In this document: positions 1 to 64,000 of the stretch, one piece after another
How positions within the stretch are numbered: position 1 is the stretch's first letter
Layout: every line of letters begins with the position of its first letter
Assembly: GCA_947630325.1 (NCBI GenBank)
Contig: CANRHB010000004.1
Coordinates: forward strand, 54,650 to 118,649
Source: an uncultured Clostridia bacterium
GTDB taxonomy: Bacteria; Bacillota; Clostridia; Christensenellales; Borkfalkiaceae
Length of the DNA: 64,000 nt
Direction: 5' to 3'
Program-made: the position numbers and the translations under genes
The notes under the pieces: generated by a model
What the model saw: the letters and a program-made list of their open reading frames with translations, nothing else
What the model was told of the DNA's origin: nothing
The model's database searches: none

Positions 1-435
1 CTCTGCATGGGCAGGCAAAACGCCACCGAGGAGGAGATGATAGAGGCGGCAAAAGCGGCGCACGCGCACAACTTCATCATGCGTCTGCCGAAGGGGTACG
101 AAACGGTCATCGGCGAGGAGGGGAACCTTTCGCAGGGGCAAAAACAGCTTCTGTGCATTGCGCGCGTCATGCTCTGCCGCCCGCCCATGCTCATTTTGGA
201 CGAGGCGACGAGCAACATCGACACCCGCACCGAACTCAAAGTGCAGGACGCCTTCCAAAAACTCATGGTGGGCAGAACGTGCTTCATCGTTGCGCACCGC
301 CTTTCGACGATACAGAATGCCGATCTCATTTTGGTGATGAAGTCGGGCAGTATCATCGAGCAGGGCACGCATAAAGAATTGCTTTCCTGCCGCGGGTTTT
401 ATTACGAACTCTACAACGCCCAATTTGCGGAGTAA
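1..435 (+). CDS. ABC exporter, C-terminal ATPase part (5' end outside window)
   Basis: The reading frame is open from base 1, so this is the last ~144 residues of a longer protein. Visible motifs are the ABC signature NLSQGQKQLLCIAR, Walker B MLILDEATSNID and the switch histidine in CFIVAHRLSTI, in the order of an MsbA/MdlB-type half-transporter that fuses a membrane domain to its ATPase. The family exports lipids, peptides or drugs across the cytoplasmic membrane and works as a homo- or heterodimer; the Glu after the Walker B Asp is present, so this is a catalytically competent site. The membrane domain, Walker A and any partner gene lie upstream of the window, so the substrate cannot be told. 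No terminator is seen directly after the stop; a repeat-rich gap follows. Confidence 0.9.
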   Translation, partial: LCMGRQNATEEEMIEAAKAAHAHNFIMRLPKGYETVIGEEGNLSQGQKQLLCIARVMLCRPPMLILDEATSNIDTRTELKVQDAFQKLMVGRTCFIVAHRLSTIQNADLILVMKSGSIIEQGTHKELLSCRGFYYELYNAQFAE

Positions 436-696
436 AGGTTTCGTTGATCCAAGGAGGGGGGCAAACAAAACCCCCTCCATTGGAGGGGGACTAAAGGGGT
501 GGGTAAAGGCCTACCCCTTTTTAAGGGGGAGGCTCCCGCGGAGCGGGTGGTGGGGGTTGAGGCTTCCAAATTACGTCATGTTGAGCGGAACGCAGTGGAG
601 TCGAAACATGTCCTTATTTATAATGAGGACACCCTTCGACAAGCTCAGGGTGACGCATTTTAGAATAGTGCGTAGGGCAGGGGGTGACGTGATTTG

Positions 697-822
697 GAAT
701 GGTTTTCCGCTTGCCCCTTGCTGTCCCTTTTAGGGAAAGTGGCGAACGCAGTGAGACGAAAGGGTTCTCGGAAAACCCCTCAGTCGCGCAAGCGCGACAG
801 CTCCCCTAAAAGGGGCGCCGAG
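697..822. repeat. Intergenic repeat, copy 1 (pair with 861-985)
   Basis: About 125 bases nearly identical to the copy at 861-985. Each copy holds internal inverted pieces: ggttttccg near the left end against cggaaaacc in the middle, gtcgcgcaagcgcgac, and cccttttaggg/ccctaaaagggg. It can therefore fold extensively as RNA or single-stranded DNA. Differences are a few substitutions and one-base indels. Confidence 0.8.
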
Positions 823-860
823 AGGTAGAGATTTCTCGACAAGCTCGAAATGACATTAGA

Positions 861-985
861 GAATGGTTTTCCGCTTGCCCTTGCTGTCCCTTTTAGGGAA
901 AGTGGCGAACGCAGTGAGCTGAAAGGGTTCTCGGAAAACCCCTCAGTCGCGCAAGTGCGACAGCTCCCCTAAAAGGGGCGCCGAG
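861..985. repeat. Intergenic repeat, copy 2 (pair with 697-822)
   Basis: Second direct copy of the ~125-base fold-back element, separated from copy 1 by the short gtagagatttctcgac element. The loop of the inner hairpin differs (gcgcaagtgcgac against gcgcaagcgcgac). Confidence 0.8.
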
Positions 986-995
986 TAAAGAAGAG

Positions 996-1042
996 TGCCT
1001 CTGCCGCCTGCAAAATTTGCGGGCGGCAGAGGCAATTTTATA
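996..1042 (+). terminator. Hairpin terminator
   Basis: TGCCTCTGCCGCC pairs perfectly with GGCGGCAGAGGCA across a 13-base loop, and the right arm is followed by ATTTTATAAAAT. This is the only strong terminator between the ABC exporter gene and the next gene. Confidence 0.7.
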
Positions 1043-1081
1043 AAATTCCTGAAATCATAGACAAATTCTAAGTGTGCGGTC

Positions 1082-1110
1082 TTGTTTTTTTCTTCTCAAA
1101 AGAGTAGAAT
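1082..1110 (+). promoter_or_regulatory. Probable promoter of the XRE/membrane regulator
   Basis: TTGTTT, 17 bases, TAGAAT, ending 17 bases before the start codon. The -35 box is a weak match. Confidence 0.45.
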
Positions 1111-1127
1111 GAGGGCGAGGTGACAAA

Positions 1128-2522
1128 ATGAAACAGTCTATCGGCGAATTTTTGGCGACCCTCCGCAAGGCGCACGGCTACACCCAGCAGGAGGTGGCGG
1201 ACCGTCTCTCCGTTTCCAACCGCACCGTTTCGGCGTGGGAGCGGGGCACGGTGATGCCCGACATTCTCCTTCTCCCCGCCCTCGCGGAACTTTACGGGGT
1301 CACGGCGGACGAAATTTTGGCGGGCGAACGAAACGCAGAGGCTTCTTCCCGTCCCGCGCTCTCCGTAAAGTCCGAGCGGAAGCTCCTCAAAAAGAAGATG
1401 AACGCCTTTTTCACGCGTTCGCTCATTCTTTTCGGCGTGTATATGGCGGGGCTTTTGCTCTTTTTTATCGGGCTATACGTCGATTTTACCACCGTCGCAT
1501 GGGTCGGGTGGCGGTGGTGGCTCCTTCTGATCTTCTTGGGGCTTGTCGTTTTCCTCATCTGTGCCGTCTGCATTCTTGCGCTGTGGAGAGGAGCGGAAAA
1601 TTCCGCCGACGAGGAAACGGAAGGCTATGGCATATTTTGCCTGCTTTTGCGCAGACGGGTCGCACTTTTGAGTGATCTTTCGGCGGGAATGTCCCTCCTT
1701 TTCGGAGGAGTTTGCGGTGTTACGATCTTCGCGGGAACGATCCGCGAAACCGCTTTTGCCGTCGCGGCCGCAATATTTTTCCTCTTTGCGGTCGGCACGT
1801 TTTCGTTCGGCGTTTTGCTTTTGCACCGTGCCGAAAAGCAGTTGGGCGAAGAGGGCGCGCAAATTGCCGCCCGAAATGCAAAACGGTATCGAAAATGCGC
1901 GCTCTTTTGCCTCATTCCCGTGCTTGCGGGAGCGTTTATCCTTGTCTTATTCAGGGGGTGGCAACCCGAAACGCGCGTCCCCGTCTTTGAGGCGGCTCTC
2001 GAAGATTTCACAGCCGATATGGAGACGCTCACCTGCACGATCTATGAAGAAGACGAGCCGAAGTCTGGAGAATATGCTTTTGGGCTCTCCGCGCTTTCAA
2101 AGACGGCGGTCGAAGGAGAAAGCTACGATCTCGGGGGCGGGTTCACTTGCACCTTCCAAAACAATATGGAGACCTGTTGCATCAAAAGCCGATACGTTCT
2201 TGATTTCGGCTTTTATAACGGTATTGGAGACACCTTCTATTTCCACCGTCTCCATGCCGTTGAGGGGGAGTATTCGGTCTATAATCTCAAATACAGCGAG
2301 TATTCGGAGGGGAAGGTCTCTGCGGTCGATTGGAAGGGCGACGAGCTGCCGTGTTGGTTGCGCCTCGAAGCGGACGAAAACCGCGCAAAACTTTTGCGGT
2401 GCTATCGGGAGGACTATTTCCCCCTCGCCGCGCCGCTTGCTCTTTTGGGAATGTCGGCGGGCGTGGGGGTATGCGTTTTCATTTGTGCAGTCAAACGGGA
2501 GCGTTTGAAGGTGAAATTATAA
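1128..2522 (+). CDS. XRE-family regulator with C-terminal membrane domain
   Basis: 464 residues. Residues 1-65 are a helix-turn-helix of the XRE/Cro type (SIGEFLATLRKAHGYTQQEV, then VSNRTVSAWERG), the fold that binds short palindromic operators. After a ~25-residue linker follow about four to five hydrophobic segments between residues ~100 and 285, a soluble stretch of ~150 residues, and one last membrane span at the C-terminus. This layout is common in Clostridia, where such proteins are thought to sense a membrane or envelope condition and control a nearby gene; no function is proven for this one. The start follows GGGCGAGGTG at good spacing. It stands alone, flanked by repeat-rich gaps, so its target cannot be deduced from neighbours. 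Confidence 0.85.
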   Translation: MKQSIGEFLATLRKAHGYTQQEVADRLSVSNRTVSAWERGTVMPDILLLPALAELYGVTADEILAGERNAEASSRPALSVKSERKLLKKKMNAFFTRSLILFGVYMAGLLLFFIGLYVDFTTVAWVGWRWWLLLIFLGLVVFLICAVCILALWRGAENSADEETEGYGIFCLLLRRRVALLSDLSAGMSLLFGGVCGVTIFAGTIRETAFAVAAAIFFLFAVGTFSFGVLLLHRAEKQLGEEGAQIAARNAKRYRKCALFCLIPVLAGAFILVLFRGWQPETRVPVFEAALEDFTADMETLTCTIYEEDEPKSGEYAFGLSALSKTAVEGESYDLGGGFTCTFQNNMETCCIKSRYVLDFGFYNGIGDTFYFHRLHAVEGEYSVYNLKYSEYSEGKVSAVDWKGDELPCWLRLEADENRAKLLRCYREDYFPLAAPLALLGMSAGVGVCVFICAVKRERLKVKL

Positions 2523-2985
2523 AAACGCGCCTCGGAATGAGGTGATTGAGAAAATGCCAATTTGTCATTTCGCCCCGCGCACTCTTTCTATTGTCATTTC
2601 GACCAAGCGAAGCGCGTGGAGAAATCTTACATTGTTATAATGCGGTAGAGATTTCTCGACTTCGCTCGAAATGACATTTTTTGAAATGCGGTAGAGATTT
2701 CTACTTCGTCGCAGGCTCCTCGTGCCGCCCTTAGACAACATAGAACGTGCGGGCGGGGCGGAATGACGCTTAGGAAGAATTATTTCGTCGCCCCACCCCC
2801 CTACCCCCCTCCCACGGAGGGGGCAAGAGGACCCCCCATTGGAGGGATGCAAGAGGCAACCTTGCAAACAAAACCCCCTCCACGGGGCTAAGGGGGCAAA
2901 GAGAAACCTTCTAAAAATTTCCACCATGTTCGAAAGTATAGCCGCGGTTCTTCCTGCCCACAATAATGGCGAAAGGAGGACGAAC
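2523..2985. other. Repeat-rich gap upstream of rubrerythrin
   Basis: 463 bases without a credible gene. From left to right: a tgtcatttcg / cgaaatgaca fold-back element (2563-2680) with two runs of gtagagattt, a 57-base element (2704-2760) that recurs at 13051-13107, then a GC-rich block of CCCCTCC/GGAGGGG units (about 2796-2895). An ORF frame runs into rubrerythrin from 2839, but this part has repeat composition and no ribosome binding site. No clear promoter box was found. Confidence 0.65.
2704..2760. repeat. Dispersed 57-base repeat, copy 1
   Basis: Differs at only about two or three positions from 13051-13107. Core phrases are ggctcctcgtgccgccctta and gacaacatagaacgtgc. Both copies sit beside the gctcgaaatgaca element. 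Confidence 0.85.
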
Positions 2986-3582
2986 ATGGAATTCACCCAA
3001 ACGCGGACATTTCTCAACTTAGCAAGAGGTTTTGCGGGAGAATGTCAAGCGGGTATGCGGTACCAACTCACGGTAAAAGCCGCGATGAAGCAAGGATACG
3101 AAGTTCTTGCAGACACCGTTCGCACGATTGCGAAGAACGAAACCAATCACGCGAAGGTTTTCTTTGAGGCGATCCAGCAGTATGCGGGGAGCCGGGACAA
3201 TATTCACATTGACGCAAGCTATCCCTTTCATGCGGGAACGCTCGAAGAAAACTTACACTTTGCGGCGATAGACGAACAGGATGAAGCGGAAGTGCTCTAT
3301 CCCGAATTCGCAAGAATTGCGAGGGAAGAGGGGTTTGCGCAAATCGCGCTCAAATTCGAACAGGTAGCGAAGGTGGAACAAAACCATCGGATCATCTTCG
3401 AATATCTCTATGAGGCGTTCAAGGACGGCTCCCTCTACAAGGCAGAACGGCCGATGTTGTGGATCTGCGGCGAGTGCGGCTACATGCACACCTCCAAAGA
3501 GGCATGGAACATTTGCCCTCTTTGCGGCGCGTCACAGGGCGAAGTGGAACTTCATCTTCCTTTCAAAAAGGAGAATATATGA
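2986..3582 (+). CDS. rbr: Rubrerythrin
   Basis: 198 residues. The N-terminal four-helix domain carries the diiron ligands of rubrerythrins: E19 in FAGEC, E52 and H55 in KNETNHAK, an acidic stretch DEQDEAEVLYPEFARIA and EQNH near residue 131. The C-terminal rubredoxin-like iron site is C161-x2-C164 (WICGECGY) and C177-x2-C180 (ICPLCG). The family reduces hydrogen peroxide to water with NAD(P)H-derived electrons and protects anaerobes from oxygen. The start at 2986 is chosen because GAAAGGAGG lies 6 bases upstream; the frame is open further up only through a repeat. Its stop overlaps the start of the next small gene (ATGA), so the two are translationally coupled. Confidence 0.95.
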   Translation: MEFTQTRTFLNLARGFAGECQAGMRYQLTVKAAMKQGYEVLADTVRTIAKNETNHAKVFFEAIQQYAGSRDNIHIDASYPFHAGTLEENLHFAAIDEQDEAEVLYPEFARIAREEGFAQIALKFEQVAKVEQNHRIIFEYLYEAFKDGSLYKAERPMLWICGECGYMHTSKEAWNICPLCGASQGEVELHLPFKKENI

Positions 3583-3707
3583 AGAACAAGCAAGAGGGCT
3601 CCAACACCGCTCGTAACACACAGAACAAGCAGAGCGAAACGAGCAAGACGACGAACAAGGGCGGTTGCGGCTGCAAGAAGAGTTCGAGCACCAAAAACTG
3701 CGGCTAA
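3579..3707 (+). CDS. 42-residue Cys-rich small protein, coupled to rubrerythrin
   Basis: The start codon overlaps the rubrerythrin stop (ATGA), and AAAAAGGAG lies just upstream. The protein is Lys/Asn/Ser/Thr-rich with a short glycine-cysteine tail, GGCGCKKSSSTKNCG, holding three cysteines. It has no signal peptide or membrane span. The tail could bind a metal or undergo disulfide exchange, and the coupling to rubrerythrin suggests a role in peroxide or iron handling; this is inference from position only. I do not recognise a named family. Confidence 0.7.
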   Translation: MKNKQEGSNTARNTQNKQSETSKTTNKGGCGCKKSSSTKNCG

Positions 3708-3709
3708 CA

Positions 3710-3838
3710 ATGAAAAGCCGAGAAAACGCGCTTGAAAAGGGCGCAAAGATGCGTTCCAAAGAGGACAGCCTCGGAAGCTATACGGGGGTAACCTCAGACG
3801 AATTCGAGGTTCCGACGCAGGACGCAGACGATCTGTAA
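3710..3838 (+). CDS. 42-residue acidic-tail small protein
   Basis: This ORF of 43 codons runs from ATG at 3710 to TAA at 3838. It starts two bases after the stop of the preceding small gene, with no Shine-Dalgarno of its own, so it would depend on coupled translation. Translation begins MKSRENALEKGAKMRSKEDS, contains a GSYTGV motif and ends in PTQDADDL. Its N-terminal half is basic and its C-terminal half acidic. The composition is that of a real protein, and I have an impression that small proteins ending in QDADDL occur widely in Clostridia, but I cannot confirm a family. Third gene of the rubrerythrin operon, followed by a terminator. Confidence 0.65.
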   Translation: MKSRENALEKGAKMRSKEDSLGSYTGVTSDEFEVPTQDADDL

Positions 3839-3868
3839 CGGTTCCGAAAAAACGTAACGGTCGAAAAA

Positions 3869-3905
3869 AGGGAAAGAGTGACGTTTGTTGCTCTTTCTTT
3901 TTTGT
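3869..3905 (+). terminator. Terminator of the rubrerythrin operon
   Basis: GAAAGAG (3872-3878) pairs with CTCTTTC (3891-3897), followed by a T-rich run (ctttcttttttg). Confidence 0.65.
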
Positions 3906-3974
3906 ATTTTTCCCTCTTTTTTAGGGGGAAATTTTCGGAAGATCATAAAATATTTGCAAAATTTCACACGAATA

Positions 3975-4004
3975 TTGACAAATCGACAAAACTTCGCGTA
4001 TAAT
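3975..4004 (+). promoter_or_regulatory. Promoter of the HtrA-like protease gene
   Basis: Perfect TTGACA (3975-3980) and TATAAT (3999-4004) with an 18-base spacer; AAGGAG follows at the start codon. Confidence 0.85.
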
Positions 4005-4030
4005 AAACCCTGAGCATTCAAGGAGTTATC

Positions 4031-5329
4031 ATGAAAAAAATTCTCTTTCCCGCCGTCGCCATCCTTTCGGGTGCGCTTCTCTTCTCCCTTGCAGGCTGTT
4101 CTTTGTTAAACGGCAACCCGTATGAAGTGGCGGACCGTGACGACAGCGTCAACGTTTCCCAGATCCAAACCAAGTCGCAGGCGCGCATCATGTACGAAGA
4201 GGCGTGCGCGGACGGCTATTCGGGGAGTTTTGTCGACTTTTTGAAGGAGGTCGGCGTCTTTCTGGACGATTCTCTCTCCGTCAATACCGATCTTCTCTGC
4301 TCCGCCGAGGTGTATGCCTCCTTCGAGGTCTCCCAACTCGGCGCGGGCACCACTTTTTATTACAGCATCGGCGCGGGCGTCTTTTTGGAGGCGGACACCG
4401 AGAAGGGGAACGCTTACGTCGTTACAAACTATCACGTCGTCTACAACGCAAAGAGCGGGGGACGGGAGAGCATTCCGCACATCAGCGACAACATCGTCCT
4501 CTATCTCTATGGCGGCAAGACGGACGGGCGGGGGATCAGGGCAACATACGTGGGCGGCGCGATGAACTATGACATCGCCGTCCTCAAAGTGGAAAACAGC
4601 GACCTTCTCAAAGAGAGCGACGTGCGCGCGGCGAAGATCGCCGATTCGGACGGGCTGACCGTGGGAGAACGGGTGTATGCGGTGGGCAACCCCAACAGCA
4701 AGGGGGTCTCCGCGGTGAGCGGCATTCTCTCGGTGGAGGCCGAATACATCACCCTGACCGCGGCGGACGAGCGCACGAAGGTCGCCATGCTCGAACTGCG
4801 CACGGACGCTCCCGTCAACCACGGCAATTCGGGCGGCGGGCTCTTCAATGCGGCGGGGGAACTCATCGGCATCGTCAACGCCCGTTCGGAGGAGAGCGGC
4901 GTCGAGCACCTCGGCTATGCCATTCCCTCCAACCTCGCCTGCGCGGTGGCGTATAACGTCATCGACAACAGCAAGACGGACAACTCGCGCGGCGTGATGT
5001 GCGCGAATCTCGGGATCACCGCGGAGACGTCGGACACCCACAGCGAATACGACGAAAAGACGGGCAAAACGCAGGTGATCGAAGAGGTGAAAATTTCCAA
5101 AGTCAACGGCGGGCTTGCCGTGGGGAAGTTGAAGGCGGGAGATGTGCTCCTCTCCGTTAAGATTGGAGAAGGGGAAGAAAAAGAGATCGTCCGCCGCCAC
5201 ATGCTCGATGTTGCGCTCTTGAACGTCCGTCGGGGAGATACCGTCACCGTGACCGTGCTCCGCGGCGGCAAGGAGGTAGAGGCGGAGTTTGTCTTTTCGG
5301 ACAACAACGACTTTACCCTCATGAATTAG
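4031..5329 (+). CDS. HtrA/DegP-type serine protease, lipoprotein
   Basis: 432 residues. A lipoprotein signal ends in LAGC with the lipidated Cys at residue 23, so the protease should be anchored outside the cytoplasmic membrane. The catalytic triad of the trypsin fold is visible: H135 in TNYHV, D181 in YDIAVLKVE and S267 in GNSGGG. The C-terminal ~100 residues form a PDZ-type domain (GDVLLSV ... RRGDTVTVTVLRGG), which in this family binds C-termini of misfolded proteins and regulates cleavage. HtrA proteases handle envelope stress. Most Firmicute homologues have an N-terminal transmembrane anchor, so a lipoprotein form is less usual. It has its own strong promoter and terminator and is monocistronic. 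Confidence 0.9.
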   Translation: MKKILFPAVAILSGALLFSLAGCSLLNGNPYEVADRDDSVNVSQIQTKSQARIMYEEACADGYSGSFVDFLKEVGVFLDDSLSVNTDLLCSAEVYASFEVSQLGAGTTFYYSIGAGVFLEADTEKGNAYVVTNYHVVYNAKSGGRESIPHISDNIVLYLYGGKTDGRGIRATYVGGAMNYDIAVLKVENSDLLKESDVRAAKIADSDGLTVGERVYAVGNPNSKGVSAVSGILSVEAEYITLTAADERTKVAMLELRTDAPVNHGNSGGGLFNAAGELIGIVNARSEESGVEHLGYAIPSNLACAVAYNVIDNSKTDNSRGVMCANLGITAETSDTHSEYDEKTGKTQVIEEVKISKVNGGLAVGKLKAGDVLLSVKIGEGEEKEIVRRHMLDVALLNVRRGDTVTVTVLRGGKEVEAEFVFSDNNDFTLMN

Positions 5330-5342
5330 GATGAAATTTCCG

Positions 5343-5385
5343 CGGGCGGAGGAAGAGCTTTTGCTTGACTTTCGCCCGTTTTTTT
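5343..5385 (+). terminator. Terminator of the protease gene
   Basis: CGGGCG (5343-5348) pairs with CGCCCG (5373-5378) and is followed by seven T. The next promoter overlaps it. Confidence 0.65.
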
Positions 5386-5393
5386 ATTATACT
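5365..5393 (+). promoter_or_regulatory. Promoter of the membrane protein/4Fe-4S-TlpA operon
   Basis: TTGACT (5365-5370), 17 bases, TATACT (5388-5393). The -35 box lies inside the loop of the preceding terminator hairpin. Confidence 0.65.
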
Positions 5394-5422
5394 TTTGATA
5401 AGATATATTTCGGAGGGCGTTC

Positions 5423-6238
5423 ATGGAGCGCAACGCGAAAATAAGACTTGCATATTCGGTTTTTCTCGGCGTGTTCACCGTCGTCGTGGGCGTTCTTTTC
5501 CTTGCGCAGGCGGCCGATCTCTACTATTCGGGGGTTGCCGAACTCGGCGAACTTCACGGCATGTATTCCCGTGAGGCGGTCGGGGCGCGCCTTCTCGAAC
5601 TGCTTGCCCCCGTCGTTTTGTGGATCGTCGCCATCATTGTGGGCGTCGTCGTTTACGCCGTCTTTCCCGTTGCGGAGAGAAAAAAGCGTGCGCCCGACGA
5701 CGTGAAAATTTACGAAAAACTCAGCCGCCGCGCAAATGCGGAAAAGGACCCCGAAGCGTTCGCAAATATCAGACGGCTCGAAAAAATCCGCCTTGCCGTT
5801 CGCCTTGTCTCGGCGGCGTTCAGTCTGCTTGCAGCGGCGATGTGCATCGTCTATCTTGCAGACGCCGCAAACTTCACCTCCCTTGCCGAACTCAATTCGG
5901 ACGTTCTTCATATGGTTTCAAACGTTCTGCCTTGGGTGGGGGCGGCCCTTCTCGTCCTCATCGGGGAGGCTGTTTTCGAGGTCATATTCGCAAAGAAGAT
6001 GCTCCCCAAGGTAAAACCGCTCGCAGGGTCTGCGCCTGCTCCCTCGAAATGGGAGACGGGCGTAAAAAAGGCGTCCGCGGCGGTAGAGAACAAATACGTT
6101 TTACTCGGCGTGCGGTGTGCGCTCTTTGCGCTTGCCGTCGTCTTTATCGTCCTTGGCGCGCTCCCCGCAAACGGCGGGGCGCACAGCGTGCTCATCAAGG
6201 CGATCAACATCTGCACCGAGTGCATCGGGCTGGGATAA
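5423..6238 (+). CDS. Membrane protein with CD1871A-like CxxC tail
   Basis: 271 residues with about five hydrophobic segments (near residues 10-32, 60-82, 122-145, 165-188 and 228-246). The first 220 residues match nothing I recognise. The last ~45 residues, one membrane span followed by INICTECIGLG, resemble the short 'CD1871A family CXXC motif' proteins that sit beside 4Fe-4S/redoxin genes in Clostridia, so I read the protein as a fusion of a new membrane module with that tail. The CxxC could accept or pass on electrons at the membrane. The next gene starts 10 bases downstream and encodes a 4Fe-4S/thioredoxin fusion, which supports a joint redox role. Start follows CGGAGGG. Confidence 0.7.
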   Translation: MERNAKIRLAYSVFLGVFTVVVGVLFLAQAADLYYSGVAELGELHGMYSREAVGARLLELLAPVVLWIVAIIVGVVVYAVFPVAERKKRAPDDVKIYEKLSRRANAEKDPEAFANIRRLEKIRLAVRLVSAAFSLLAAAMCIVYLADAANFTSLAELNSDVLHMVSNVLPWVGAALLVLIGEAVFEVIFAKKMLPKVKPLAGSAPAPSKWETGVKKASAAVENKYVLLGVRCALFALAVVFIVLGALPANGGAHSVLIKAINICTECIGLG

Positions 6239-6248
6239 GGAGGGAGCA

Positions 6249-7967
6249 ATGACCACAAGACTTGCAATTATCATCGCTGTCTCCGTATTCTTCGGGCTAC
6301 TTCTCATCGGCGCGATCGTCACGGTGGTGCGGGACGTCGCGGCGATCCGCAAAAAGGAAAGGGAGACGGGCGAAAAACAGGGGAATTGGTGGCAGAGGCA
6401 CAAGCCCACCAAGCGGCGGCTCATCCAACTCTATGCCGCCCTCCTTACCAACGCCAACATCAAGGGGTTCTTCTCGGGGAACATCTACACGGGGAACACA
6501 AAATATCTGTGCGTGCCCGGGCTCAACTGCTACTCCTGCCCCGGGGCGGTGGGCGCGTGCCCCTTGGGAGCCCTCCAAAACGCCCTCGCGCAGTCGGGCA
6601 CGGCAACTCCCTATTACGTGCTCGGCATTCTCGTCCTCTTCGGGCTCCTGCTGGGGCGGACGATCTGCGGCTTCTTGTGTCCCATCGGGCTTGGGCAGGA
6701 ACTTTTATATAAGATCAAGACGCCCAAACTCAAAAAGAGCCGCTACACCCGCATATTGAGCTATTTGAAGTACGTTGTTTTGGCGGTGTTTGCCGTTGCG
6801 ATCCCCATTACATACGGGCTCATGGATCCGACGGTGGGCGGCCCCGTCCCCGGGTTCTGCAAATACATCTGCCCCGCGGGGACCTTCGGGGGAGCGATCG
6901 GGCTCCTCATCAACCCCAACAACGCCGACCTCTTCGGGATGCTCGGGCCGCTGTTTACGTGGAAGTTCTGCGTGCTCTGCGTCATCTGCGTGGCGTGTGT
7001 GTTCATCTTCCGCGCCTTCTGCCGCTTTTTGTGCCCGCTGGGCGCGCTGTACGGCTTCTTCAACAAGATCGCCCTCCTCGGCGTCAAACTCGATAAAAAC
7101 AAGTGCACCGACTGCGGGCTGTGTATCTCCCACTGCAAGATGGACGTAAAAAAAGTGGGCGACCACGAGTGCATCAACTGCGGCGAATGTATCGACGTCT
7201 GCCCCGCCAAGGCCATTTCGTGGAAGGGGAGCAAGCTGTTCTTACATAAAAACGCGGTGGAGGCGACCGCTACGGAGACGGAGCGTCCCATCGATCTTAC
7301 CTCTCCCACCCTCTCCGTGCAGACCGCCGACCTTGCGCCTGTCGTTTCGGAAACAGCCGCGCCGATTCAAACGTCAGAGATGGCAGAAGCGGTTTCCCAA
7401 AAGCCCAAGAAAAAGCGCGGAAGGAACTTTTGGTTGCAGGTCGCGGCGTGGGGAGTTGCGCTTGCCGTGCTCCTCGGCGCGCTCGTCTACTATAATTTCA
7501 TCCATAAGGAGGAGCCGCCCGTCACGGTGGGCAACCAGGTGGGGGAGACGGCGCCCGACTTCACCCTCGACGAGTATTTCTCGGACGAGCAGTTCAACCT
7601 CTATGCAGAGCGCGGGAAGATCGTGGTGCTCAACTTCTGGACGACTTACTGCACCCCCTGCATCCAGGAGATCCCCTATTTCGAACAGCTTGCGAACGAA
7701 TATGCCGATTCGGTCACGGTGGCGATCATTCACGGCACAGACGTCGTGGAGGACGTGCAGGCGTTCATCACCTCAAAGGGCTGGGAAGGCTACACTTCGC
7801 ACTTCTTGCAGGACAGCACGGAGCAGAAGATGTTCTTGCGCCTCGGCGGCAAAAGCACGTGGCCGATGACGGTGATTTTAGACGCGGATGGGGTCATCAC
7901 GTTCACGCGTCAGGGCTCCGTCACCTACGAGCTTTTGGAAACGCAGATAACGGCGTTGCTCGGTTAG
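6249..7967 (+). CDS. Membrane 4Fe-4S ferredoxin fused to TlpA-type thioredoxin domain
   Basis: 572 residues. An N-terminal membrane span is followed by a NapH/CcoG-like membrane part with several cysteine clusters (YSCPGAVGACPLGAL, GFLCPIG, KYICPAGT, CRFLCPLGALYG), then two classical 4Fe-4S motifs (CTDCGLCISHCKMD and CINCGECIDVCPAK), a Pro/Thr-rich linker, one more membrane span near residue 400 and a TlpA/ResA-like thioredoxin domain with active site YCTPC. This layout suggests electron flow from cytoplasmic ferredoxin through membrane iron-sulfur centres to an external dithiol, for disulfide reduction outside the membrane; that is inference. The start at 6249 follows AAGGAGGGAG; the longer frame upstream overlaps the preceding gene. 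Confidence 0.85.
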   Translation: MTTRLAIIIAVSVFFGLLLIGAIVTVVRDVAAIRKKERETGEKQGNWWQRHKPTKRRLIQLYAALLTNANIKGFFSGNIYTGNTKYLCVPGLNCYSCPGAVGACPLGALQNALAQSGTATPYYVLGILVLFGLLLGRTICGFLCPIGLGQELLYKIKTPKLKKSRYTRILSYLKYVVLAVFAVAIPITYGLMDPTVGGPVPGFCKYICPAGTFGGAIGLLINPNNADLFGMLGPLFTWKFCVLCVICVACVFIFRAFCRFLCPLGALYGFFNKIALLGVKLDKNKCTDCGLCISHCKMDVKKVGDHECINCGECIDVCPAKAISWKGSKLFLHKNAVEATATETERPIDLTSPTLSVQTADLAPVVSETAAPIQTSEMAEAVSQKPKKKRGRNFWLQVAAWGVALAVLLGALVYYNFIHKEEPPVTVGNQVGETAPDFTLDEYFSDEQFNLYAERGKIVVLNFWTTYCTPCIQEIPYFEQLANEYADSVTVAIIHGTDVVEDVQAFITSKGWEGYTSHFLQDSTEQKMFLRLGGKSTWPMTVILDADGVITFTRQGSVTYELLETQITALLG

Positions 7968-8227
7968 GGGACATATAAGGCTCCTCCTTAGGAGGAGCTG
8001 TCACCGCAGGTGACTGAGGTGGTGAAAGGATACCACCCCCTACCCCCCCTCCCACGGAGGGGGTTTTGCTTGCCTCCCCCCTTGAGGGGGTGGGCGGCGC
8101 GCGGAGCGAGGCGGAAGGGGTGTCGGACCCCCTCCATCGGAGGGGGAATCAAGGGGGGTGGGCGCTCTCCGAGAGGCGATTCCCAAAAAAAATCTCAAAT
8201 CTCTCAACTGAAATTTTTTCAAACCGC
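7968..8227. repeat. GC-rich fold-back repeats in the gap before the LRR gene
   Basis: The 327-base gap carries back-to-back hairpins (GCTCCTCC-TTA-GGAGGAGC at 7980-7998, GTCACCGCAGGTGAC next to it) and several CCCCTCC/GGAGGGGG blocks up to about 8165, of the same type as at 451-557, 2796-2895, 12779-12880 and 13138-13200. None is followed by a T-run, so I do not call a terminator. No gene is present. Confidence 0.65.
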
Positions 8228-8256
8228 TTGCATTCTTAAATCTTCTATGATATAGT
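8228..8256 (+). promoter_or_regulatory. Promoter of the LRR surface protein
   Basis: TTGCAT (8228-8233), 17 bases, TATAGT (8251-8256). Confidence 0.7.
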
Positions 8257-8294
8257 ATATTTGATAACTTAACTAAACTTCATCGGAGAAACAA

Positions 8295-9800
8295 ATGAAA
8301 AAGAGCGTAAAAGGGGCGCTCATAGCGGGGTTTATCCTCTTACAGACGGCGATCGTCGTCCTCCTCATTCTGCTCATTTCGGGAGTGTTTGGCACAGGAC
8401 CGCAGGGGGAGCGGGGCGATCAAGGAGAACAGGGCGTTCCCGGCGTCTCGGGGGAAACGCCCTTCATCGGCGAGAACGGAAATTGGTGGATCGGGGACAC
8501 CGATACGGGCGTTCCCGCGCAGGGAGAAAAGGGGGACAAAGGCGACAAGGGGGAAAAGGGAGACTCTTATACGGGCGAACACCGCTGGCAGAGCGCGTTC
8601 ACCGTGGAGGCGCGTTGCGAGGAACCTGGCGTGATTTTTTACACCTGTCTCGACTGCAAAGAGACGAAGATCGAGCCGCTTCAGCCCCTCGGGCACGACT
8701 ATGAGGACGGCGTTTGTTCCCGATGTTTCAAGTTACAGCCCGACGAGGGGCTCCGCTTCCGAAAAACGGAGGATAAAACAGGCTATCGCGTCTCGGGGAT
8801 CGGCTCGTGCGAGGAAACGGAGATCGTCGTTCCCGAAATGCATGAGGGAATGCCCGTCGTCGGCGTAATAGACGGCGCCTTTCACAACAACACTTCCATC
8901 ACCGAGGTACACCTGCCCGAAAGCGTTCTTTCCATCGGCTTGAACGCGTTTGCGGGCTGTTCTTCTCTTACGAGGATAGAACTTCCCGCGGGCGTCACCG
9001 TCATCGAGGACGACACTTTTCTCGGTTGCAGTTCGCTTTCCGAAGTCATTCTCCCCGAGGGTCTGCATTCCATCGGGGAAAGCGCATTTTCGGGTTGCAG
9101 GTCGCTAAAAAGCATCGTTCTTCCCGCGCGGCTCTCCTCTTTGGGCGAGCGGGCGTTCAAGGAGAGCGGGCTTATTTCCCCCGAACTTCCTTCGGCCTTC
9201 ACCGTTGTGCCCTTGGGCCTGTTTGAAAACTGTTTGAGCCTCGAGCGCGTTTCTCTTCCCGAAAACGTGGAACGGGTGGAGAGTTTTGCCTTTTACGGGT
9301 GCGAAAAACTTCAAGAAATCTCTCTCCCCAAGGCGCGCGAACTCGGCGATTCGGTGTTTTACGGTTGCACGTCGCTCAAAGAGGTGGAATTCGGGGAAAC
9401 GCTCTCCGCGCTCGGCGACACGGTATTTGTAAACTGTTCTTTGCTTACGGAGATCTCTGTTCCGCAGGGGATCAAAACGCTCGGAAGAGAACTTTTCTTC
9501 GGCTGTACCTCCCTTGCCTCCGTCACCCTTTCCGAGGGGCTCGAGGAGATCGGCATCTCCGCCTTTCAAAATTGTTCCTCCCTCGTTGAGATCACCATTC
9601 CCGCAAGCGTGACGTGCATTTGGAATTCGGCGTTCTTAAATTGTAGCCGCTTGGAGCGCGCTCTGCTCAAAAATACCGAGAATTGGACGGCGGAACACGG
9701 GGAATTGCGCATTTATATTTCGTCGCAACTGACCGACCCCGCCGCCGTTGCAAAACTCCTCGTCAAAAATTATTGGAACTACATCTGGCGGCGCACGTAA
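8295..9800 (+). CDS. Membrane-anchored surface protein: collagen-like stalk plus BspA-type leucine-rich repeats
   Basis: 501 residues. An N-terminal hydrophobic anchor (residues ~7-31) is followed by two short Gly-x-y runs (GPQGERGDQGEQGVPG and QGEKGDKGDKGEKGD) like bacterial collagen stalks, a small region with two CxxC pairs (TCLDC, CSRC) and from residue ~170 about ten LRR_5/BspA repeats of ~23 residues with the pattern IGxxAFxGCSSLxxIxLPxxV. LRR_5 proteins of gut bacteria and protists are mostly surface exposed and are associated with adhesion; the ligand cannot be told. The cysteines in the repeats are the usual structural C of this class. It has its own promoter and a terminator. Confidence 0.85.
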   Translation: MKKSVKGALIAGFILLQTAIVVLLILLISGVFGTGPQGERGDQGEQGVPGVSGETPFIGENGNWWIGDTDTGVPAQGEKGDKGDKGEKGDSYTGEHRWQSAFTVEARCEEPGVIFYTCLDCKETKIEPLQPLGHDYEDGVCSRCFKLQPDEGLRFRKTEDKTGYRVSGIGSCEETEIVVPEMHEGMPVVGVIDGAFHNNTSITEVHLPESVLSIGLNAFAGCSSLTRIELPAGVTVIEDDTFLGCSSLSEVILPEGLHSIGESAFSGCRSLKSIVLPARLSSLGERAFKESGLISPELPSAFTVVPLGLFENCLSLERVSLPENVERVESFAFYGCEKLQEISLPKARELGDSVFYGCTSLKEVEFGETLSALGDTVFVNCSLLTEISVPQGIKTLGRELFFGCTSLASVTLSEGLEEIGISAFQNCSSLVEITIPASVTCIWNSAFLNCSRLERALLKNTENWTAEHGELRIYISSQLTDPAAVAKLLVKNYWNYIWRRT

Positions 9801-9860
9801 ATAAAAACGCATACGGTTCCGCAAAAACAGCATACGTATTCATAAAAACGGCATACGGTT

Positions 9861-9890
9861 CCCTCTTTCCTGCGGGAGAGAGGGTTTTTT
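9861..9890 (+). terminator. Terminator of the LRR gene
   Basis: CCCTCT pairs with AGAGGG over a 12-base loop and is followed by seven T. Just upstream lie direct repeats of gcatacggttcc. Confidence 0.7.
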
Positions 9891-9945
9891 TGTGCCCTTC
9901 GCATAAATTTTCCCAAACAGCGCAAGTTGTGCATAGGAGGAAATT

Positions 9946-10698
9946 ATGAAGAAGATTTTGGCAATCGGCGCGTTGACGCTTGCGCTTGCCGCCTCCGCCG
10001 CTATTCCCGCGGCGTATGCGGTTACCCGCGCGCACGGCGCAGCCGATACGGCGCAGACTGCCGCCATCGAGACCGCCGTGCTCCGCCAGGGGAGCAAGGG
10101 CGACGAGGTCAAGGAAGTCCAGCGCAGATTGAAACAATGGGGCTATTACACAGGCAGTGTAGACGGCGTGTTCGGCGCCGCTACCAAAAAAGCCGTCGTC
10201 GCCTTCCAGAAAAAGAACGGGCTTACTGCGGACGGCGTCGTCGGAAAGTCCACCTATGCCGCTCTCGGCATGAACGCAAGCTACAACGCCCTCGACGGCA
10301 AGAGCCCGAGTTCTTCGGGTTCGGGTTCGGGGAGTTCCGATTACACCTCGTCCGACCTCTACCTCATGGCGAAGGCGATCTACGCCGAGGGAAGAGGGGA
10401 GAGTTACACGGGGCAGGTCGCCATCGGCGCGGTCATCATGAACAGGGTGAGGAGTTCTTCTTTCCCCAACACGATCTCGGGGGTCATCTATCAAAAGGGC
10501 GCGTTTACGGCGGTCGCGGACGGGCAGATCAACCTCGAACCCAACCAAACCGCATATAACGCGGCAAAGGACGCCATGAACGGCTGGGATCCCACCTATG
10601 GGTGCCTCTATTACTACAATCCCGCCGTTGCAACGAGCGCATGGATCTTTAACCGTCAAACGGTGACGGTCATCGGCAAGCACGTCTTTGCCATTTAA
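9946..10698 (+). CDS. sleB: Spore cortex-lytic enzyme SleB
   Basis: 250 residues. A signal peptide (to about AYA at residue 25) precedes a peptidoglycan-binding_1 domain (residues ~46-107: GSKGDEVKEVQRRL ... YTGSVDGVFGAATKKAVVAF), a Ser/Gly linker and a Hydrolase_2/SleB lytic transglycosylase domain (residues ~135-250) with the conserved Glu148 in YAEGRGE and the VIMNRV motif. SleB degrades muramic-lactam cortex during spore germination. It is stored in the spore with YpeB, whose gene follows 9 bases downstream, the classical sleB-ypeB operon. No clear sigma-A promoter is visible upstream, in line with a sporulation sigma factor, though I could not identify a confident sigma-G box. Confidence 0.93.
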   Translation: MKKILAIGALTLALAASAAIPAAYAVTRAHGAADTAQTAAIETAVLRQGSKGDEVKEVQRRLKQWGYYTGSVDGVFGAATKKAVVAFQKKNGLTADGVVGKSTYAALGMNASYNALDGKSPSSSGSGSGSSDYTSSDLYLMAKAIYAEGRGESYTGQVAIGAVIMNRVRSSSFPNTISGVIYQKGAFTAVADGQINLEPNQTAYNAAKDAMNGWDPTYGCLYYYNPAVATSAWIFNRQTVTVIGKHVFAI

Positions 10699-10707
10699 GG
10701 AGGAGAT

Positions 10708-12690
10708 ATGGAAAAGAAAACGGTGAATGTTTCAAGCGGCGCAAGCAAGGTGGAGAGCCTTGAAAAGGAGAACGCCGCCACCGCCGCAAACGGCGGGAAA
10801 ACGGCAAAGGCGGCTCCCAAAAAGAGCGGAGTGAAGTCGGTCAAGACGCAGGTCAAAACCGAAAAGACGGTCAAATCGCCCAAGACAAAAAAGACCGCCG
10901 CCGAAAAGAAGGAAGAGAAGGCGGCCGAAAAGCGGCTCGCCGCCGCCAAGACAAAGGCTGAAAAGAAGGAGAAAAAACTTCTTCACAAGGCCGAACTCAA
11001 ACAGAAGAAGATGGAAAAGAAGATGGCGGTCAAGGAAAAGAAACTTGCGAAGAAGGAGGCGGTCGCAAAGAAGAAAGCGGAGCGCAAGCAGGCCCGCCTC
11101 GACCACGCCGCCGCGCTCAAAGAGAAAAAGGTGGAGAAAAAGGCGGAGCGCATCGCCCGCCGCGAGATGCTCAAAAACGAGAGCAAGGCGGACCGCAGAG
11201 CCCGCATCGAGCGGGAGAAGAAGGAGAAGATCGCCCTCAAGCGGCAGAAGGCCCTCGCCCGTGAAAAGGAACGCGAACAGCGCATGAAGGCGCGGGAAGC
11301 GGCGCACGAGAGAAGGGCGCAGGAACGCCGCCACAAGCGGGAACAAAAGACGGAGAGAAGGAAGCACGCGCCCGGGTTCGGCGGTTGGCTTGCCGCCGTC
11401 ATCTCCCTCGGCGTTGCCTGCCTTGCGCTCGGCGCGGTCGTCACTGCGGGCGCCTTCCGCATGAACGATATGACCCTCGAAACGGCAAACGGGTACCGTT
11501 CCACCCTCTATGAACTCGTGGCGGCGTCCGAGGATATGGACAGCAATCTCTCCAAACTCCGCGTTTCTTCGGGCGCGAACGAGCAGAGGACCCTCCTTAC
11601 CGACATCTTGGTGGATTCCGAACTCATGGAGAGCGCGCTCGAGCGTATGCCCATCGACAGCGTTACGAGCACGGACATCTCCTCCTTCGTCAACAAGACG
11701 GGAAGCTACTGCCGCGACTTGCTCGGCAAGATAAACCGCGGCCAGCCCCTTACCCAAACGGAGAAGAACACGGTGGAGTATCTCTACAACATCAACGCGG
11801 GGCTGTATAGCGAACTCAACGACATGACCACCCACATGACCGAGAAGGACTTTATGGCGTTTATCGGCGGCGGAGAGGGGGTCGTCTCGGAGAAGTTCGG
11901 CGAAGTGGGGCAGTCCACCCTGCAGGAGCCCGAGGAGACGATCGACGCGCCCTTCTCCGGAGAGGGGAACGTCGGAACCAACCGGCTTGCCGAAGAGGAG
12001 AAGATCTCCGAGAGCCGCGCGGAGGAACTCGTCAAGGAGTATTTGCAGGGCTATCACATCGCAAATACGCAGTACACGGGCGAGACGATCGCGCATGAAG
12101 TCACCTGCTACAACTTCACCTTAACGGATGAGAGCGGCAACGAGATCTTTGCGCAGATCACCGAAAACGGCGGCAAACTCGCCTTCTTCGACACCTATGA
12201 GGAGTGCACGGAGAAGAACTTCGACCTCGACACCTGCGACAGCCTTGCAAGAGAATTTTTGAGCGGGCTGGGCATTGAGGACGTGGCGGCGGTCTGGCTC
12301 TCCGACGGCGGCATGGTGGCAGACATCACTTACGTCGGTATCAAGGACGGCGTGCGCGTCTATCCCGACCTCATCCGCGTTCGGGTGTGCGAGAGCAAGG
12401 GACGGGTCGTCGGCATGGACGCGATGGGGTATTTGCTCAACCACGATCCCGCGCGGAGCATCGGCACGGCAATGTCGAGAGAAAGCGCACAGGCGAAACT
12501 TTCTTCGGGGCTCAAACCGTACAGCGCCCACCTTGCGGTCATTCCCTTAAACGGGGAGGAGGTGCTTGCGCACGAGTTTGCCTGCACCTACGGCGAGGAG
12601 GAGTACGTCGTCTATCTGGATGCGGTAACGGGCGAGGAGTTACAGGTGTATCGTGTGCGCTCTTCCGCGCGCGGCAGTTTCCTGAGATGA
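10708..12690 (+). CDS. ypeB: Germination protein YpeB with long basic N-terminal extension
   Basis: 660 residues, against about 450 for typical YpeB. Residues ~220-660 match the family: one membrane span (AAVISLGVACLALGAVVTAG), then the helical YpeB region (ETANGYRSTLYELVAASEDM, RGQPLTQTEKNTVEYLYNIN) and PepSY-like modules at the C-terminus. YpeB is needed to hold SleB in the dormant spore. The extra N-terminal ~220 residues are almost only Lys, Glu, Ala and Arg, predicted as a long charged helix or coiled coil, and would lie on the cytoplasmic side of the forespore membrane. This part has no counterpart in YpeB proteins I know and could bind nucleic acid or acidic partners. AAGGAGGAG precedes the start. 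Confidence 0.9.
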   Translation: MEKKTVNVSSGASKVESLEKENAATAANGGKTAKAAPKKSGVKSVKTQVKTEKTVKSPKTKKTAAEKKEEKAAEKRLAAAKTKAEKKEKKLLHKAELKQKKMEKKMAVKEKKLAKKEAVAKKKAERKQARLDHAAALKEKKVEKKAERIARREMLKNESKADRRARIEREKKEKIALKRQKALAREKEREQRMKAREAAHERRAQERRHKREQKTERRKHAPGFGGWLAAVISLGVACLALGAVVTAGAFRMNDMTLETANGYRSTLYELVAASEDMDSNLSKLRVSSGANEQRTLLTDILVDSELMESALERMPIDSVTSTDISSFVNKTGSYCRDLLGKINRGQPLTQTEKNTVEYLYNINAGLYSELNDMTTHMTEKDFMAFIGGGEGVVSEKFGEVGQSTLQEPEETIDAPFSGEGNVGTNRLAEEEKISESRAEELVKEYLQGYHIANTQYTGETIAHEVTCYNFTLTDESGNEIFAQITENGGKLAFFDTYEECTEKNFDLDTCDSLAREFLSGLGIEDVAAVWLSDGGMVADITYVGIKDGVRVYPDLIRVRVCESKGRVVGMDAMGYLLNHDPARSIGTAMSRESAQAKLSSGLKPYSAHLAVIPLNGEEVLAHEFACTYGEEEYVVYLDAVTGEELQVYRVRSSARGSFLR

Positions 12691-12733
12691 TGTAAAACAG
12701 CGAAATTCGAATAACGGTATATGAATAACGAAG

Positions 12734-12762
12734 AACTCTCGGGGTCATTCCGAGAGTTTTTT
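12734..12762 (+). terminator. Terminator of sleB-ypeB
   Basis: AACTCTCGG pairs with CCGAGAGTT over a 7-base loop, followed by T residues. Confidence 0.8.
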
Positions 12763-13238
12763 GATGGCGTTTTTCCTCTCCCGCTTGCGGGGGACAGCAA
12801 AACCCTCCCGCCCCCGCTTGCGGGGGAGGGGTACCTTTTTTACCCCCTCCGTGGGAGGGGGGTAGGGGGTGGGGCGGCGAACGGACTTCTCCAAAGCGTC
12901 ATGCTGAGCCGTAATGTTTGTACGCAGTCCGTTTTGGGAAGTCCGCGAAGGCATCTTGGTACGTTTGGGCTTGGTTTTTAACGCACCTTGACGTAATAAG
13001 ATTCCCTCGAAGAATTGCCGCTTCGGACTTCGTTATTTCTTATGCGGCTATTTCGTCGCAAGCTCCTCGTGCCGCCCTTAGACAACATAGAACGTGCGCG
13101 CGGGGCGACAAGCTCGAAATGACATTTGAAATTCTCTTGGCTCCCCCTACAGGGGCGCCAAGTGTTTGCCCACCCTCTTGATCCTCCTCCCAAGGACGAG
13201 CCCGTCTCCCCCCATTCTTAAATAAATTAACAAACCCG
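12763..13238. other. Repeat-rich gap without a gene
   Basis: Contains a GC-rich CCCCTCC/GGAGGGG block (12779-12880) with a cccgcttgcggggg hairpin, a stretch beginning gcgtcatgctgagc (12897 onward), the second copy of the 57-base element (13051-13107), part of the gctcgaaatgaca element (13110-13125) and another GC-rich block (13138-13200). No ORF here has a ribosome binding site or a protein-like composition. Confidence 0.65.
13051..13107. repeat. Dispersed 57-base repeat, copy 2
   Basis: Near-identical to 2704-2760, more than 10 kb away, in the same orientation. Both are intergenic. Confidence 0.85.
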
Positions 13239-13267
13239 TTGACAGCGGGCGGGGAGCGTGTTATAAT
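13239..13267 (+). promoter_or_regulatory. Promoter of the alpha/beta hydrolase
   Basis: TTGACA (13239-13244), 17 bases, TATAAT (13262-13267), both perfect. Confidence 0.88.
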
Positions 13268-13323
13268 CAATTTATCGTACAGGCCGAGTTTGCAAAACAA
13301 ACGCTGTGCGGTGGGGGAGAATG

Positions 13324-14202
13324 ATGAAAAAACGGCTTTTTTTGTTGGGAGCGGCGCTCGTGCTTGCGCTTGCGGCATTTGTCGGATGCGGGGAGGAAAA
13401 AACATTGCGGAATTTACCTGCGGATTTCGAGTATCCTGTCACTTATGAAGATCACACCATAGACTACACCGACAGCGAGGGCAAGGAAATTTCCCTCTTC
13501 GGGCAGATCTGCGCGCCCATGGAGAAGGGCAAGTTCCCCGCCGTCATTTTGAGCCACGGCTTTAACGGGCATTATACCGACTTCCCCACCGAGTGCGCCG
13601 CCTTTGCGAAGAGGGGATATGTGTGCTATGCTTTCGACTTCTGCGGCGCGCAGTCGGGCGGCAGGAGCAAGGGCAGAACGGCCGCCGACTATACCCCCTT
13701 CACCATGAAGGAGGACCTTCGCGCGGCAGTCAAAGACATCAAAAAACTTTCCAATGTGGATAGTTCGCAGATCTTCCTCTTCGGGGGGAGCCAGGGCGGG
13801 TTCGTAACGGCGCTCACCGCGGCGGACAGCGACATCAAGGATCAGATCGCGGGCATCGCCATGTACTTCCCCGCGTTGAATATCCCCGACGATTGGCGGG
13901 GCAAACCCGTGCAGGATACGCCGCTCATGGGCTATTCCATCGGCGCGAAGTTCATCGAGTCGGTGCAGGAGCTCGATCCCTTCATTCTCATCGGGAATTT
14001 TGAAAAGGACGTGTGCATCGTCTGGGGGGATCAGGACGCGCTCGTCGCCCGCAAATATATCGATAACGCGGTGGCGGCTTACGGAACGGAGCGGGTCGAT
14101 CTTACGGTGATCGAGGGCGCGGGGCACGGCTTCGGCGGCGCGGCGCTCAACACGGCGACGAAGAAGGTGCTCTCCTTCTTAGAGGCGCACACTTACGAGT
14201 AA
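13324..14202 (+). CDS. Alpha/beta hydrolase lipoprotein
   Basis: 292 residues. A lipoprotein signal (LAAFVGC) places the protein outside the cytoplasmic membrane. The alpha/beta-hydrolase fold is visible from VILSHGFNGH (oxyanion-hole HG) through the nucleophile elbow FGGSQGG (Ser), the acid in WGDQDALV and the catalytic histidine in GAGHGFG. It resembles the dienelactone-hydrolase/acyl-esterase group; the substrate (an ester, perhaps on a sugar or cell-wall polymer) is unknown. ATG codons lie at 13321 and 13324; I take the second because GGAG would be one base from the first and four from the second. It is monocistronic, with its own promoter and terminator. Confidence 0.85.
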   Translation: MKKRLFLLGAALVLALAAFVGCGEEKTLRNLPADFEYPVTYEDHTIDYTDSEGKEISLFGQICAPMEKGKFPAVILSHGFNGHYTDFPTECAAFAKRGYVCYAFDFCGAQSGGRSKGRTAADYTPFTMKEDLRAAVKDIKKLSNVDSSQIFLFGGSQGGFVTALTAADSDIKDQIAGIAMYFPALNIPDDWRGKPVQDTPLMGYSIGAKFIESVQELDPFILIGNFEKDVCIVWGDQDALVARKYIDNAVAAYGTERVDLTVIEGAGHGFGGAALNTATKKVLSFLEAHTYE

Positions 14203-14229
14203 AGAATTTACAGGCAACGAAAAAAATTA

Positions 14230-14264
14230 AGCGGGCGGCAAACTTCTCTGCCACCCGCTTTTTT
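14230..14264. terminator. Bidirectional terminator
   Basis: AGCGGGCGGCA and TGCCACCCGCT form an 11-base stem (one G-T pair) with A-rich sequence on the left and six T on the right. It separates two convergent genes. Confidence 0.8.
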
Positions 14265-14290
14265 ATTAAAGGCGTTTTTTATAAAAATTT

Positions 14291-14518
14291 TCAAAGGGAA
14301 AAAATCTCATCGTATGTCGCGTCGAGGATCGTTTTGAGCAACACGATCTCGTCGGGATAAAGGTGCCTTTGCCCGACTTCTATTTTGGCGATAGCGCTCC
14401 GTGTGATGTCGCACCCGTTTATTTGCATCTTGACCGCGACGAGTTCTTGCGTCATGCCCGCCCGCTCCCGCAGACGGCATATATTTTCGCCGATTTTTTT
14501 CTCCGTGTTCCAATTCAT
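14291..14518 (-). CDS. Small XRE-family regulator
   Basis: 75 residues, almost entirely one helix-turn-helix of the XRE type (IGENICRLRERAGMTQELVA, then ITRSAIAKIEVGQRHLYPDE), with a C-terminal dimerisation-like helix. It lies divergent from a collagen-like lipoprotein gene. A perfect 18-base palindrome just downstream of that gene's promoter is the obvious candidate operator, so I infer that this protein represses the lipoprotein gene and perhaps itself. This is based on arrangement, not on a known homologue. Confidence 0.85.
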   Translation of the reverse strand: MNWNTEKKIGENICRLRERAGMTQELVAVKMQINGCDITRSAIAKIEVGQRHLYPDEIVLLKTILDATYDEIFSL

Positions 14519-14536
14519 AATTTATCAAAAAAACTC

Positions 14537-14565
14537 TTGACATTATTATAGCTTTGCGATATAAT
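14537..14565 (+). promoter_or_regulatory. Promoter of the collagen-like lipoprotein
   Basis: TTGACA (14537-14542), 17 bases, TATAAT (14560-14565), both perfect. Confidence 0.88.
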
Positions 14566-14570
14566 TTTTT

Positions 14571-14588
14571 TGCACCTATATAGGTGCA
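14571..14588. promoter_or_regulatory. Perfect 18-base palindrome, candidate operator
   Basis: TGCACCTATATAGGTGCA reads the same on both strands. It covers the expected transcription start of the lipoprotein gene, so a bound repressor would block initiation. The likely binder is the divergent XRE protein. Confidence 0.75.
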
Positions 14589-14610
14589 AAAAACAGAGGT
14601 GAAAGATAGT

Positions 14611-16740
14611 ATGAGAAAGAATGTAGTCAAGTGTTTGGTTGTTTTCCTTGTTCTTTTGCTTTCGCTTGCGCTCTTTTGCGCGTGCGATAGCGTGGGCGGG
14701 GAGCAAGGCGTCCAAGGCGAACAAGGCGTCCAGGGTGAACAGGGGATCCAAGGTGAACAGGGAATCCAGGGCGAACAAGGCGTCCAGGGCGAACAGGGAA
14801 TCCAAGGTGAAAAAGGAGAGACGGGCGCACAGGGTCCTAAAGGGGAAAAAGGCGACACAGGTCCTCAAGGTCCTCAAGGCGAAAAGGGCGACGCGGGCGC
14901 AGACGGCAAGAGCGCCTATGATATTTGGAAGGAAAACGGGCACAGCGGCACGGAACAAGATTTCCTCGAATGGTTGCGAGGAGAGAAAGGCGAGACGGGC
15001 GCACAGGGTCCTAAAGGCGAAAAGGGCGACACGGGTGCAGACGGCAAGAGCGCCTATGATATTTGGAAGGAAAACGGGCACAGCGGCACGGAACAAGACT
15101 TTCTCGAATGGTTGCAAGGAGGGAAAGGGGGAAGCGCTCCAAGCGCAAGCGAGAAGCACACTGTGAAGTTTGACGCGCAGGGCGGCTCTCTGCCTCAAAA
15201 TTTCCAATCTGAACAGTCTGTAACCCACGGCAACGTGCTTGATCTGCCGATCCCCGAACGGGAAAACTTCACATTCCTCGGCTGGTTCACGGGAGATACC
15301 GTCAATGACGGGCAGTTCACAACGGTCACACCCGTCACGAAGGACATCACGCTTACCGCGCATTGGAAGGCAAAGACCAAGTATCGCGTGGTTTTCAATG
15401 TGCAAGGCGGGGATGGAATGGATCCCGTGGAGTATTATGCGGACGACAAAATAGAAAAATTGCCCGACCCAGAGCGGATGGACTATGACTTTGCGGGTTG
15501 GTATTATGACGCACAGTACAAGGACCGCGTGCAGTATCCTCTGACGCTCACGGGCGAGACCGTCGTCTATGCGCGGTGGGAAAAGGCGACATACACCGTC
15601 ACCTTCCATGTCAACGTCGGCAAAACGCCCGAGGCGATCCGTGCGGAAGGAGGGACGAGTTTTCAATCGTTTACGATTCCGCAGGTCGAAAACTATGAAT
15701 TCCGCGGCTGGTATTACAACGCGGAATATGTAAGCGAAGTGTCCTTCCCGCTTGTTTTGCATTCCGATCTCGAGGTATGGGGCGTATTCGACTATATAGA
15801 CCCCTACAATGGCTATACAAAGATCTCCGATGTGGTGATGTTGCAGAATATTACGGACATGAACGGGAAATATGTGCTGACCAATGACATTGATTGCGAC
15901 GGGCTGGAGTTAAAATCTCTCGGTTCGGAGGCGAATCCTTTCAAGGGTGAATTCATCGGCAACGGCTACACGCTCTCGAATTTTACGGTCTATAACAACA
16001 GTGCGATCAACTACTTTGGCCTCTTTGTGATGAACGAGGGCACAATTTCCAATCTACGGTTCGAAAATATAAAGTTTACGAATTCAACAAATGCAAGTAC
16101 ATCACCGCGTTATATTGGTCTTGTATGCGCTTATAATAAAGGAACGATAAAGCAGGTTTCCTGCGATCTTGAAACGCTCTTTACGGATACCACCTTTGGC
16201 GGAGGGGAATATTATGTAGGCGGATTGACGGGCAAAAACGAGGGCACGATCTCCGATTGTTTTGTCACAGGCTCTATTTCTGGTTGCACCACCGGCGGAG
16301 GTTCTAATAATTGTCCAAGTGCAAAAGTACGAATCGGCGGCATCACGGGCACTAACAGCAATTTGATCCGCAACTGTTTTGTCACAGCTGAAATCATAGA
16401 AAAATCCGGTAGGAATAATGGAGAGGCATATTTGAGCGGGATCAGCGGTCAAAACAGCGGTAGCATAGAAGGCTGTCTCTTTGTGGGAGTTTTAAATTCG
16501 GCTACCCCGGATAGGGCAAAAAAGACTTTCGACGCGATCGCTACCAATACGGAAGAGGGGGCCCAAACGCAATGCTACCGTTCCTATAATGTTGAAGCGT
16601 CGGGCGGACTTGCCGCAACCGAGAACTATCTCAACAACAAGACATTCTATACGGACATGCTCGGTTGGGACGAACTGTATTGGGATCTGAGCGCGCTCAA
16701 CTTCGCCTCGGGGGTCTATCCCAAACTTCGTTTACAATAA
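14611..16740 (+). CDS. Surface lipoprotein: collagen-like stalk, InlB-type repeats, GLUG motifs
   Basis: 709 residues. A lipoprotein signal ends LFCAC, followed by about 30 collagen-like Gly-x-y triplets (GEQGVQGEQGVQGEQGIQ and GEKGDTGPQGPQGEKG). Two near-identical inserts of ~25 residues (SAYDIWKENGHSGTEQDFLE) split the stalk. Residues ~190-400 hold three Listeria-Bacteroides/InlB B-type beta-grasp repeats (FLGWFTGD, FAGWYYDAQY, FRGWYYNAEY), and residues ~410-709 hold GLUG-type beta-helix motifs (GGLTGKNEGTISDCFV). The design is that of a filamentous adhesin anchored by lipid. ATG 14611 is preferred (AGAGGTGAAAG upstream) over GTG 14584, which lies in the operator. Confidence 0.85.
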   Translation: MRKNVVKCLVVFLVLLLSLALFCACDSVGGEQGVQGEQGVQGEQGIQGEQGIQGEQGVQGEQGIQGEKGETGAQGPKGEKGDTGPQGPQGEKGDAGADGKSAYDIWKENGHSGTEQDFLEWLRGEKGETGAQGPKGEKGDTGADGKSAYDIWKENGHSGTEQDFLEWLQGGKGGSAPSASEKHTVKFDAQGGSLPQNFQSEQSVTHGNVLDLPIPERENFTFLGWFTGDTVNDGQFTTVTPVTKDITLTAHWKAKTKYRVVFNVQGGDGMDPVEYYADDKIEKLPDPERMDYDFAGWYYDAQYKDRVQYPLTLTGETVVYARWEKATYTVTFHVNVGKTPEAIRAEGGTSFQSFTIPQVENYEFRGWYYNAEYVSEVSFPLVLHSDLEVWGVFDYIDPYNGYTKISDVVMLQNITDMNGKYVLTNDIDCDGLELKSLGSEANPFKGEFIGNGYTLSNFTVYNNSAINYFGLFVMNEGTISNLRFENIKFTNSTNASTSPRYIGLVCAYNKGTIKQVSCDLETLFTDTTFGGGEYYVGGLTGKNEGTISDCFVTGSISGCTTGGGSNNCPSAKVRIGGITGTNSNLIRNCFVTAEIIEKSGRNNGEAYLSGISGQNSGSIEGCLFVGVLNSATPDRAKKTFDAIATNTEEGAQTQCYRSYNVEASGGLAATENYLNNKTFYTDMLGWDELYWDLSALNFASGVYPKLRLQ

Positions 16741-16762
16741 AACATGATAACAGAATACATTT

Positions 16763-16787
16763 AACCTCCCTTCGGGGAGGTTTTTTG
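16763..16787 (+). terminator. Terminator of the collagen-like lipoprotein
   Basis: AACCTCCC-TTCG-GGGAGGTT tetraloop hairpin followed by TTTTTT. Confidence 0.9.
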
Positions 16788-16887
16788 TCTGCAAGCACAT
16801 TACGGGAGAGAGCAAGGACATTTAATCAATGGTTTTGAACTGAATTTTTACCCTGTTGCAGAGGAGAACACGCGAAAAAAGTATTCG

Positions 16888-16899
16888 GAAACCGATTTC
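16888..16899. promoter_or_regulatory. LacI-type operator at the regulator gene
   Basis: GAAACCGATTTC, the same core as the operators at 19571-19592 and (on the other strand) 19755-19774, located just upstream of the -35 box of the LacI-family gene. It fits autoregulation. Confidence 0.7.
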
Positions 16900-16907
16900 A
16901 AAAATGC

Positions 16908-16936
16908 TTGACAGTATCACGGACTTATGTTAAAAT
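16908..16936 (+). promoter_or_regulatory. Promoter of the LacI-family gene
   Basis: TTGACA (16908-16913), 17 bases, TAAAAT (16931-16936). The start codon is only 7 bases past the -10 box, so the mRNA would be leaderless or nearly so. Confidence 0.8.
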
Positions 16937-16943
16937 CGTTTAT

Positions 16944-17939
16944 ATGATCACCATTTACGATATTGCCCAAAAGAGCGGGTTTGCCGCGGGGACCGTCTCC
17001 AAAGCGCTCAACAATTATTACGGCGTCAACCCCGAGACGAGGCAGAAGATCCTCGACGTCGCGCGGCAGATGGGCTATACCCCCAACGCCAACGCGCGGG
17101 CGCTCAAGGCAAAGCATTCCCACAATCTCGGCGTTCTCTTCTATCTGAGGGACAGCCTCGACCTCTCCCAGCACTTTCTCATCGAGATCCTCAACGAATT
17201 CAAACGGGTCACGGAGGCGCACGACTATGACATCACCATGCTCTCCAAAGGGAAGGACCTGGGCGCGCAGGCGTTCGTCAAACACTGCCGCATCCGCCAG
17301 CTCGACGGCGTGCTCATCTTCGGCGATTACGGCTCCGACCTCGTGCAGGAACTCATGACGAGCGAGATCCCCTGCGCGGGTTTCGACTATCTCGGCGACC
17401 TCATCGCGGGCGTCACGAGCGACAACTATGAAAAAACCAAGGAACTCGTCTTAAAACTCATCCAAATGGGGCACGAGCGCATCCTGTTTCTTACGGGGGA
17501 GGACAACTTTGTCACCGAAGAGCGCAAGCGCGGCTATGCCGACGCCTTCCGCCAGGCAGGGAAGGAGCGCCTCGCCTGCGTCCGCACCTGCTACTCCAAC
17601 CCCGATTTCTGCAACGAGACGACCCTCAAACTCTACCCCGCATTGCGCCCGACCGCCATTCTCTTTCCCGACGACTTCTCCGCGATCGGCGGCATGAACG
17701 CCCTCAGGCAGTTGGGGCTCTCCATCCCGGGGGACGTCTCGGTGGCCTCCTTCGACGGGAGCATCTTCTCCCAGCTTACGACCCCCCGCCTTACCTGCGT
17801 CTACCAGGACGTCAAGAAGATCGGCACGGCGCTTGCCGAAAAACTCATCCGCATGATCGAAGAGGGGGATGATTCCAAGGAACTCATCACCGTGGAGGCG
17901 GAGGTGCGCATGACCGAGAGTTGCCGCTCCATTTCTTAA
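16944..17939 (+). CDS. LacI-family transcriptional regulator of the beta-glucan locus
   Basis: 331 residues. Residues 1-50 are a LacI helix-turn-helix (TIYDIAQKSGFAAGTVSKAL) with hinge, followed by a periplasmic-binding-protein-like sensor domain (LGVLFYLRDS, DGVLIFGDYG, GVTSDNYEKTKEL, RILFLTGEDN, PTAILFPDDFSAIGGMNAL, VASFDGS). The family binds short central-CG palindromes and releases or gains DNA on sugar binding. Palindromes with the core GAAACCGATTTC lie at this gene, at the GH16 promoter and at the transporter promoter, so it most likely represses the whole locus until a beta-glucan oligosaccharide appears. MITIYD at 16944 is the family-typical start; there is no Shine-Dalgarno, in line with leaderless translation. 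Confidence 0.92.
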   Translation: MITIYDIAQKSGFAAGTVSKALNNYYGVNPETRQKILDVARQMGYTPNANARALKAKHSHNLGVLFYLRDSLDLSQHFLIEILNEFKRVTEAHDYDITMLSKGKDLGAQAFVKHCRIRQLDGVLIFGDYGSDLVQELMTSEIPCAGFDYLGDLIAGVTSDNYEKTKELVLKLIQMGHERILFLTGEDNFVTEERKRGYADAFRQAGKERLACVRTCYSNPDFCNETTLKLYPALRPTAILFPDDFSAIGGMNALRQLGLSIPGDVSVASFDGSIFSQLTTPRLTCVYQDVKKIGTALAEKLIRMIEEGDDSKELITVEAEVRMTESCRSIS

Positions 17940-17951
17940 AAACATTGACAC

Positions 17952-17995
17952 AATAAATTCCCCCCGCGGCGATCATGCTGCAGGGGGAATTTATT
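17952..17995. terminator. Bidirectional terminator between convergent genes
   Basis: AATAAATTCCCCC and GGGGGAATTTATT pair perfectly (13 bases), with A/T-rich outer arms that serve as U-tracts in both directions. Confidence 0.85.
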
Positions 17996-18018
17996 ATAAG
18001 GGGGGAAAGAATGGTCTG

Positions 18019-19557
18019 TTAGTGGCCGAGGTAGGTGAGGGAGAGGTCGTCGAAGTAACAGCTTCCCGTTCCCGCCTCGTTGAGGAGATAGTAGCGGATG
18101 CTCTGCGTTCCCGCCTTGTCGACGGTGAATTCCACGCTGAACTCCTTCCATTCGTCGGAGGAGCCGAGGGAGACCGTCTTGTTCCCGTTGGTACGGGAGG
18201 TGGTGGAATAGCCGAGCAGGTAGGTATAGCGGAAGGCCGCCGTCCCGCCGCCCGTCGTGCGGTATTTGCCCGTAAGTTTATAGCGGAAACCCTCTGCCGC
18301 GCCGCGAAGCCATTGCCCGAGCAGACCGCCGTTCACGATCTCGGCATAGTGCGCCGCTTCTTCGCCGTTTGCCTCCGGCACGATGCCCGCGCTGCTGCCT
18401 GCGATGAACGATTCGTTCTCCTCGTCGGTGACGGTGAAGTCCTTCCACGGGTTGCCGTAAAGTCCATAGTCGTCCCGCTCGAAATCGCCGTTCGCGCACT
18501 TCTCGGCAACGGGGAGAGAGGTGAGCGTCTTGGGCACATACCCTTCGGCATAGTTGCGGTTCTGTACGGGACGCTGTTCCCAGCCCTCCATCTGGAAGGG
18601 GATATACCGCCACCACGAGATCTCGGCATAGTCGCTGTCGAACATGCGGCTGTCCACGGAGATGTTCCCGTTCTCGGGGTCGTTTGCGCCGCCGCCCGCC
18701 CACGAGGGGCACCACAGGCCGAGGTTGAGGGTCGCATTGGTCGTGGGGACGTTGGCGTCGATCGTGAGGACCTTCACCCCGTCGATGTAGTAATCCACAT
18801 AGGGGACTTCGCTGTCCGTCACCCAGTCGAAGGAGTAGACGTGCCAGTCGCCGTCGTTGACATAATAGTCGACGGGAGTGGGCATATTGGTATTGTTGGA
18901 GGGCGCCGTCCACGTCGTGAGGAACACCTGCGAGAAGTCGGGTTTGAGGCCGATCTCGATGTCGATCTCGTTCTGCTGGGTGGAGCCGTCGTTCTTGGTG
19001 AACCACGAATACACCCACATGGAGGTGAGCCCGCCGACGCGCGGACAGGGCTTCATCTTGACTTCATACCGCCCCGGGCCGAGCGCCTCCACCGAGGAGA
19101 GACATGCGCCCGCGTTGCGCCCGTATCCCTGCGAAGCGGTGAAGAGCTGTCCGCCGCTCCCGTATGTATCGATTTCCTCCGCAGTGTAGAGGGGATCGTG
19201 TTGCATATTATAATAGGAACCGTTTGCGCGGAGCAGAAGGTGGGTATCGGGGTTTGCCCCGTCGTTCACGAGAAACACGTTCTGCGGCCGCACGCCGTTC
19301 TGGTCGGTGCTCCACTGGTCCCAAACCGAATCTGAGATGACCCAGCGGGCGGGGTCGATCCCGCTCTTGAAGTCGTCATAGAGCATTTCGTCATAGTTGA
19401 GAACATGCCGCTCGGCGACCGAACGGTAATATTCTTCGCCGAAATCAAAGGTATCCGCCGCGAGCGGGTCTTCGCCGTTTGAGCAACCCGCAAACCCGCC
19501 GAGCGAAACAACAAGCACGCCCGCCACAAAGAGGGATGCCGCTTTCGAGAATTTCAT
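18019..19557 (-). CDS. GH16 endo-beta-glucanase lipoprotein with carbohydrate-binding tail
   Basis: 512 residues. A lipoprotein signal ends GFAGC (Cys25). Residues ~55-330 form the GH16 jelly-roll with the catalytic motif EIDIE at 197-201, where the outer Glu residues are nucleophile and acid/base. GH16 enzymes of this type cut beta-1,3 or mixed beta-1,3/1,4-glucans such as laminarin. Residues ~355-512 look like a CBM4/9-type beta-sandwich (CANGDFERDDYG ... FEFSVEF-like edge ... CYFDDLSLTYLG). The protein would sit on the outer face of the membrane and produce oligosaccharides for the transporter encoded divergently. Its promoter carries a LacI operator. Confidence 0.9.
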   Translation of the reverse strand: MKFSKAASLFVAGVLVVSLGGFAGCSNGEDPLAADTFDFGEEYYRSVAERHVLNYDEMLYDDFKSGIDPARWVISDSVWDQWSTDQNGVRPQNVFLVNDGANPDTHLLLRANGSYYNMQHDPLYTAEEIDTYGSGGQLFTASQGYGRNAGACLSSVEALGPGRYEVKMKPCPRVGGLTSMWVYSWFTKNDGSTQQNEIDIEIGLKPDFSQVFLTTWTAPSNNTNMPTPVDYYVNDGDWHVYSFDWVTDSEVPYVDYYIDGVKVLTIDANVPTTNATLNLGLWCPSWAGGGANDPENGNISVDSRMFDSDYAEISWWRYIPFQMEGWEQRPVQNRNYAEGYVPKTLTSLPVAEKCANGDFERDDYGLYGNPWKDFTVTDEENESFIAGSSAGIVPEANGEEAAHYAEIVNGGLLGQWLRGAAEGFRYKLTGKYRTTGGGTAAFRYTYLLGYSTTSRTNGNKTVSLGSSDEWKEFSVEFTVDKAGTQSIRYYLLNEAGTGSCYFDDLSLTYLGH

Positions 19558-19570
19558 AGCCTTCCTCCTG

Positions 19571-19592
19571 CTTTAGAAACCGATTTCTAAAG
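19571..19592. promoter_or_regulatory. LacI-type operator at the GH16 gene
   Basis: Arms CTTTAGAAA and TTTCTAAAG are perfect inverted repeats around CCGA. It lies between the -10 box and the start codon of the GH16 gene. Confidence 0.85.
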
Positions 19593-19601
19593 CTTTACTT
19601 C

Positions 19602-19630
19602 ATTATAACACCTAAAAAGAGGTTTGTCAA
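19602..19630 (-). promoter_or_regulatory. Promoter of the GH16 gene
   Basis: On the minus strand TTGACA (19630-19625), 17 bases, TATAAT (19607-19602), both perfect. Confidence 0.88.
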
Positions 19631-19685
19631 CGGTTTACGAACAAAAAATTTTCAAAAATTACAAAAAAAATTTTTAGAAATTGTG

Positions 19686-19714
19686 TTGACATCACAAAAT
19701 TTATGTGCTATAAT
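19686..19714 (+). promoter_or_regulatory. Promoter of the transporter operon
   Basis: TTGACA (19686-19691), 17 bases, TATAAT (19709-19714), both perfect. Confidence 0.88.
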
Positions 19715-19754
19715 CACTTTGTCGAGGGGAAAGTCGAATAATTTTTTTACCCCT

Positions 19755-19774
19755 TATAGAAATCGGTTTCTATA
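19755..19774. promoter_or_regulatory. LacI-type operator at the transporter operon
   Basis: Arms TATAGAAA and TTTCTATA are perfect inverted repeats around TCGG. It lies ~35 bases downstream of the expected transcription start, a typical repression site. Confidence 0.85.
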
Positions 19775-19803
19775 ACAAAAAAACGGACCGAGGAGGATTT
19801 ATC

Positions 19804-21540
19804 GTGAAAAAGAGGGTCATGGCGATCGCGCTGGCGGGGCTTTTGTGCGCTTCGGCGGCGGGACTTGCCGCTTGCGGAGAGAAAAAGACGGACAACGAGC
19901 TTTGGATCACCTATTTCAAGGGCGGTTACGGCTCCGAGTGGGTGGAACAGCTTGCCCGCAAATTCGAGGCGGAGAACGAGGGAGTCACGGTCCGCACCGA
20001 CGGCGACACCCAGCTCATCGACTCCGTTGCGAATATGATGCAGAACGGCACCGATTACGATCTCATCTTCTGCCACGACATCACGTGGGAAGATTTTGTC
20101 GCGCCCGGCTGGATCTGTAATCTCGACGAACTGTATGCGACCGAGGTCTCCCCCGGCGTCACCTTTGCCGACCGCATCTGGGATGAGGACGTGCTTGCAA
20201 GCGCATCCTATAACGGACATTATTATAAGGTACCGTGGACGATCGGCACGGCGGGCATCGCCTACAACCTCACCGTCATGGACCGCATCGACAACTGGTT
20301 CAAGACCGAAAAGGGCAAGACATACTTAACTTCCGCCGAAGGGGGAGGGGACGCAAACCGCTCATGGAAGAGAACGGCGCCCGCCGACTACTATGCCCTT
20401 CTTCAATATTGCAACGACATCGTGGCGGCAAACCTCAGCGTCGACCCCGACGAGCCGACCTCCGAGAAGATCACGCCGTTCACGTGGTCGGGCGTCTCCG
20501 AGGAGTGGCAGTGGGACTATGTCCTCTTCGATTGGTGGGGACAGCTTGCGGGCCCCGAAACGATGAATTCTTTCAAGAACTTCGGCAACGTCGACGAACA
20601 TTTCAACCTCGACGTCTCCAAGCAGAACGATCCGAACCCCGATGTGTACGATCCTTCCAAGTTCGCAGTCGTCCGCAACAGCGACGGCACGGTGAACAGA
20701 GAGGAGAGCACCTACATCGGCTGGGGAGAATTCCAGCAGGCCTATCAGCTGTGGTACGACCTCGTCGTCGCCAACAAGAGCTGGTCGAGCAGTAAAGTCA
20801 GCAGTATGAGCAAGTTCGAGAACGAACAGGCCTTTGCGGGCGGGTATGCGGCAATGACCCCCGCGGCGTGCTGGATCGAATACGAGTCCAAGATCTACCT
20901 CGAAGCGTCCGGGCAGGAAGTCTCCATCATGCCCACCCCCATCATCTCGGAGGTAAAACTCGATGCAGACGGCAAAGTGCTTCCTAAGGGTACGCAGAAT
21001 GCGGCCCTCACCCTCGACGCCATCCGCGCCGACGCGGGTGTGACCGAAAAGACGGTGACGGTGGACGGAAAGAAGTATGACCGCGTGTCCTTTACGAGCT
21101 CCTTCGGCGACAGCGCGCTCATTCCCGCCGCCTCCTCGGGGAAAGACCTTGCCATCAAGTTCCTTCTCTTCATGCAGGAGGAGGAGAACGCCAAACTCTT
21201 CACAAAACTCAGCGGCGGCACCGTCCTTCCCTATAAATACGAATATTGGAACGCCTTTGTCGAGAACGGCGTCGACAAGGCAACCGCATGGCAGAAGTCC
21301 ATCTTCGAGATCGACCGCAACAGCACCAAATTCAACAACTACACCCAGCATCCCATGATGCGCAACACCGATCTCCGCGGCACCGCCCGCATGACGACGA
21401 TCTGGCCGACCAACGAATATTACTATCTCAAAGCATGGCAGGCGAACACTTCGGACGAATACAAGCCCGCCACCCTGATCCCGCACATCTATAATGACGT
21501 CATCGTCAAACGTTGGAACGTCTATAAGCAGGATCTTTGA
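19804..21540 (+). CDS. Sugar ABC transporter, solute-binding lipoprotein
   Basis: 578 residues, longer than the usual ~430 for family 1 solute-binding proteins, as is often seen for oligosaccharide binders. A lipoprotein signal ends GLAAC. The mature N-terminus (ELWITYFKGGYGSEWVEQLARKFE) and the stretch DYDLIFCHDI are typical of these proteins. It would capture beta-glucan oligosaccharides outside the cell and deliver them to the two permeases encoded next. The start is GTG with GAGGAGG upstream. It is the first gene of the operon behind a perfect promoter and LacI operator. No ATPase gene follows. Confidence 0.92.
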   Translation: MKKRVMAIALAGLLCASAAGLAACGEKKTDNELWITYFKGGYGSEWVEQLARKFEAENEGVTVRTDGDTQLIDSVANMMQNGTDYDLIFCHDITWEDFVAPGWICNLDELYATEVSPGVTFADRIWDEDVLASASYNGHYYKVPWTIGTAGIAYNLTVMDRIDNWFKTEKGKTYLTSAEGGGDANRSWKRTAPADYYALLQYCNDIVAANLSVDPDEPTSEKITPFTWSGVSEEWQWDYVLFDWWGQLAGPETMNSFKNFGNVDEHFNLDVSKQNDPNPDVYDPSKFAVVRNSDGTVNREESTYIGWGEFQQAYQLWYDLVVANKSWSSSKVSSMSKFENEQAFAGGYAAMTPAACWIEYESKIYLEASGQEVSIMPTPIISEVKLDADGKVLPKGTQNAALTLDAIRADAGVTEKTVTVDGKKYDRVSFTSSFGDSALIPAASSGKDLAIKFLLFMQEEENAKLFTKLSGGTVLPYKYEYWNAFVENGVDKATAWQKSIFEIDRNSTKFNNYTQHPMMRNTDLRGTARMTTIWPTNEYYYLKAWQANTSDEYKPATLIPHIYNDVIVKRWNVYKQDL

Positions 21541-21557
21541 TGCGTAAGGGAGGAATT

Positions 21558-22535
21558 ATGGCAGAAATGAGGACAAACGAGGGGAGCGCGGCTGTTCAAG
21601 AAGCCGCGGCTCCTCCCCAAAGGGGTGGAAAGCGGGCGAAAAGCGTCTTTGAAAAGCGCAAGATCCGCTCTTACATCTTTGTCGCGTGTATGCTCGCCTA
21701 TCCCGTGTTGCAGTTTGTGATCATGTGGGCGTTTGTCAACTTCGACTCCGTGCTCATGACCTTCCAAAAATACGACCGAGTGGAGGGCTGGCGGTTTGTC
21801 GGGTTCGACAACTATCTCAATTGGTTCGAAAAGTTCAAAGTCGATCCCGCCTATTCGATGATGTTCGTCAATTCCCTCCTCCATTCGGTCGTGGGGATGT
21901 TCATCATCTTTCCGCTCTGCCTTATCACTTCTTATTTCCTCTGCCGCAAGATGCCCGCGTCGGGGTTCTTCCGCGTCGTGTTCTATCTTCCCTCCATCAT
22001 TCCGCTCGTCGTGCTTGCGCTCGGGTTCACCAACATGATCAAGGTGGACGGTCTGCTCGGGAAGCTGTACGAGGGGTTCGGGAAAGAAGCGCCCTCCCTG
22101 CTCGTTCCGCCCCAAGTGCGGTGGACGGTGTACGCCTTCACGATCTGGGCGGGCATCGGCGGAAATCTTCTGCTCCTCTCGGGGACGGTGAAGCGCGTGC
22201 CCACGGAGGTGCTCGAATCGGCGCGGCTCGACGGCGTCGGAACGATGGGGGAACTCTTCCGCATCATCGTGCCGATGATCTGGCCCACGCTCGTGACCAT
22301 GTTCATCATGTCCATGATGGGGATCTTCTCCGTCGTGTTCCAGCCCCTCTTCCTCACCGATAAACTCATGGACGAGACGATGACGATCGGGCTGTGGATC
22401 TTCAACAAGGCAACGGACAACTCGGGCAACGTACAGGCGGCGACCCTCGGCATCATGGCCACGATCGTCGTTGCGCCCATCATCCTGCTCACCCGCTGGG
22501 GGCTGGATAAACTGTTTAAGGACATCGATTATTGA
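21558..22535 (+). CDS. Sugar ABC transporter permease 1 (MalF/UgpA type)
   Basis: 325 residues with six membrane segments and the permease EAA loop (LESARLDGVGTMGELFRIIVP), which contacts the ATPase. The N-terminal ~35 residues are Ala/Gly/Lys-rich and cytoplasmic. It pairs with the next gene product to form the heterodimeric channel of a family 1 carbohydrate importer. The ATG at 21558 follows AAGGGAGG; an upstream in-frame ATG overlaps the previous stop without a ribosome binding site. Confidence 0.93.
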   Translation: MAEMRTNEGSAAVQEAAAPPQRGGKRAKSVFEKRKIRSYIFVACMLAYPVLQFVIMWAFVNFDSVLMTFQKYDRVEGWRFVGFDNYLNWFEKFKVDPAYSMMFVNSLLHSVVGMFIIFPLCLITSYFLCRKMPASGFFRVVFYLPSIIPLVVLALGFTNMIKVDGLLGKLYEGFGKEAPSLLVPPQVRWTVYAFTIWAGIGGNLLLLSGTVKRVPTEVLESARLDGVGTMGELFRIIVPMIWPTLVTMFIMSMMGIFSVVFQPLFLTDKLMDETMTIGLWIFNKATDNSGNVQAATLGIMATIVVAPIILLTRWGLDKLFKDIDY

Positions 22536-22546
22536 GGAGGGGAGAG

Positions 22547-23485
22547 ATGGAACATACCGATCGGGAACAAACTTCAAACCGTCCCTCCCTCATGAAGAGG
22601 ATGGGGAATTGGCTGTACCGCCACACCGTCCATGCGTGGAAGATGGCGGGCACGGGCAAGAGCATCCTCTATATCTGCGTCTTTGTCATCTTTGTGCTCT
22701 ATGCGCTCCTGCTCATCATTCCGTTTGCGTGGATCCTTCTCAATTCCTTCAAAGACCCCATCGATTTCGGCATGAACAAGTGGAGCCTGAGTTTTTCGGC
22801 AGGGTTCGGGAACTATGTCCACGCCTTCCAATACAAGGTAAAATCGACCACGGTCGCGGGAATGTACCTCAATTCCCTGCTCGTCGTGGGCGGCGGCGTG
22901 CTCGTCACGCTCATCTCCTGCTCCCTCGCCTCCTATACGATGGCGAAGTACAAATTCTTCGGGCGGGGGCTCATCTATAACATCGTCATCGTCGCCATGA
23001 TGGTTCCCATCGTCGGGACCCTGCCCGCGCAGTACCGTCTCATGAAGAACCTCAACCTCATCGACAACATCGTGGGGGTATGGTTCTTGTATTCGGGCGG
23101 TTTCGGCTTCAATTTCCTCTTCCTCTATGCCTATTTCAAGGGGATCAGCTGGACATATGCCGAGGCCGCACAGCTCGACGGCGCGTCGGACTTCCGCATC
23201 TTCGTGCAGATCATGTTGCCGATGGCAAAGCCCGCGCTTACGGCGGTGGGCGTTCTCACCTTTATGGGACTTTGGGGAGATTATCAGACCCCGTATTTCT
23301 ATTTGAACAGTATGCCGACGATCGCGCTCGGTCTCAAAGATATGTCCGACCAACTCGCTTACGACCCCAACTATCCGCTCGTTCTTGCGACGGCGGTCGT
23401 GGCGGTCATTCCCATTCTCGTGCTGTTCTGCGTCTTCCAAAAGACGATCATGGACAATATGACGGTGGGCGGACTCAAGGGCTGA
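22547..23485 (+). CDS. Sugar ABC transporter permease 2 (MalG/UgpE type)
   Basis: 312 residues, six membrane segments and the EAA loop (YAEAAQLDGASDFRIFVQIMLP). It begins 11 bases after permease 1, with GAGGAGGGG upstream. Together with its partner it imports the oligosaccharide. The operon lacks the ATP-binding subunit, so the importer probably borrows a shared MsmK/UgpC-like ATPase encoded elsewhere, which is usual in Clostridia and Bacilli. Confidence 0.93.
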   Translation: MEHTDREQTSNRPSLMKRMGNWLYRHTVHAWKMAGTGKSILYICVFVIFVLYALLLIIPFAWILLNSFKDPIDFGMNKWSLSFSAGFGNYVHAFQYKVKSTTVAGMYLNSLLVVGGGVLVTLISCSLASYTMAKYKFFGRGLIYNIVIVAMMVPIVGTLPAQYRLMKNLNLIDNIVGVWFLYSGGFGFNFLFLYAYFKGISWTYAEAAQLDGASDFRIFVQIMLPMAKPALTAVGVLTFMGLWGDYQTPYFYLNSMPTIALGLKDMSDQLAYDPNYPLVLATAVVAVIPILVLFCVFQKTIMDNMTVGGLKG

Positions 23486-23513
23486 AGCCGCGGCAAAGGC
23501 AAGGAGGAAAGTT

Positions 23514-24809
23514 ATGAAAAAGATGTTGTCGGCGACGATCTCGGCGGTTATCGCGCTCTCGTGCGCCTTGGCGCTCGGCGGGTGCGGCGGAAGCGGAATG
23601 CTCGTCACGGAGCCGAACACGGGGATCGGAGCGGGGACTTCGGAAAGCGTGGGGGAGTACGCCCGCACCGTCTATTACGAACTCGATCGCCCCGCCGACG
23701 TGAAGATCAACTTCGAAGCGGATAAGCTTCAGAAGGTCTCCTATAAATACCGCGTCCTCGGCGCGAATGAATACTCCTTCCGCGGCGATACGCTTACGAT
23801 CAAAAAGAGCGTGTTTGCCGGCGAGACGGCGGGGGATAAGCGGATCAGGGTGTTTGTGGACGATATGTACACCGAGATCGCCCTCCGCATCGTCTCCAAG
23901 GTCATCTATACGCCCGCCGATTTCGACGCCATCCGCACCGACCTCAACGGGGTGTTCGTGCTCGGCGCGGACGTCGACTTCGGAGGAGCGTCATTCTTGC
24001 CCATCGGAAGAGATTTTAGCGGCAACAACAAGCCCTTTGAGGGAGTGTTCGACGGGATGGGCCATGCGGTGAAAAATCTCGTCGTCAACTGCTTTGAATA
24101 CGCAGGTACCAACGGCGAATACCAAACGGGGCCGAACACGGGCCCGCAGATCTCCAATTCCGCCAACTACAACGCGGGCATCTTCGCCTCGACGGGCGGG
24201 AGCGCGGAGATCGTCAATACCAACTTTGTCAACATCACGGTGAACTGCCAGGGGCTCGGCGGCGCGGTCGCGGGGTCCAACGGCGGGCTCATCAAGAATT
24301 GCCGTGTCTCCTGCACCCTTTTCAGCCGCGGCGAATGCGAGAAGGCAGGAGGCATTGCGGGCGTCAACGGCTCGGGCGACGCCGCAGGCAGGATCGAAAA
24401 CTGCATCGTCACCTATACTTACGGTTCGGGCACGCCGCGCGGCATCGCCGATTGGAACGTCGGCACCATCAAGAACTGTTTCGCCGCCGCAGAGGACAAT
24501 TTCGTCTACTATCCCGATTACAACTATGAGACGGGGAAGCGCGATCCCGAATTCAGCTATGATCACTACCTCAATTCGGAGAATTGGACGCAGTGGATCT
24601 ACACCAATTACTCCCTTCCCGCCTTCCCGGGGACGGTGGACACCTCCACATGGACCTATTATCCCGGCGGCAGGATCGTCAATTCGGACGTTGTGACAAA
24701 GCAATACCTTCTCCACCCCGCCAACTTCCCCGCAGAGGACGGCTGGGACAATAGTATCTGGGACTTTACTTACGGCATGTTCCCCACGCTCAAAGTGCAG
24801 GAGCGTTGA
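23514..24809 (+). CDS. Lipoprotein with GLUG-type beta-helix
   Basis: 431 residues. A lipoprotein signal ends LGGC. Residues ~45-130 form a small beta domain (DVKINFEADKLQKVSYKY ... DDMYTEIALRIVSK). Residues ~145-330 contain GLUG-like repeats (GVFDGMGHAVKNLVVN, GGAVAGSNGGLIKNCRV, GGIAGVNGSG) that fold into a beta-helix or solenoid. GLUG and related solenoids are found in surface adhesins and in polysaccharide-binding proteins. Position between permease and phosphorylase genes suggests a surface glycan-binding role for beta-glucan, which is inference. AAGGAGG precedes the start. Confidence 0.8.
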   Translation: MKKMLSATISAVIALSCALALGGCGGSGMLVTEPNTGIGAGTSESVGEYARTVYYELDRPADVKINFEADKLQKVSYKYRVLGANEYSFRGDTLTIKKSVFAGETAGDKRIRVFVDDMYTEIALRIVSKVIYTPADFDAIRTDLNGVFVLGADVDFGGASFLPIGRDFSGNNKPFEGVFDGMGHAVKNLVVNCFEYAGTNGEYQTGPNTGPQISNSANYNAGIFASTGGSAEIVNTNFVNITVNCQGLGGAVAGSNGGLIKNCRVSCTLFSRGECEKAGGIAGVNGSGDAAGRIENCIVTYTYGSGTPRGIADWNVGTIKNCFAAAEDNFVYYPDYNYETGKRDPEFSYDHYLNSENWTQWIYTNYSLPAFPGTVDTSTWTYYPGGRIVNSDVVTKQYLLHPANFPAEDGWDNSIWDFTYGMFPTLKVQER

Positions 24810-24828
24810 GGAGAAATTCAACAGGGAA

Positions 24829-27801
24829 ATGAAGAGCAACTATACTTTTGAAAAGGGGAAATTCGTCATCCGTAACTTCGGCGACCTCCCTCCGTTCACG
24901 AGCTTTCTCCCCGGCATCGCGGGGCTCAAGGGGCGTCCCCTGTGGGCGTTCTATATCAGCCGCGGGCAGGGAATTGCGGGGTTCGGCGTGGAGGGAAAGG
25001 ACTTCCCCATCATGGAATTCTCCCCCGCGGAGATCGCCTATTCAAATGCCCCGCGGCAGGGGTTCCGCACCTTTTTGCGGATCGGCGGGAGGGGATTCGA
25101 GCCCTTCCGCGTCGACAGCGGCGCTCCCACGCGTATGGAGATCGGCAGGAGCGGTTTTGCGATCGAAGAGGAGGGGAGCGTTTACCGCCTGCGCGCGGAG
25201 TACTTCGGCGTTCCGAACAGGGACTATGCCGCCCTCGGGCGCATCGTCTCCTACACCAACACGACGGAGAAGGAGCAGGAGGTCGAACTTCTCGACGGGC
25301 TTGCGCACATTCTTCCGTATGGGCTCTCCAATTCCGCCTTCAAGGAGACGGGAAACCTCTTCAAGAGCTGGATGACCGCCGAGGGCACGGAGGAGGGGTA
25401 CGCCTTCGTCCGTATGCGCTCCTCCACGGCGGACTGTGCCTCGGTCAGCGCCGTCACGGGCGGCAATTTCTTCGTCTCCGCGGGCGATTGCGACATCGTC
25501 GTCGACCCCAAGCCCGTCTTTGGGGAGGACAGAACGAAAACTTCGGCAAAGCCCTATTTCCGCCGCGGCATCACCTCTGCGATCCTCAAAGAGCAGTGTC
25601 TCGAGAATGTGTTTTTCTGCGCGTTCGCACACAAAAAAGTGCGCGTTAAAGCGGGGGAGACGGTCTGCCTTTGCGAACTCATCGGATACGCGGAGACGCG
25701 GGAGCGCGTTGCTTCCCTCAAAAAGACGCTTACGTCGGAAGAGGTCCTCTCGATGAAGCGGGAGGCGGAGGAGGAAGCGGAAAAAATCTCCTCCAAAGTG
25801 GAGACGCACACCGCCTTTCCTCTCTTCGACGAATATATCTCGCAGAGTTATTTCGACAACGTTCTGCGCGGCGGAATGCCCGTGCTCGTCGGCGGGAGGC
25901 CCTATTACGTCTTTTCCCGCAAGCACGGCGACCCCGAGCGCGACTATAACTGTTTCAAGATCGAACCCAAACCCTATTCGTGCGGCGACGGCAATTTCCG
26001 CGACGTCGTACAGAACAGGCGCAACGATATTTTTATCACCCCCGAATGCGGCGATTTCAACATCCGCTACTTCTTTTCCCTCGTGCAGACGGACGGCTAC
26101 AACCCTCTCTCGGTGCTCGGCGTCCGCTACACCTGTCCGCAGGTACCCGAAAAATACCTTGCCCACAGCGACTTTCTCAAGGGGGAATTTACGGTGGGGG
26201 ACGCCGCCGCCCGCCTCAACATCGAAGGGGAGGAGCTCGACGAACTCATCCGCGGCGCAACGCCCGTCTATTCTGCGCGCTTTTCGGAGGGGTATTGGAC
26301 GGATCATTTCGTCTATCTCATCGACCTCGTCACCTCCTATCTTTCGGTCTATCCCGAACGGGGGGAGGAACTTCTCTACAAAACGCCGATCGGATGGTTC
26401 CGCTCGGGAGTGAGGGTACTGCCGCGGAGCCGCCGCGCCGTGCGGACGGAGAGCGGCGTCGTGCGCCTCCACAGCCTCGAACGGGCAGGAGAGGACGGCT
26501 GGGAGGAGGCGGGCGGCAAGCCCTTTGAAACCTCCCTCGCCGCAAAACTGCTCTTCCTCGCCCTCATCAAGACGGCGACCCTCGACCCCCTCGGTTGCGG
26601 GATCGACATGGAGGGCGGACGCCCCGGCTGGTGCGACGCGACCAACGGGCTCCCCGCACTCTTCGGGAGCAACGTTGCGGACAGCCTCGAACTTTACCGC
26701 CTGCTCGGCATCCTCCAAACGCTGCTCAAGGGCGGGCGCGTCGTATGGGCAAAGGAGCAGGACGATCTCTTCCGCGCCGTGCTCTCCCTTCTTGCCCGCG
26801 CTCCCTCTCCGCAAGCGTACTATGATTCCTGCGCCGAATACAGGGAAACCTATCTGCGGCGGGTCTATGGCGGATTGGAAGGAACGACTGCCAAAGAAGG
26901 CCCGAAGGAGATCGCCGTCTTTTTGAAAATGGCGCGCGCACGGCTCAAAGAGGGGTTCAAACGGGCGAAGGAACTCGGCGGCGGCCGCATTCCGACCTAT
27001 CTTACCTTCGAACCCGAAGAAACGGAAGAACTCGGCGGAGGGTACGTCCTCCCCAAGTCGTTCAAGGCCCGCGCCCTCCCGCACTTTTTGGAGGGGTTTG
27101 CAAAGAGCGTCTCCGCGGGGGACAGGAAAAGTTATCCCGCCGCGCGGCGTTCTCCGCTCTATGATAAAAAACTCGGGCTGTTCAAGACTTCCGAACCGTT
27201 GGACGGGGAGTCCCTCGTAATTGGGCGCATCCGCTCCTTCCCCGCGGGCTGGCTGGAGAGAGAATCGTGCTTCTTGCACATGAGTTATAAAATGCTGCTT
27301 GCGCTCTTGCAGGCGGGCATGTACGAAGAATTTTACAGGGAGATCTCCACGGGTCTCATCCCGTTTATGTCTCCCGAGCGGTATGGGCGGAGCACCCTTG
27401 AAAACAGCTCCTTCCTCGTGACCTCCAACCACAGCGACAGGGGCAAGTGGGGGAAGGGGTACCAGGCGCGGCTCACGGGAGCAAACGCCGAGGCGCTCTC
27501 CATGTGGCGGCTGATGATGGGGCTCGAACAGCCCTTTACCGTGGAGGGGGGCGAGTTGAAATTTTCCCTCTCTCCCAAACTGCATAAGGACTTTTTCGCG
27601 GACGGGCGGGTCGTTTTCACCCTCTTCGGGCGGACGAAGGTCACCTATCTGAACAGGAGCGGCAAGAGCACGTGGGAGGTTCGCGTTTCCCGCTATCGGC
27701 TCATCGGAGAGGAGACGGCCGAAACGCTGTCCGTCTGCGGGGAACTTGCCGAAAAGGTGCGCGCGGGCAAATACCGCGAGATCGAGGTGGAACTCATATG
27801 A
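24829..27801 (+). CDS. Large glycoside phosphorylase (GH94/GH149/GH161-like)
   Basis: 990 residues, no signal peptide, so cytoplasmic. The N-terminal ~270 residues form a beta-sandwich of the kind seen in GH94-clan phosphorylases, followed by an (alpha/alpha)6 barrel-like region. GGRPGWCDATNGLP places a conserved Asp at residue 603, equivalent to the acid of these phosphorylases; NRRNDIF and KIEPKPYSCGDGNFRD are further conserved-looking blocks. In a beta-1,3-glucan locus the best fit is a beta-1,3-oligoglucan phosphorylase (GH149 or GH161), which releases glucose 1-phosphate and saves ATP; a cellobiose-phosphorylase annotation is also possible. The stop overlaps the next start (ATGA), so both are coupled. 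Confidence 0.72.
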   Translation: MKSNYTFEKGKFVIRNFGDLPPFTSFLPGIAGLKGRPLWAFYISRGQGIAGFGVEGKDFPIMEFSPAEIAYSNAPRQGFRTFLRIGGRGFEPFRVDSGAPTRMEIGRSGFAIEEEGSVYRLRAEYFGVPNRDYAALGRIVSYTNTTEKEQEVELLDGLAHILPYGLSNSAFKETGNLFKSWMTAEGTEEGYAFVRMRSSTADCASVSAVTGGNFFVSAGDCDIVVDPKPVFGEDRTKTSAKPYFRRGITSAILKEQCLENVFFCAFAHKKVRVKAGETVCLCELIGYAETRERVASLKKTLTSEEVLSMKREAEEEAEKISSKVETHTAFPLFDEYISQSYFDNVLRGGMPVLVGGRPYYVFSRKHGDPERDYNCFKIEPKPYSCGDGNFRDVVQNRRNDIFITPECGDFNIRYFFSLVQTDGYNPLSVLGVRYTCPQVPEKYLAHSDFLKGEFTVGDAAARLNIEGEELDELIRGATPVYSARFSEGYWTDHFVYLIDLVTSYLSVYPERGEELLYKTPIGWFRSGVRVLPRSRRAVRTESGVVRLHSLERAGEDGWEEAGGKPFETSLAAKLLFLALIKTATLDPLGCGIDMEGGRPGWCDATNGLPALFGSNVADSLELYRLLGILQTLLKGGRVVWAKEQDDLFRAVLSLLARAPSPQAYYDSCAEYRETYLRRVYGGLEGTTAKEGPKEIAVFLKMARARLKEGFKRAKELGGGRIPTYLTFEPEETEELGGGYVLPKSFKARALPHFLEGFAKSVSAGDRKSYPAARRSPLYDKKLGLFKTSEPLDGESLVIGRIRSFPAGWLERESCFLHMSYKMLLALLQAGMYEEFYREISTGLIPFMSPERYGRSTLENSSFLVTSNHSDRGKWGKGYQARLTGANAEALSMWRLMMGLEQPFTVEGGELKFSLSPKLHKDFFADGRVVFTLFGRTKVTYLNRSGKSTWEVRVSRYRLIGEETAETLSVCGELAEKVRAGKYREIEVELI

Positions 27802-29201
27802 AACTTAAATTTCCCAAAAACTTTATTTTCGGGGCCGCGACTGCCGCCTATCAGGTAGAGGGCGGCAGAGGAGAGGACGGCAAGGGCGAGAGCGTCTGGG
27901 ACCTCTTCTGCGATATTCCCGGCAAGATCGACAGGGGCGAGACGGGCGCGGTCGCCTGCGACCACTACCACAGATTCCGCGAGGACGTTGCGCGGATGAA
28001 GGAACTACATTTGGAGAGCTACCGCTTTTCGGTCGCCTGGACGCGCATCATTCCCGACGGCGACGGAGAGGTCAATCCCGCCGGCATCGCCTTTTACAGC
28101 AGGCTCATCGACGAACTTCTCGCGGCGGGGATCGAACCCATGCTCACCATGTACCATTGGGACCTCCCGCAGGCGTTGCAGGACAGGGGCGGCTGGACCA
28201 ATCCCGAGAGCGTAAAGTGGTACACCCGCTATGCGGGCGTCCTCTTCGACGCATTCGGCGGAAGGGTGAAAAAATTCATTACCTTCAACGAGCCCTTTGT
28301 GTTCACCGATTTCGGTTATGTCACGGGCTCCTTCCCCCCGGGGATCAAAGGGGATCATCGGAGCAAACTGCTTGCGGGGCACCACGTCCTCATGAGCCAC
28401 GGCGCGGCGGTCAGGCTGTTCCGCGAGAAGAAGCTGGGCGGCGAGATCGGGATCACCCTCGACTACGCCTATAACTGTCCCGCTTCAAGGAGGCCGGAGG
28501 ACGTCGAGGCGGCCGCCCGCGCCAACGAATTCTGGGCGGGGTGGTATTTCGAGCCCATCGTGTTCGGACACTATCCGAAGTACGCCGCTAAGTGGTTCGA
28601 AGCGCACGGAATGCTCCCCAAGATCACGGAGGAGGAGATGAAACTCATCGCCGAGCCCGTCGATTTCCTCGGCATCAACCACTATTTTTGCAACTATGTG
28701 GCGGCGGACCCCTCCAACGAGAGAGAGGGCACCCGTCCCGTCTATCCGTGCGTGCCCTATTCGGACAACGGCTGGCCCATCACGGAGGACGGGTTCTATG
28801 AAATGCTCCAATACTTCCGCTCGGTGCTCAAAGTGCCTCTCTACATCACCGAGAACGGCATTTGCCTCAACGACGTGGTGGATGTAGACGGAACGGTGGA
28901 GGACAGCCGCAGGATCGATTATTTGAAACGTTACCTTGCCGTGCTCTCGCGGGCGATCGAAGAGGGGCTCGATTGCAGAGGATATTATTATTGGAGCCTT
29001 ATGGACAACATGGAGTGGGCGGCGGGCTATAAACCCCGTTTCGGGCTCATCTATGTGGACTATGCAACGCAGAGGCGGATCGTCAAACAGAGCGGACGGT
29101 GGTACCGCGCGCTCATCGACGAAAAGAACCAAACGCAGAGAGAGGGGACGCCCCGTCTCGTGAAAGAGGACCGAACCGCATTTACCACAGATGCGGTATA
29201 A
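27798..29201 (+). CDS. GH1 beta-glucosidase
   Basis: 467 residues, no signal peptide. The GH1 signature is complete: FPKNFIFGAATAAYQVEG at the N-terminus, acid/base E165 in TFNEP, nucleophile E352 in ITENG and the aglycone/subsite motif WSLMDNMEWAAGY near residue 400. It hydrolyses beta-glucosides; here it would finish imported beta-glucan disaccharides in the cytoplasm beside the phosphorylase. The start overlaps the phosphorylase stop by four bases. The C-terminal ~20 residues (after ALIDEKN) are extra and polar. If imported sugars were phosphorylated a 6-phospho-beta-glucosidase would be expected, but no PTS gene is present. Confidence 0.93.
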   Translation: MKLKFPKNFIFGAATAAYQVEGGRGEDGKGESVWDLFCDIPGKIDRGETGAVACDHYHRFREDVARMKELHLESYRFSVAWTRIIPDGDGEVNPAGIAFYSRLIDELLAAGIEPMLTMYHWDLPQALQDRGGWTNPESVKWYTRYAGVLFDAFGGRVKKFITFNEPFVFTDFGYVTGSFPPGIKGDHRSKLLAGHHVLMSHGAAVRLFREKKLGGEIGITLDYAYNCPASRRPEDVEAAARANEFWAGWYFEPIVFGHYPKYAAKWFEAHGMLPKITEEEMKLIAEPVDFLGINHYFCNYVAADPSNEREGTRPVYPCVPYSDNGWPITEDGFYEMLQYFRSVLKVPLYITENGICLNDVVDVDGTVEDSRRIDYLKRYLAVLSRAIEEGLDCRGYYYWSLMDNMEWAAGYKPRFGLIYVDYATQRRIVKQSGRWYRALIDEKNQTQREGTPRLVKEDRTAFTTDAV

Positions 29202-29215
29202 ATAAGGAGGAAACT

Positions 29216-32050
29216 ATGAAAAAAGGGTTAATGATGTTTGCCGCCACGCTCGCTATGCTCGTGTGCCTGTGCTTCGGCGTCGCGGCGTGCGCACCTACCG
29301 AACAGGAAAACGGAAAAGAGAACTTCCCCGCGCCCACAGGCGTGAAGGTCGAAAAAGACGTTCTCTCCTGGGCGGCGGTCGAAGGCGCAACGGGGTACAC
29401 CGTCAAGATCAACAGCGACGAAACGACAAAGGTTTCTGTTGCCTCGCTCGATCTTACCACGGTCACGGCAAAACTGACTGCGGGAGACAATACGCTCAGC
29501 GTAAAGACGAACGCAACGGCAGAGAAAGGCGAGAGCGCCTATTCTTCGACTGTGACCTATACCTATCAGGTGGACGCCGGTAGCGAAGCAAGTAGCTATA
29601 AAGCGCTGGTGGATGCGATCGGCTCTATCACAAAGGACAGCGCCAAGGCCGAAGCGGACGCGGTGAAGACGGCTATTGAAGCGGCCGAAGCAAAGTACGC
29701 CGCCCTCTCGAATGAGGCGAAGTCGCTCCAGACCGTCACCGACGCGAAGGCCGCCTTCGACGCCAAGAAAAAGGCATACGACGACGCAATGGCCGCGGCA
29801 GAAACGCTTCACACGGCGTTCAAGAATGCCGTAAACGCCGCAACCGCTACGATTGAGAAAAAGGAAAGCCTTGCGACTTTGAAAGCCGACCAAACGGCGG
29901 CGGAGACCGCCAACTCTGCCCTTACCGCTCTTGCGAAGGGGCTTGTGACCGAGGCGGAGCAGACGGCTTACGAAGCGATCGCAAAGGCGGTTTCCGAATG
30001 GGAGAAGGCGATCGCCGACGAAAAGACCAAACTCGGCGCGGAACTTCCCGCCCTCTCCGACGACGCTTCCGCCGAAGAGATCGTCGCAAAGGCGGATACA
30101 GCGCTTGAAGGTTACAGCGAACTTCCCGCCTATGTCACGTCCGACAGCGACGTTTCCGCATTGAAAGCGGACGTTGAGCAAAAGAAGTCCGCCGCCGTCG
30201 CAAAACTGCAACAGACGGTGGACGCGCTCAAGAGCGAAGCAAAATCGGCTCTTGGACAAAGCGATCTGAAAGCGAAATATGCCGCTCTCCTCGCCGTGCA
30301 AGAGAAGGAAAAGGCTCTCGGCGCTTGCGCAAGCGGTCTTTACGGAGAAGAACAGAAAGCCGAAATCGCCGAGGCGGTCAAAACGATCGAACAACAAGTC
30401 GCCGAAACGCAGAGATATGAGACTTATCTCTCCAATAACCATTCCGAGCAGAATATCTATGTTGTGGTTCGGAAACTTGTCAATGTGCTCGGCAAGCCCA
30501 TCAAACTCGACACGCTCCCGACCGTCTCCGTAACCATGAGCGGCAACGTTTCCGCGACCGCGACCGTGGCGTACAGCGAAGACGGCTCCTATGTTGCGAC
30601 CATTCCCTTCACCAAAGCGGCGGAGAATGGGTCTGTCGAACTGACTTACAAATGGGAAAATATAGACGACGAAAGCACGACCGTCAAACTCGGCGCGCCT
30701 CAAACGAATTTCTGGTTTTTCGGCGGTGATACCACTGAAAACAGAGCGTATAAGACGGACGGTACGATCACCAAAAACGAAGGGCCGAAGGTGGACAAGG
30801 ACCTCTACTTCGATCTCTATCCCGACGGCGCATTGGAATTCAAAGACGAAACCGGCGCGAACAATTACGGAGATAAAGACATCACGGTGAAAGGGGCTCC
30901 CATTCTTACGGAAGTTCCCGCAAAGGAAGTCGGCACGCTCACTTTGCTCAAAAAGCAACTCGCCGAAGAGGGCATTTTCGGCAAGATGACCGTCGTGATC
31001 TTGGCTTATCAAGTATGGGAAGAAAGCGGCGTAACCTACTATTCCGCAGTAAGCAGTGCGTCTCTCTCCGACCCCATCAAGCTCGACGTCACCGAGGACG
31101 ATGCATTCACCCGTCTCGACACAAGTTATCTGAGTTCGTCGATTCAAAGTGGTAATAATAAATTTGAATTGTACAATCCCGCGTATATCGCCAATATCAA
31201 CGGGCAGATCAACGCATATTCGGAACAGACGCACGTAACGCTTTCTGACGAGACGGACATGCGCAAATATTTGCAGGCACGCATTCGCGCCATCACCGTG
31301 AGCGGAGAGGACGTCACCGTTCTCCATGAGGAAGCCGTTGAGATGGTTTTCATCGGATACGGAATGGAGGACTTTGTCTCCGCATGGACGCTCTCCTATT
31401 TCAAGGCGCACTTTGACGAATACAAGGCAGACGCTACCAAGGCGGATCCTGCCTTCGAGAACGTGAAGTATCAGGTATGTTACGAGCCCAAGGCAGAAGT
31501 GGACGAAAAGCCCAGCCCGCTTTGCGACATCTTCCGCGCCTCCGAATGGATCGACGTGAAGCAGGGAGATGCGGAAACCTTCAACGTCACCCTCAAAAAA
31601 GCGGACGTCACCGCGCCGAGCGAAGCGCAGTTGAACTTCACGACAAACGGCTTCTTCGAATTCTTGCGCAAAGAAGGGCACAACGGCTATGTGTTTAGGG
31701 ACTATAATGCGGCTTATGTCGAACTCAACTTCACAAAGGGCGACGCAAGCTATACGGCATACTTCTTCATGAGGTACGACGCGGAGCACGACGGCGACGA
31801 CAACGCAAAATATCGCTTGGATCTTTATAAGGATCAGGCAAAGACGGGAGATCCTCTCGGATGCGATGCAGTCACCAATGGCTATACAACGATCGACGAT
31901 TTCAATACTTGGGCAAAGGCGGCGTATAGTCTCGATGAAACATTCGACGCGAAGGACGGTTGGTCGTTTAAGACGCGCGTCATCGTCAATGAAAACAGCG
32001 GTTGGCTCTTCGACGGCGGCTGGTCCGCGGCGGTCACTTATAACGCATAA
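29216..32050 (+). CDS. Large surface lipoprotein, paralogue A
   Basis: 944 residues. The lipoprotein signal ends GVAAC. Residues ~35-125 form a fibronectin-III-like domain (LSWAAVEGATGYTVKINSDE). Residues ~130-400 are Ala/Lys/Glu-rich helical repeats (AKAAFDAKKKAYDDA, ATIEKKESLATLKADQTAA), probably a stalk. The C-terminal ~500 residues are a beta-rich part with motifs ENRAYKTDGTI and YFDLYPDGALEFKDETG that I do not recognise. The next gene encodes a longer paralogue with the same two ends. Within a glucan locus it may bind the polymer at the surface or hold the secreted enzymes; this is inference. The start follows AAGGAGG. Confidence 0.82.
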   Translation: MKKGLMMFAATLAMLVCLCFGVAACAPTEQENGKENFPAPTGVKVEKDVLSWAAVEGATGYTVKINSDETTKVSVASLDLTTVTAKLTAGDNTLSVKTNATAEKGESAYSSTVTYTYQVDAGSEASSYKALVDAIGSITKDSAKAEADAVKTAIEAAEAKYAALSNEAKSLQTVTDAKAAFDAKKKAYDDAMAAAETLHTAFKNAVNAATATIEKKESLATLKADQTAAETANSALTALAKGLVTEAEQTAYEAIAKAVSEWEKAIADEKTKLGAELPALSDDASAEEIVAKADTALEGYSELPAYVTSDSDVSALKADVEQKKSAAVAKLQQTVDALKSEAKSALGQSDLKAKYAALLAVQEKEKALGACASGLYGEEQKAEIAEAVKTIEQQVAETQRYETYLSNNHSEQNIYVVVRKLVNVLGKPIKLDTLPTVSVTMSGNVSATATVAYSEDGSYVATIPFTKAAENGSVELTYKWENIDDESTTVKLGAPQTNFWFFGGDTTENRAYKTDGTITKNEGPKVDKDLYFDLYPDGALEFKDETGANNYGDKDITVKGAPILTEVPAKEVGTLTLLKKQLAEEGIFGKMTVVILAYQVWEESGVTYYSAVSSASLSDPIKLDVTEDDAFTRLDTSYLSSSIQSGNNKFELYNPAYIANINGQINAYSEQTHVTLSDETDMRKYLQARIRAITVSGEDVTVLHEEAVEMVFIGYGMEDFVSAWTLSYFKAHFDEYKADATKADPAFENVKYQVCYEPKAEVDEKPSPLCDIFRASEWIDVKQGDAETFNVTLKKADVTAPSEAQLNFTTNGFFEFLRKEGHNGYVFRDYNAAYVELNFTKGDASYTAYFFMRYDAEHDGDDNAKYRLDLYKDQAKTGDPLGCDAVTNGYTTIDDFNTWAKAAYSLDETFDAKDGWSFKTRVIVNENSGWLFDGGWSAAVTYNA

Positions 32051-32058
32051 CATCGTGC

Positions 32059-32099
32059 GGCGAAATTCCTTCCCCTCAAAAGGGGGGAGGAATTTCGCC
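32059..32099 (+). promoter_or_regulatory. Strong intergenic hairpin without U-tract
   Basis: GGCGAAATTCCTTCCCC pairs with GGGGGGAGGAATTTCGCC (about 17 pairs, short loop). There is no T-run after it, so it is more likely an RNA-stability element that lowers or protects the downstream message than a full terminator. Confidence 0.55.
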
Positions 32100-32205
32100 A
32101 CCTTCCGCACCGAGAACAATCAGAGCGATTTCGGCGCAAGGCACAATAAAAGTCGCACACGCAATTTCAAAAAAGGCGCAAGGCGAAATGATAAGGAGGA
32201 TGATT

Positions 32206-35200
32206 ATGAAAGGGAAATTATGGAGATGTTTGCTCACCGTGCTTACGGCGATGTGCATCTGCTTCGGTTTTGCGGCATGTGACGAAGGGCAACCTTCCGA
32301 AAAACAGCCGCTTGCCGCCCCGCAGGACGTCAAGATCGAGGAAAATATCCTCTCATGGAAGGCGGTCGAGGGCGCGGAGAAGTACACGGTAAAGATCAAC
32401 GACGACGAAACGACCGAAGTTTCGGCGGCCACCCTCGATTTGACCACCGTAACGGCAAAACTTACCGAGGGGGAGAACACCCTCTCCGTCAAGGCGAATG
32501 AAACCAAAGAAAAGGCCGCAAGCCCCTATTCGCAAGCGGTCAAATATACATACGCGCCGCCGCCCGCGGTGCACACCCACACCCTCTCCAAGCACGACGC
32601 AAAGGACGCTACTTGCACCGAAGCGGGCAACACCCTCTACTATGAATGCAGCGGTTGCGGAAAGTTCTTCTCCGACGACAAGGGCGAACATGAAGTGAAA
32701 GAGGACAGCTGGGTCGTTGCCGCCAAGGGGCACAGTTATGGCGATCCCGAATGGGCATGGACGGGCGATGAGACAAACGGCTACACCACAGCAACGGCGA
32801 CCTTCTCCTGCGAAAACTGCACCGACAAGCAGGTAAAAACCGCCACCGTCACGCACAGCACCACCACTCCCGCCGCCTGCGAGACGACGGGCACCGAGAC
32901 CTACACCGCAACGGTGGAGTTTGAGGAAGAAGCTTATACCGACACGAAAACCGCCACTCTTGCCGCCACGGGGCATAGCTATGGCGATCCCGAATGGGCA
33001 TGGACAGGCGATGAGACAAGCGGCTACACCGCGGCAACGGCGACCTTCTCCTGCGAAAACTGCACCGACGAGCAGGTAAAAACCGCCACCGTCACGCACG
33101 CAACCACCACTCCCGCCGCCTGCACCACGACGGGCACCGAGACTTACACCGCAACGGTGGAGTTTGAGGAAGAAACCTACACCGACACGAAAACCGCCAC
33201 TCTTGCCGCCACGGGGCACAGTTATGGCGATCCCGAATGGGCATGGACGGGCGATGAGACAAACGGCTACACCACAGCAACGGCGACCTTCTCCTGCGAA
33301 AATTGCACCGACGAGCAGGTAAAAACCGCCACCGTCACGCACGCAACCACCACTCCCGCCGCCTGCACCACGACGGGCACCGAGACCTACACCGCAACGG
33401 TGGAGTTTGAGGAAGAAACCTATACCGACACGAAAACCGCCACTCTTGCGGCCACGGGGCACAGCTATGGCGCGTGGGCGATCACGGCTCCGAGCGCGAC
33501 CGATAAGGGCAAGGCGGTAAAGACTTGCGCAAATTGCGAAGAGGGGACGGAGGGCCACACGCTCGAGAAGGAGCTCCCCGTGCTCGGCGATGAAAATTAT
33601 CAAAAGACAGCCGACACCGCCACCTGCACCCAAACGGGCGAGGTGACCTACACCATCACGCTCGACGGCGAAACCTTCTCCTTCGAGGTAACAACGCCCG
33701 CGCTCAACCATAATTGGGCGACGGCTTGGACGACGGAGAACGGCAAACATTGGCACGCTTGCACCCGTTGCGGCGAAAAGAACGAAGAGGCCGCTTGCGA
33801 GTACGACAAGCCCGTGTTTACATGGACGGGCGACGGCACAAACGGCTACACCGCAACGGCGGCCTTCACCTGCAAAACGTGCTCCGACGAGCAAACGCAA
33901 CCCGCCACGGTGGAGAGCGAAATCACAAAGGACGCCTCCTGCACGGATAAAGGCGTTAAGACCTACACCGCAGAGGTGGCCTTCGGCGACGAAACTTATT
34001 CGGAAGAAAAGACCGAGGACATTCCCGCCACGGGGCACAGCTATGGCGATCCCACATGGGAATGGACGGGGAGCGATGACGATGGTTACACTTCCGCAAC
34101 GGCGACCTTCACCTGCGAAAAATGTTCCGACACGCAAACAAGAAACGCAGACGCTGTCAAAACCGAGGTTGAGGAGGGTTGTGTTAAAAAGGACACTTAC
34201 ACCGTCACGGTGGAATTTGAAGGGGAACATTACTCCGACGAGCCGAAAGAAGTTACCACTGCGGGACAGCACACCTACAACAGTGCCACATGGGCGTGGG
34301 CTCCGGGCGATGATGGCGGCTATACCGCAACACTTACGTTAAAGTGCGGAGTATGCCAAGAAACGAAAGAACTACCCGCCACAGTGACGAGCAGTACCAC
34401 ACAGGAACCCTCCTGCACGGCGTTTGGCGAAGAGACCTACACCGCCACGGTGCAATTTGAGGGACAAAATTACACAAGCACAAAGTCGGTGCCCATCTTC
34501 CCCACGCCGCACACCTATGGCGACGATCCTAAGTGGGATTGGACGGGGAGCGATACAGATGGTTACACCGCAAAGGCGACCTTCACCTGCACTGAATGCA
34601 AAACCCAAACGCTGGAAGTAGATGCCACAGTGAGCGAACCCGATATAAAAAATGCCACTTGCACGGAAGCGGGAAGCAAGACCTACACTGCAACGGTCAC
34701 CGTGGAATTCGGCGATCTAACGTACACCGACAAAAAGATTGATTCTATTGACAAAACCGAACATCAACTTAAAAAGGTCGAACGTATAGAGCCGACGCTT
34801 ACCACAGAAGGGCAAGAGGAGTGCTGGCAGTGCGAAACTTGCAAGCAGTATTTCTCGGACGACAAGGGCGAAACGCCGATCGAAAAGCCTGAGGTTCTTG
34901 ACAAACTCGAAACCACGGGTGCGGCGAACGCATATGTAAAGGCAGTAGAGGCTCTCGACACCATTACAGAGGAAAGCACCAAGGAGAAGGCGGACGCATT
35001 CGCAACCGCTTACGAGGCGGTGGAGGAGCAGTACGAAGCACTCGACGAGAACGAGCAAGCCATTCACAAAGTAGTGGAGGCTAAGAGTAGTTCCGACGAC
35101 AAGAAGAAGGCATACGACGACGCGATAGAAGCCGCTGAGGCTCTGCATACAGCGTTCAAGAATGCAGTCGACGCCGCAACCGCTACTATTGAGAAAAAGG

Positions 35201-37491
35201 AAAGCCTTGTAACTTTGAAAGCCAATCAAACCACGGCAGAAGCCGCCCACACAGCCCTCACTACCCTCGCAAGCGGGTATGTGACCGCCGAGGAGACAGC
35301 GGCTTACAATGCAATCGCAACGACAATTGCCACATGGGAAGGGGAAATCGCCAAAGAAAAGTCAGCTCTCGAAAGCGCGAATATTCCCGAGTTGAAAGAG
35401 GGCGACGATAAAACTGCCGAAGAAGTCATTGTTGCGGTAGACAAAGCCCTTAAAGGCTATGATGAACTTGACGGGTATATCACCTCCGACAGCGACGTTT
35501 CCACATTGCATGATGACATCGCCAAAAAGAAAACCGATGCCGAAACGCAAATTAAAAAGACAGTGGACGCGTTGGAGAGCGCGGCAACGGAGGCTCTTAG
35601 CAAACAAGGCACTGTAAAAGAAAAATACGACGCTCTCCTTGCCGTGAAAGAGAAGCAAGATGTTCTCGGCACTTATGCAAGCAGTCTTTACGGAGAAGAG
35701 CAAAAAACCGCAATCGAAGACGCTCTTGAACAAATCGTCAAAGAAGTTGCCGAAACGCAAGAATATGCGACGTATCTCCATAACGATAATAATAATAATT
35801 CTTACGTTATCATTCGGGAGTTTGTCAACGTTCTCGGAAATGCAATCAAATTCGAAAGTACACCGACTGTCACCGCAAGTGTAAGCGGCAATACGTCGGT
35901 AAATGTCGAAGTGGCATATGACGAGGAAAGAGGCTCCTATGTTGCGACGATCCCCTTTACGAGAACAGACGATTCTGTCGATCTTACCTATCAATGGGAT
36001 AACATAGATGACGAAAAAACAACCGTGAAACTCGGCAAACCTCAAACGAATTTCTGGTTTGCGTTGGGCAGTGTCACCGAAAACAGAGCGTATAAAACAG
36101 ATGGCACGATCGCCAAAAACGAAGAGCCGACGGCGGAGCATGACCTCTACTTCGATCTCTATCCCGACGGCGCATTGGAATTCAAAGACGAAACCGGCGA
36201 GAACAATTACGGCGATAAAAACATCACGGTGAAAGGGGCTCCCATCATTACAAGAGTTCCCGTAAAGGAAGTCGGAACGCTTGCTATGCTCAAACGGTAT
36301 CTCGCTACGCATGATGTGCTCGGTAGCATGACTGTTGTGATTATAGCTTATCAGGCATGGGAAGAAGACGGTGTAACCTATTATTCGAGAACGAACAGTG
36401 CGTCCCTCTCCGACCCCATCGAACTCAACGTTATCGATGACGATAAGTATATTCGGCTTAACGCAGAGTGGTTGAGCCCCAATATACAGGAAGGTGGGCA
36501 ATTTGAGTTGTACACCCCCGGTTATATCCCGCAAATCAACAACCAAATCAACGCATACTCGGGACAGACAAACGTTACCCTCTCGACGGACACAGCGCAA
36601 CGAGAAGGTCAACCGACTTTGGCAGAAGAGGCTATGCAGAAATATTTGCAGGCGCGTATTCGTGCTATCACCGTGGACGAAGAGGGCTCTATCACCGTTC
36701 TTCACGAGGAAGTCGTCGAGATGAAATTTAACGGCACCAAGTTGGATGACTTCATTTCCGCGTGGACGGTCGCATACTTCAAGGAGCACTTGGACGAATA
36801 CAACGGCACCGAAAAATTTGATCCCCAATTTAAGAACGTGCAGTATCAGGTATGTTACGAGCCCAAGAAAGAGGTGGAAGAAAGCCCCAGCCCGCTTTGC
36901 GACATATTCCGCGCTTCCGAATGGAAGGACGTGAAACAGGACAATACGGAAACCTTTACCGTCACCCTCAAAAAGGCAGATGTCACCGCAACGAATGATG
37001 CGATGGGAAAGATCAACAAAGGCATGAATACGTATGTATTCTTTGAGCCAGGCACGATTGGAAGAGGTGAAGTGTTCACCAAATATTACGCCGACCGCGT
37101 CTTACTCGACATCTCCAAGACGGTTGACGGCGGACAGACGATTACGCTCCACATCGCTTTCATTTGCGGCGACGACACGACGCTTACGCTTACCCGTGTA
37201 GATGAAAACGGCAAAAATGAAGCGACATATGCCGATACCAAATATACCGGGACGGACGATCTCGTGGCTAATCGAGGGCAGAACAGTTGGTGCAATGCTT
37301 CTGTTTTGGAAGGCTGGATCAAGAATGCGTTCCAAGAAGAATTGGGAGAGGAAACTTTTTCCATATCGGATACCGGCTGGCACTATAAGACGAAAATCAT
37401 TGTGAGCAAAAAAAGTGCAGAAAACGGTTGGTTCTTCGATGGCGAATGGTCGGCAGAGTTCACATATGACGGCCCTGTTGAAGCTGTATAA
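32206..37491 (+). CDS. Giant surface lipoprotein, paralogue B with tandem Cys-pair repeats
   Basis: 1761 residues. A lipoprotein signal ends GFAAC; a fibronectin-III-like domain (LSWKAVEGAEKYTVKIND) follows. Residues ~125-910 are an array of ~80-residue modules with the pattern GHSYGDPEWAWTGDE ... CENC ... CTTTGTETYTATVEFEEE, each with CxxC and single cysteines; three copies are nearly identical and the rest divergent. The remaining ~850 residues parallel paralogue A: the helical stalk (ATIEKKESLVTLKANQTTAE) and the beta-rich C-terminus (ENRAYKTDGTI, YFDLYPDGALEFKDETG). It thus looks like a copy of paralogue A with a long repeat arm inserted. The start at 32206 has AAGGAGG 6 bases upstream; in-frame ATGs at 32188 and 32200 do not fit. 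Function is probably surface display or glycan capture. Confidence 0.82.
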   Translation: MKGKLWRCLLTVLTAMCICFGFAACDEGQPSEKQPLAAPQDVKIEENILSWKAVEGAEKYTVKINDDETTEVSAATLDLTTVTAKLTEGENTLSVKANETKEKAASPYSQAVKYTYAPPPAVHTHTLSKHDAKDATCTEAGNTLYYECSGCGKFFSDDKGEHEVKEDSWVVAAKGHSYGDPEWAWTGDETNGYTTATATFSCENCTDKQVKTATVTHSTTTPAACETTGTETYTATVEFEEEAYTDTKTATLAATGHSYGDPEWAWTGDETSGYTAATATFSCENCTDEQVKTATVTHATTTPAACTTTGTETYTATVEFEEETYTDTKTATLAATGHSYGDPEWAWTGDETNGYTTATATFSCENCTDEQVKTATVTHATTTPAACTTTGTETYTATVEFEEETYTDTKTATLAATGHSYGAWAITAPSATDKGKAVKTCANCEEGTEGHTLEKELPVLGDENYQKTADTATCTQTGEVTYTITLDGETFSFEVTTPALNHNWATAWTTENGKHWHACTRCGEKNEEAACEYDKPVFTWTGDGTNGYTATAAFTCKTCSDEQTQPATVESEITKDASCTDKGVKTYTAEVAFGDETYSEEKTEDIPATGHSYGDPTWEWTGSDDDGYTSATATFTCEKCSDTQTRNADAVKTEVEEGCVKKDTYTVTVEFEGEHYSDEPKEVTTAGQHTYNSATWAWAPGDDGGYTATLTLKCGVCQETKELPATVTSSTTQEPSCTAFGEETYTATVQFEGQNYTSTKSVPIFPTPHTYGDDPKWDWTGSDTDGYTAKATFTCTECKTQTLEVDATVSEPDIKNATCTEAGSKTYTATVTVEFGDLTYTDKKIDSIDKTEHQLKKVERIEPTLTTEGQEECWQCETCKQYFSDDKGETPIEKPEVLDKLETTGAANAYVKAVEALDTITEESTKEKADAFATAYEAVEEQYEALDENEQAIHKVVEAKSSSDDKKKAYDDAIEAAEALHTAFKNAVDAATATIEKKESLVTLKANQTTAEAAHTALTTLASGYVTAEETAAYNAIATTIATWEGEIAKEKSALESANIPELKEGDDKTAEEVIVAVDKALKGYDELDGYITSDSDVSTLHDDIAKKKTDAETQIKKTVDALESAATEALSKQGTVKEKYDALLAVKEKQDVLGTYASSLYGEEQKTAIEDALEQIVKEVAETQEYATYLHNDNNNNSYVIIREFVNVLGNAIKFESTPTVTASVSGNTSVNVEVAYDEERGSYVATIPFTRTDDSVDLTYQWDNIDDEKTTVKLGKPQTNFWFALGSVTENRAYKTDGTIAKNEEPTAEHDLYFDLYPDGALEFKDETGENNYGDKNITVKGAPIITRVPVKEVGTLAMLKRYLATHDVLGSMTVVIIAYQAWEEDGVTYYSRTNSASLSDPIELNVIDDDKYIRLNAEWLSPNIQEGGQFELYTPGYIPQINNQINAYSGQTNVTLSTDTAQREGQPTLAEEAMQKYLQARIRAITVDEEGSITVLHEEVVEMKFNGTKLDDFISAWTVAYFKEHLDEYNGTEKFDPQFKNVQYQVCYEPKKEVEESPSPLCDIFRASEWKDVKQDNTETFTVTLKKADVTATNDAMGKINKGMNTYVFFEPGTIGRGEVFTKYYADRVLLDISKTVDGGQTITLHIAFICGDDTTLTLTRVDENGKNEATYADTKYTGTDDLVANRGQNSWCNASVLEGWIKNAFQEELGEETFSISDTGWHYKTKIIVSKKSAENGWFFDGEWSAEFTYDGPVEAV
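32728..33456 (+). repeat. Three tandem 243-base repeats
   Basis: Units begin at 32728, 32971 and 33214, each exactly 243 bases (81 codons), nearly identical at the DNA level. A partial fourth unit starts at 33457, and decayed units continue to about 34900. This suggests recent in-frame expansion by recombination or slippage. Confidence 0.92.
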
Positions 37492-37521
37492 CTACCACCA
37501 AGTAACAATGTAACACAGTTT

Positions 37522-37554
37522 CCCGCGCCCGCTTGCGGGCGCGGGATCTTTTTT
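37522..37554 (+). terminator. Strong terminator before the GH81 gene
   Basis: CCCGCGCCCGC pairs with GCGGGCGCGGG around TT, followed by a T-run. It ends the operon or attenuates expression of the GH81 gene, whose ribosome binding site follows directly. Confidence 0.88.
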
Positions 37555-37569
37555 GAAAAAGGAGATATT

Positions 37570-40500
37570 ATGCTCTCGAAAAAACTCTTGGCGCTCCTCA
37601 TGGCGGCGGCGCTTACCGCCTCCTTCGCGCTCTCCGCGTGCGCCCCTTCCTCCAACCCCGTCCCGCCGCCCGTGGTCGGCACCGACCCCACGGACGACCC
37701 CACGGACAACCCGTCGGACGACCCGTCGGACAACCCCTCGGATAACCCCTCGGATAACCCCTCGGAAAATCCGTCGGGACCCGCGGACCCTGCTGACCCG
37801 TTTGCACCCGTCATCACCTGCGGCGACGTCACGATCGCGGCGGGCAAATATTTCAACTATTTTGCGGGCGTCACGGCGAGGGACTATGACGGGAACGACC
37901 TCTCGGAGCGCATAACCGTGGCGGGGGACCTCAACACTTCCCGCGCGGGAGCATATTCGCTCATCTATTCCGTCACCGACGACAAGGGCAGAGTGGGCTC
38001 CCATACCCGCAAAGTCACCGTCACCGAAAACGAGTTTCTCGGCAAAGAGGAGCCCGTGTTCCTCTATACCTCCCAAACCGCCTACAACATCGCCGCAGGG
38101 TGCGAGGGGACTTCTTCCTCCGAAAACGGGGGAGCCGTTGCCGCGCGCGCCCTCGACGGCGACCCTTCCACCCGTTGGGAGAGCGAACACAGCGACCTGC
38201 CGCAAACCGAATATTACCCCGTTGACTTTACCGTCGACCTCGGCGCGGCCCTGCCCATCGAGCGCGTCGTCATCGAGTGGGAAGCGGCCTATGCAACCGA
38301 CTTCGAGATCGCCCTCTCCCGCGACGGCACGGCATACCAAACCGCCAAGCATGTATCGGACTTCTCCTTTTCGGGCGCCCGCGGGACCTTTACCCAAGAC
38401 ATCACCTCAACGGCCCGCTATGTGCGCCTCCGCTGTCTGCGCAGGGCGACAAATTACGGCTATTCGGTGTATGAATTCGAAGTTTACGGCAAGCAGGGGA
38501 CGGTGATCCCCGCCGCCGATTTTCCCATTCTCTATGACGCGAAGAATGCCTCCTCGTCGCAGTGGGAAATTCCGCGCGAGGAGTGGTTTTGCGCAGATCT
38601 GGGCGGAGCAAGATCGGTCGACCGCATGGAACTTTCGTGGAAAGACGGGCTCTCTCCCGCCTCCTATGACGTGGAAATTTCCTCCGACGGGAAAACATAC
38701 GCCCCCGTCTCCCGCGACGGCGACGGGTACTTTTTAAGCGGCAGGGAGCGCGCTTCTGTCACGGCGCGCTATGTGCGCATCAACATGCACAGCCTCCGCT
38801 TTTACATGAACGCCTACCGCGTGACGCAGTGCTTGTTCCGAAGCGGTGGAACACAGCTCAGCGCGACCTTTACCGCTTCTTCCTCCCAAGAGGGGCGTCC
38901 CCCGCAGGACGCGCGCGAAAATTACGGCACGTGGTGGGAGAGCCGCCACACCGACGACCCGCAGACCGTCGACCTCGGGCAGGTGCGGGCAGTGGGGCGC
39001 GTCGACCTCTTCTGGCGGGGCGACGACGGCAGAAAGGGGAAATATTACGACTTGCAGATAAGTTCGGACGGCGTGAATTTCCAAACGGCGTTCCGCGAGG
39101 TCCACGGCGGTCTTCAGCAGCAGAGCGTCTACCTCTTCGAAAACGCGCGGTATCTGCGCATTCTCGACTATCAGAGCCCCGATACGACCCGTTTCATGCT
39201 CGAGGGCGTCGTGGTGCACTCGCAATACCCCAACGAGCAGAAGGGCGATTACGACGTCACCCTCGCCTTCCCCGAGGAGGAGATAATTTATACCGAGAAC
39301 GGCTCCTATCTTACGGGCGGAACGGACTTCCCCACGGCAAAACTCGTGACCTTCCTCGACGACAGTTTGCGCGGAAAACCCGTTCCGAGCAACGATTGGT
39401 GGCAGTCCCTTCTCATCAACGACAAGGGGCACAACATGTTTCTCAACCCGCTTACCGCGAAATTTACGGCGGGCGGCATTTGGATCACCAACCCCGGCGA
39501 CGGCTACTACTCGGGCGACGACCCCGGGAACGGCAGGCAGACGGTCGACGTGGACGTGCACGACATCCGCGTCGGCTATGCGGGCATGAAGCAGGACGCC
39601 ACCGTCCGCGTCGTGGGCTATGACGACTATTCGGTGACCGCTGTCATGTCGGACAGCGACGAAGTGGATAAACTTACCGTCTACCTCGCGCAGGGGGCGA
39701 TCTATGGCTATTTCTTCTATGCAGAACCCGAGCGCGCGACTCTCTCTGCGGAGAACCTTGTCGCCGTCTACGATCTTGCGGGGAAGCCCATTCTCGCCGA
39801 TGGGGAGGAGTTCTCGGGCGACGGGATCGTCGTCTGCGTCCGCACCCACAGCGGCTATGAAAACGGCGTGGAAAAGGGCAACGCCAAGGAGTACGAGGAA
39901 CGCTTTTACGTCGTCAATGCGCCCGCAAATACCCGTTTTTCCCTCAATGAGGGAATGATCAGCGTCGTCATGAAGGAGGGGAACTTCCTCTCCGTCGGCG
40001 CGATGAGTTCCGTTAACACCCTTTCGGCGGCGGAGGCAAAGGAGAACTCCGTCCACGGCGGACCGAACACAGAGGAGGCCGCGCTCTTGCACGAACACGG
40101 CTATGCCTTTGTGCTCGGCACCTACTGCGGCGCCTCCTTCGACGGTGCGAAAAATCTCGTCAACACCGAATACCGCCTGCAGACCGCGCTTTTGAGGAGC
40201 GGCTTTTCGCAGGAGGCCTATTCGGCGTTCATGCCCCATCAATACAAAAAGTCCCAAAACGCCCTCGAAAACAGTTACGCCTACCAAACGGTGCGCGGCG
40301 AAGAGCGGGCGTATGCGGGGAACGTCTATCGGACGCAGGACCGCTTTTACGGCATCGTGCCGCAGTTCACCGAACCGACGGACGGCGGCTACTCGGCGGC
40401 AACGCTCATGGAACAGCTTCTCCTGCTCTATGCGAACGTCGGCGGCGACAAGGATCCCAAGGACAGCAACCTCGTCAGCGGCGATCCCTATTGGCAGGGG

Positions 40501-42432
40501 AAAAATCTCCACCCTATGGCAATGGCGGCTCTCGCCTGCGACCAGCTCGGCGCATACGATCTGCGCGACGGTTTTCTCGATAAAATAGAATACGTCCTTA
40601 CAGATTGGTTCACCTACACACGGGGGAACGAGCCGCAGGACGCCTACTTCTATTACGACAGCGAGTGGGGGACCTTGTACTACAAAAACAGCGAATTCGG
40701 CGCGGGCGTCAACCTCGCCGACCACCACTTTACCTATGGCTACTACACCTTTGCGGCGGGCGTTCTCTCCTCCTTCCGCCCGACGTTCGCCAAAACTTAC
40801 GGCGACATGATCGAGCTCCTCATCCGCGACTATATGAATTGGGAGCGCGACGACGGAGATTTTCCCTTCATGCGCAACTATGATGTGTATGCGGGGCACA
40901 GCTGGGCGGGCGGTTATGCGGACAACGACGGCGGGAACAACCAGGAATCCGCGGGCGAAGCGCTTAACAGTTGGGTGGGGGCGTATCTGTACGCCACCGC
41001 CGTGGGAAACGACGTCATCCGCGAAACGGCGATCTGCGGCTTTACCACCGAACTTAACGCCATCAAGCAGTATTGGTTCAACTATGACGGCGACAGTTTC
41101 GGGTCCTTCTATCCCTACGGCACCCTCGGCCAGCTCTATGGCGCGAGCAATTTCTTCGGCACCTTCTTCAATGGGGAGCCGCTGTATATGTACGGCATCC
41201 ACCTCATCCCCGGGGAGGAATTCCTCACGAGCTATGCCTTGAATGCGTACGAGCGGGAAAAACTCAAAGGAATGCTCGGCGCAATGGAACAGGAACAGGC
41301 GCGTTGGAACTTTTCGGCGGCGGACGCCTCCCACCGCGGCATCTATGCCTGGCAACATATCTTCATTCCCGTCATCGCAAGTTACGACCCCGCGGCCGCC
41401 ATTGAATTCTATGAAAAGACGTTGAAAGAGCAGGGCGGCGTCGGCAACACTTCCGAGCAATTCAACGTCTACTATATCATCCATGCGCTGAACTCAGTGG
41501 GGAGCCGCACAACGGACATCTGGGCAGAGAACGGGGCGTCGGCGACCGTCTATTTGAAGGACGGCGTCTATACCGCGATCTGCTGGAACCCCACATCGGA
41601 GACAGTTGAGTTCCTCTTTGAAAACGAAGAGGGGAGGGTCGGCCGCGTGGTCGTTCCCGCGCAGTCGCTTGTTCAATGCGACCCGACGAAAGAGACGCTC
41701 TCTTTCTCGCGCTATGAGGACGTGTCGCAGTTTGCCCTCGAAAGTGCCTGTAAGCGTTCGGACGCGGAGATGAAGGAGGGCAAACTTGTGTTCGGAAAGC
41801 AAGGCAGTGCAAGCTATCTTCTTGCATTCGGCAGAGAGGTGCAGTACCGCCGCGCAAAAATCGCGGCAACGGGCAGAGTGCGCCTGTTTGTCGATGGCGC
41901 GGAGGTCCCTCTTACCCAAACCGCGGAGGGGTGGGAGAGCGCGCCGCTTTCGCTTACGTTCAAACATACAGTCACACTTTCGGGGGAAAACGTCACGGTC
42001 GAAAGGTTCGTCATCGAAGAGGTCCCCCTCGTGCGGTTGAACGCAAAGTTGACGGCGTCCGCCTCGTCCGAAGAAAACGGCACGAATACGGCGGGAAAGG
42101 CGGTAGACGGCGACCTCTCTACCCGTTGGGAATCTGCGCAGGGGAAGGACGGAGAGTGGCTGCAACTCGAACTTGCCGACCCCGTAACGATCTATCAGAT
42201 GAAGATCTTCTGGGAGGCGGCCTCGGCCAAGGAATACAAGGTGTACTTCTCGGAGACGGGGAAGGAGGGAGATTGGGTGGAAGTCTATCACGGCAATTCC
42301 TCGCAAGGAGCCCGCACAGACGCCGTCGATCCCGCCGTCATCATGCAGACGAAATACATCAAGATCGTCGGCCTCTCCCGCACCACAAATTACGGTTATT
42401 CGATTTTCGAGATCGAACTATACGGAATTTAA
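37570..42432 (+). CDS. GH81 endo-beta-1,3-glucanase, multi-domain lipoprotein with F5/8C modules
   Basis: 1620 residues. The lipoprotein signal ends ALSAC, followed by a Pro/Ser/Asp linker (DNPSDNPSDNPS). Then come an Ig-like domain (~75-155), an F5/8C (CBM32-type) module (~170-315), two more discoidin-like pieces (~320-580), and the GH81 domain (~600-1320) with PVPSNDWWQSLL, the catalytic-region DHHFTYGYY (D1051) and GHSWAGGYADNDGGNNQESAGEA (E1126 and E1130). A small beta domain and a C-terminal F5/8C module (~1485-1620) close the protein. GH81 enzymes invert and cut long beta-1,3-glucans such as laminarin, curdlan or fungal wall glucan. Surface-tethered, it would cooperate with the GH16 enzyme and feed the transporter. 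No promoter is clear between the upstream terminator and the start. Confidence 0.93.
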   Translation: MLSKKLLALLMAAALTASFALSACAPSSNPVPPPVVGTDPTDDPTDNPSDDPSDNPSDNPSDNPSENPSGPADPADPFAPVITCGDVTIAAGKYFNYFAGVTARDYDGNDLSERITVAGDLNTSRAGAYSLIYSVTDDKGRVGSHTRKVTVTENEFLGKEEPVFLYTSQTAYNIAAGCEGTSSSENGGAVAARALDGDPSTRWESEHSDLPQTEYYPVDFTVDLGAALPIERVVIEWEAAYATDFEIALSRDGTAYQTAKHVSDFSFSGARGTFTQDITSTARYVRLRCLRRATNYGYSVYEFEVYGKQGTVIPAADFPILYDAKNASSSQWEIPREEWFCADLGGARSVDRMELSWKDGLSPASYDVEISSDGKTYAPVSRDGDGYFLSGRERASVTARYVRINMHSLRFYMNAYRVTQCLFRSGGTQLSATFTASSSQEGRPPQDARENYGTWWESRHTDDPQTVDLGQVRAVGRVDLFWRGDDGRKGKYYDLQISSDGVNFQTAFREVHGGLQQQSVYLFENARYLRILDYQSPDTTRFMLEGVVVHSQYPNEQKGDYDVTLAFPEEEIIYTENGSYLTGGTDFPTAKLVTFLDDSLRGKPVPSNDWWQSLLINDKGHNMFLNPLTAKFTAGGIWITNPGDGYYSGDDPGNGRQTVDVDVHDIRVGYAGMKQDATVRVVGYDDYSVTAVMSDSDEVDKLTVYLAQGAIYGYFFYAEPERATLSAENLVAVYDLAGKPILADGEEFSGDGIVVCVRTHSGYENGVEKGNAKEYEERFYVVNAPANTRFSLNEGMISVVMKEGNFLSVGAMSSVNTLSAAEAKENSVHGGPNTEEAALLHEHGYAFVLGTYCGASFDGAKNLVNTEYRLQTALLRSGFSQEAYSAFMPHQYKKSQNALENSYAYQTVRGEERAYAGNVYRTQDRFYGIVPQFTEPTDGGYSAATLMEQLLLLYANVGGDKDPKDSNLVSGDPYWQGKNLHPMAMAALACDQLGAYDLRDGFLDKIEYVLTDWFTYTRGNEPQDAYFYYDSEWGTLYYKNSEFGAGVNLADHHFTYGYYTFAAGVLSSFRPTFAKTYGDMIELLIRDYMNWERDDGDFPFMRNYDVYAGHSWAGGYADNDGGNNQESAGEALNSWVGAYLYATAVGNDVIRETAICGFTTELNAIKQYWFNYDGDSFGSFYPYGTLGQLYGASNFFGTFFNGEPLYMYGIHLIPGEEFLTSYALNAYEREKLKGMLGAMEQEQARWNFSAADASHRGIYAWQHIFIPVIASYDPAAAIEFYEKTLKEQGGVGNTSEQFNVYYIIHALNSVGSRTTDIWAENGASATVYLKDGVYTAICWNPTSETVEFLFENEEGRVGRVVVPAQSLVQCDPTKETLSFSRYEDVSQFALESACKRSDAEMKEGKLVFGKQGSASYLLAFGREVQYRRAKIAATGRVRLFVDGAEVPLTQTAEGWESAPLSLTFKHTVTLSGENVTVERFVIEEVPLVRLNAKLTASASSEENGTNTAGKAVDGDLSTRWESAQGKDGEWLQLELADPVTIYQMKIFWEAASAKEYKVYFSETGKEGDWVEVYHGNSSQGARTDAVDPAVIMQTKYIKIVGLSRTTNYGYSIFEIELYGI

Positions 42433-42632
42433 CGCATAACTGCAAAAACCTCCGAGTTTAATATTGTACTTTTATTTGCTTGTTGACCATCAAAGACCAT
42501 TTTATATTCGTTTTATTATCGCCTTGTCTTTACCAAGATAGTTTATGCGCTAATCCTTTTTTATTTTGATATAAGGAATTTTTTCAGAGTTGTTTTCACA
42601 TGCGTAAATTTAATAAAACTTACAGAAAAGGC

Positions 42633-42661
42633 TTGAAAAATTTAACGAATTGTGCTATACT
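42633..42661 (+). promoter_or_regulatory. Promoter of the FRG/RiPP operon
   Basis: TTGAAA (42633-42638), 17 bases, TATACT (42656-42661), inside a 293-base AT-rich gap that starts abruptly after the GH81 stop. No terminator is seen for GH81. Confidence 0.72.
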
Positions 42662-42725
42662 TTCTGCAGTTAGTTTTTTATGAGCAGTTGTTTCTTTATG
42701 ATAGGCTAAAGTAAGGAAGCCAAAT

Positions 42726-43967
42726 ATGATTAAACAAAAGACGAACAAAATTGAAATAAAGAACGTTGTTGATTACATTCGCGCCATTATAGCTTTGACG
42801 AGTGATGAGAAACAAAAATTTATCTTTAGAGGGCAACCTTCAACAAAATACGAAGTCAGCAGTGGAGCCTATAGAATAATAAGCGAAGCAAAAAATTGCA
42901 GAGAAGTAAAAGCTGAGGAGATTAAACGATATCACCAACTGCTCTTGCAGATGGTACATAAAATCAACTGCGATGAGGAAAGGCAACTCTCTTCTTCTCC
43001 GTTTGAATTATTGGCAGTCTTGCAGCATGGCGGAGCAAAGACCGGCTTGATTGATTTTTCTTATAATCCGTTGGTTGCATTGTTTTTCGCATGTCTGAAA
43101 GATGATAAAAGCGAAAATGACGACGGAGTTGTATATTATGTGAAGAAATCGAAATTTGCAATTATCAATAATGATTGTACCATTGAAAATATATTTGCAC
43201 ATGATGACGAATGGTATAATTACATATTGGATCCCGTGGCATTTAACACGAGAATTTTATCACAACAAGGTTGTTTTATCATTCCCAATATTGGTAGAAT
43301 TGATGAAATGCTGGTAGATAAATTTATCGTTCCCAACCGATTCAAGTCGAAAATTTTGAACACTTTAGAGGACCTTGGAATTTCGAGAAAAGAGCTTTTT
43401 AAGGATTTTTATGGTTTTTGCGGTTGGGGAGCAAACCTCATCGTAGATTCTTTTTCAATCAACGATGTCATTATGCGATTACAGTCGGCAATGACGTATA
43501 TTTTTATAAATGAATTGGATAATGCTGAATCTGAGATACAACAAGCCGAAAAGTTGTTGCCGTCGATTATAAATGATAATCAGGTTATTGTGAGATGGTT
43601 ATATCGATTGAAAGGTGATCTTGCTGTCGAAAGAGGGAAAACAGAGCAAGCGGTTGAGAATTATGAATTATCTATCGAGAGGGATGACAAGGACCGAATC
43701 ATTCCAAGCGCAGATAACTTTGGCCGTTGCATAGATGTTATTGAAGCGGCAGAAAAATTAAGGAAAGGCGAGCGCAGAGAGGAGATATTGCTCAAGCAAG
43801 AAGAATATGCCCGAATTATTTTAGATTTCGAAAGGCAGCAGGAAAACGATAAGCTTTCAACGTTATTGAGTGCACCAAAAGAATCTAAGGCCCGGAATGA
43901 ACTGTTGAGTGATATATATCGCTTGAAATTGTATGAAAAAGCAAAATCAGTAATTGATAATAAATAA
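42726..43967 (+). CDS. FRG-domain protein
   Basis: 413 residues. The N-terminal part shows the FRG domain: FIFRGQPS at 32-39 and LQHGGAKTGLIDFSYNPLVALFFA around 99-122, where many homologues read QHYGxPTRLLDWTxxPLVALxFA. FRG domains occur in phage-defence and conflict loci and in predicted toxins; the biochemical activity is not established to my knowledge. The C-terminal half is helical with TPR-like spacing (NELDNAESEIQQAEKLL, ERGKTEQAVENYELSIE). It is the first gene behind the operon promoter, and the candidate RiPP precursor starts 13 bases after its stop, so it is co-transcribed with the peptide pathway. Base composition is AT-rich, unlike the 42 kb to its left. Confidence 0.8.
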   Translation: MIKQKTNKIEIKNVVDYIRAIIALTSDEKQKFIFRGQPSTKYEVSSGAYRIISEAKNCREVKAEEIKRYHQLLLQMVHKINCDEERQLSSSPFELLAVLQHGGAKTGLIDFSYNPLVALFFACLKDDKSENDDGVVYYVKKSKFAIINNDCTIENIFAHDDEWYNYILDPVAFNTRILSQQGCFIIPNIGRIDEMLVDKFIVPNRFKSKILNTLEDLGISRKELFKDFYGFCGWGANLIVDSFSINDVIMRLQSAMTYIFINELDNAESEIQQAEKLLPSIINDNQVIVRWLYRLKGDLAVERGKTEQAVENYELSIERDDKDRIIPSADNFGRCIDVIEAAEKLRKGERREEILLKQEEYARIILDFERQQENDKLSTLLSAPKESKARNELLSDIYRLKLYEKAKSVIDNK

Positions 43968-43980
43968 AGGAGAATAAATC

Positions 43981-44184
43981 ATGAGTCAAGCATTGCAACC
44001 CAAAATCGAGATCTTTAATCCCTATGAACGGCCTTTTTCTGAATCGCATGAATATATCAATGGCGATTCACAATTGACAAAACTTGATTTTCGCGTTTCG
44101 GAATTCATTAAACGCGGCACAAATAATGCCGGAGATAAAATCGTATGTAAATGCACGCCGTGCCAATGTTGCGCATGCCGATGA
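43981..44184 (+). CDS. Candidate RiPP precursor peptide, Cys-rich C-terminus
   Basis: 67 residues, with AAAGGAG 8-9 bases upstream. The first ~53 residues are polar with an amphipathic stretch (QLTKLDFRVSEFIKRGTN) suited as leader. The last 12 residues, CKCTPCQCCACR, hold six cysteines (56, 58, 61, 63, 64, 66) and would be the core. There is no signal peptide. It directly precedes two SPASM radical SAM genes, a PqqD-like gene and a cobalamin-type radical SAM gene, and its TGA overlaps the first maturase's ATG (ATGA). This is the standard order of sactipeptide/ranthipeptide-like clusters, where thioethers link Cys sulfur to a carbon of another residue. No identical family is known to me, and no GG or other leader-cleavage motif is obvious (NAGDK is the closest). 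Confidence 0.75.
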   Translation: MSQALQPKIEIFNPYERPFSESHEYINGDSQLTKLDFRVSEFIKRGTNNAGDKIVCKCTPCQCCACR

Positions 44185-45158
44185 TCCGCAGAACGAGACC
44201 CATATCGGTTCAACTTGAGCTTACTTACGCATGCAACAATACATGCGGCTTCTGCTATAACAATCTAGATAGAACGGCGAGCCATAAAACGGTTCCGTAT
44301 GACAGGATGAAGATCATACTGGCAGACTTGCGTAGGTATGGGGTTTTCTCCATCAATTTTAACGGTGGAGAACCTTTGTTGTATGAAAATTTTTTCGATT
44401 TAGCTCAAATATGCTCGGAGCTCGGCTTTGACATTCACCTTAATACGAATGCAACATTGATCGACGAAAAAACTGCGGCGAATATCGCTCGACTGTTTCC
44501 AGCTGTGTGCTCCTCTCTGCATGGTGCAACTTCCGGTAAACACGATCTTGTGGTGGGCAGAGCGGGTGCGTTTGTACAAGCAGTAGCCGGCATTAAGCAT
44601 CTTGTCGCAAAAAATGTCTACGTTGCAGTTAATGTAACTGTCACTCAACAAAATCATGATGAACTCGGGGAGATTCTACAGTTGTTATCCTCGCTGGGGG
44701 TAGGAACACTTTTATTATCCCGTGTTTTAACAAATGACAGTACAATAGCTGTTTCAGATGAAGATTTCTTAATTGCGATAGAAACCGTCTTTAGATTCCA
44801 AACCGAGGGAAAAACCCCGTTTGCGCGAATCGGATTGCCCCAACCTTTCCCTCCATGTCGCATAGGCTCTTATTCAAAATTGTTGAATTTTATTTGTGAA
44901 TGCAATGTTCCATGCTCTGCTGGGTTAACGACAGCACGAATAACGCCTGAGGGAGATATTACCCCTTGTCCTGTTTTGAATGCACCCAATATTGGGAATA
45001 TAAAAACGGAATTGTTTTCAGAAGCGTGGGATAAGTTTCTTGACAACAAATGGATCAAGATTGGGGCGAAGCACGAAAGTTGTAACAAATGTTTATTCTT
45101 GCCAGAGTGCGGCGGTGGATGTCTGCCATGCAATCAATCAGGGGTGCTTACAGAATAA
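44181..45158 (+). CDS. Radical SAM/SPASM peptide maturase 1
   Basis: 325 residues. The radical SAM motif CNNTCGFC (C-x3-C-x2-C) lies near residue 20 and the SAM-binding GGEP follows. The C-terminal SPASM domain is complete: C-x12-G-x4-C (CSAGLTTARITPEGDITPC), then C-x2-C-x5-C-x3-C (CNKCLFLPECGGGC) and a further Cys, enough for two auxiliary 4Fe-4S clusters. Such enzymes install thioether, C-C or other radical cross-links in RiPPs. I choose ATG 44181, which overlaps the precursor stop, over longer in-frame ATGs inside the precursor gene; a coupled start gives a normal length. It ends in ...NQSGVLTE. The substrate is most likely the preceding peptide. Confidence 0.88.
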   Translation: MIRRTRPISVQLELTYACNNTCGFCYNNLDRTASHKTVPYDRMKIILADLRRYGVFSINFNGGEPLLYENFFDLAQICSELGFDIHLNTNATLIDEKTAANIARLFPAVCSSLHGATSGKHDLVVGRAGAFVQAVAGIKHLVAKNVYVAVNVTVTQQNHDELGEILQLLSSLGVGTLLLSRVLTNDSTIAVSDEDFLIAIETVFRFQTEGKTPFARIGLPQPFPPCRIGSYSKLLNFICECNVPCSAGLTTARITPEGDITPCPVLNAPNIGNIKTELFSEAWDKFLDNKWIKIGAKHESCNKCLFLPECGGGCLPCNQSGVLTE

Positions 45159-45180
45159 CTAAAAAGGAGGCTTTTATTAT

Positions 45181-46179
45181 ATGGCGGAAATATACGATCA
45201 TTTATATGATATTCAACCGCTATTGGTTCAAATTGAGTTAACGGAAGCGTGTAATCTCAAATGCCGCTTTTGCTATAATTCACAAAAACCGAGATTTAAT
45301 CACAAGGTTTTCGAAATGATGGATGCGCTCGCAAAGCAGGGCGTTATGCAGCTTACTCTCACCGGCGGAGAACCGTTGATGCATCCGAATTTCTTTGAAA
45401 TTTTAAAGAGAGCCGTTGAACTTTTTCCCAATGTCATGATACTATCAAACGGCGCCTTGATGTCGGATGAAAACGTTAAACGAATTTGTGACACGGGCCC
45501 GATGAGCGTTAGTATCTCTATTCACGGAGATGCGGAGACACATGATACTTTAACGGGTGTTAAAGGGAGCTTTGACGCTTCAATCAAGGCCATTAAAGCA
45601 TACTTGCGCGATAAAAGGGTACCCGTTGCGAGCAATTTTGTGCTCAACGCCTTCAATAAAAAGGTTTTACCTAAGACGGCGGAATATCTGCAGTCGATAG
45701 GGCTAAAATTTATGACCGTAACGCGTTTTGTTCCTGTCGGAATCGGACAATCGGCACATGATTTGGAAATAGAAAAAGATGATATGATTGATATAATGCG
45801 CTTTGCCGATCGCTTTATGCAACATAATGAAATGCACATTGAATTTGCAGAGGCGATACCTTTTTGCGTTGTACCTCCGGAATTAAAGCATTTGTGTAAT
45901 ACATGCTCTTATGGGTATGATAGATTTTATTCGGATGTAGAAGGGAATCTTATGGTTTGCGGTTTAACGCGGATCCCGTTAGGCGGCAATATTTTGGAAA
46001 CGCCGCTTTCAGAGATTAAGAAGAATTCAGATGTATTCAACTGTTTCGTAAAACAAGAGCAGCTGCCTCTGTCATGTCTTAAGTGCAGTACATTGGCTGT
46101 CTGCCATGGTGGATGTCGTGCTTCTGCAATGAAAGATAATAATTGGCGCGGGACGCCAGACTCGTTTTGTTCTAAGTAA
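45181..46179 (+). CDS. Radical SAM/SPASM peptide maturase 2
   Basis: 332 residues. CNLKCRFC is the cluster motif, followed by TGGEP. The SPASM part shows CSYGYDRFYSDVEGNLMVC (C-x12-G-x4-C) and CLKCSTLAVCHGGC (C-x2-C-x5-C-x3-C) with a late Cys in SFCSK. It is clearly related to maturase 1 but only moderately similar, so the two probably carry out different steps or act as a pair. AAAAAGGAGG lies upstream, 22 bases after the previous stop. Overall it resembles PqqE/AlbA-type enzymes, which need a PqqD-like partner; that partner is encoded next. Confidence 0.9.
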   Translation: MAEIYDHLYDIQPLLVQIELTEACNLKCRFCYNSQKPRFNHKVFEMMDALAKQGVMQLTLTGGEPLMHPNFFEILKRAVELFPNVMILSNGALMSDENVKRICDTGPMSVSISIHGDAETHDTLTGVKGSFDASIKAIKAYLRDKRVPVASNFVLNAFNKKVLPKTAEYLQSIGLKFMTVTRFVPVGIGQSAHDLEIEKDDMIDIMRFADRFMQHNEMHIEFAEAIPFCVVPPELKHLCNTCSYGYDRFYSDVEGNLMVCGLTRIPLGGNILETPLSEIKKNSDVFNCFVKQEQLPLSCLKCSTLAVCHGGCRASAMKDNNWRGTPDSFCSK

Positions 46180-46199
46180 TTACAAGGAGAAATATTCAT

Positions 46200-46466
46200 A
46201 TGGTTTCAGTTAATATGATCCCGCAAATACAGGTAGGCGTTCGGTTTCGGGATGAGGAATTCGGCTGTCTTGTATTTACGAACAGGACGCCGATCCTTTC
46301 CTTCGATCGAGATGCAACGAAAATTTTGCACCTCGTTGACGGACAATTATGTATCGGCGACATTGCGGCACGGCTCAGAGAGATGGGTTACATGGAGGCC
46401 GAAAAAGCGGTAACAGATTTTATCGGGATCTGCATAAAGCTCGACTTAATCAGGATCATTAAATGA
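46200..46466 (+). CDS. PqqD-like RiPP recognition protein
   Basis: 88 residues in the PqqD/RRE size range. The fold is recognisable from the N-terminal beta-hairpin (GVRFRDEEFGCLVFTN), the stretch DRDATKILHLVDGQLCIGDIAARL, typical of the PqqD winged helix, and the last helix (VTDFIGICIKLDLIRII). PqqD proteins bind the leader of the precursor and present it to the radical SAM enzyme. It begins after CAAGGAG, and its stop overlaps the start of the next gene (ATGA). Its presence is one of the strongest signs that the operon makes a RiPP. Confidence 0.85.
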   Translation: MVSVNMIPQIQVGVRFRDEEFGCLVFTNRTPILSFDRDATKILHLVDGQLCIGDIAARLREMGYMEAEKAVTDFIGICIKLDLIRIIK

Positions 46467-48034
46467 GTAATATGGAGATTCCTAAGCACGAGATCGTGTT
46501 TTTAATTCCGCCACCTGGTGATGTCACAATGCCAATGTTGGGAGCATACGTATTAAACGGTTACTTAAAAAAACACGGCGTAGTATCTCATGCAGTCGAC
46601 CTTTCGGTTGCGTTTTATCACAATATAAGGAAACAAGATAAATTTAACAAATGTTTAGCCTTGTGCAAAAAGACTTCTGTACCCGATCAGGACTTGCTGA
46701 TTGGGTATAAAAGCGATAGCGAGGATAGGATAAGCGGCTTGATTCTGGCCGAAGAATTGTTAAACAGGCTCCAAAGCGTTGTAGTGTTTTCTGCCGGTAC
46801 CGTAACCTTTCGATCTGATTTAAAATCTTATGAAGATATCGCTAAGAATGTGGAGAATTTGTCCGTTTTTGAGCCTCTTTTAGAGGAGGAAATAACAGAT
46901 ATTTGTTACTCAGGCTGCTCCATTATTGGATTATCCGTATCCTTTCTTTCACAGTTACCTTTCGCATTATTGATTGCAAAACGCATAAAGAAGTACCGTC
47001 CCGAAATGCGAATCATCTTTGGTGGTAGTTTATTTCAGCAACATAACAGAGAATATCAATATATGGGGCAGTTTGGCACGTTAGTGGATGACGTAATATG
47101 TGGGCCGGGGGAAAGCGCGGTGCTCTCTCTATGTTTGCCTTATGCAAACAAGGGCTACACGGCAGATATTGAGCGTATTCCTGACTTTTCAGATGTAAAG
47201 TGGGAACAATACTATACGGATAGTCGTACCCGATGTGTTCCATTTTCCTTCCGAACGAGTTGCTATTACGGGAAATGCCGTTTTTGCAATGGTGATAAAA
47301 GCGTAGGTGTGCAAAAGTTTAACGATAGGGAAATAGAGGAAACTATACGGTCGTTGAAGGCTCTTGTTTCCGAACACGGCATAACACACGTTTATTTTAC
47401 TGATGCGGCAATTCTTCCGCGTGATTTGTTAAAGATAGCAATGCTGATCCATGGCGAATTTAAATGGGGGATAAACGCAAGAGCGGATAAGTCTCTCACC
47501 GTTATATTGCCTCAATTGGCAAGCAACGGCTGCTATATGTTGCGGATCGGTTTTGAAAGCGGCTCCCAAAGTGTGTTAAATGCTATGCAAAAGGGCACGA
47601 ATGTTGACGAATATAGTGCCTTTCTTTCTGTGGCAAAACAAAACAACATAAGAATTCATGCTTATATAATGTTTGGTTTTCCAGGAGAAACAAATAATGA
47701 CAGGGATGCAACGTTAAAGTTTATGGCAAATAATAAGGATAAAATTTACTCTTACAGTTTGTCCATTTTCACCGCATATCCCGGAACTTTTATTTACGAT
47801 CGACTCGTGAAAAAGTATGGAAGATCGAGGAATGAAGATATAGATATCAATACGCTATATTATGATGAACAAAGTTATAGGAATTTGTTGAACTATGTTA
47901 CGCTTGTAGATACCGTTATGGCAGGAGCGCAAAACAATAAGTATTGCTATGGAGGCAGAGTCTTTATGGATGACCCTGGCATCGAACCGAGTAGGTTCGA
48001 TAAAAATGTCCTATCGATCATCCAAAATTATTAA
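46463..48034 (+). CDS. Cobalamin-type radical SAM enzyme, probable peptide C-methyltransferase
   Basis: 523 residues. The N-terminal ~220 residues look like a B12-binding Rossmann domain (EIVFLIPPPGDVTMPMLGAYVLNGYL, RIIFGGSLFQ, VDDVICGPGESAVL). The radical SAM domain carries SCYYGKCRFCNG, which is C-x4-C-x2-C instead of the usual C-x3-C-x2-C, then FESGSQSVLNAMQKG and FGFPGETNND, typical of class B enzymes. Relatives in RiPP clusters methylate unactivated carbons, so C-methylation of the product is the best guess. A plain tRNA-modification role is unlikely in this setting. It overlaps the PqqD-like gene by four bases. Confidence 0.82.
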   Translation: MSNMEIPKHEIVFLIPPPGDVTMPMLGAYVLNGYLKKHGVVSHAVDLSVAFYHNIRKQDKFNKCLALCKKTSVPDQDLLIGYKSDSEDRISGLILAEELLNRLQSVVVFSAGTVTFRSDLKSYEDIAKNVENLSVFEPLLEEEITDICYSGCSIIGLSVSFLSQLPFALLIAKRIKKYRPEMRIIFGGSLFQQHNREYQYMGQFGTLVDDVICGPGESAVLSLCLPYANKGYTADIERIPDFSDVKWEQYYTDSRTRCVPFSFRTSCYYGKCRFCNGDKSVGVQKFNDREIEETIRSLKALVSEHGITHVYFTDAAILPRDLLKIAMLIHGEFKWGINARADKSLTVILPQLASNGCYMLRIGFESGSQSVLNAMQKGTNVDEYSAFLSVAKQNNIRIHAYIMFGFPGETNNDRDATLKFMANNKDKIYSYSLSIFTAYPGTFIYDRLVKKYGRSRNEDIDINTLYYDEQSYRNLLNYVTLVDTVMAGAQNNKYCYGGRVFMDDPGIEPSRFDKNVLSIIQNY

Positions 48035-48048
48035 AAAGCGGTGCGGCT

Positions 48049-50484
48049 GTGAATGAAATCAAGTTTATAGGTTGCAAAGAGGGCAACCTCAAAAATGTAG
48101 ATGTTTCCCTCCCTTATGGAAAAATAACAGCGGTAACCGGCGTTTCCGGTTCCGGTAAATCTTCCTTTGCTTTTAATACAGTTTACAGCGAAGGACGCCG
48201 CCAATTTTTAGAAATTTTAGACCCGAGCGAAGCATTTTATTTGTCGAAGTCTTGCTCGCCCGATTTAGACATGGCAATCGGGCTACCCCCCACCATAGCA
48301 GTTCGACAAGTCAGGAACGTATCTAATCCACTAAGTACCGTAGGTAGCGTATCACATATCAACTCGTTTTTGTTTGCTATATTTTCGTCTGTCGGTCAAC
48401 AGTGTTGTCCGCATTGTCAAAAAAAAGGATTGAATGTTTACACTTCAGCATATATACCTTGTCCGAGCTGTGGCGTGAAACCTGCGGTTTTACCGCCTTC
48501 GTTTTTTTCCAATATGTCTCCCAACGGAATGTGTCCCACTTGCGGGGGAGCCGGTGTTGTTGTAGCAGTTGATGAAACGAAAATTTATCCCAACCAGGAA
48601 TTAACGCTCAACGAAGGCGGTTTTCTCTATGGGATTCCCCCAAAAGGCACTACAAAATATAATTTTTTCAAATCTTTTGTAATGCAGTACGGCGCAACGA
48701 TGGATACGCCAATTAAAGATTTCAGTACCGAACTTAAAGTTGCACTTTTATATGGGGTGCAAAAAAATAAGAAAAACAAGATTGCGTTCGATGGAATCGT
48801 CAACGAGATTTTGAAAACGTATAAGACAACGACCAGCGGTAAGCTAAGACAGCAACTATCTCAATTCTTCACATCTTCGGTATGTGAGGACTGTAATGGC
48901 GAAGGAATCTCGCGTTTGGCACAAAGCATTTTAATTGAAGGGAAAAATATCTGCGAAGTTCAGAAGATGGCCATTTTTGATTTATATCATTTTCTCAAGA
49001 ATCTTTACTTCGGAGACTTACGCGACGATATCATTAGTATTCCGATCGGTAAAATTTTAGATCAATGCGAGGTGATCATCAACCTTGGAATTTCGTATCT
49101 GAGCCTATCGAGGAAAACAGCCTCGCTTTCCGGCGGGGAAATGCACCGACTGTTTCTTTCCACATTGGTGTCCAACAAGATGTCTGGTGTGCTGTATATT
49201 CTCGATGAACCGTCCACCGGTCTGCATTATTGTGAGATACCCAATCTGATCCACGAAATAAAGGCTTTGCAGCAAGCAGGGAACGGGAATACTGTACTGT
49301 TAGTGGAACATAATCCACAACTCATAAGTATTGCAGATAACATTCTTGAATTTGGTCCAGGGGCCTCTTATAATGGCGGCGAAATCGTTTATAACGGGAC
49401 GAGAGAGGGGCTCAAGAACACAATATCTTTAACAGAAAAGTTATTGTCAAATCAATTAAAAATTGAGCGAAGCAAACCTTTTGGTCATGATCCGAACGAT
49501 TTTATTGGCATTCGTAATGCAAATTCTAACAATTTGAAAAATGTAAGCGTGGATATACCGCTCCATTGTATCGTGGCAATCACAGGCATCAGTGGCTCAG
49601 GTAAAAGTTCTTTGGTCTTCGATTCGCTTGTTGAATACGGCAAGATCAACAAACAGGTTTCCAAAACGCGAACGATAGCGCGTGCCGAGGTAGTAAACAA
49701 CGAAAAGGTTGAGCAAATTATGCTTTGTTCTCAGACACCTATCGGTAATAATTCACGCTCTGTCGTGGCAACTTACAGTGAAATTATGCCCGATATCAGG
49801 GAGTTGTTTGCCGATACGGAAGAGGCTTTGAGACAGTCGCTTAGCGAAACAGCATTCAGTTTTAACACAGCAATAGGCGCTTGTCCTCAATGTGGCGGCT
49901 TTGGCAAAATAAAGCTCTCAAATTATTTTTTAAGCAATACTGAAATCAAATGTCCTTGCTGCGAAGGGCGCAGGTTCAACAATAAAATATTAAGCGTGAA
50001 ATATTTAGGTAAAAACATTTCGGAGATACTCGACCTTGATGTTGATTCGGCTTGTGATTTTTTCGGCGGGAACAAAAAAATTCGAAGAAAGCTTGAATTA
50101 CTAAAAGAGGTCGGCTTAGGCTACTTGCGGCTTGGACAAAATATTGTCGAATTGTCAGGGGGCGAGTCGCAACGGCTAAAATTAGCAGGAAATTTAATGA
50201 ACAGTAAATTGAAAAATGTGTTATATATTTTCGATGAACCTTCGGCCGGTTTGCATTTTATCGATATACAAAAGTTAGTATTTATGTTTGAAAAACTTAT
50301 TGCCGAAGGCAATTCGGTAATCATCGTCGAACATAATATGGAACTGATAGCATGTTCGGATTATATTATCGATATGGGACCGGGGGCGGGTAAAGACGGT
50401 GGAATGGTTGTTGCGGCTGGTACAGCGAAAGAAGTAGCGGCAACCAATACACCTACCGGTGTATCACTGAGGCAATATGTTTAA
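48049..50484 (+). CDS. UvrA-like double ABC protein (DrrC type), probable self-resistance
   Basis: 811 residues, against ~940 for housekeeping UvrA. Two ABC modules are complete: Walker A GVSGSGKSS at 31-39 and GISGSGKSS at 513-521, signatures SLSGGEMHR (~359) and ELSGGESQR (~701), and Walker B YILDEPSTGLH and YIFDEPSAGLH. Zinc-binding pairs CPHC/CPSC and CPTC are in the first half and CPQC/CPCC in the second. The ~130 missing residues fit loss of the UvrB-binding region, as in UvrA2/DrrC proteins that protect producers of DNA-binding drugs (DrrC with daunorubicin). As last gene of the peptide operon it suggests that the product acts on DNA. The start is GTG, 14 bases after the previous stop; a weak AATTG/CAATT hairpin near 50606-50620 may end the operon. 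Confidence 0.85.
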   Translation: MNEIKFIGCKEGNLKNVDVSLPYGKITAVTGVSGSGKSSFAFNTVYSEGRRQFLEILDPSEAFYLSKSCSPDLDMAIGLPPTIAVRQVRNVSNPLSTVGSVSHINSFLFAIFSSVGQQCCPHCQKKGLNVYTSAYIPCPSCGVKPAVLPPSFFSNMSPNGMCPTCGGAGVVVAVDETKIYPNQELTLNEGGFLYGIPPKGTTKYNFFKSFVMQYGATMDTPIKDFSTELKVALLYGVQKNKKNKIAFDGIVNEILKTYKTTTSGKLRQQLSQFFTSSVCEDCNGEGISRLAQSILIEGKNICEVQKMAIFDLYHFLKNLYFGDLRDDIISIPIGKILDQCEVIINLGISYLSLSRKTASLSGGEMHRLFLSTLVSNKMSGVLYILDEPSTGLHYCEIPNLIHEIKALQQAGNGNTVLLVEHNPQLISIADNILEFGPGASYNGGEIVYNGTREGLKNTISLTEKLLSNQLKIERSKPFGHDPNDFIGIRNANSNNLKNVSVDIPLHCIVAITGISGSGKSSLVFDSLVEYGKINKQVSKTRTIARAEVVNNEKVEQIMLCSQTPIGNNSRSVVATYSEIMPDIRELFADTEEALRQSLSETAFSFNTAIGACPQCGGFGKIKLSNYFLSNTEIKCPCCEGRRFNNKILSVKYLGKNISEILDLDVDSACDFFGGNKKIRRKLELLKEVGLGYLRLGQNIVELSGGESQRLKLAGNLMNSKLKNVLYIFDEPSAGLHFIDIQKLVFMFEKLIAEGNSVIIVEHNMELIACSDYIIDMGPGAGKDGGMVVAAGTAKEVAATNTPTGVSLRQYV

Positions 50485-50661
50485 TTCAAGTCAATGTCCA
50501 AAAAAACATAAAATGTTCATTAAAATTACTGTTGTTATTTGTTTTAGTGTTTTATTCTTGGTAAAGAACTTATAAATGAAGCTTGTTTTTTGTAAAACAT
50601 AAATTAATTGTTTTGCAATTTTTGTTGTTAATTATCATCGGCGGTTCAAGTATTCAAAGCG

Positions 50662-50690
50662 GAAAAACCCCGCAGGACGAGCCCGCGGGG
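50662..50690 (-). terminator. Terminator of the toxin-antitoxin operon
   Basis: CCCCGC and GCGGGG (50668-50673, 50685-50690) form the stem; on the minus strand five T follow. Confidence 0.8.
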
Positions 50691-50705
50691 AGTGGAGAAT
50701 AGAGT

Positions 50706-50969
50706 TTAGTTTTCGTTATAGTGCGTCCACATGCAAAGGATTTTCACGGCTTTATGTTCTTCGTCTATCTGATAGACGAGATGATGTTGCAGGTTGATCC
50801 TTCGGGAATAGACTCCTGCAAGATCCCCTACGAGTTTTTCAAAGGGCGGCTGATAGGGATCCTCTTCGAGGACGGTGAGAAGTCGTTTGACCTTTTCACC
50901 GAAAGAACTCTTCTTCACGAGTTCGAGGTTCTTCACTGCTTGCTTGGTAAAGAAGATGCGATAGTTCAT
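50706..50969 (-). CDS. YoeB-type toxin (RelE superfamily mRNA interferase)
   Basis: 87 residues. The sequence follows the Txe/YoeB pattern: FFTKQAVKNLELVKK, LLTVLEEDPYQPPFEKLVGDLAGVYSRRINLQHHLVY and the C-terminal THYNEN, which supply the basic and His residues of the RNase site. YoeB cuts mRNA at the ribosomal A site when its antitoxin is degraded. Its ATG overlaps the antitoxin stop by four bases, so start 50969 is chosen over a longer frame. It is the second gene of a two-gene operon. Confidence 0.9.
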   Translation of the reverse strand: MNYRIFFTKQAVKNLELVKKSSFGEKVKRLLTVLEEDPYQPPFEKLVGDLAGVYSRRINLQHHLVYQIDEEHKAVKILCMWTHYNEN

Positions 50970-51220
50970 GACAGCTCCTTTTTCCAATCAAGCTCCTCGC
51001 ATTCTTCGAGCGGCGTTGCCATTCCCTCGCGGATCGACTGCGCCATGCCGGGGAGACCGCAGAGGAAGCAAGTTTCTTCGAGACTGCGCAAATATTCTTC
51101 GCTGACGATCGCGGCATTGCCATTTTTGGTTGTAACGATGATCTTCTCGTCATTGACTGCGGCGGCGTCGAGGTATCCGAAGAGATTTTTCCTGAGCGTC
51201 GTGGCATTGGTGATAGACAT
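50966..51220 (-). CDS. YefM/Phd-type antitoxin
   Basis: 84 residues. The N-terminal half is the Phd/YefM DNA-binding fold (SITNATTLRKNLFGYLDAA, EKIIVTTKNGNAAIVSEEYLRSLEE); the C-terminal part is acidic (LEECEELDWKKELS) and would wrap the toxin. The start at 51220 follows AGGAGGTG. It should repress its own promoter at the palindrome just upstream. The odd Cys pair FLCGL in the middle is not family-typical. Confidence 0.9.
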   Translation of the reverse strand: MSITNATTLRKNLFGYLDAAAVNDEKIIVTTKNGNAAIVSEEYLRSLEETCFLCGLPGMAQSIREGMATPLEECEELDWKKELS

Positions 51221-51244
51221 AGAAAGCACCTCCTGCTTTATAGT

Positions 51245-51278
51245 ATGTACATTATAACGTACATTTACGCAAAGTCAA
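51245..51278 (-). promoter_or_regulatory. Promoter and palindromic operator of the toxin-antitoxin operon
   Basis: On the minus strand TTGACT (51278-51273), 16 bases, TATAAT (51256-51251). The -10 box sits inside ATGTAC-ATTATAAC-GTACAT (51245-51264), an inverted repeat of the TGTACA type that YefM proteins bind. Confidence 0.82.
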
Positions 51279-51422
51279 GGGGGGGGGAGAATAAAAAATT
51301 TTAGGAAGTAGGTTACCCTTTGCAGTTGCTTCACTGTTCCTCGGAAAGTTGCGCAATCAATATAATATGATAAAGCGAGGCCGTTTCCAAAAGAGAACAG
51401 TTTTGCTTAGTAAAGTAAAATT

Positions 51423-53432
51423 CTATGCCAGCGGGAGGGTGGCAGAAAAGACGGTCAAGTTTTCTCTGCGCTCATACGTCAATTCACCGTGCATCGTCTC
51501 GATCGCATTTTTTGCCAAGAAAAGGCCGAGGCCCGAATTGTTTTCGGAGGGGTTGCCCGAAACAAAGGGCGCAAAGACGTTTTGATCGGTCGTAATTCCC
51601 CGTCCGTCGTCTATGACGTCGAGGCGGCAAATTCCTCTGCGCTTAACGGCCGTCACAGACAAATGGGAGCAAAACGAGTGCTCGATCGCATTCAAAACCA
51701 AGTTGAAGATCACACTCTCCAAGGCAACTTTTTTGGCGTAAACATTCAACGTTTCGGGCAGTGTGACCGTCAAAATAATTCCGTTCGCCTCGCAGTCGGG
51801 GCGCAGGTCGTCCGTCACGCTCTGCACGATCTTGCTCAAATTTACCGCTTCGGACTGCTCAGCAACGTAATTCTGCTTGCCGTATTTTCCGATCTCGGCA
51901 AAGTCTTTTTTGAGTTCGGCATTTTTTTGCAATAAGTGATCCACTTTCGAAACCAATTCGGGGGCAGAGAGATTTTTCCGCAGATCGTTCAGAGAATCGT
52001 TCATTCCGACGACGGTTCTATTCATGTCATGGCTGACATACAGCAAAATTTTGTCCCGATCGGCAAGAACATTCTTGAGACTCTGCGTCTGCCGCTCCAC
52101 TTCCTGTTCGAGGTTGGTGGTAAGATAGCGGTTGTGTATTTCGGCAGTGATAAATTCGCGCAGTCCCAAAATAAACGTGATGCTCAGTTCCCCGAGATAC
52201 AGCCAAAAGGAGGGGGATAGCATGATAAACGGGATGGGTTGATCGGCAAACAAGGCCGAGACGGTGGCAACGCCCGCGATGACGGTGTTGAGCCGCAGTC
52301 CCAAGGGTTTATTTTTATATACGTCGCGTATGGTAGAGGCGAAGATCACAAGGATGCAAGCGAACACCAAGGCGATGTAGGTATAGCACACCGCCCTATA
52401 CGCGGGTACGCTCGTGCAGAAGGTCGAAATAAACGCAAGCACAGTCGCGGCGACGGTAGCGGCGCTTGTCAGATATAAAACGGGGATCTTTCCGATTTTT
52501 TTGGGAAGATACAGTGACGCGGCGAAGAGGATAAAGCCCAAGGAGAAGCGGCGGACCGCACGCAAAAGATAGGGAACGGCCGTAGACCCGAACAGCGCGT
52601 AGGAGGAAATCAGCGCAAAGAAAATTCCGACGGCAAACAGCAGTTGCGGGAAAAAGGAAAAGGACTTCTTCAAAATACAGATCAAAAGGAAGAGCAGGAG
52701 GGTACCTGCGCCGATGATCGCACCGATCAGGAGAACGGAACGGTTTTGGTTTACGGCGCCGCGCACCGCCGTGTCCTCGCCGATGAGGACGGGCCCCATA
52801 AATCCAACAAAGTTGTCGTTGTCCGCTTCATAATGGATGGTTATTTTGCACTCTTTTGAGTATTTCCCATCCGCCGAGATGGGAACATCAAGGAACATGG
52901 GCTTTGTTGCCGTCTGGTGGGCAACGGCGTCGTCAAACTCGGAGGGCGAAGAGTAATTGAGATAATAGTCGATATTGTATCTATCGATCGTGCCGACGTA
53001 ATCTTTGTTTTCGTACTGCACAAACACACTGCACGCGGCAAATACGGGAGGGAGATATATGGTAAGATGCCAATTCCCGTCCGGCTTCAAGAGGGGCTTC
53101 AAACTCTCGCTCTGCGCCCATTCCTCCTGTGTAAGGGTGTCGATATAAAACCGGTAGGTCCCGCGCTTTGCGGGCTCTGCCGCATTCTCTTCGTTTGAAA
53201 CGGTTTCATTGAGCCCCGCAAATTCATTGGGAAGATAGTTGAACGATGTAAGTTCCATCACGCCGTGCACGTCTAAAATGGAGACGGCGTTCACCGAAGA
53301 GCCGTCGACCTCTTTTTCTCGGATGGGCGCGTCCGCCACCATGTTTTCTCTTGTGAAAAGCAAAACGAGCGAAAACACCGCGCAGAACACAAACAGCCCC
53401 ACCAAAATGAGCACGTTTCCGACCTTTTTCAT
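51423..53432 (-). CDS. Sensor histidine kinase with 7TMR-DISM-like sensor
   Basis: 669 residues. An N-terminal membrane span is followed by an extracellular beta-rich domain (~30-240), seven or so membrane segments (~245-460), a coiled-coil linker and a kinase core. The phospho-acceptor is in YVSHDMNRTVVG; the ATPase domain shows N box VIFNLVLNAIEHS, G1 DDGRGI and G2 NNSGLGLFLAK. The order matches 7TMR-DISM kinases, whose external domain often binds carbohydrates or other small ligands. Its ATG overlaps the stop of the response regulator gene (ATGA), so the longer upstream frame is rejected; GGGAGAAG lies at the right distance. Confidence 0.87.
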   Translation of the reverse strand: MKKVGNVLILVGLFVFCAVFSLVLLFTRENMVADAPIREKEVDGSSVNAVSILDVHGVMELTSFNYLPNEFAGLNETVSNEENAAEPAKRGTYRFYIDTLTQEEWAQSESLKPLLKPDGNWHLTIYLPPVFAACSVFVQYENKDYVGTIDRYNIDYYLNYSSPSEFDDAVAHQTATKPMFLDVPISADGKYSKECKITIHYEADNDNFVGFMGPVLIGEDTAVRGAVNQNRSVLLIGAIIGAGTLLLFLLICILKKSFSFFPQLLFAVGIFFALISSYALFGSTAVPYLLRAVRRFSLGFILFAASLYLPKKIGKIPVLYLTSAATVAATVLAFISTFCTSVPAYRAVCYTYIALVFACILVIFASTIRDVYKNKPLGLRLNTVIAGVATVSALFADQPIPFIMLSPSFWLYLGELSITFILGLREFITAEIHNRYLTTNLEQEVERQTQSLKNVLADRDKILLYVSHDMNRTVVGMNDSLNDLRKNLSAPELVSKVDHLLQKNAELKKDFAEIGKYGKQNYVAEQSEAVNLSKIVQSVTDDLRPDCEANGIILTVTLPETLNVYAKKVALESVIFNLVLNAIEHSFCSHLSVTAVKRRGICRLDVIDDGRGITTDQNVFAPFVSGNPSENNSGLGLFLAKNAIETMHGELTYERRENLTVFSATLPLA

Positions 53433-54106
53433 AATGCTTCTCCCGTAAAACAATAGCCCTTGTTGAACTCGGTGCGGATGACGTCGTTCGCGGGAATGGC
53501 GGCTTTTAGTTTTCTGCGGAGGGACGATAAGTGCGTCCGTATCGTTGTCGTGCCCATACTCGGCGCGCACCAAATTTCTTGATAAATTTCATCCGCGGTA
53601 AAATATCTGCCGCGGTTTTTGACGAGAAAGAATAAGATATTGAACTCGGACGGCGTCAGCGAAATGGGCATATTTTGGTATTTTACGGTGCGCGTGTTGG
53701 CGTTTACCGAAAACGCCCCGAAGGTTTCCACCGCGGCCGCTTTGGGCAACAGCCGCATCCCGATATGCGCCTCCAAAAGGCGCATGGAGCAGGGCTTTAC
53801 CACATAATCCACGGCGCCCGAGGTGAGCCCCGTCAAAATGGTGTCCTCTTCGTCTAAAGAGGAGAGGATAATGACGGGCGGCAATTCGGGAAACACCTTA
53901 AAGAGTTCCATTCCCATGCTGTTTTTGAGGACGAGGTCCAAAACAACGGCGTCGAAAACTTTCTCGGCCAAGAGTTCGGCGGCCTCTTCCACGTCCGACG
54001 CCGTAAAAACGGCATTTGTCGGGGAAAAATAGTCTGTCATTTCCTCTTTTAATCTTTCGTCGTCCTCTACAAAGAGCAGAGTTCTTTCGCAAACAGGATA
54101 TTTCAT
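53429..54106 (-). CDS. OmpR-type response regulator
   Basis: 225 residues. The receiver domain has the acidic pair VEDDER, phospho-acceptor Asp in AVVLDLVLK, Ser/Thr in ILSSLDE and Lys in YVVKPCS. The C-terminal winged helix is of the OmpR/PhoB kind (SLTPSEFNILFFLVKNRGRYFTADEIY, TTTIRTHLSSLRRKL, IRTEFNKGYCF). It forms a two-component system with the downstream kinase. ATG codons lie at 54112 and 54106; I prefer 54106 because CGGAA then has a 7-base spacing. Target genes are unknown. Confidence 0.87.
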   Translation of the reverse strand: MKYPVCERTLLFVEDDERLKEEMTDYFSPTNAVFTASDVEEAAELLAEKVFDAVVLDLVLKNSMGMELFKVFPELPPVIILSSLDEEDTILTGLTSGAVDYVVKPCSMRLLEAHIGMRLLPKAAAVETFGAFSVNANTRTVKYQNMPISLTPSEFNILFFLVKNRGRYFTADEIYQEIWCAPSMGTTTIRTHLSSLRRKLKAAIPANDVIRTEFNKGYCFTGEAL

Positions 54107-54453
54107 AAGCATTTCCGTTTTTTAATAGTTTCATTATACCAAAGAAAAAAATTCTATGCAAGCGGGAGAGCGTTCTTTCGCCGTTGTAACTCGTCAAGAA
54201 TTGTTAAGATTTTGTTTTGCGCGGGGTTTTGTATTGCTTCGATGACCGATTACGGAGACAGCCATCGGGAGCTTTTTCGAAGTATCAAGGATAGACCGCC
54301 ACACATTCGGCGGCATGAATGAAGCACGCCTATGCGACCGCTCTTTGCACATAAAACCGCCGAAAAACACAAAAAATCGGCCCAAACCAAACATTGCGGA
54401 ATATTCGGTTTGGGCTGACTATGATGAGCAAAGAAAAATCTCGACAGAATTTT
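54107..54453. other. Gap between the response regulator and the frameshifted TIR gene
   Basis: 347 bases. The only clear element is the minus-strand terminator at 54371-54415. A short ccgccacacattcggcgg / accgccgaaaa area (54297-54365) can fold but has no T-run. No gene is visible. Confidence 0.55.
54371..54415 (-). terminator. Terminator downstream of the frameshifted TIR gene
   Basis: GCCCAAACC (54380-54388) pairs with GGTTTGGGC (54407-54415); on the minus strand CGATTTTTT follows. Confidence 0.82.
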
Positions 54454-55205
54454 TTAGCTCGAAATTTTATTTAAGTATTTGGTAAATGCGTCAAGCTCTT
54501 TATCTGAAAGTGCGTCGGATAGAATATACACGGGAAACTTATTTATATCTAAAAAATATGGGGTTGTTTTATTTGATTCCGATTGCAGCATGACTATTGC
54601 GATTGATTGGTTTTTGCCGCGATCTTTCGCATAGTTGTATGCGCTGTAAAATTCGGCTAAACATTTTGGCGATTGCAGGCTCTTTTTAGAAGCAAGAAAA
54701 ACGTAGATTCCTTCAGTTACCGCGTCATGAATGGACTTTTCCATATTTGTCGCAAAATAATCTATGAATACGTTATATCCATTTGCTTGCAAATAAGAAC
54801 TTATTTTGTTCGCAGTTTCCGAATCGTAGCGGGAATAAGTTAGAAAAACTCTATTGCGTTTCAAAATTGCGGTAAGAGTTTGTAAGAATGAGATCAAGCT
54901 CCGACTGAAATCTTTTTCAATGTCTAATACATAAAACCGGCTTGCGTCAAGACTGCGGATATATTCAAGTTCTTTCTGTACCCAAGGAGATTTTTCAGAA
55001 TTTGTGCTTTTACAATATAAAAACACATTGCGCGCACGAATTTCGCGTTTTATGAAGTCTTCAAGTTCTTCGTTTTCATCGTCCAAACATTTTAAGAAAA
55101 AATTAAAGGATCACAGTCAAGGATTTCAAGAACATCCCGAATTTTACGGACCTTCTCTTCATCTTTGTGTGAATGAGATAAGAAAATGGTTATTCTGTTA
55201 TTCAT
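54454..55205 (-). pseudogene. Tandem-TIR gene, copy 1, frameshifted in an A/T run
   Basis: Starting at 55205 the minus strand reads MNNRITIFLSHSHKDEEKVR and goes on for 37 residues to a stop, exactly like the intact gene at 63066-63851, then the frame shifts. The cause is a run of six A (55097-55102, plus strand), where the intact copy has seven (63742-63748). After the shift the frame is open to 54454 and matches the rest of the intact protein: end of TIR 1 (SPWVQKELEYIRS) and a more divergent TIR 2 (RVFLTYSRYDSETANKI, VFLASKKSLQSPKCLAEF). A product from an internal ATG at 55086 would lack the first beta strand of TIR 1. It may be dead, or switched on and off by slippage. Confidence 0.8.
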
Positions 55206-55252
55206 TAGCTTTCTCCATCATTCCAAACATAAAATTCCAAAAACCACAATAA

Positions 55253-55288
55253 AGGCGAAGCCATCCCCAAATGGAAACGGGTTCGCCT
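55253..55288 (-). terminator. Terminator of the five-gene operon
   Basis: AGGCGAA (55253-55259) pairs with TTCGCCT (55282-55288), with TTATT following on the minus strand. It separates the operon from the tandem-TIR copy 1 start. Confidence 0.6.
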
Positions 55289-55362
55289 CTACTTTGCTTG
55301 ATGAACTCTTTGCGATTTCATTAGAAAAACTCGCTTACACAGTAATTATTTTATTCATCGTG

Positions 55363-56151
55363 TTACTCGCGCCAACTTTTATAAACAGAAGTCCTTGTTT
55401 CTTTCCTTTGATATTTATCGTTGTGTTTACTCCCTCTTGAAAAAAGTTTGCAAGTAAAGCTTGTACCAAAGTAGGAGATAAGTAGATTTTGTATCGCGGA
55501 ATCTTTTAGAAAGGCGCACGAGAAGATATCGATAAGCGCCGTTTTGGAAGCGATATCGTAGTGTACGGCAATGTGGCTTTGAGCAACGACAAGAAGACCA
55601 GAGATGGAGGTTGGACATTCGCTATGGTCAAAAATCACATAGGGGCGAGAAATTGGTAGCATGTTGATTTCATAGGCAATGTGGTCAAGCCAACGGTAGA
55701 TCCATTCCATCGTCATAGGGAAGTCACGTACTTCAATCATATAGTGCGGGCCGAAATCGGACGTAGGGTCCGTGGGCTGTTCCTCGACGCAATCAAGCAT
55801 ACGTCTGTCAATTAACTTGGAAGACACACGTTCGGCATACAGCCTGTTCTTTACGGTCGTTTCTGCAAGAGTAGCCGAGAAAAATTCATCAGAGAGGATA
55901 TCGACAAAATAGCAGGAGCGATAAGGGAATGTGTGAATGGTAATGTGCCCGCTTTTACACAAGATGAACGCACTCACACCCCCATCTTCTGCATCCTCGC
56001 AATAATAATAAGGAACAAGAAACGGTGGCATGATCGGATGTAACTTGAGTTCTGCCGCCACGTTTATGAGCAACTCGTTCACAGTCATGATATTGTTGGC
56101 GTTTTCTTCAATGGTCCCATATGAGTCCATAATAAAATGAAGATGCGGCAT
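55363..56151 (-). CDS. Double S-adenosylmethionine-decarboxylase-like protein
   Basis: 262 residues, about twice a bacterial SpeD. The first half begins HLHFIMDSYGTIEENAN and contains SGHITIHTFPYRSCYFVDIL (67-86), which parallels the SpeD processing-site region (S-H-x-x-I-H-T-W-P-E ... VD). The second half repeats the theme with HYMIEVRDFP (136-145) and QSHIAVH ... TALIDIFSC (191-212). SpeD cleaves itself before the Ser to make a pyruvoyl cofactor. Here the first motif has a Gly between Ser and His, and the second has Gln instead of Glu before Ser, so activity is uncertain. The setting, last gene of a TIR/ParA operon, is not that of polyamine synthesis. AAAGGAGT precedes the start, two bases after the previous stop. 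Confidence 0.65.
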   Translation of the reverse strand: MPHLHFIMDSYGTIEENANNIMTVNELLINVAAELKLHPIMPPFLVPYYYCEDAEDGGVSAFILCKSGHITIHTFPYRSCYFVDILSDEFFSATLAETTVKNRLYAERVSSKLIDRRMLDCVEEQPTDPTSDFGPHYMIEVRDFPMTMEWIYRWLDHIAYEINMLPISRPYVIFDHSECPTSISGLLVVAQSHIAVHYDIASKTALIDIFSCAFLKDSAIQNLLISYFGTSFTCKLFSRGSKHNDKYQRKETRTSVYKSWRE

Positions 56152-56153
56152 AT

Positions 56154-58391
56154 TTACTCCTTTTTATCTATGTGGTCTTTATAAATGTCGTCAAGCAACT
56201 TACATTCTACGATAAAAGGCTCTATCCACCACTTTTGATTACTGCGGATTACATTAGGAAGGCAATAATACATGGAATGCATATCGTAGGAAAATTCACT
56301 CAACACATTCACTTCCTTATGATAATCACCGACGTTATCGCGGTTAACATCTATTGTTAAGAACAGAGAAGCTGTATCGTAGCCGTCTTTGCTACTGTTG
56401 AAGCTGTAGAAGCTCGCTACCGCGGGCAAGATCGCATTTTGGAAATATTGGGTAGCATTTTCGGCAGGGTCAAAAGAGCCCGTTGCAAAAAAGCGCATGA
56501 TGCGGATCGCTTTTTTCCGCCACCAATCCGCGTTTTTCTCGGAGAGGTCTTCGACGGCATCAACATTAATCTCTTTTAAAAAGAGTTCCATATTCATGAT
56601 CTCATATCGTCCGAGAACCGTATACAACCATCTGCTCTCATTGGATCTACCGAAAATCGTTTCAGAACCATCTCTGCAACGGTGACAAAGCGCAAGGAAG
56701 CAACGCAAAAGCTCTAAAATTCCATCGTTCCCGAGATTGCCTACGATCTCCCATTCCTTGCGGGCAGCCGCTTCAAACCCCTTTTTGCATTCTTCCTGAA
56801 AAAGGCGGATCTCTTTGGCTGGCATGATGCGCCACTCGGACTTTTTATCATACTCGATTTTTTTCTCGCCGTAACCCAAAACACCCGCATAGAAGCAGGA
56901 AATGTGTTTGAGCGTCTCGCCAAATGTGTTCCGGATAACTTGGCATAATTCGGCGGAAGGGATATCTGCAGGTATCTGTTCAAGGGATTCCACCTCTTGT
57001 CCGATTCCGCACGCATAGTGAACCCGTCGTTCGTCATGCGAGAAAAGGAGAGCAGACATGATGATATCTGCCTTTGCCTCAGCCAAGAGCTCGGCGCGGA
57101 TATTTGCATAAGATTGCGTGCGCACGAATCTATCGCCGAATTGAAGTTGTCTAAAATCAATTAGCTGTTCTGCCCGCTCAGTAAAATCGGCGTTGCTTTG
57201 GATGGACTCAAGCTTTTCGGCAAAAGCCCTGCCAAAACGGTGGCGCAGATTGCGCAGGATAGGATATGCGATATTAGGGTCGGCGAGAAGCACCGTCTGT
57301 AATACACGTGAAGGGCTTGCCTCGATCAAAAGCATAACAATGACAGCATCCCAGTTACCGCTCCCTTTCTGATAGTAGGCGAACGCATCCGGATAAGTAT
57401 GGCGGAAAGTGTTTACAAGTGCCTCGCCGCATGGTCTGAAAGTTTCTCTCCCGAGAGCATCTGAAATGGCAAGCGCCAGATTCTTAACATATTTATAATT
57501 GATATTGAAGATTTGCTCGAACCCGGGCTTAAGCTGCGCCGTTTTAGGCATCTCGGGCGTCTTTGGGTTTAAGTAGGAATATACCGTCTCGGCATCCCAA
57601 GGGAGCGTATAGGGTGCGGCGAGTTCTGTGGGCGCCTTTGCGACGGGAGCATCTGAGAACACGGCATCTTGCGACGAACGAGAATTTTCGTACCGCACGA
57701 ACGTCTTTTCAAGGGATGCGAGATAATAAAATCTACGGCGCTTGCCTGTCTTAATACGGTGGATAAGCCCGTAGGTATTAACTGTCCCGTCCGGGAACGT
57801 AGCACAGGGGCAGATCTCAAACACATACCATCCCGCTTTCTCCGAGAAAACGAGCCGCGTCTCCCGCAAAAATGGGAAGAGAACGATGAGTTCACGTAAC
57901 TTTTTGTTGAGCGTATCAAGATTGTGCTGCTCGAGGCGCGAACTTACAAAGCTCAAGTTGACCATGGAGAAAAATTCTCCGAGCTTGGCTTGCGTAACTG
58001 CATAGCAACCGGGGAAATACTCCATGAGGCGAGATTCTTCGCCAAGCATGAAGTCAAACTGGATATCCGTCAGTACAAATTGGATGAGCTCGTTTGTGAT
58101 GGGGTATTCGGCGAATACCTTCTCCAGCGTGCGCATTACGCGCAGAGAATTTGCGTTCCCGTTGCGGAGACAACGGTCGAACGCACCCGTCTTTGTACGC
58201 GAGGAATCGTTGCGATTCCTCAGGTCGACATAACACGAAAACGCATACATGAAGGCGAGATTGAGGATGTTGCCGAATACGGTGTAGTAATTCAGATTAC
58301 TGCCGAACGGTTCGCTTCCGAGATTCTCGGTGAGATAATTGCGTATCCCTTCGTCGGGGACAAGGCGGATAAATTCTTGGTTGATATCCAT
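56154..58391 (-). CDS. Large protein of unknown family (operon gene 4)
   Basis: 745 residues, no signal peptide or clear membrane span. The sequence is mixed alpha/beta with stretches such as ENLGSEPFGSNLNYYTVFGN near the N-terminus, YYLASLEKTFVRYENSRSS around 225-245 and a mostly helical C-terminal half (RNTFGETLKHISCFYAGVLG, RWLYTVLGRYEIMNMELFLK). I recognise no catalytic motif. It is translated right after the ParA-like gene (two bases between stop and start) and right before the AdoMetDC-like gene, so the three are expected in fixed ratio, perhaps in one complex. Function unknown. Confidence 0.72.
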   Translation of the reverse strand: MDINQEFIRLVPDEGIRNYLTENLGSEPFGSNLNYYTVFGNILNLAFMYAFSCYVDLRNRNDSSRTKTGAFDRCLRNGNANSLRVMRTLEKVFAEYPITNELIQFVLTDIQFDFMLGEESRLMEYFPGCYAVTQAKLGEFFSMVNLSFVSSRLEQHNLDTLNKKLRELIVLFPFLRETRLVFSEKAGWYVFEICPCATFPDGTVNTYGLIHRIKTGKRRRFYYLASLEKTFVRYENSRSSQDAVFSDAPVAKAPTELAAPYTLPWDAETVYSYLNPKTPEMPKTAQLKPGFEQIFNINYKYVKNLALAISDALGRETFRPCGEALVNTFRHTYPDAFAYYQKGSGNWDAVIVMLLIEASPSRVLQTVLLADPNIAYPILRNLRHRFGRAFAEKLESIQSNADFTERAEQLIDFRQLQFGDRFVRTQSYANIRAELLAEAKADIIMSALLFSHDERRVHYACGIGQEVESLEQIPADIPSAELCQVIRNTFGETLKHISCFYAGVLGYGEKKIEYDKKSEWRIMPAKEIRLFQEECKKGFEAAARKEWEIVGNLGNDGILELLRCFLALCHRCRDGSETIFGRSNESRWLYTVLGRYEIMNMELFLKEINVDAVEDLSEKNADWWRKKAIRIMRFFATGSFDPAENATQYFQNAILPAVASFYSFNSSKDGYDTASLFLTIDVNRDNVGDYHKEVNVLSEFSYDMHSMYYCLPNVIRSNQKWWIEPFIVECKLLDDIYKDHIDKKE

Positions 58392-58393
58392 GG

Positions 58394-59290
58394 TCAGCTC
58401 TTACAAACAATCTCCGCAATCTTCTGGTAGCGGGATAAGGCGAACCGCTCGGTTTCTGTCAGCTTTGAAGAAGAGCGCAAAATATCCTCTTGCCACATGA
58501 AACGATCGATTTTGGGAACGCCGAACAGATCTCCCTCTAACATTTCGAGGTTGTAGTCGTTGTTTCCGCGCGCTACATTGTCTGCAAACGATTTCAGAAT
58601 CTCGGATTTGGCATATTCGGGATAACCCTTGACCCCGTCCGCATCCTCAATGTCGAGGGGTTCCGTGGGCACGACGTTAGGAATAACGATTATCTTTTTC
58701 CCACGAGCAATGCGCTCATCAAATTTATCGAAGAAACGCTGTGTACCTTCGCGGAACTGCTTGGTGGGCCGCAGACAACACATTATCGTATCGGCCGCCT
58801 GATTCGACCAGATCGCCGTGAGCTGGTCGCCGACCGCAGAGTCAAAGAGGATACCGCAACACTCGTAGTCGCTACACTCTTCGATAAAGTCGTTGACCTT
58901 CGTAAACTTTCCGTCATAGTTGCTTGTCCCAAGCGATCCGCCCGGTTCGGCAGGAAGGCACAGAATAGCATCGTGGGGATAGTTGAACCATTTCCCCACG
59001 CGGCACAGATGGCGGAAGAGCGTGTGATCACGCACGCTCTCAGCGGTATCGTCACGCGGGATGGTGCCCATCGTCCCGAATAACGCCTGTACGCTGAAAC
59101 GATCGATATCCGCATAGTCTTCAAGGTTGAAAAAGTAGGTGATACCGCAACTGTCAACATCCATATCCACGAGGATGAGCGGATGGTCAGGCGTAGCGTG
59201 TAAAATATCAGCGAGATAAGGAACAACGTTTAGAGCCAACGTGCTGCGCCCCGCACCGCCTTTATAGGAAAAACAAGAGATCTTTTTCAT
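58394..59290 (-). CDS. ParA/MinD-like ATPase with KGGAGRST P-loop
   Basis: 298 residues. The deviant Walker A motif is YKGGAGRST at residues 9-17: the signature Lys of the ParA/MinD group (KGG) is kept, but the P-loop Lys is Arg. Switch I/Walker A' region LILVDMDVDSCG and switch II ILFDSAVGDQL follow the ParA order. A subgroup with KGGVGRT/S loops, often next to TIR or TPR genes, is known to me from annotation experience; it is not plasmid partition. A dimerising, nucleotide-switched scaffold or sensor role is likely. The gene starts six bases after the preceding stop and ends two bases before the next start. Confidence 0.82.
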   Translation of the reverse strand: MKKISCFSYKGGAGRSTLALNVVPYLADILHATPDHPLILVDMDVDSCGITYFFNLEDYADIDRFSVQALFGTMGTIPRDDTAESVRDHTLFRHLCRVGKWFNYPHDAILCLPAEPGGSLGTSNYDGKFTKVNDFIEECSDYECCGILFDSAVGDQLTAIWSNQAADTIMCCLRPTKQFREGTQRFFDKFDERIARGKKIIVIPNVVPTEPLDIEDADGVKGYPEYAKSEILKSFADNVARGNNDYNLEMLEGDLFGVPKIDRFMWQEDILRSSSKLTETERFALSRYQKIAEIVCKS

Positions 59291-59296
59291 ATCGGT

Positions 59297-61543
59297 TTAC
59301 CCCCGTTTGTTTTTCTGTTCGTCTTTCAACGCCTGTTCACGCTGTAGCGCGGCCTTGATCCCGCGATAACCGCCCGAAGAGACATAGTTGCTTCCGCCCT
59401 CCTGCAAAATCTGCAAGAAATAGATTTGCAACACCTTTCCGAAGTCTGCGGCTGCATTCTTCTCGAGGGAACTCATTGCCCTGTCTACTTTCTGCGGATC
59501 CGTCTTATTCTCGCGAATCGCACCGAGCATTTGCTCTCCGACGAGCGATATAATGAGGGAGCGGACGCTCTTTCTGAACGCACTTTCCTCCTCTTCTGGA
59601 GTCTCTCCGAATGCTCGTTCTTTGGCTTTCGAAGCGATGTCTTCCGCCATACGCCTGAAGAAATCGGGGACGAGAGAATCAATGCGCTCCTGCACCGCCA
59701 TATAGATAAAGTCGTTAAGGGCCTTGCGGAGGGGATCGTCGTTGAGCTGTTCGATCTTCCCCTTGAGCTCTTCGATTTCCTCCTTCAAATCTAATTTTTC
59801 CTGCTCCGCCTGCCGTAACTCCCGATTCAACTTCCCGATTTCGCCCGAATCCGCTTGCAATTCCGCAAGATACTTTTCACGGATGCGCTTCTTTTGCACT
59901 TCATTTCCGTTGGCATTTCTCGAATACTTGAACTCGTATTCCTCATAATATCGGTAGAAATCGCTCAGTGCACTTGTGTAGTAGTAGTTACTCGAGGTGG
60001 AATACCCCTCTTTCTCCCATACCCACATGCGTTCGCCATTTGGACCGATGTTGCGGTGTTCGAGAATCTGCTCAAGATAAATCTGCATGTCGTATTGCGG
60101 ATAGCGGATGACAAATTCGCCCAGCGTCGTCTTCGTCTTCACGAGTAACGGCATGAGCGAAAATACGCGGATGCGCGCCTTCCGCATCTCCTTCACGTTA
60201 TCGGCATCCTCGTCGGAAAACTTTTCGCTGAAAGAGAGGAGGTATTCGTTGACTTTATATTCTTTCCCACGCTTGCGTAGCTTGATGTATGTTTGATAGA
60301 CATTATCATAGCCGAGACGGAGCGTATCGCGCATCTCGTCGTAATCGTCCATCGCCTCCTCATATTCCTTGGACCCGTTCAGAGTATAATAGTTGATTTT
60401 GTCTTCTATATCTTCGTCAAGACCGGCATTGACGATGGTGTTGATCGCAAAAATGGAATTGAAGAGCGCGTCGCTCGTGATGCTCTGCTCCACGATGGCT
60501 TCGTCGATGTCGCTCACGAGGTCGGCACCGAAGAATCCTCCCACCAGCTTGCCGCGGACAAGTCCCCAAATGCACTCCGCTGCCAACTTACACTGCATTT
60601 CTAAGATACGGTAGAAAGATCCATTATCGTAAGGTTTATACCCACGGTTAATGAGACGGAATAGCTCTTCCTCGCGGGCGATGCTCTCCGCGGAAAATTG
60701 AGATTGCTCAAGGTACTCCGCATTGGAGGCGGCGATCTGTCCCTTCTTTTGCTCAATCTCGAAGGCGACCTCGGGCTTATCCGCAAATCGGCGGAGCGTG
60801 TTCTCTATCTCTGCCTGCACAATTTCCGTTTCTGCTTTACGGATGACGTTTTCAAACGTGGAGAAGATATCAATGAGGACTTCGCTCACGGCAAACGTGA
60901 AATAGAGCGAGGGTTCTTTACAGTTTTCTGTGTAATTCCAACCATAGCGGAAGGGAGTTTCGCTCCCCGCGTCAATAAAATTCTGTGTAAGATAATCTAC
61001 GCTCTTGCCGAACAGCTCCACAAGGCGGGTTTTCCGTTCCTCCCCGAGCTCGAGCCCTTTTTGGATGACCAGACGGAACACGCTACAGGCGCAGGAGATG
61101 AACCAAGTGATGGTGTCGATATATGCGCGTCGGTCAAATTGGTGGCTCTCGGGGAGATAGGGCGTTGCATCAAAGTGAACAGAATTGCCATCTGTCACCT
61201 CACAGAGAATATCGTCAAGCAATGCCAAAATTCGCTTGGAATCAAGCGTACAGTCAAACTCCTCGATCAGTACAGCGAGCACCTGAAACCCTTGCAATTG
61301 GGAAAGAATCCCACTCTCATTAAATTCGTCGGAAAAGGAGAACTTTCCCTCTTTTTTCATCTTCTCCTCGTTATATGCGAGGAAATCCTTGTAAATCGCC
61401 GCACCGACCTCCTTCTTGTCGCGGTATTTATAGCACCATCCCTCTTTGTCTAATGTTACTTCCTTTAAAGAAGGACTGAGGTCCTGCAATTTCTTACGAA
61501 CCTCTTCCGGTAGCGACGAAAACTCTGATTTCAATTTTGTCAT
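59297..61543 (-). CDS. Large coiled-coil protein of unknown family (operon gene 2)
   Basis: 748 residues, no signal peptide. It is strongly helical and charged. Residues ~560-625 form a coiled coil (LNRELRQAEQEKLDLKEEIE) followed by a segment with FFRRMAEDIASKAKERAFGE and a C-terminal helix rich in Gln/Lys. The N-terminal half contains FQVLAVLIEEFDCTLDSKRI and TWFISCACSVFRL, which look like packed helices rather than membrane spans. I know no family. A good AGGAG precedes the start; the TIR gene ends 15 bases upstream. It may be the structural or sensing partner of the ParA-like ATPase. Confidence 0.72.
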   Translation of the reverse strand: MTKLKSEFSSLPEEVRKKLQDLSPSLKEVTLDKEGWCYKYRDKKEVGAAIYKDFLAYNEEKMKKEGKFSFSDEFNESGILSQLQGFQVLAVLIEEFDCTLDSKRILALLDDILCEVTDGNSVHFDATPYLPESHQFDRRAYIDTITWFISCACSVFRLVIQKGLELGEERKTRLVELFGKSVDYLTQNFIDAGSETPFRYGWNYTENCKEPSLYFTFAVSEVLIDIFSTFENVIRKAETEIVQAEIENTLRRFADKPEVAFEIEQKKGQIAASNAEYLEQSQFSAESIAREEELFRLINRGYKPYDNGSFYRILEMQCKLAAECIWGLVRGKLVGGFFGADLVSDIDEAIVEQSITSDALFNSIFAINTIVNAGLDEDIEDKINYYTLNGSKEYEEAMDDYDEMRDTLRLGYDNVYQTYIKLRKRGKEYKVNEYLLSFSEKFSDEDADNVKEMRKARIRVFSLMPLLVKTKTTLGEFVIRYPQYDMQIYLEQILEHRNIGPNGERMWVWEKEGYSTSSNYYYTSALSDFYRYYEEYEFKYSRNANGNEVQKKRIREKYLAELQADSGEIGKLNRELRQAEQEKLDLKEEIEELKGKIEQLNDDPLRKALNDFIYMAVQERIDSLVPDFFRRMAEDIASKAKERAFGETPEEEESAFRKSVRSLIISLVGEQMLGAIRENKTDPQKVDRAMSSLEKNAAADFGKVLQIYFLQILQEGGSNYVSSGGYRGIKAALQREQALKDEQKNKRG

Positions 61544-61558
61544 CGTTTTTTCTCCTGT

Positions 61559-62632
61559 TTATTTTAATTTGTCGATCGGAAACTCGATCACAGGGCGAAT
61601 GCCCTTTTTTATCATGACGTTGAACCCGTTGCGATAGAGAGTGTTCCCGCAATAAGTCATCTGCCAGTTGTCCATGAGCCCATCTGCATCTATCCACCAA
61701 TGACGGTGGGCGCCCTTCCCCTCCGGGACAAAAATCTCCTTTGCCATGCTGATATCCGCAGGCGTAAGTAGACGCGGCTCCGCACGGAGAAGTTCACGCT
61801 CCTTTACGGAGAATGCCAATAGCGCGAAGATTTCCTTTAGATAGTGTTCGGCCCCGGCGCCACCGCAAGAGAAATCGAGGATCTCGGTACACAGAAGGAC
61901 GGCAGCTGCATTTTCCGCATATAAAAGATCCCACTCCAGCGGACGCAAGCCGAAGAGCGTGTTGTTATAGGAAATATACTCAGTATCGTTGGCAAAGAAC
62001 CGCTCTGTCGGCGCAGAATGCTTGAGCGGCGTGGTGCACGGCGCCCCGAAATAAGAACCGAACCGGAAACGGTCTGTCCTGCGGACTCCGGCTCCATGAC
62101 CGCGGAAGGCATCTTGGAAGAGTTCCGCCTCGTCGACGACAAGATTGGGACGGACGACTTTTTCATAGATCTGTTCGACACATTCCTTGCTGCTGAAACG
62201 CGGGATATACAGTTTTTCATCATTGAAGTGGGGCAACAAGTCGCGGAACATTTTTTCAAGGAAGCCCTGCTCGGCGCCCTGCATCGCTTCTGTGTAAAGC
62301 TGTTGCATAGTCTTCCCCCCAATGTTGACCGAATAGACACCAAAGTTCTTCTCATTTCCGGCCCTTGCGAGCGCTTCTTGCCGTTCGAGTAAGACGGCAT
62401 CGCTCAAAAACGACGCCGCAGAATTATAGAAAATCACGCCTTTGCAGTTGGGATGTCCAATCTTCTCTCTCGCGATTGCTTGCCAATTATCGCCGATGCG
62501 CATGTTCTCGTCGAACCAAATTCGCGCCCCCATCGTCTGCAATGCACGAACATCTTCCCGTACGCAATCCATGTCCCTATGGCTATAGCTGACAAATAAA
62601 AAGTTGCCTGCCAAAATTTTATCTTCCGTCAT
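61559..62632 (-). CDS. TIR-domain protein (first gene of the five-gene operon)
   Basis: 357 residues. The first ~120 residues are a TIR domain: FLFVSYSHRDMDCVREDVRA (beta A and box 1), ARIWFDENMRIGDNWQAIA (BB-loop region) and GVIFYNSAASFLSDAVLLERQEAL, where the Glu matches the position of the catalytic residue of NAD-cleaving TIRs. The C-terminal ~230 residues are unlike anything I know (LRPLEWDLLYAENAAAVLLC, HRHWWIDADGLMDNWQMTY). TIR effectors in bacteria degrade NAD or make cyclic ADP-ribose signals during phage attack. ATG 62632 is chosen (GGAG 12 bases upstream); a TTG at 62668 would add 12 residues. A strong promoter lies ~100 bases upstream. Confidence 0.82.
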   Translation of the reverse strand: MTEDKILAGNFLFVSYSHRDMDCVREDVRALQTMGARIWFDENMRIGDNWQAIAREKIGHPNCKGVIFYNSAASFLSDAVLLERQEALARAGNEKNFGVYSVNIGGKTMQQLYTEAMQGAEQGFLEKMFRDLLPHFNDEKLYIPRFSSKECVEQIYEKVVRPNLVVDEAELFQDAFRGHGAGVRRTDRFRFGSYFGAPCTTPLKHSAPTERFFANDTEYISYNNTLFGLRPLEWDLLYAENAAAVLLCTEILDFSCGGAGAEHYLKEIFALLAFSVKERELLRAEPRLLTPADISMAKEIFVPEGKGAHRHWWIDADGLMDNWQMTYCGNTLYRNGFNVMIKKGIRPVIEFPIDKLK

Positions 62633-62731
62633 AAAATTATATATCTCCGCAGAACTTACGAACCCCAAAGAGCGATCATTTCTTCAAAAAATGTCCAATA
62701 GGAGAAAGTCGTTGTGCTGTTTAATAAATTC

Positions 62732-62760
62732 ATTATATCACATATTAAATCTTGTGTCAA
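62732..62760 (-). promoter_or_regulatory. Promoter of the five-gene operon
   Basis: On the minus strand TTGACA (62760-62755), 17 bases, TATAAT (62737-62732), both perfect. Confidence 0.88.
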
Positions 62761-62990
62761 CATTGATAACGTTATATTTTAATATCCTTTACTCATTTTT
62801 ACATAAAAGGATCTGGGTGTAAACGCAAGCATTTTTAGTTTTGGAGATGAATATTTAATGATTTTTTAAAAATTAACAATATGCCATTAGTTTGTCGAAG
62901 TATCTTTATTGTCGGCGGCATCGAGAATCTGCTCAACGCCATTCAAAGAGGATATCGAAGGTTCGGGACTCGGGGAATTTCTCAAAACAC
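62761..62990. other. Gap with possible gene remnant
   Basis: Between the operon promoter and the terminator of the intact tandem-TIR gene. The first part is very AT-rich. At 62886-62975 the minus strand, more GC-rich than its surroundings, reads through ~30 codons ending in a stop with a protein-like tail (SPSPEPSISSLNGVEQILDA, then ADNKDTSTN). It could be the 3' end of a lost gene. No start codon or ribosome binding site is present. Confidence 0.3.
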
Positions 62991-63020
62991 AAAAAAATAA
63001 ACCCGAACAAGGGTGTTCGG
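62991..63020 (-). terminator. Terminator of the intact tandem-TIR gene
   Basis: CCGAAC (63003-63008) pairs with GTTCGG (63015-63020); on the minus strand GTTTATTTTTTT follows. Confidence 0.75.
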
Positions 63021-63065
63021 ATTTATCCATGTCTGGTGACCTTGCCGTAATCCCAATAGAACACT

Positions 63066-63851
63066 TTATCTTGAAATCTTATTCAGCCGTCTAATCAATT
63101 CATCAAGTTCCCTATCCGACGGGGTTGCGGGCAGAAGATACCAGCAGAATTTTTTTATCTCATCCGGAATGAAGGATGGATTAGCTTGGAATTCAGATCC
63201 AAGCATAATCGGAACAATCAACTTTTTTTCATTTGTCGGTAAATGATATAAATGATATGCAAAATGAAGCTCTTCCAAACACCAAGGCGATTGTAGACTC
63301 CTCTCCGACGCAAGAAAAATATAAATCCCTTCGGTTACCGCTTCCGTGAGATTTTTCTTTATCTCGGCTTCCCAATTTGACGACGCAGAAATATCTTTAT
63401 CTTCTGAGCGGAATACATTGTATCCGCTGGCTTGTAAATGAGCAATGATCCTGTTTGCAACGGCCGAATCGCATCCCGAAGATGTTAAAAACACCCTGTT
63501 CCGTTTCAATATTGCCGTGAGCGTTTGCAAGAATGAAATCAAACTGCGACTAAAATCTTTTTCTATATCCAACTCATAAAGGCGGCTCGAATCAATGCTT
63601 CGAATGTATTCAAGTTCTTTCTGTACCCATGGCGAGTTTTCAGAATTTGCACTTTTACAATATAAGAATACATTGCGCGCACGAATTTCGCGCTTTATGA
63701 AGTCTTCAAGTTCTTCATTTTCATCGTCCAAGCATTTTAAGAAAAAAATTAGTGGCTCACAGTCAAGAATTTCAAGAACATCACGAATTTTACGGACTTT
63801 CTCTTCATCCTTGTGAGAGTGTGATAAAAAAATTGTTATTCTGTTATTCAT
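63066..63851 (-). CDS. Tandem-TIR protein, intact copy
   Basis: 261 residues made of two TIR-like domains. Domain 1 (~1-110) starts ITIFLSHSHKDEEKVRKIRD and includes SPWVQKELEYIRS, with a Glu at the usual catalytic place. Domain 2 (~115-261) has RVFLTSSGCDSAVANRIIAH, NVFRSEDKDI and LASERSLQSPWCLEELHFAY, again with a Glu. No other domain or membrane span is seen. It may be an NADase, a signal-making enzyme or a TIR-TIR adaptor. It sits 73 bases from tRNA-Glu with only a terminator and a GATGGAGAA ribosome binding site between them; no promoter is visible, so transcription may depend on read-through. A frameshifted paralogue at 54454-55205 keeps the same 5' flank. Confidence 0.82.
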   Translation of the reverse strand: MNNRITIFLSHSHKDEEKVRKIRDVLEILDCEPLIFFLKCLDDENEELEDFIKREIRARNVFLYCKSANSENSPWVQKELEYIRSIDSSRLYELDIEKDFSRSLISFLQTLTAILKRNRVFLTSSGCDSAVANRIIAHLQASGYNVFRSEDKDISASSNWEAEIKKNLTEAVTEGIYIFLASERSLQSPWCLEELHFAYHLYHLPTNEKKLIVPIMLGSEFQANPSFIPDEIKKFCWYLLPATPSDRELDELIRRLNKISR

Positions 63852-63873
63852 TGGTATTCTCCATCATTCAAAC

Positions 63874-63915
63874 AAAAAAAGACCTCAACAGAACCTTTTT
63901 ACGGGTTCTGTTGAG
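63874..63915 (-). terminator. Terminator of the tRNA-Glu transcript
   Basis: CTCAACAGAACC (63884-63895) pairs with GGTTCTGTTGAG (63904-63915); on the minus strand seven T follow (63880-63874). Confidence 0.9.
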
Positions 63916-63923
63916 ACCGCGAG

Positions 63924-63998
63924 TGGTGACCCCAACGGGATTCGAACCCATGATACCACCGTGAAAGGGTGGTGTCTTAACCGCTTGACCATGGGGCC
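63924..63998 (-). tRNA. tRNA-Glu (anticodon TTC)
   Basis: 75 bases including an encoded CCA end. Acceptor arm GGCCCCA/TGGGGTC, anticodon stem ACCACC/GGTGGT with loop CTTTCAC (anticodon TTC), T arm GGGTTCGAATCCC. The 5' end lies two bases from the window edge, so further tRNAs may precede it. Confidence 0.97.
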
Positions 63999-64000
63999 AC

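Follow-up and report, generated by a model that had tools for sequence, protein, structure and literature searches.

Sactipeptide and ranthipeptide pathways (SkfB and PapB types) pair a Cys-rich precursor with adjacent SPASM-type radical SAM enzymes, PQQ and mycofactocin pathways set a stand-alone PqqD-like protein (PqqD, MftB) beside such enzymes (PqqE, MftC), and SynChlorMet cassettes encode two SPASM enzymes (ScmE and ScmF). B12 radical SAM methyltransferases of the TIGR03975 and PhpK types combine a B12-binding domain with a radical SAM domain. Self-resistance of the Ecm16/DrrC type involves UvrA-like proteins without a UvrB-binding domain, encoded next to biosynthetic genes; Ecm16, an echinomycin protector, is reported to protect E. 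coli lacking UvrA, B, C or D (PMC10192343).

The locus analysed here comprises seven closely packed plus-strand genes at positions 42726–50484 of the window, that is, the whole 64,000-nt stretch of DNA under study (Table 1). As in sactipeptide and ranthipeptide pathways, a Cys-rich precursor adjoins SPASM-type enzymes, and for each of the two the closest relative of known structure is SkfB, a sactipeptide thioether enzyme (E 1e-16 for rSAM1 and 7.5e-29 for rSAM2). Unlike those pathways, the cassette encodes two SPASM-type enzymes plus a B12-domain enzyme and a separate PqqD-like protein, has no recognisable exporter, and its enzymes score far below the curated cut-offs, with no NCBIfam cut-off passed by either SPASM-type enzyme among the best 25 of 82 and the best 25 of 94 families matched. 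The distance from PQQ and mycofactocin systems is similarly wide: rSAM1 reaches 107 bits against 265 for MftC and rSAM2 85 against 381 for PqqE, the precursor matches no NCBIfam model and the later pathway genes are absent from the cassette. Against the SynChlorMet models the enzymes score 82 and 79 bits at best, whereas the cut-offs are 400, and SynChlorMet cassettes are not known to include UvrA-like, FRG or B12-domain genes. The first-pass annotation had recognised no published class with this gene set, and none was found in the literature searched, which was a non-exhaustive selection. The seven-gene cassette is thereby a promising candidate source of a modified peptide of a new kind, one whose target may be DNA.

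Table 1 Features of the seven-gene cassette and its upstream region (positions in the window)
Feature	Coordinates	Strand	Evidence
Promoter-like site, TTGAAA-17-TATACT, TG before the second hexamer	42633-42661	+	Promoter scan
FRG-domain protein, TPR-like C-terminal region, 413 aa	42726-43967	+	PF08867 E 1.9e-16; TPR_8 E 5e-4 (below cut-off)
Putative precursor peptide, 67 aa, C-terminal CKCTPCQCCACR	43981-44184	+	Present in both other loci; dN/dS 0.065
rSAM1, radical SAM/SPASM enzyme 1	44175-45158	+	Radical_SAM E 2.5e-16; SPASM E 4.5e-7
rSAM2, radical SAM/SPASM-like enzyme 2	45181-46179	+	Radical_SAM E 5.1e-21; SPASM E 0.0086 (below cut-off)
PqqD/MftB-like, probable leader-binding protein (RRE)	46200-46466	+	MftB E 2.1e-4; PqqD E 2.9e-4 (both below cut-off)
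Radical SAM protein with B12-binding domain, Cys motif CYYGKCRFC	46463-48034	+	B12-binding E 8e-9; Radical_SAM E 3e-14
UvrA-like double ABC ATPase without UvrB-binding domain, GTG start	48049-50484	+	TIGR00630 745 bits; UvrB-binding region missing

Organization, conservation and probable horizontal acquisition of the cassette

All seven ORFs of the tightly packed operon proposed earlier were found, separated in order by 13 nt, an overlap, 22 nt, 20 nt, a 4-nt overlap and 14 nt. The ATGA overlaps that had been described were recovered only in part: the 4-nt overlap between the PqqD-like and B12-domain genes is present and an ATGA joins the precursor and rSAM1 genes at 44181–44184 in the window, but the latter is not conserved, with TAA at this site in the two related loci (L005 and L006). 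Because the ATG at 44175 is kept in the alignment of both loci, the start of rSAM1 is more likely at this codon, inside the last codons of the precursor gene. One good promoter-like site lies upstream, in a region conserved in both relatives; the scan as a whole returned 25 sites against a mean of 21.8 in shuffles and thus no excess. No Rfam RNA was detected within 42000–51500.

The cassette is common to the window and two Clostridiales metagenome-assembled genomes, with the seven genes together in two different flanks; as L005 and L006 share 93% DNA identity across 12 kb as well as the same flank, they count as one independent context. DNA similarity extends from 95 bp before the first gene to 4 bp after the last, and divergence between the window and its relatives amounts to a dS of about 0.7–1.0. 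The differing flanks, together with a GC content of 0.41 in the cassette versus 0.56–0.62 just upstream, suggest that the cassette was probably acquired horizontally. Pieces of a serine recombinase lie upstream in two carriers; direct repeats of at least 11 bp between the cassette flanks were found in none of the three loci, and a 12-bp inverted flank match, seen in the window only, was taken as chance. The cassette is rare (3 of 301 sampled genomes of the family). A fourth family genome (G725) was considered as a carrier and rejected, its precursor match being weak (E 0.004, positions 6–39 only) and the ORFs of its 3.1-kb locus showing no evident Cys-rich tail or radical SAM motif. Neither the likely horizontal transfer nor the absence of recognisable exporter and protease genes had featured in the first-pass annotation.

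A Cys-rich precursor and three radical SAM enzymes

Comparative evidence shows that the Cys-rich ORF of 67 aa is a genuine gene under strong purifying selection: it recurs in both related loci, with the last 19 residues identical, and synonymous changes dominate its divergence from the window copy, as its dN/dS indicates. Homologous loci without such an ORF, which the first-pass annotation had named as grounds for refuting its reading, were not found: both related loci, amounting to one independent context, keep it. The density of six Cys in 12 residues is not a product of chance, being seen in 1 of the 481 window ORFs of at least 40 aa and in none of 6,910 ORFs across 200 base shuffles of the cassette. 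No family match to the precursor was found in NCBIfam, Pfam, PADLOC or phage families.

Both SPASM-type C-termini assigned earlier are supported: rSAM1 reaches 30.5 bits against a Pfam cut-off of 21.5, and rSAM2, at 16.8 bits under the same cut-off, keeps the Cys pattern by eye. The assignment of the PqqD/MftB-like protein is weak but consistent, and leans towards a leader-binding role: the NCBIfam profile matches lie below cut-offs, PqqD domains are the best PDB profile hits (best E 0.0035), Pfam gave no match, and Foldseek with a poor predicted model (pLDDT 50.6) returned no match at E 0.001 and no PqqD. In the enzyme that had been called B12-type, both expected domains were matched; the B12-binding domain (PF02310) scores 35.8 bits against a cut-off of 32.1, with 32.1 and 30.8 for the predicted enzymes of the two relatives. 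The layout of this enzyme resembles that of TIGR03975, the RiPP C-methyltransferase family, and PhpK (E 1e-21 and 4e-23), but the scores reach only 77.1 of the 281.85 and 82 of the 600 bits needed, its cluster motif is CX4CX2C, and it falls far below every named C-methyltransferase model among the matches listed.

The tail pattern of the precursor, CxCxxCxCCxC, is of a metallothionein-like type, and metal binding by it is possible. One may envision the modified peptide as an intracellular redox or metal-binding cofactor, akin in logic to PQQ and mycofactocin, rather than a toxin. The PqqD/MftB-like partner and SPASM enzymes, which recall PqqE/MftC systems, and the lack of a recognisable exporter would fit such a role; we nevertheless find it very unlikely, as the cassette has no obvious cofactor-using enzyme, its rare and patchy distribution is unlike that of a cofactor pathway, and the UvrA-like and FRG proteins would both be left unexplained.

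A UvrA-like protein as candidate self-protection

The last gene encodes, as previously claimed, a UvrA-like protein (744.8 bits to TIGR00630 as protein, with a cut-off of 729.8, and 627.9 bits in the genome search). Its UvrB-binding domain is missing, residues 122–136 facing residues 142–268 of UvrA from B. stearothermophilus. The protein retains the two ATPase halves together with the insertion domain PF17755, and the host genome has a separate full-length UvrA with the UvrB-binding region present. Among PDB structures, Ecm16 (7SH1, E 3e-119) ranked behind both canonical UvrA (E 4.5e-174) and the UvrA2 of D. radiodurans (E 1.3e-134). The protein thus differs from Ecm16/DrrC in scoring higher against canonical UvrA structures and in adjoining RiPP-type genes; it also retains the four Cys of zinc module 1 (CPHC...CPSC), as do two other UvrA-like proteins aligned, a module that Ecm16 is reported to lack (PMC10192343).

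The first-pass annotation had held that UvrA-type immunity in a radical SAM RiPP would be new. As regards co-location this goes too far, since one mining survey lists RiPPs among the cluster classes around uvrA and uvrA-like genes in Actinobacteria (PMC10413001). The overall reading of the first-pass annotation stands in part: the RiPP-type operon with a real precursor and the named enzyme families hold, but the FRG gene had been missed and the newness of the UvrA co-location overstated.

We tentatively favour, at a little short of an even chance, a horizontally acquired and previously uncharacterised radical SAM RiPP pathway with Ecm16/DrrC-like self-protection; the gene set, the reality of the precursor gene, the co-inheritance and the missing UvrB-binding domain are shown, whereas all of the chemistry (thioether cross-links and C-methylation included), the action on DNA and the part played by the FRG protein are inferred. 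The 67-aa precursor would be translated just ahead of rSAM1, and the PqqD-like protein would bind its leader and present the C-terminal CKCTPCQCCACR to the two SPASM-type enzymes, which would most likely install thioether (sulfur-to-carbon) cross-links on part of the six Cys, with the B12-domain enzyme contributing a third radical modification. By analogy with Ecm16, the UvrA-like protein may recognise product-bound DNA and use ATP to shield the DNA of the producer, and the FRG protein could serve as an accessory effector or regulator within this unit. The RiPP reading is supported by purifying selection on the precursor and its identical Cys tail, the retention of all seven genes in two different flanks, the kinship of both SPASM-type enzymes to SkfB and the PqqD profile hits. 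Self-protection is supported by the missing UvrB-binding domain, the intact ATPase halves and PF17755, the host's own full-length UvrA, and the protection that Ecm16 is reported to give E. coli lacking UvrA, B, C or D (PMC10192343).

Several observations count against this combined reading. NCBIfam, Pfam and PADLOC profile searches recovered no recognisable exporter, leader peptidase or other protease among the shared genes, and no other sign of B12 use was found in the 91%-complete host genome. The 12-residue tail, with just six non-Cys residues, offers few thioether acceptors and may bind metal instead; Ecm16 is outscored by canonical UvrA and UvrA2; and an FRG gene at the operon head is unexpected for a RiPP pathway. 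Moreover, with E values no higher than 1e-157, UvrA-like relatives outside the cassette occur in 3 of 348 genomes besides the host, and none of the three surrounding 19-kb regions contains another cassette protein at E 0.01. The stand-alone occurrence of both UvrA-like and FRG families as accessory genes elsewhere would accord with an ordinary sactipeptide- or ranthipeptide-type RiPP in which these two genes merely travel along and have nothing to do with the product. This is distinctly unlikely given their tight spacing, their co-conservation in two genomic contexts despite a dS of about 0.7–1.0, and purifying selection on both (dN/dS 0.07 and 0.15).

Should the peptide prove to be modified and to target DNA, the cassette would represent a radical SAM RiPP protected in the UvrA manner, and its UvrA-like gene could then serve to mine anaerobes for DNA-acting peptides.

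An FRG-domain protein and the conflict-system alternative

The FRG domain of the first gene (61 bits, 25 needed) keeps the conserved residues R35-G36, Q100-H101, T106, D110, R176 and Q180; its predicted model was unusable (pLDDT 37.5). This identity was absent from the first-pass annotation. The FRG gene is present in all three carriers, which ties RiPP chemistry to a protein family that otherwise comes up in the context of phage defence; a literature search found no paper combining 'FRG domain' and 'radical SAM'.

The cassette could instead be a mobile intracellular conflict system (phage-defence or abortive), with the FRG protein as an effector that probably targets NAD+ or works as an ADP-ribosyltransferase, the modified peptide as trigger, partner or second toxin, and the UvrA-like protein as DNA sensor or guard. 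The FRG gene comes first, 13 nt (window) or 3 nt (L005 and L006) before the precursor, and one study assigns Frg to the ART superfamily and to the proteins of prokaryotic immunity (PMC9503650). The protein matches the PADLOC candidate PDC-S15 (E 2.4e-34) and phage families (phrog_4962, E 4.4e-29), and the UvrA-like protein matches mad3 (E 1.8e-49), which perhaps reflects merely the shared ABC ATPase parts. Sporadic distribution, low GC, the recombinase pieces and the lack of a recognisable exporter or protease point the same way, as does a type I restriction operon preceding the FRG gene in one of four plasmid loci inspected. However, no defence operon was evident in the other three, FRG function is predicted only, hits of the radical SAM genes in the defence library reflect only generic viperin similarity, and UvrA-like immunity is an established natural-product trait; we judge this alternative credible but unlikely. 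A more specific version appears quite unlikely: the peptide would stay inside the cell and attack or mark DNA, with host DNA under the guard of the UvrA-like protein, while the FRG protein, through its TPR-like part, would detect the peptide or what the peptide targets and set off the NAD+-directed FRG effector. No such unit came up in the literature searched on FRG and on UvrA with RiPPs.

Relatives in viral and plasmid sequences

Scans with rSAM1, rSAM2, an alignment of the B12-domain enzyme and a DNA pattern of the Cys core revealed no relatives in viral contigs. Among plasmids, UvrA-like matches occur in 878 records; B12-domain enzyme matches occur in 53, and the three of their neighbourhoods that were inspected proved unrelated; rSAM1 matches are found in 226 records, all below 60% identity.

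A conserved seven-gene cassette with a genuine precursor gene

The interval 42726-50484 is filled by seven plus-strand open reading frames (ORFs) that either overlap slightly or are separated by no more than 22 nt, confirming the tightly packed unit described by the first-pass annotation. Upstream of gene 1 lies a promoter-like site whose second hexamer is preceded by TG, and no Rfam match was found within 42000-51500. Related loci were sought in genome_contigs (one genome per species, 84,980 species) by exact matching of 8-residue patterns taken from the B12-domain protein, and therefore only close relatives were detectable. Two were found, L005 and L006, from the Clostridiales MAGs HAN107 and HAN108, respectively, both with the full set of seven genes in unchanged order and with the promoter region conserved. 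Because they share 93% DNA identity over 12 kb and a common flank, they represent one independent context rather than two.

Features of the cassette and its surroundings in the window
Feature	Position (nt)	Strand	Length
Gene 1: FRG-domain protein with TPR-like tail		+	413 aa
Gene 2: precursor peptide, C-terminal end CKCTPCQCCACR		+	67 aa
Gene 3: radical SAM/SPASM 1 (rSAM1)		+	
Gene 4: radical SAM/SPASM-like 2 (rSAM2)		+	
Gene 5: PqqD/MftB-like protein		+	88 aa
Gene 6: radical SAM protein with B12-binding domain	46463-48034	+	523 aa
Gene 7: UvrA-like protein	48049-50484	+	811 aa
Segment identical in the three loci	44140-44168		29 nt
DNA similarity to L005/L006	42631-50488		
YoeB-like toxin and YefM/Phd-type antitoxin	50706-51229	-	
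TIR cluster	54454-63851	-	
tRNA-Glu	63924-63998		

On sequence grounds, the precursor is a genuine gene. The L005 and L006 copies show zero differences from each other and 87% identity to the window precursor, and the final 19 residues do not vary among the three loci. Across the 67 codons, 23 differences between the window and L005 are synonymous and 10 are nonsynonymous, which gives a dN/dS of 0.065; the remaining cassette genes range from 0.057 (rSAM2) to 0.155 when compared with the window. Between L005 and L006, the ratios for rSAM1 (0.60) and the PqqD-like gene (0.84) derive from 6 and 8 changes, too few to judge. Six cysteines in 12 residues occur in the precursor alone among 481 window ORFs, and in none of 6910 ORFs from base-shuffled cassette sequence. 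The low dN/dS and invariant C terminus bear out the Cys-rich peptide gene proposed at first pass; homologous loci devoid of such an ORF, the case that would speak against it, were looked for, and the precursor is kept in both loci (2/2, one independent context). The 29 identical bases encode the first part of the Cys-rich tail and lie shortly before the likely rSAM1 start, in contrast to a precursor synonymous divergence of ~1.

Patchy distribution and probable horizontal transfer

The precursor was detected in 3 of 301 sampled family genomes, a further match having been dropped from the count as a chance hit. The B12-domain protein was found in 2 of 297 order genomes at E 1e-40, including this one, and in 1 of 391 class genomes at E 1e-25, namely this one. 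The cassette is thus sparsely and patchily distributed.

Sequence comparison suggests that the cassette is probably a horizontally transferred unit. Its DNA similarity to L005/L006 (~83%) begins 95 bp upstream of gene 1 and ends 4 bp past the last stop codon. The window flanks are a GH81-type glycosidase upstream and the adjoining toxin-antitoxin pair downstream; L005 and L006 have PPDK upstream, and L006 has a large repeat protein downstream, the L005 contig ending shortly past the cassette. GC content is 0.41 in the cassette versus 0.56-0.62 in the adjoining upstream gene and 0.52 in the whole window, and third-position GC is 0.36-0.53 versus 0.77 upstream; the contrast is weaker downstream (0.44-0.52, then down to 0.36-0.41 beyond 54 kb). 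Synonymous divergence is lower in the cassette (~0.7-1.0) than in PPDK of the same genomes (1.28), a comparison weakened by saturation and composition. Just upstream of the cassette, a large serine recombinase lies in pieces in differing reading frames (L005 2234-3834, L006 2128-3644), with the Resolvase domain on one piece and the Recombinase domain on another, and with a fragmentation that differs between the two carriers, possibly the remnant of a transfer vehicle. No repeats marking the cassette edges were found.

Putative maturation enzymes

rSAM1 and rSAM2 share ~27% identity (cross-locus comparison), and none of the best 25 of 82 and 25 of 94 NCBIfam families, respectively, reached its curated cut-off. 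SkfB, which forms sulfur-to-alpha-carbon thioethers, is the best solved relative of both (E 1e-16 and 7.5e-29). The PqqD-like protein stays under the cut-offs in its matches to MftB and PqqD (E 2-3e-4) and matches PDB PqqD domains at E 0.0035 in a profile search, with no Pfam match and a predicted structure model of unusable quality. The B12-domain protein resembles PhpK (82 bits; cut-off 600) and the RiPP C-methyltransferases (77 bits; cut-off 282), with scores far below both cut-offs, and C-methylation would be a guess. It is the sole PF02310 protein detected at a threshold of E 0.001 in this 91%-complete genome, in which neither MetH nor a cobalamin riboswitch was found. The two other carriers encode additional PF02310 proteins that exceed the cut-off (two in one carrier, one in the other), and in two genomes of the same genus that lack the cassette all matches are sub-threshold. 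A cofactor role for the peptide is the least probable reading considered, weaker than both a protected RiPP pathway and a conflict role.

The UvrA-like protein and proposed self-protection

The best-supported account of the whole chain, though a tentative one, is a RiPP pathway with Ecm16/DrrC-like protection. In the alignment of the UvrA-like protein to Bacillus stearothermophilus UvrA, residues 142 to 268 of the latter are spanned by query positions 122 to 136, and the UvrB-binding region is therefore missing; the ATPase motifs and insertion domain are retained, and a full-length UvrA is encoded elsewhere in the genome. This anatomy is the one reported for the self-protection protein Ecm16, which shields E. 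coli from echinomycin in the absence of UvrA, UvrB, UvrC or UvrD (PMC10192343); further UvrA-like proteins of antibiotic clusters are catalogued in PMC6804068. Unlike Ecm16, the protein retains the four cysteines at the zinc module 1 position. Canonical UvrA structures match it more strongly than Ecm16 does. Searched as protein, it passes the UvrA family cut-off (744.8 versus 729.8 bits); the genome search gave 627.9 bits. It also matches PADLOC mad3 (E 1.8e-49), perhaps through shared ABC ATPase parts alone. Since UvrA-like relatives occur without any other cassette gene within 19 kb in 3 of 3 regions, the fold by itself does not prove drug protection. An ordinary RiPP pathway with passenger genes is improbable, and weaker than the protected pathway or a conflict role.

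According to the first-pass annotation, a radical SAM RiPP with UvrA-type immunity would be new. Co-location as such is not, because RiPPs are among the cluster classes around uvrA and uvrA-like genes mined in Actinobacteria (PMC10413001); the term 'radical' is absent from its main text. No paper uniting the cassette's parts turned up in searches of open-licence PMC papers.

An FRG protein and a possible role in conflict

Gene 1 comes first and lies 13 nt before the precursor in the window and 3 nt before it in L005 and L006, and thereby belongs to the cassette. Unrecognised as an FRG-domain protein at first pass, it matches PF08867 (61 bits, cut-off 25), PADLOC candidate PDC-S15 (E 2.4e-34) and PHROG 4962 (E 4.4e-29). 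Four plasmid FRG loci were inspected out of 26 matching records: the residues invariant among their proteins are kept in gene 1, whereas its TPR-like C-terminal part, under the Pfam cut-off, is absent from them. A type I restriction operon (R, M, S) lies directly upstream of the FRG gene in one (L068 2956-4005, Cetobacterium somerae plasmid), and the other three have no evident defence genes. Frg has been assigned to the ART superfamily and proposed as an NADase or signalling factor in prokaryotic immunity (PMC9503650). Neither an exporter nor a leader peptidase is recognisable in the shared unit; together with the FRG protein and the patchy distribution, this leaves some room for an intracellular conflict role, which we consider less likely than the protected RiPP pathway.

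Farther downstream, three TIR-domain proteins cluster with an S-adenosylmethionine decarboxylase-like protein, an ATPase that we take to be ParA-like from its KGGAGRS start, and two orphans of ~745 aa with no Pfam match, near a tRNA-Glu. The region appears to be a TIR conflict locus of unassigned type.
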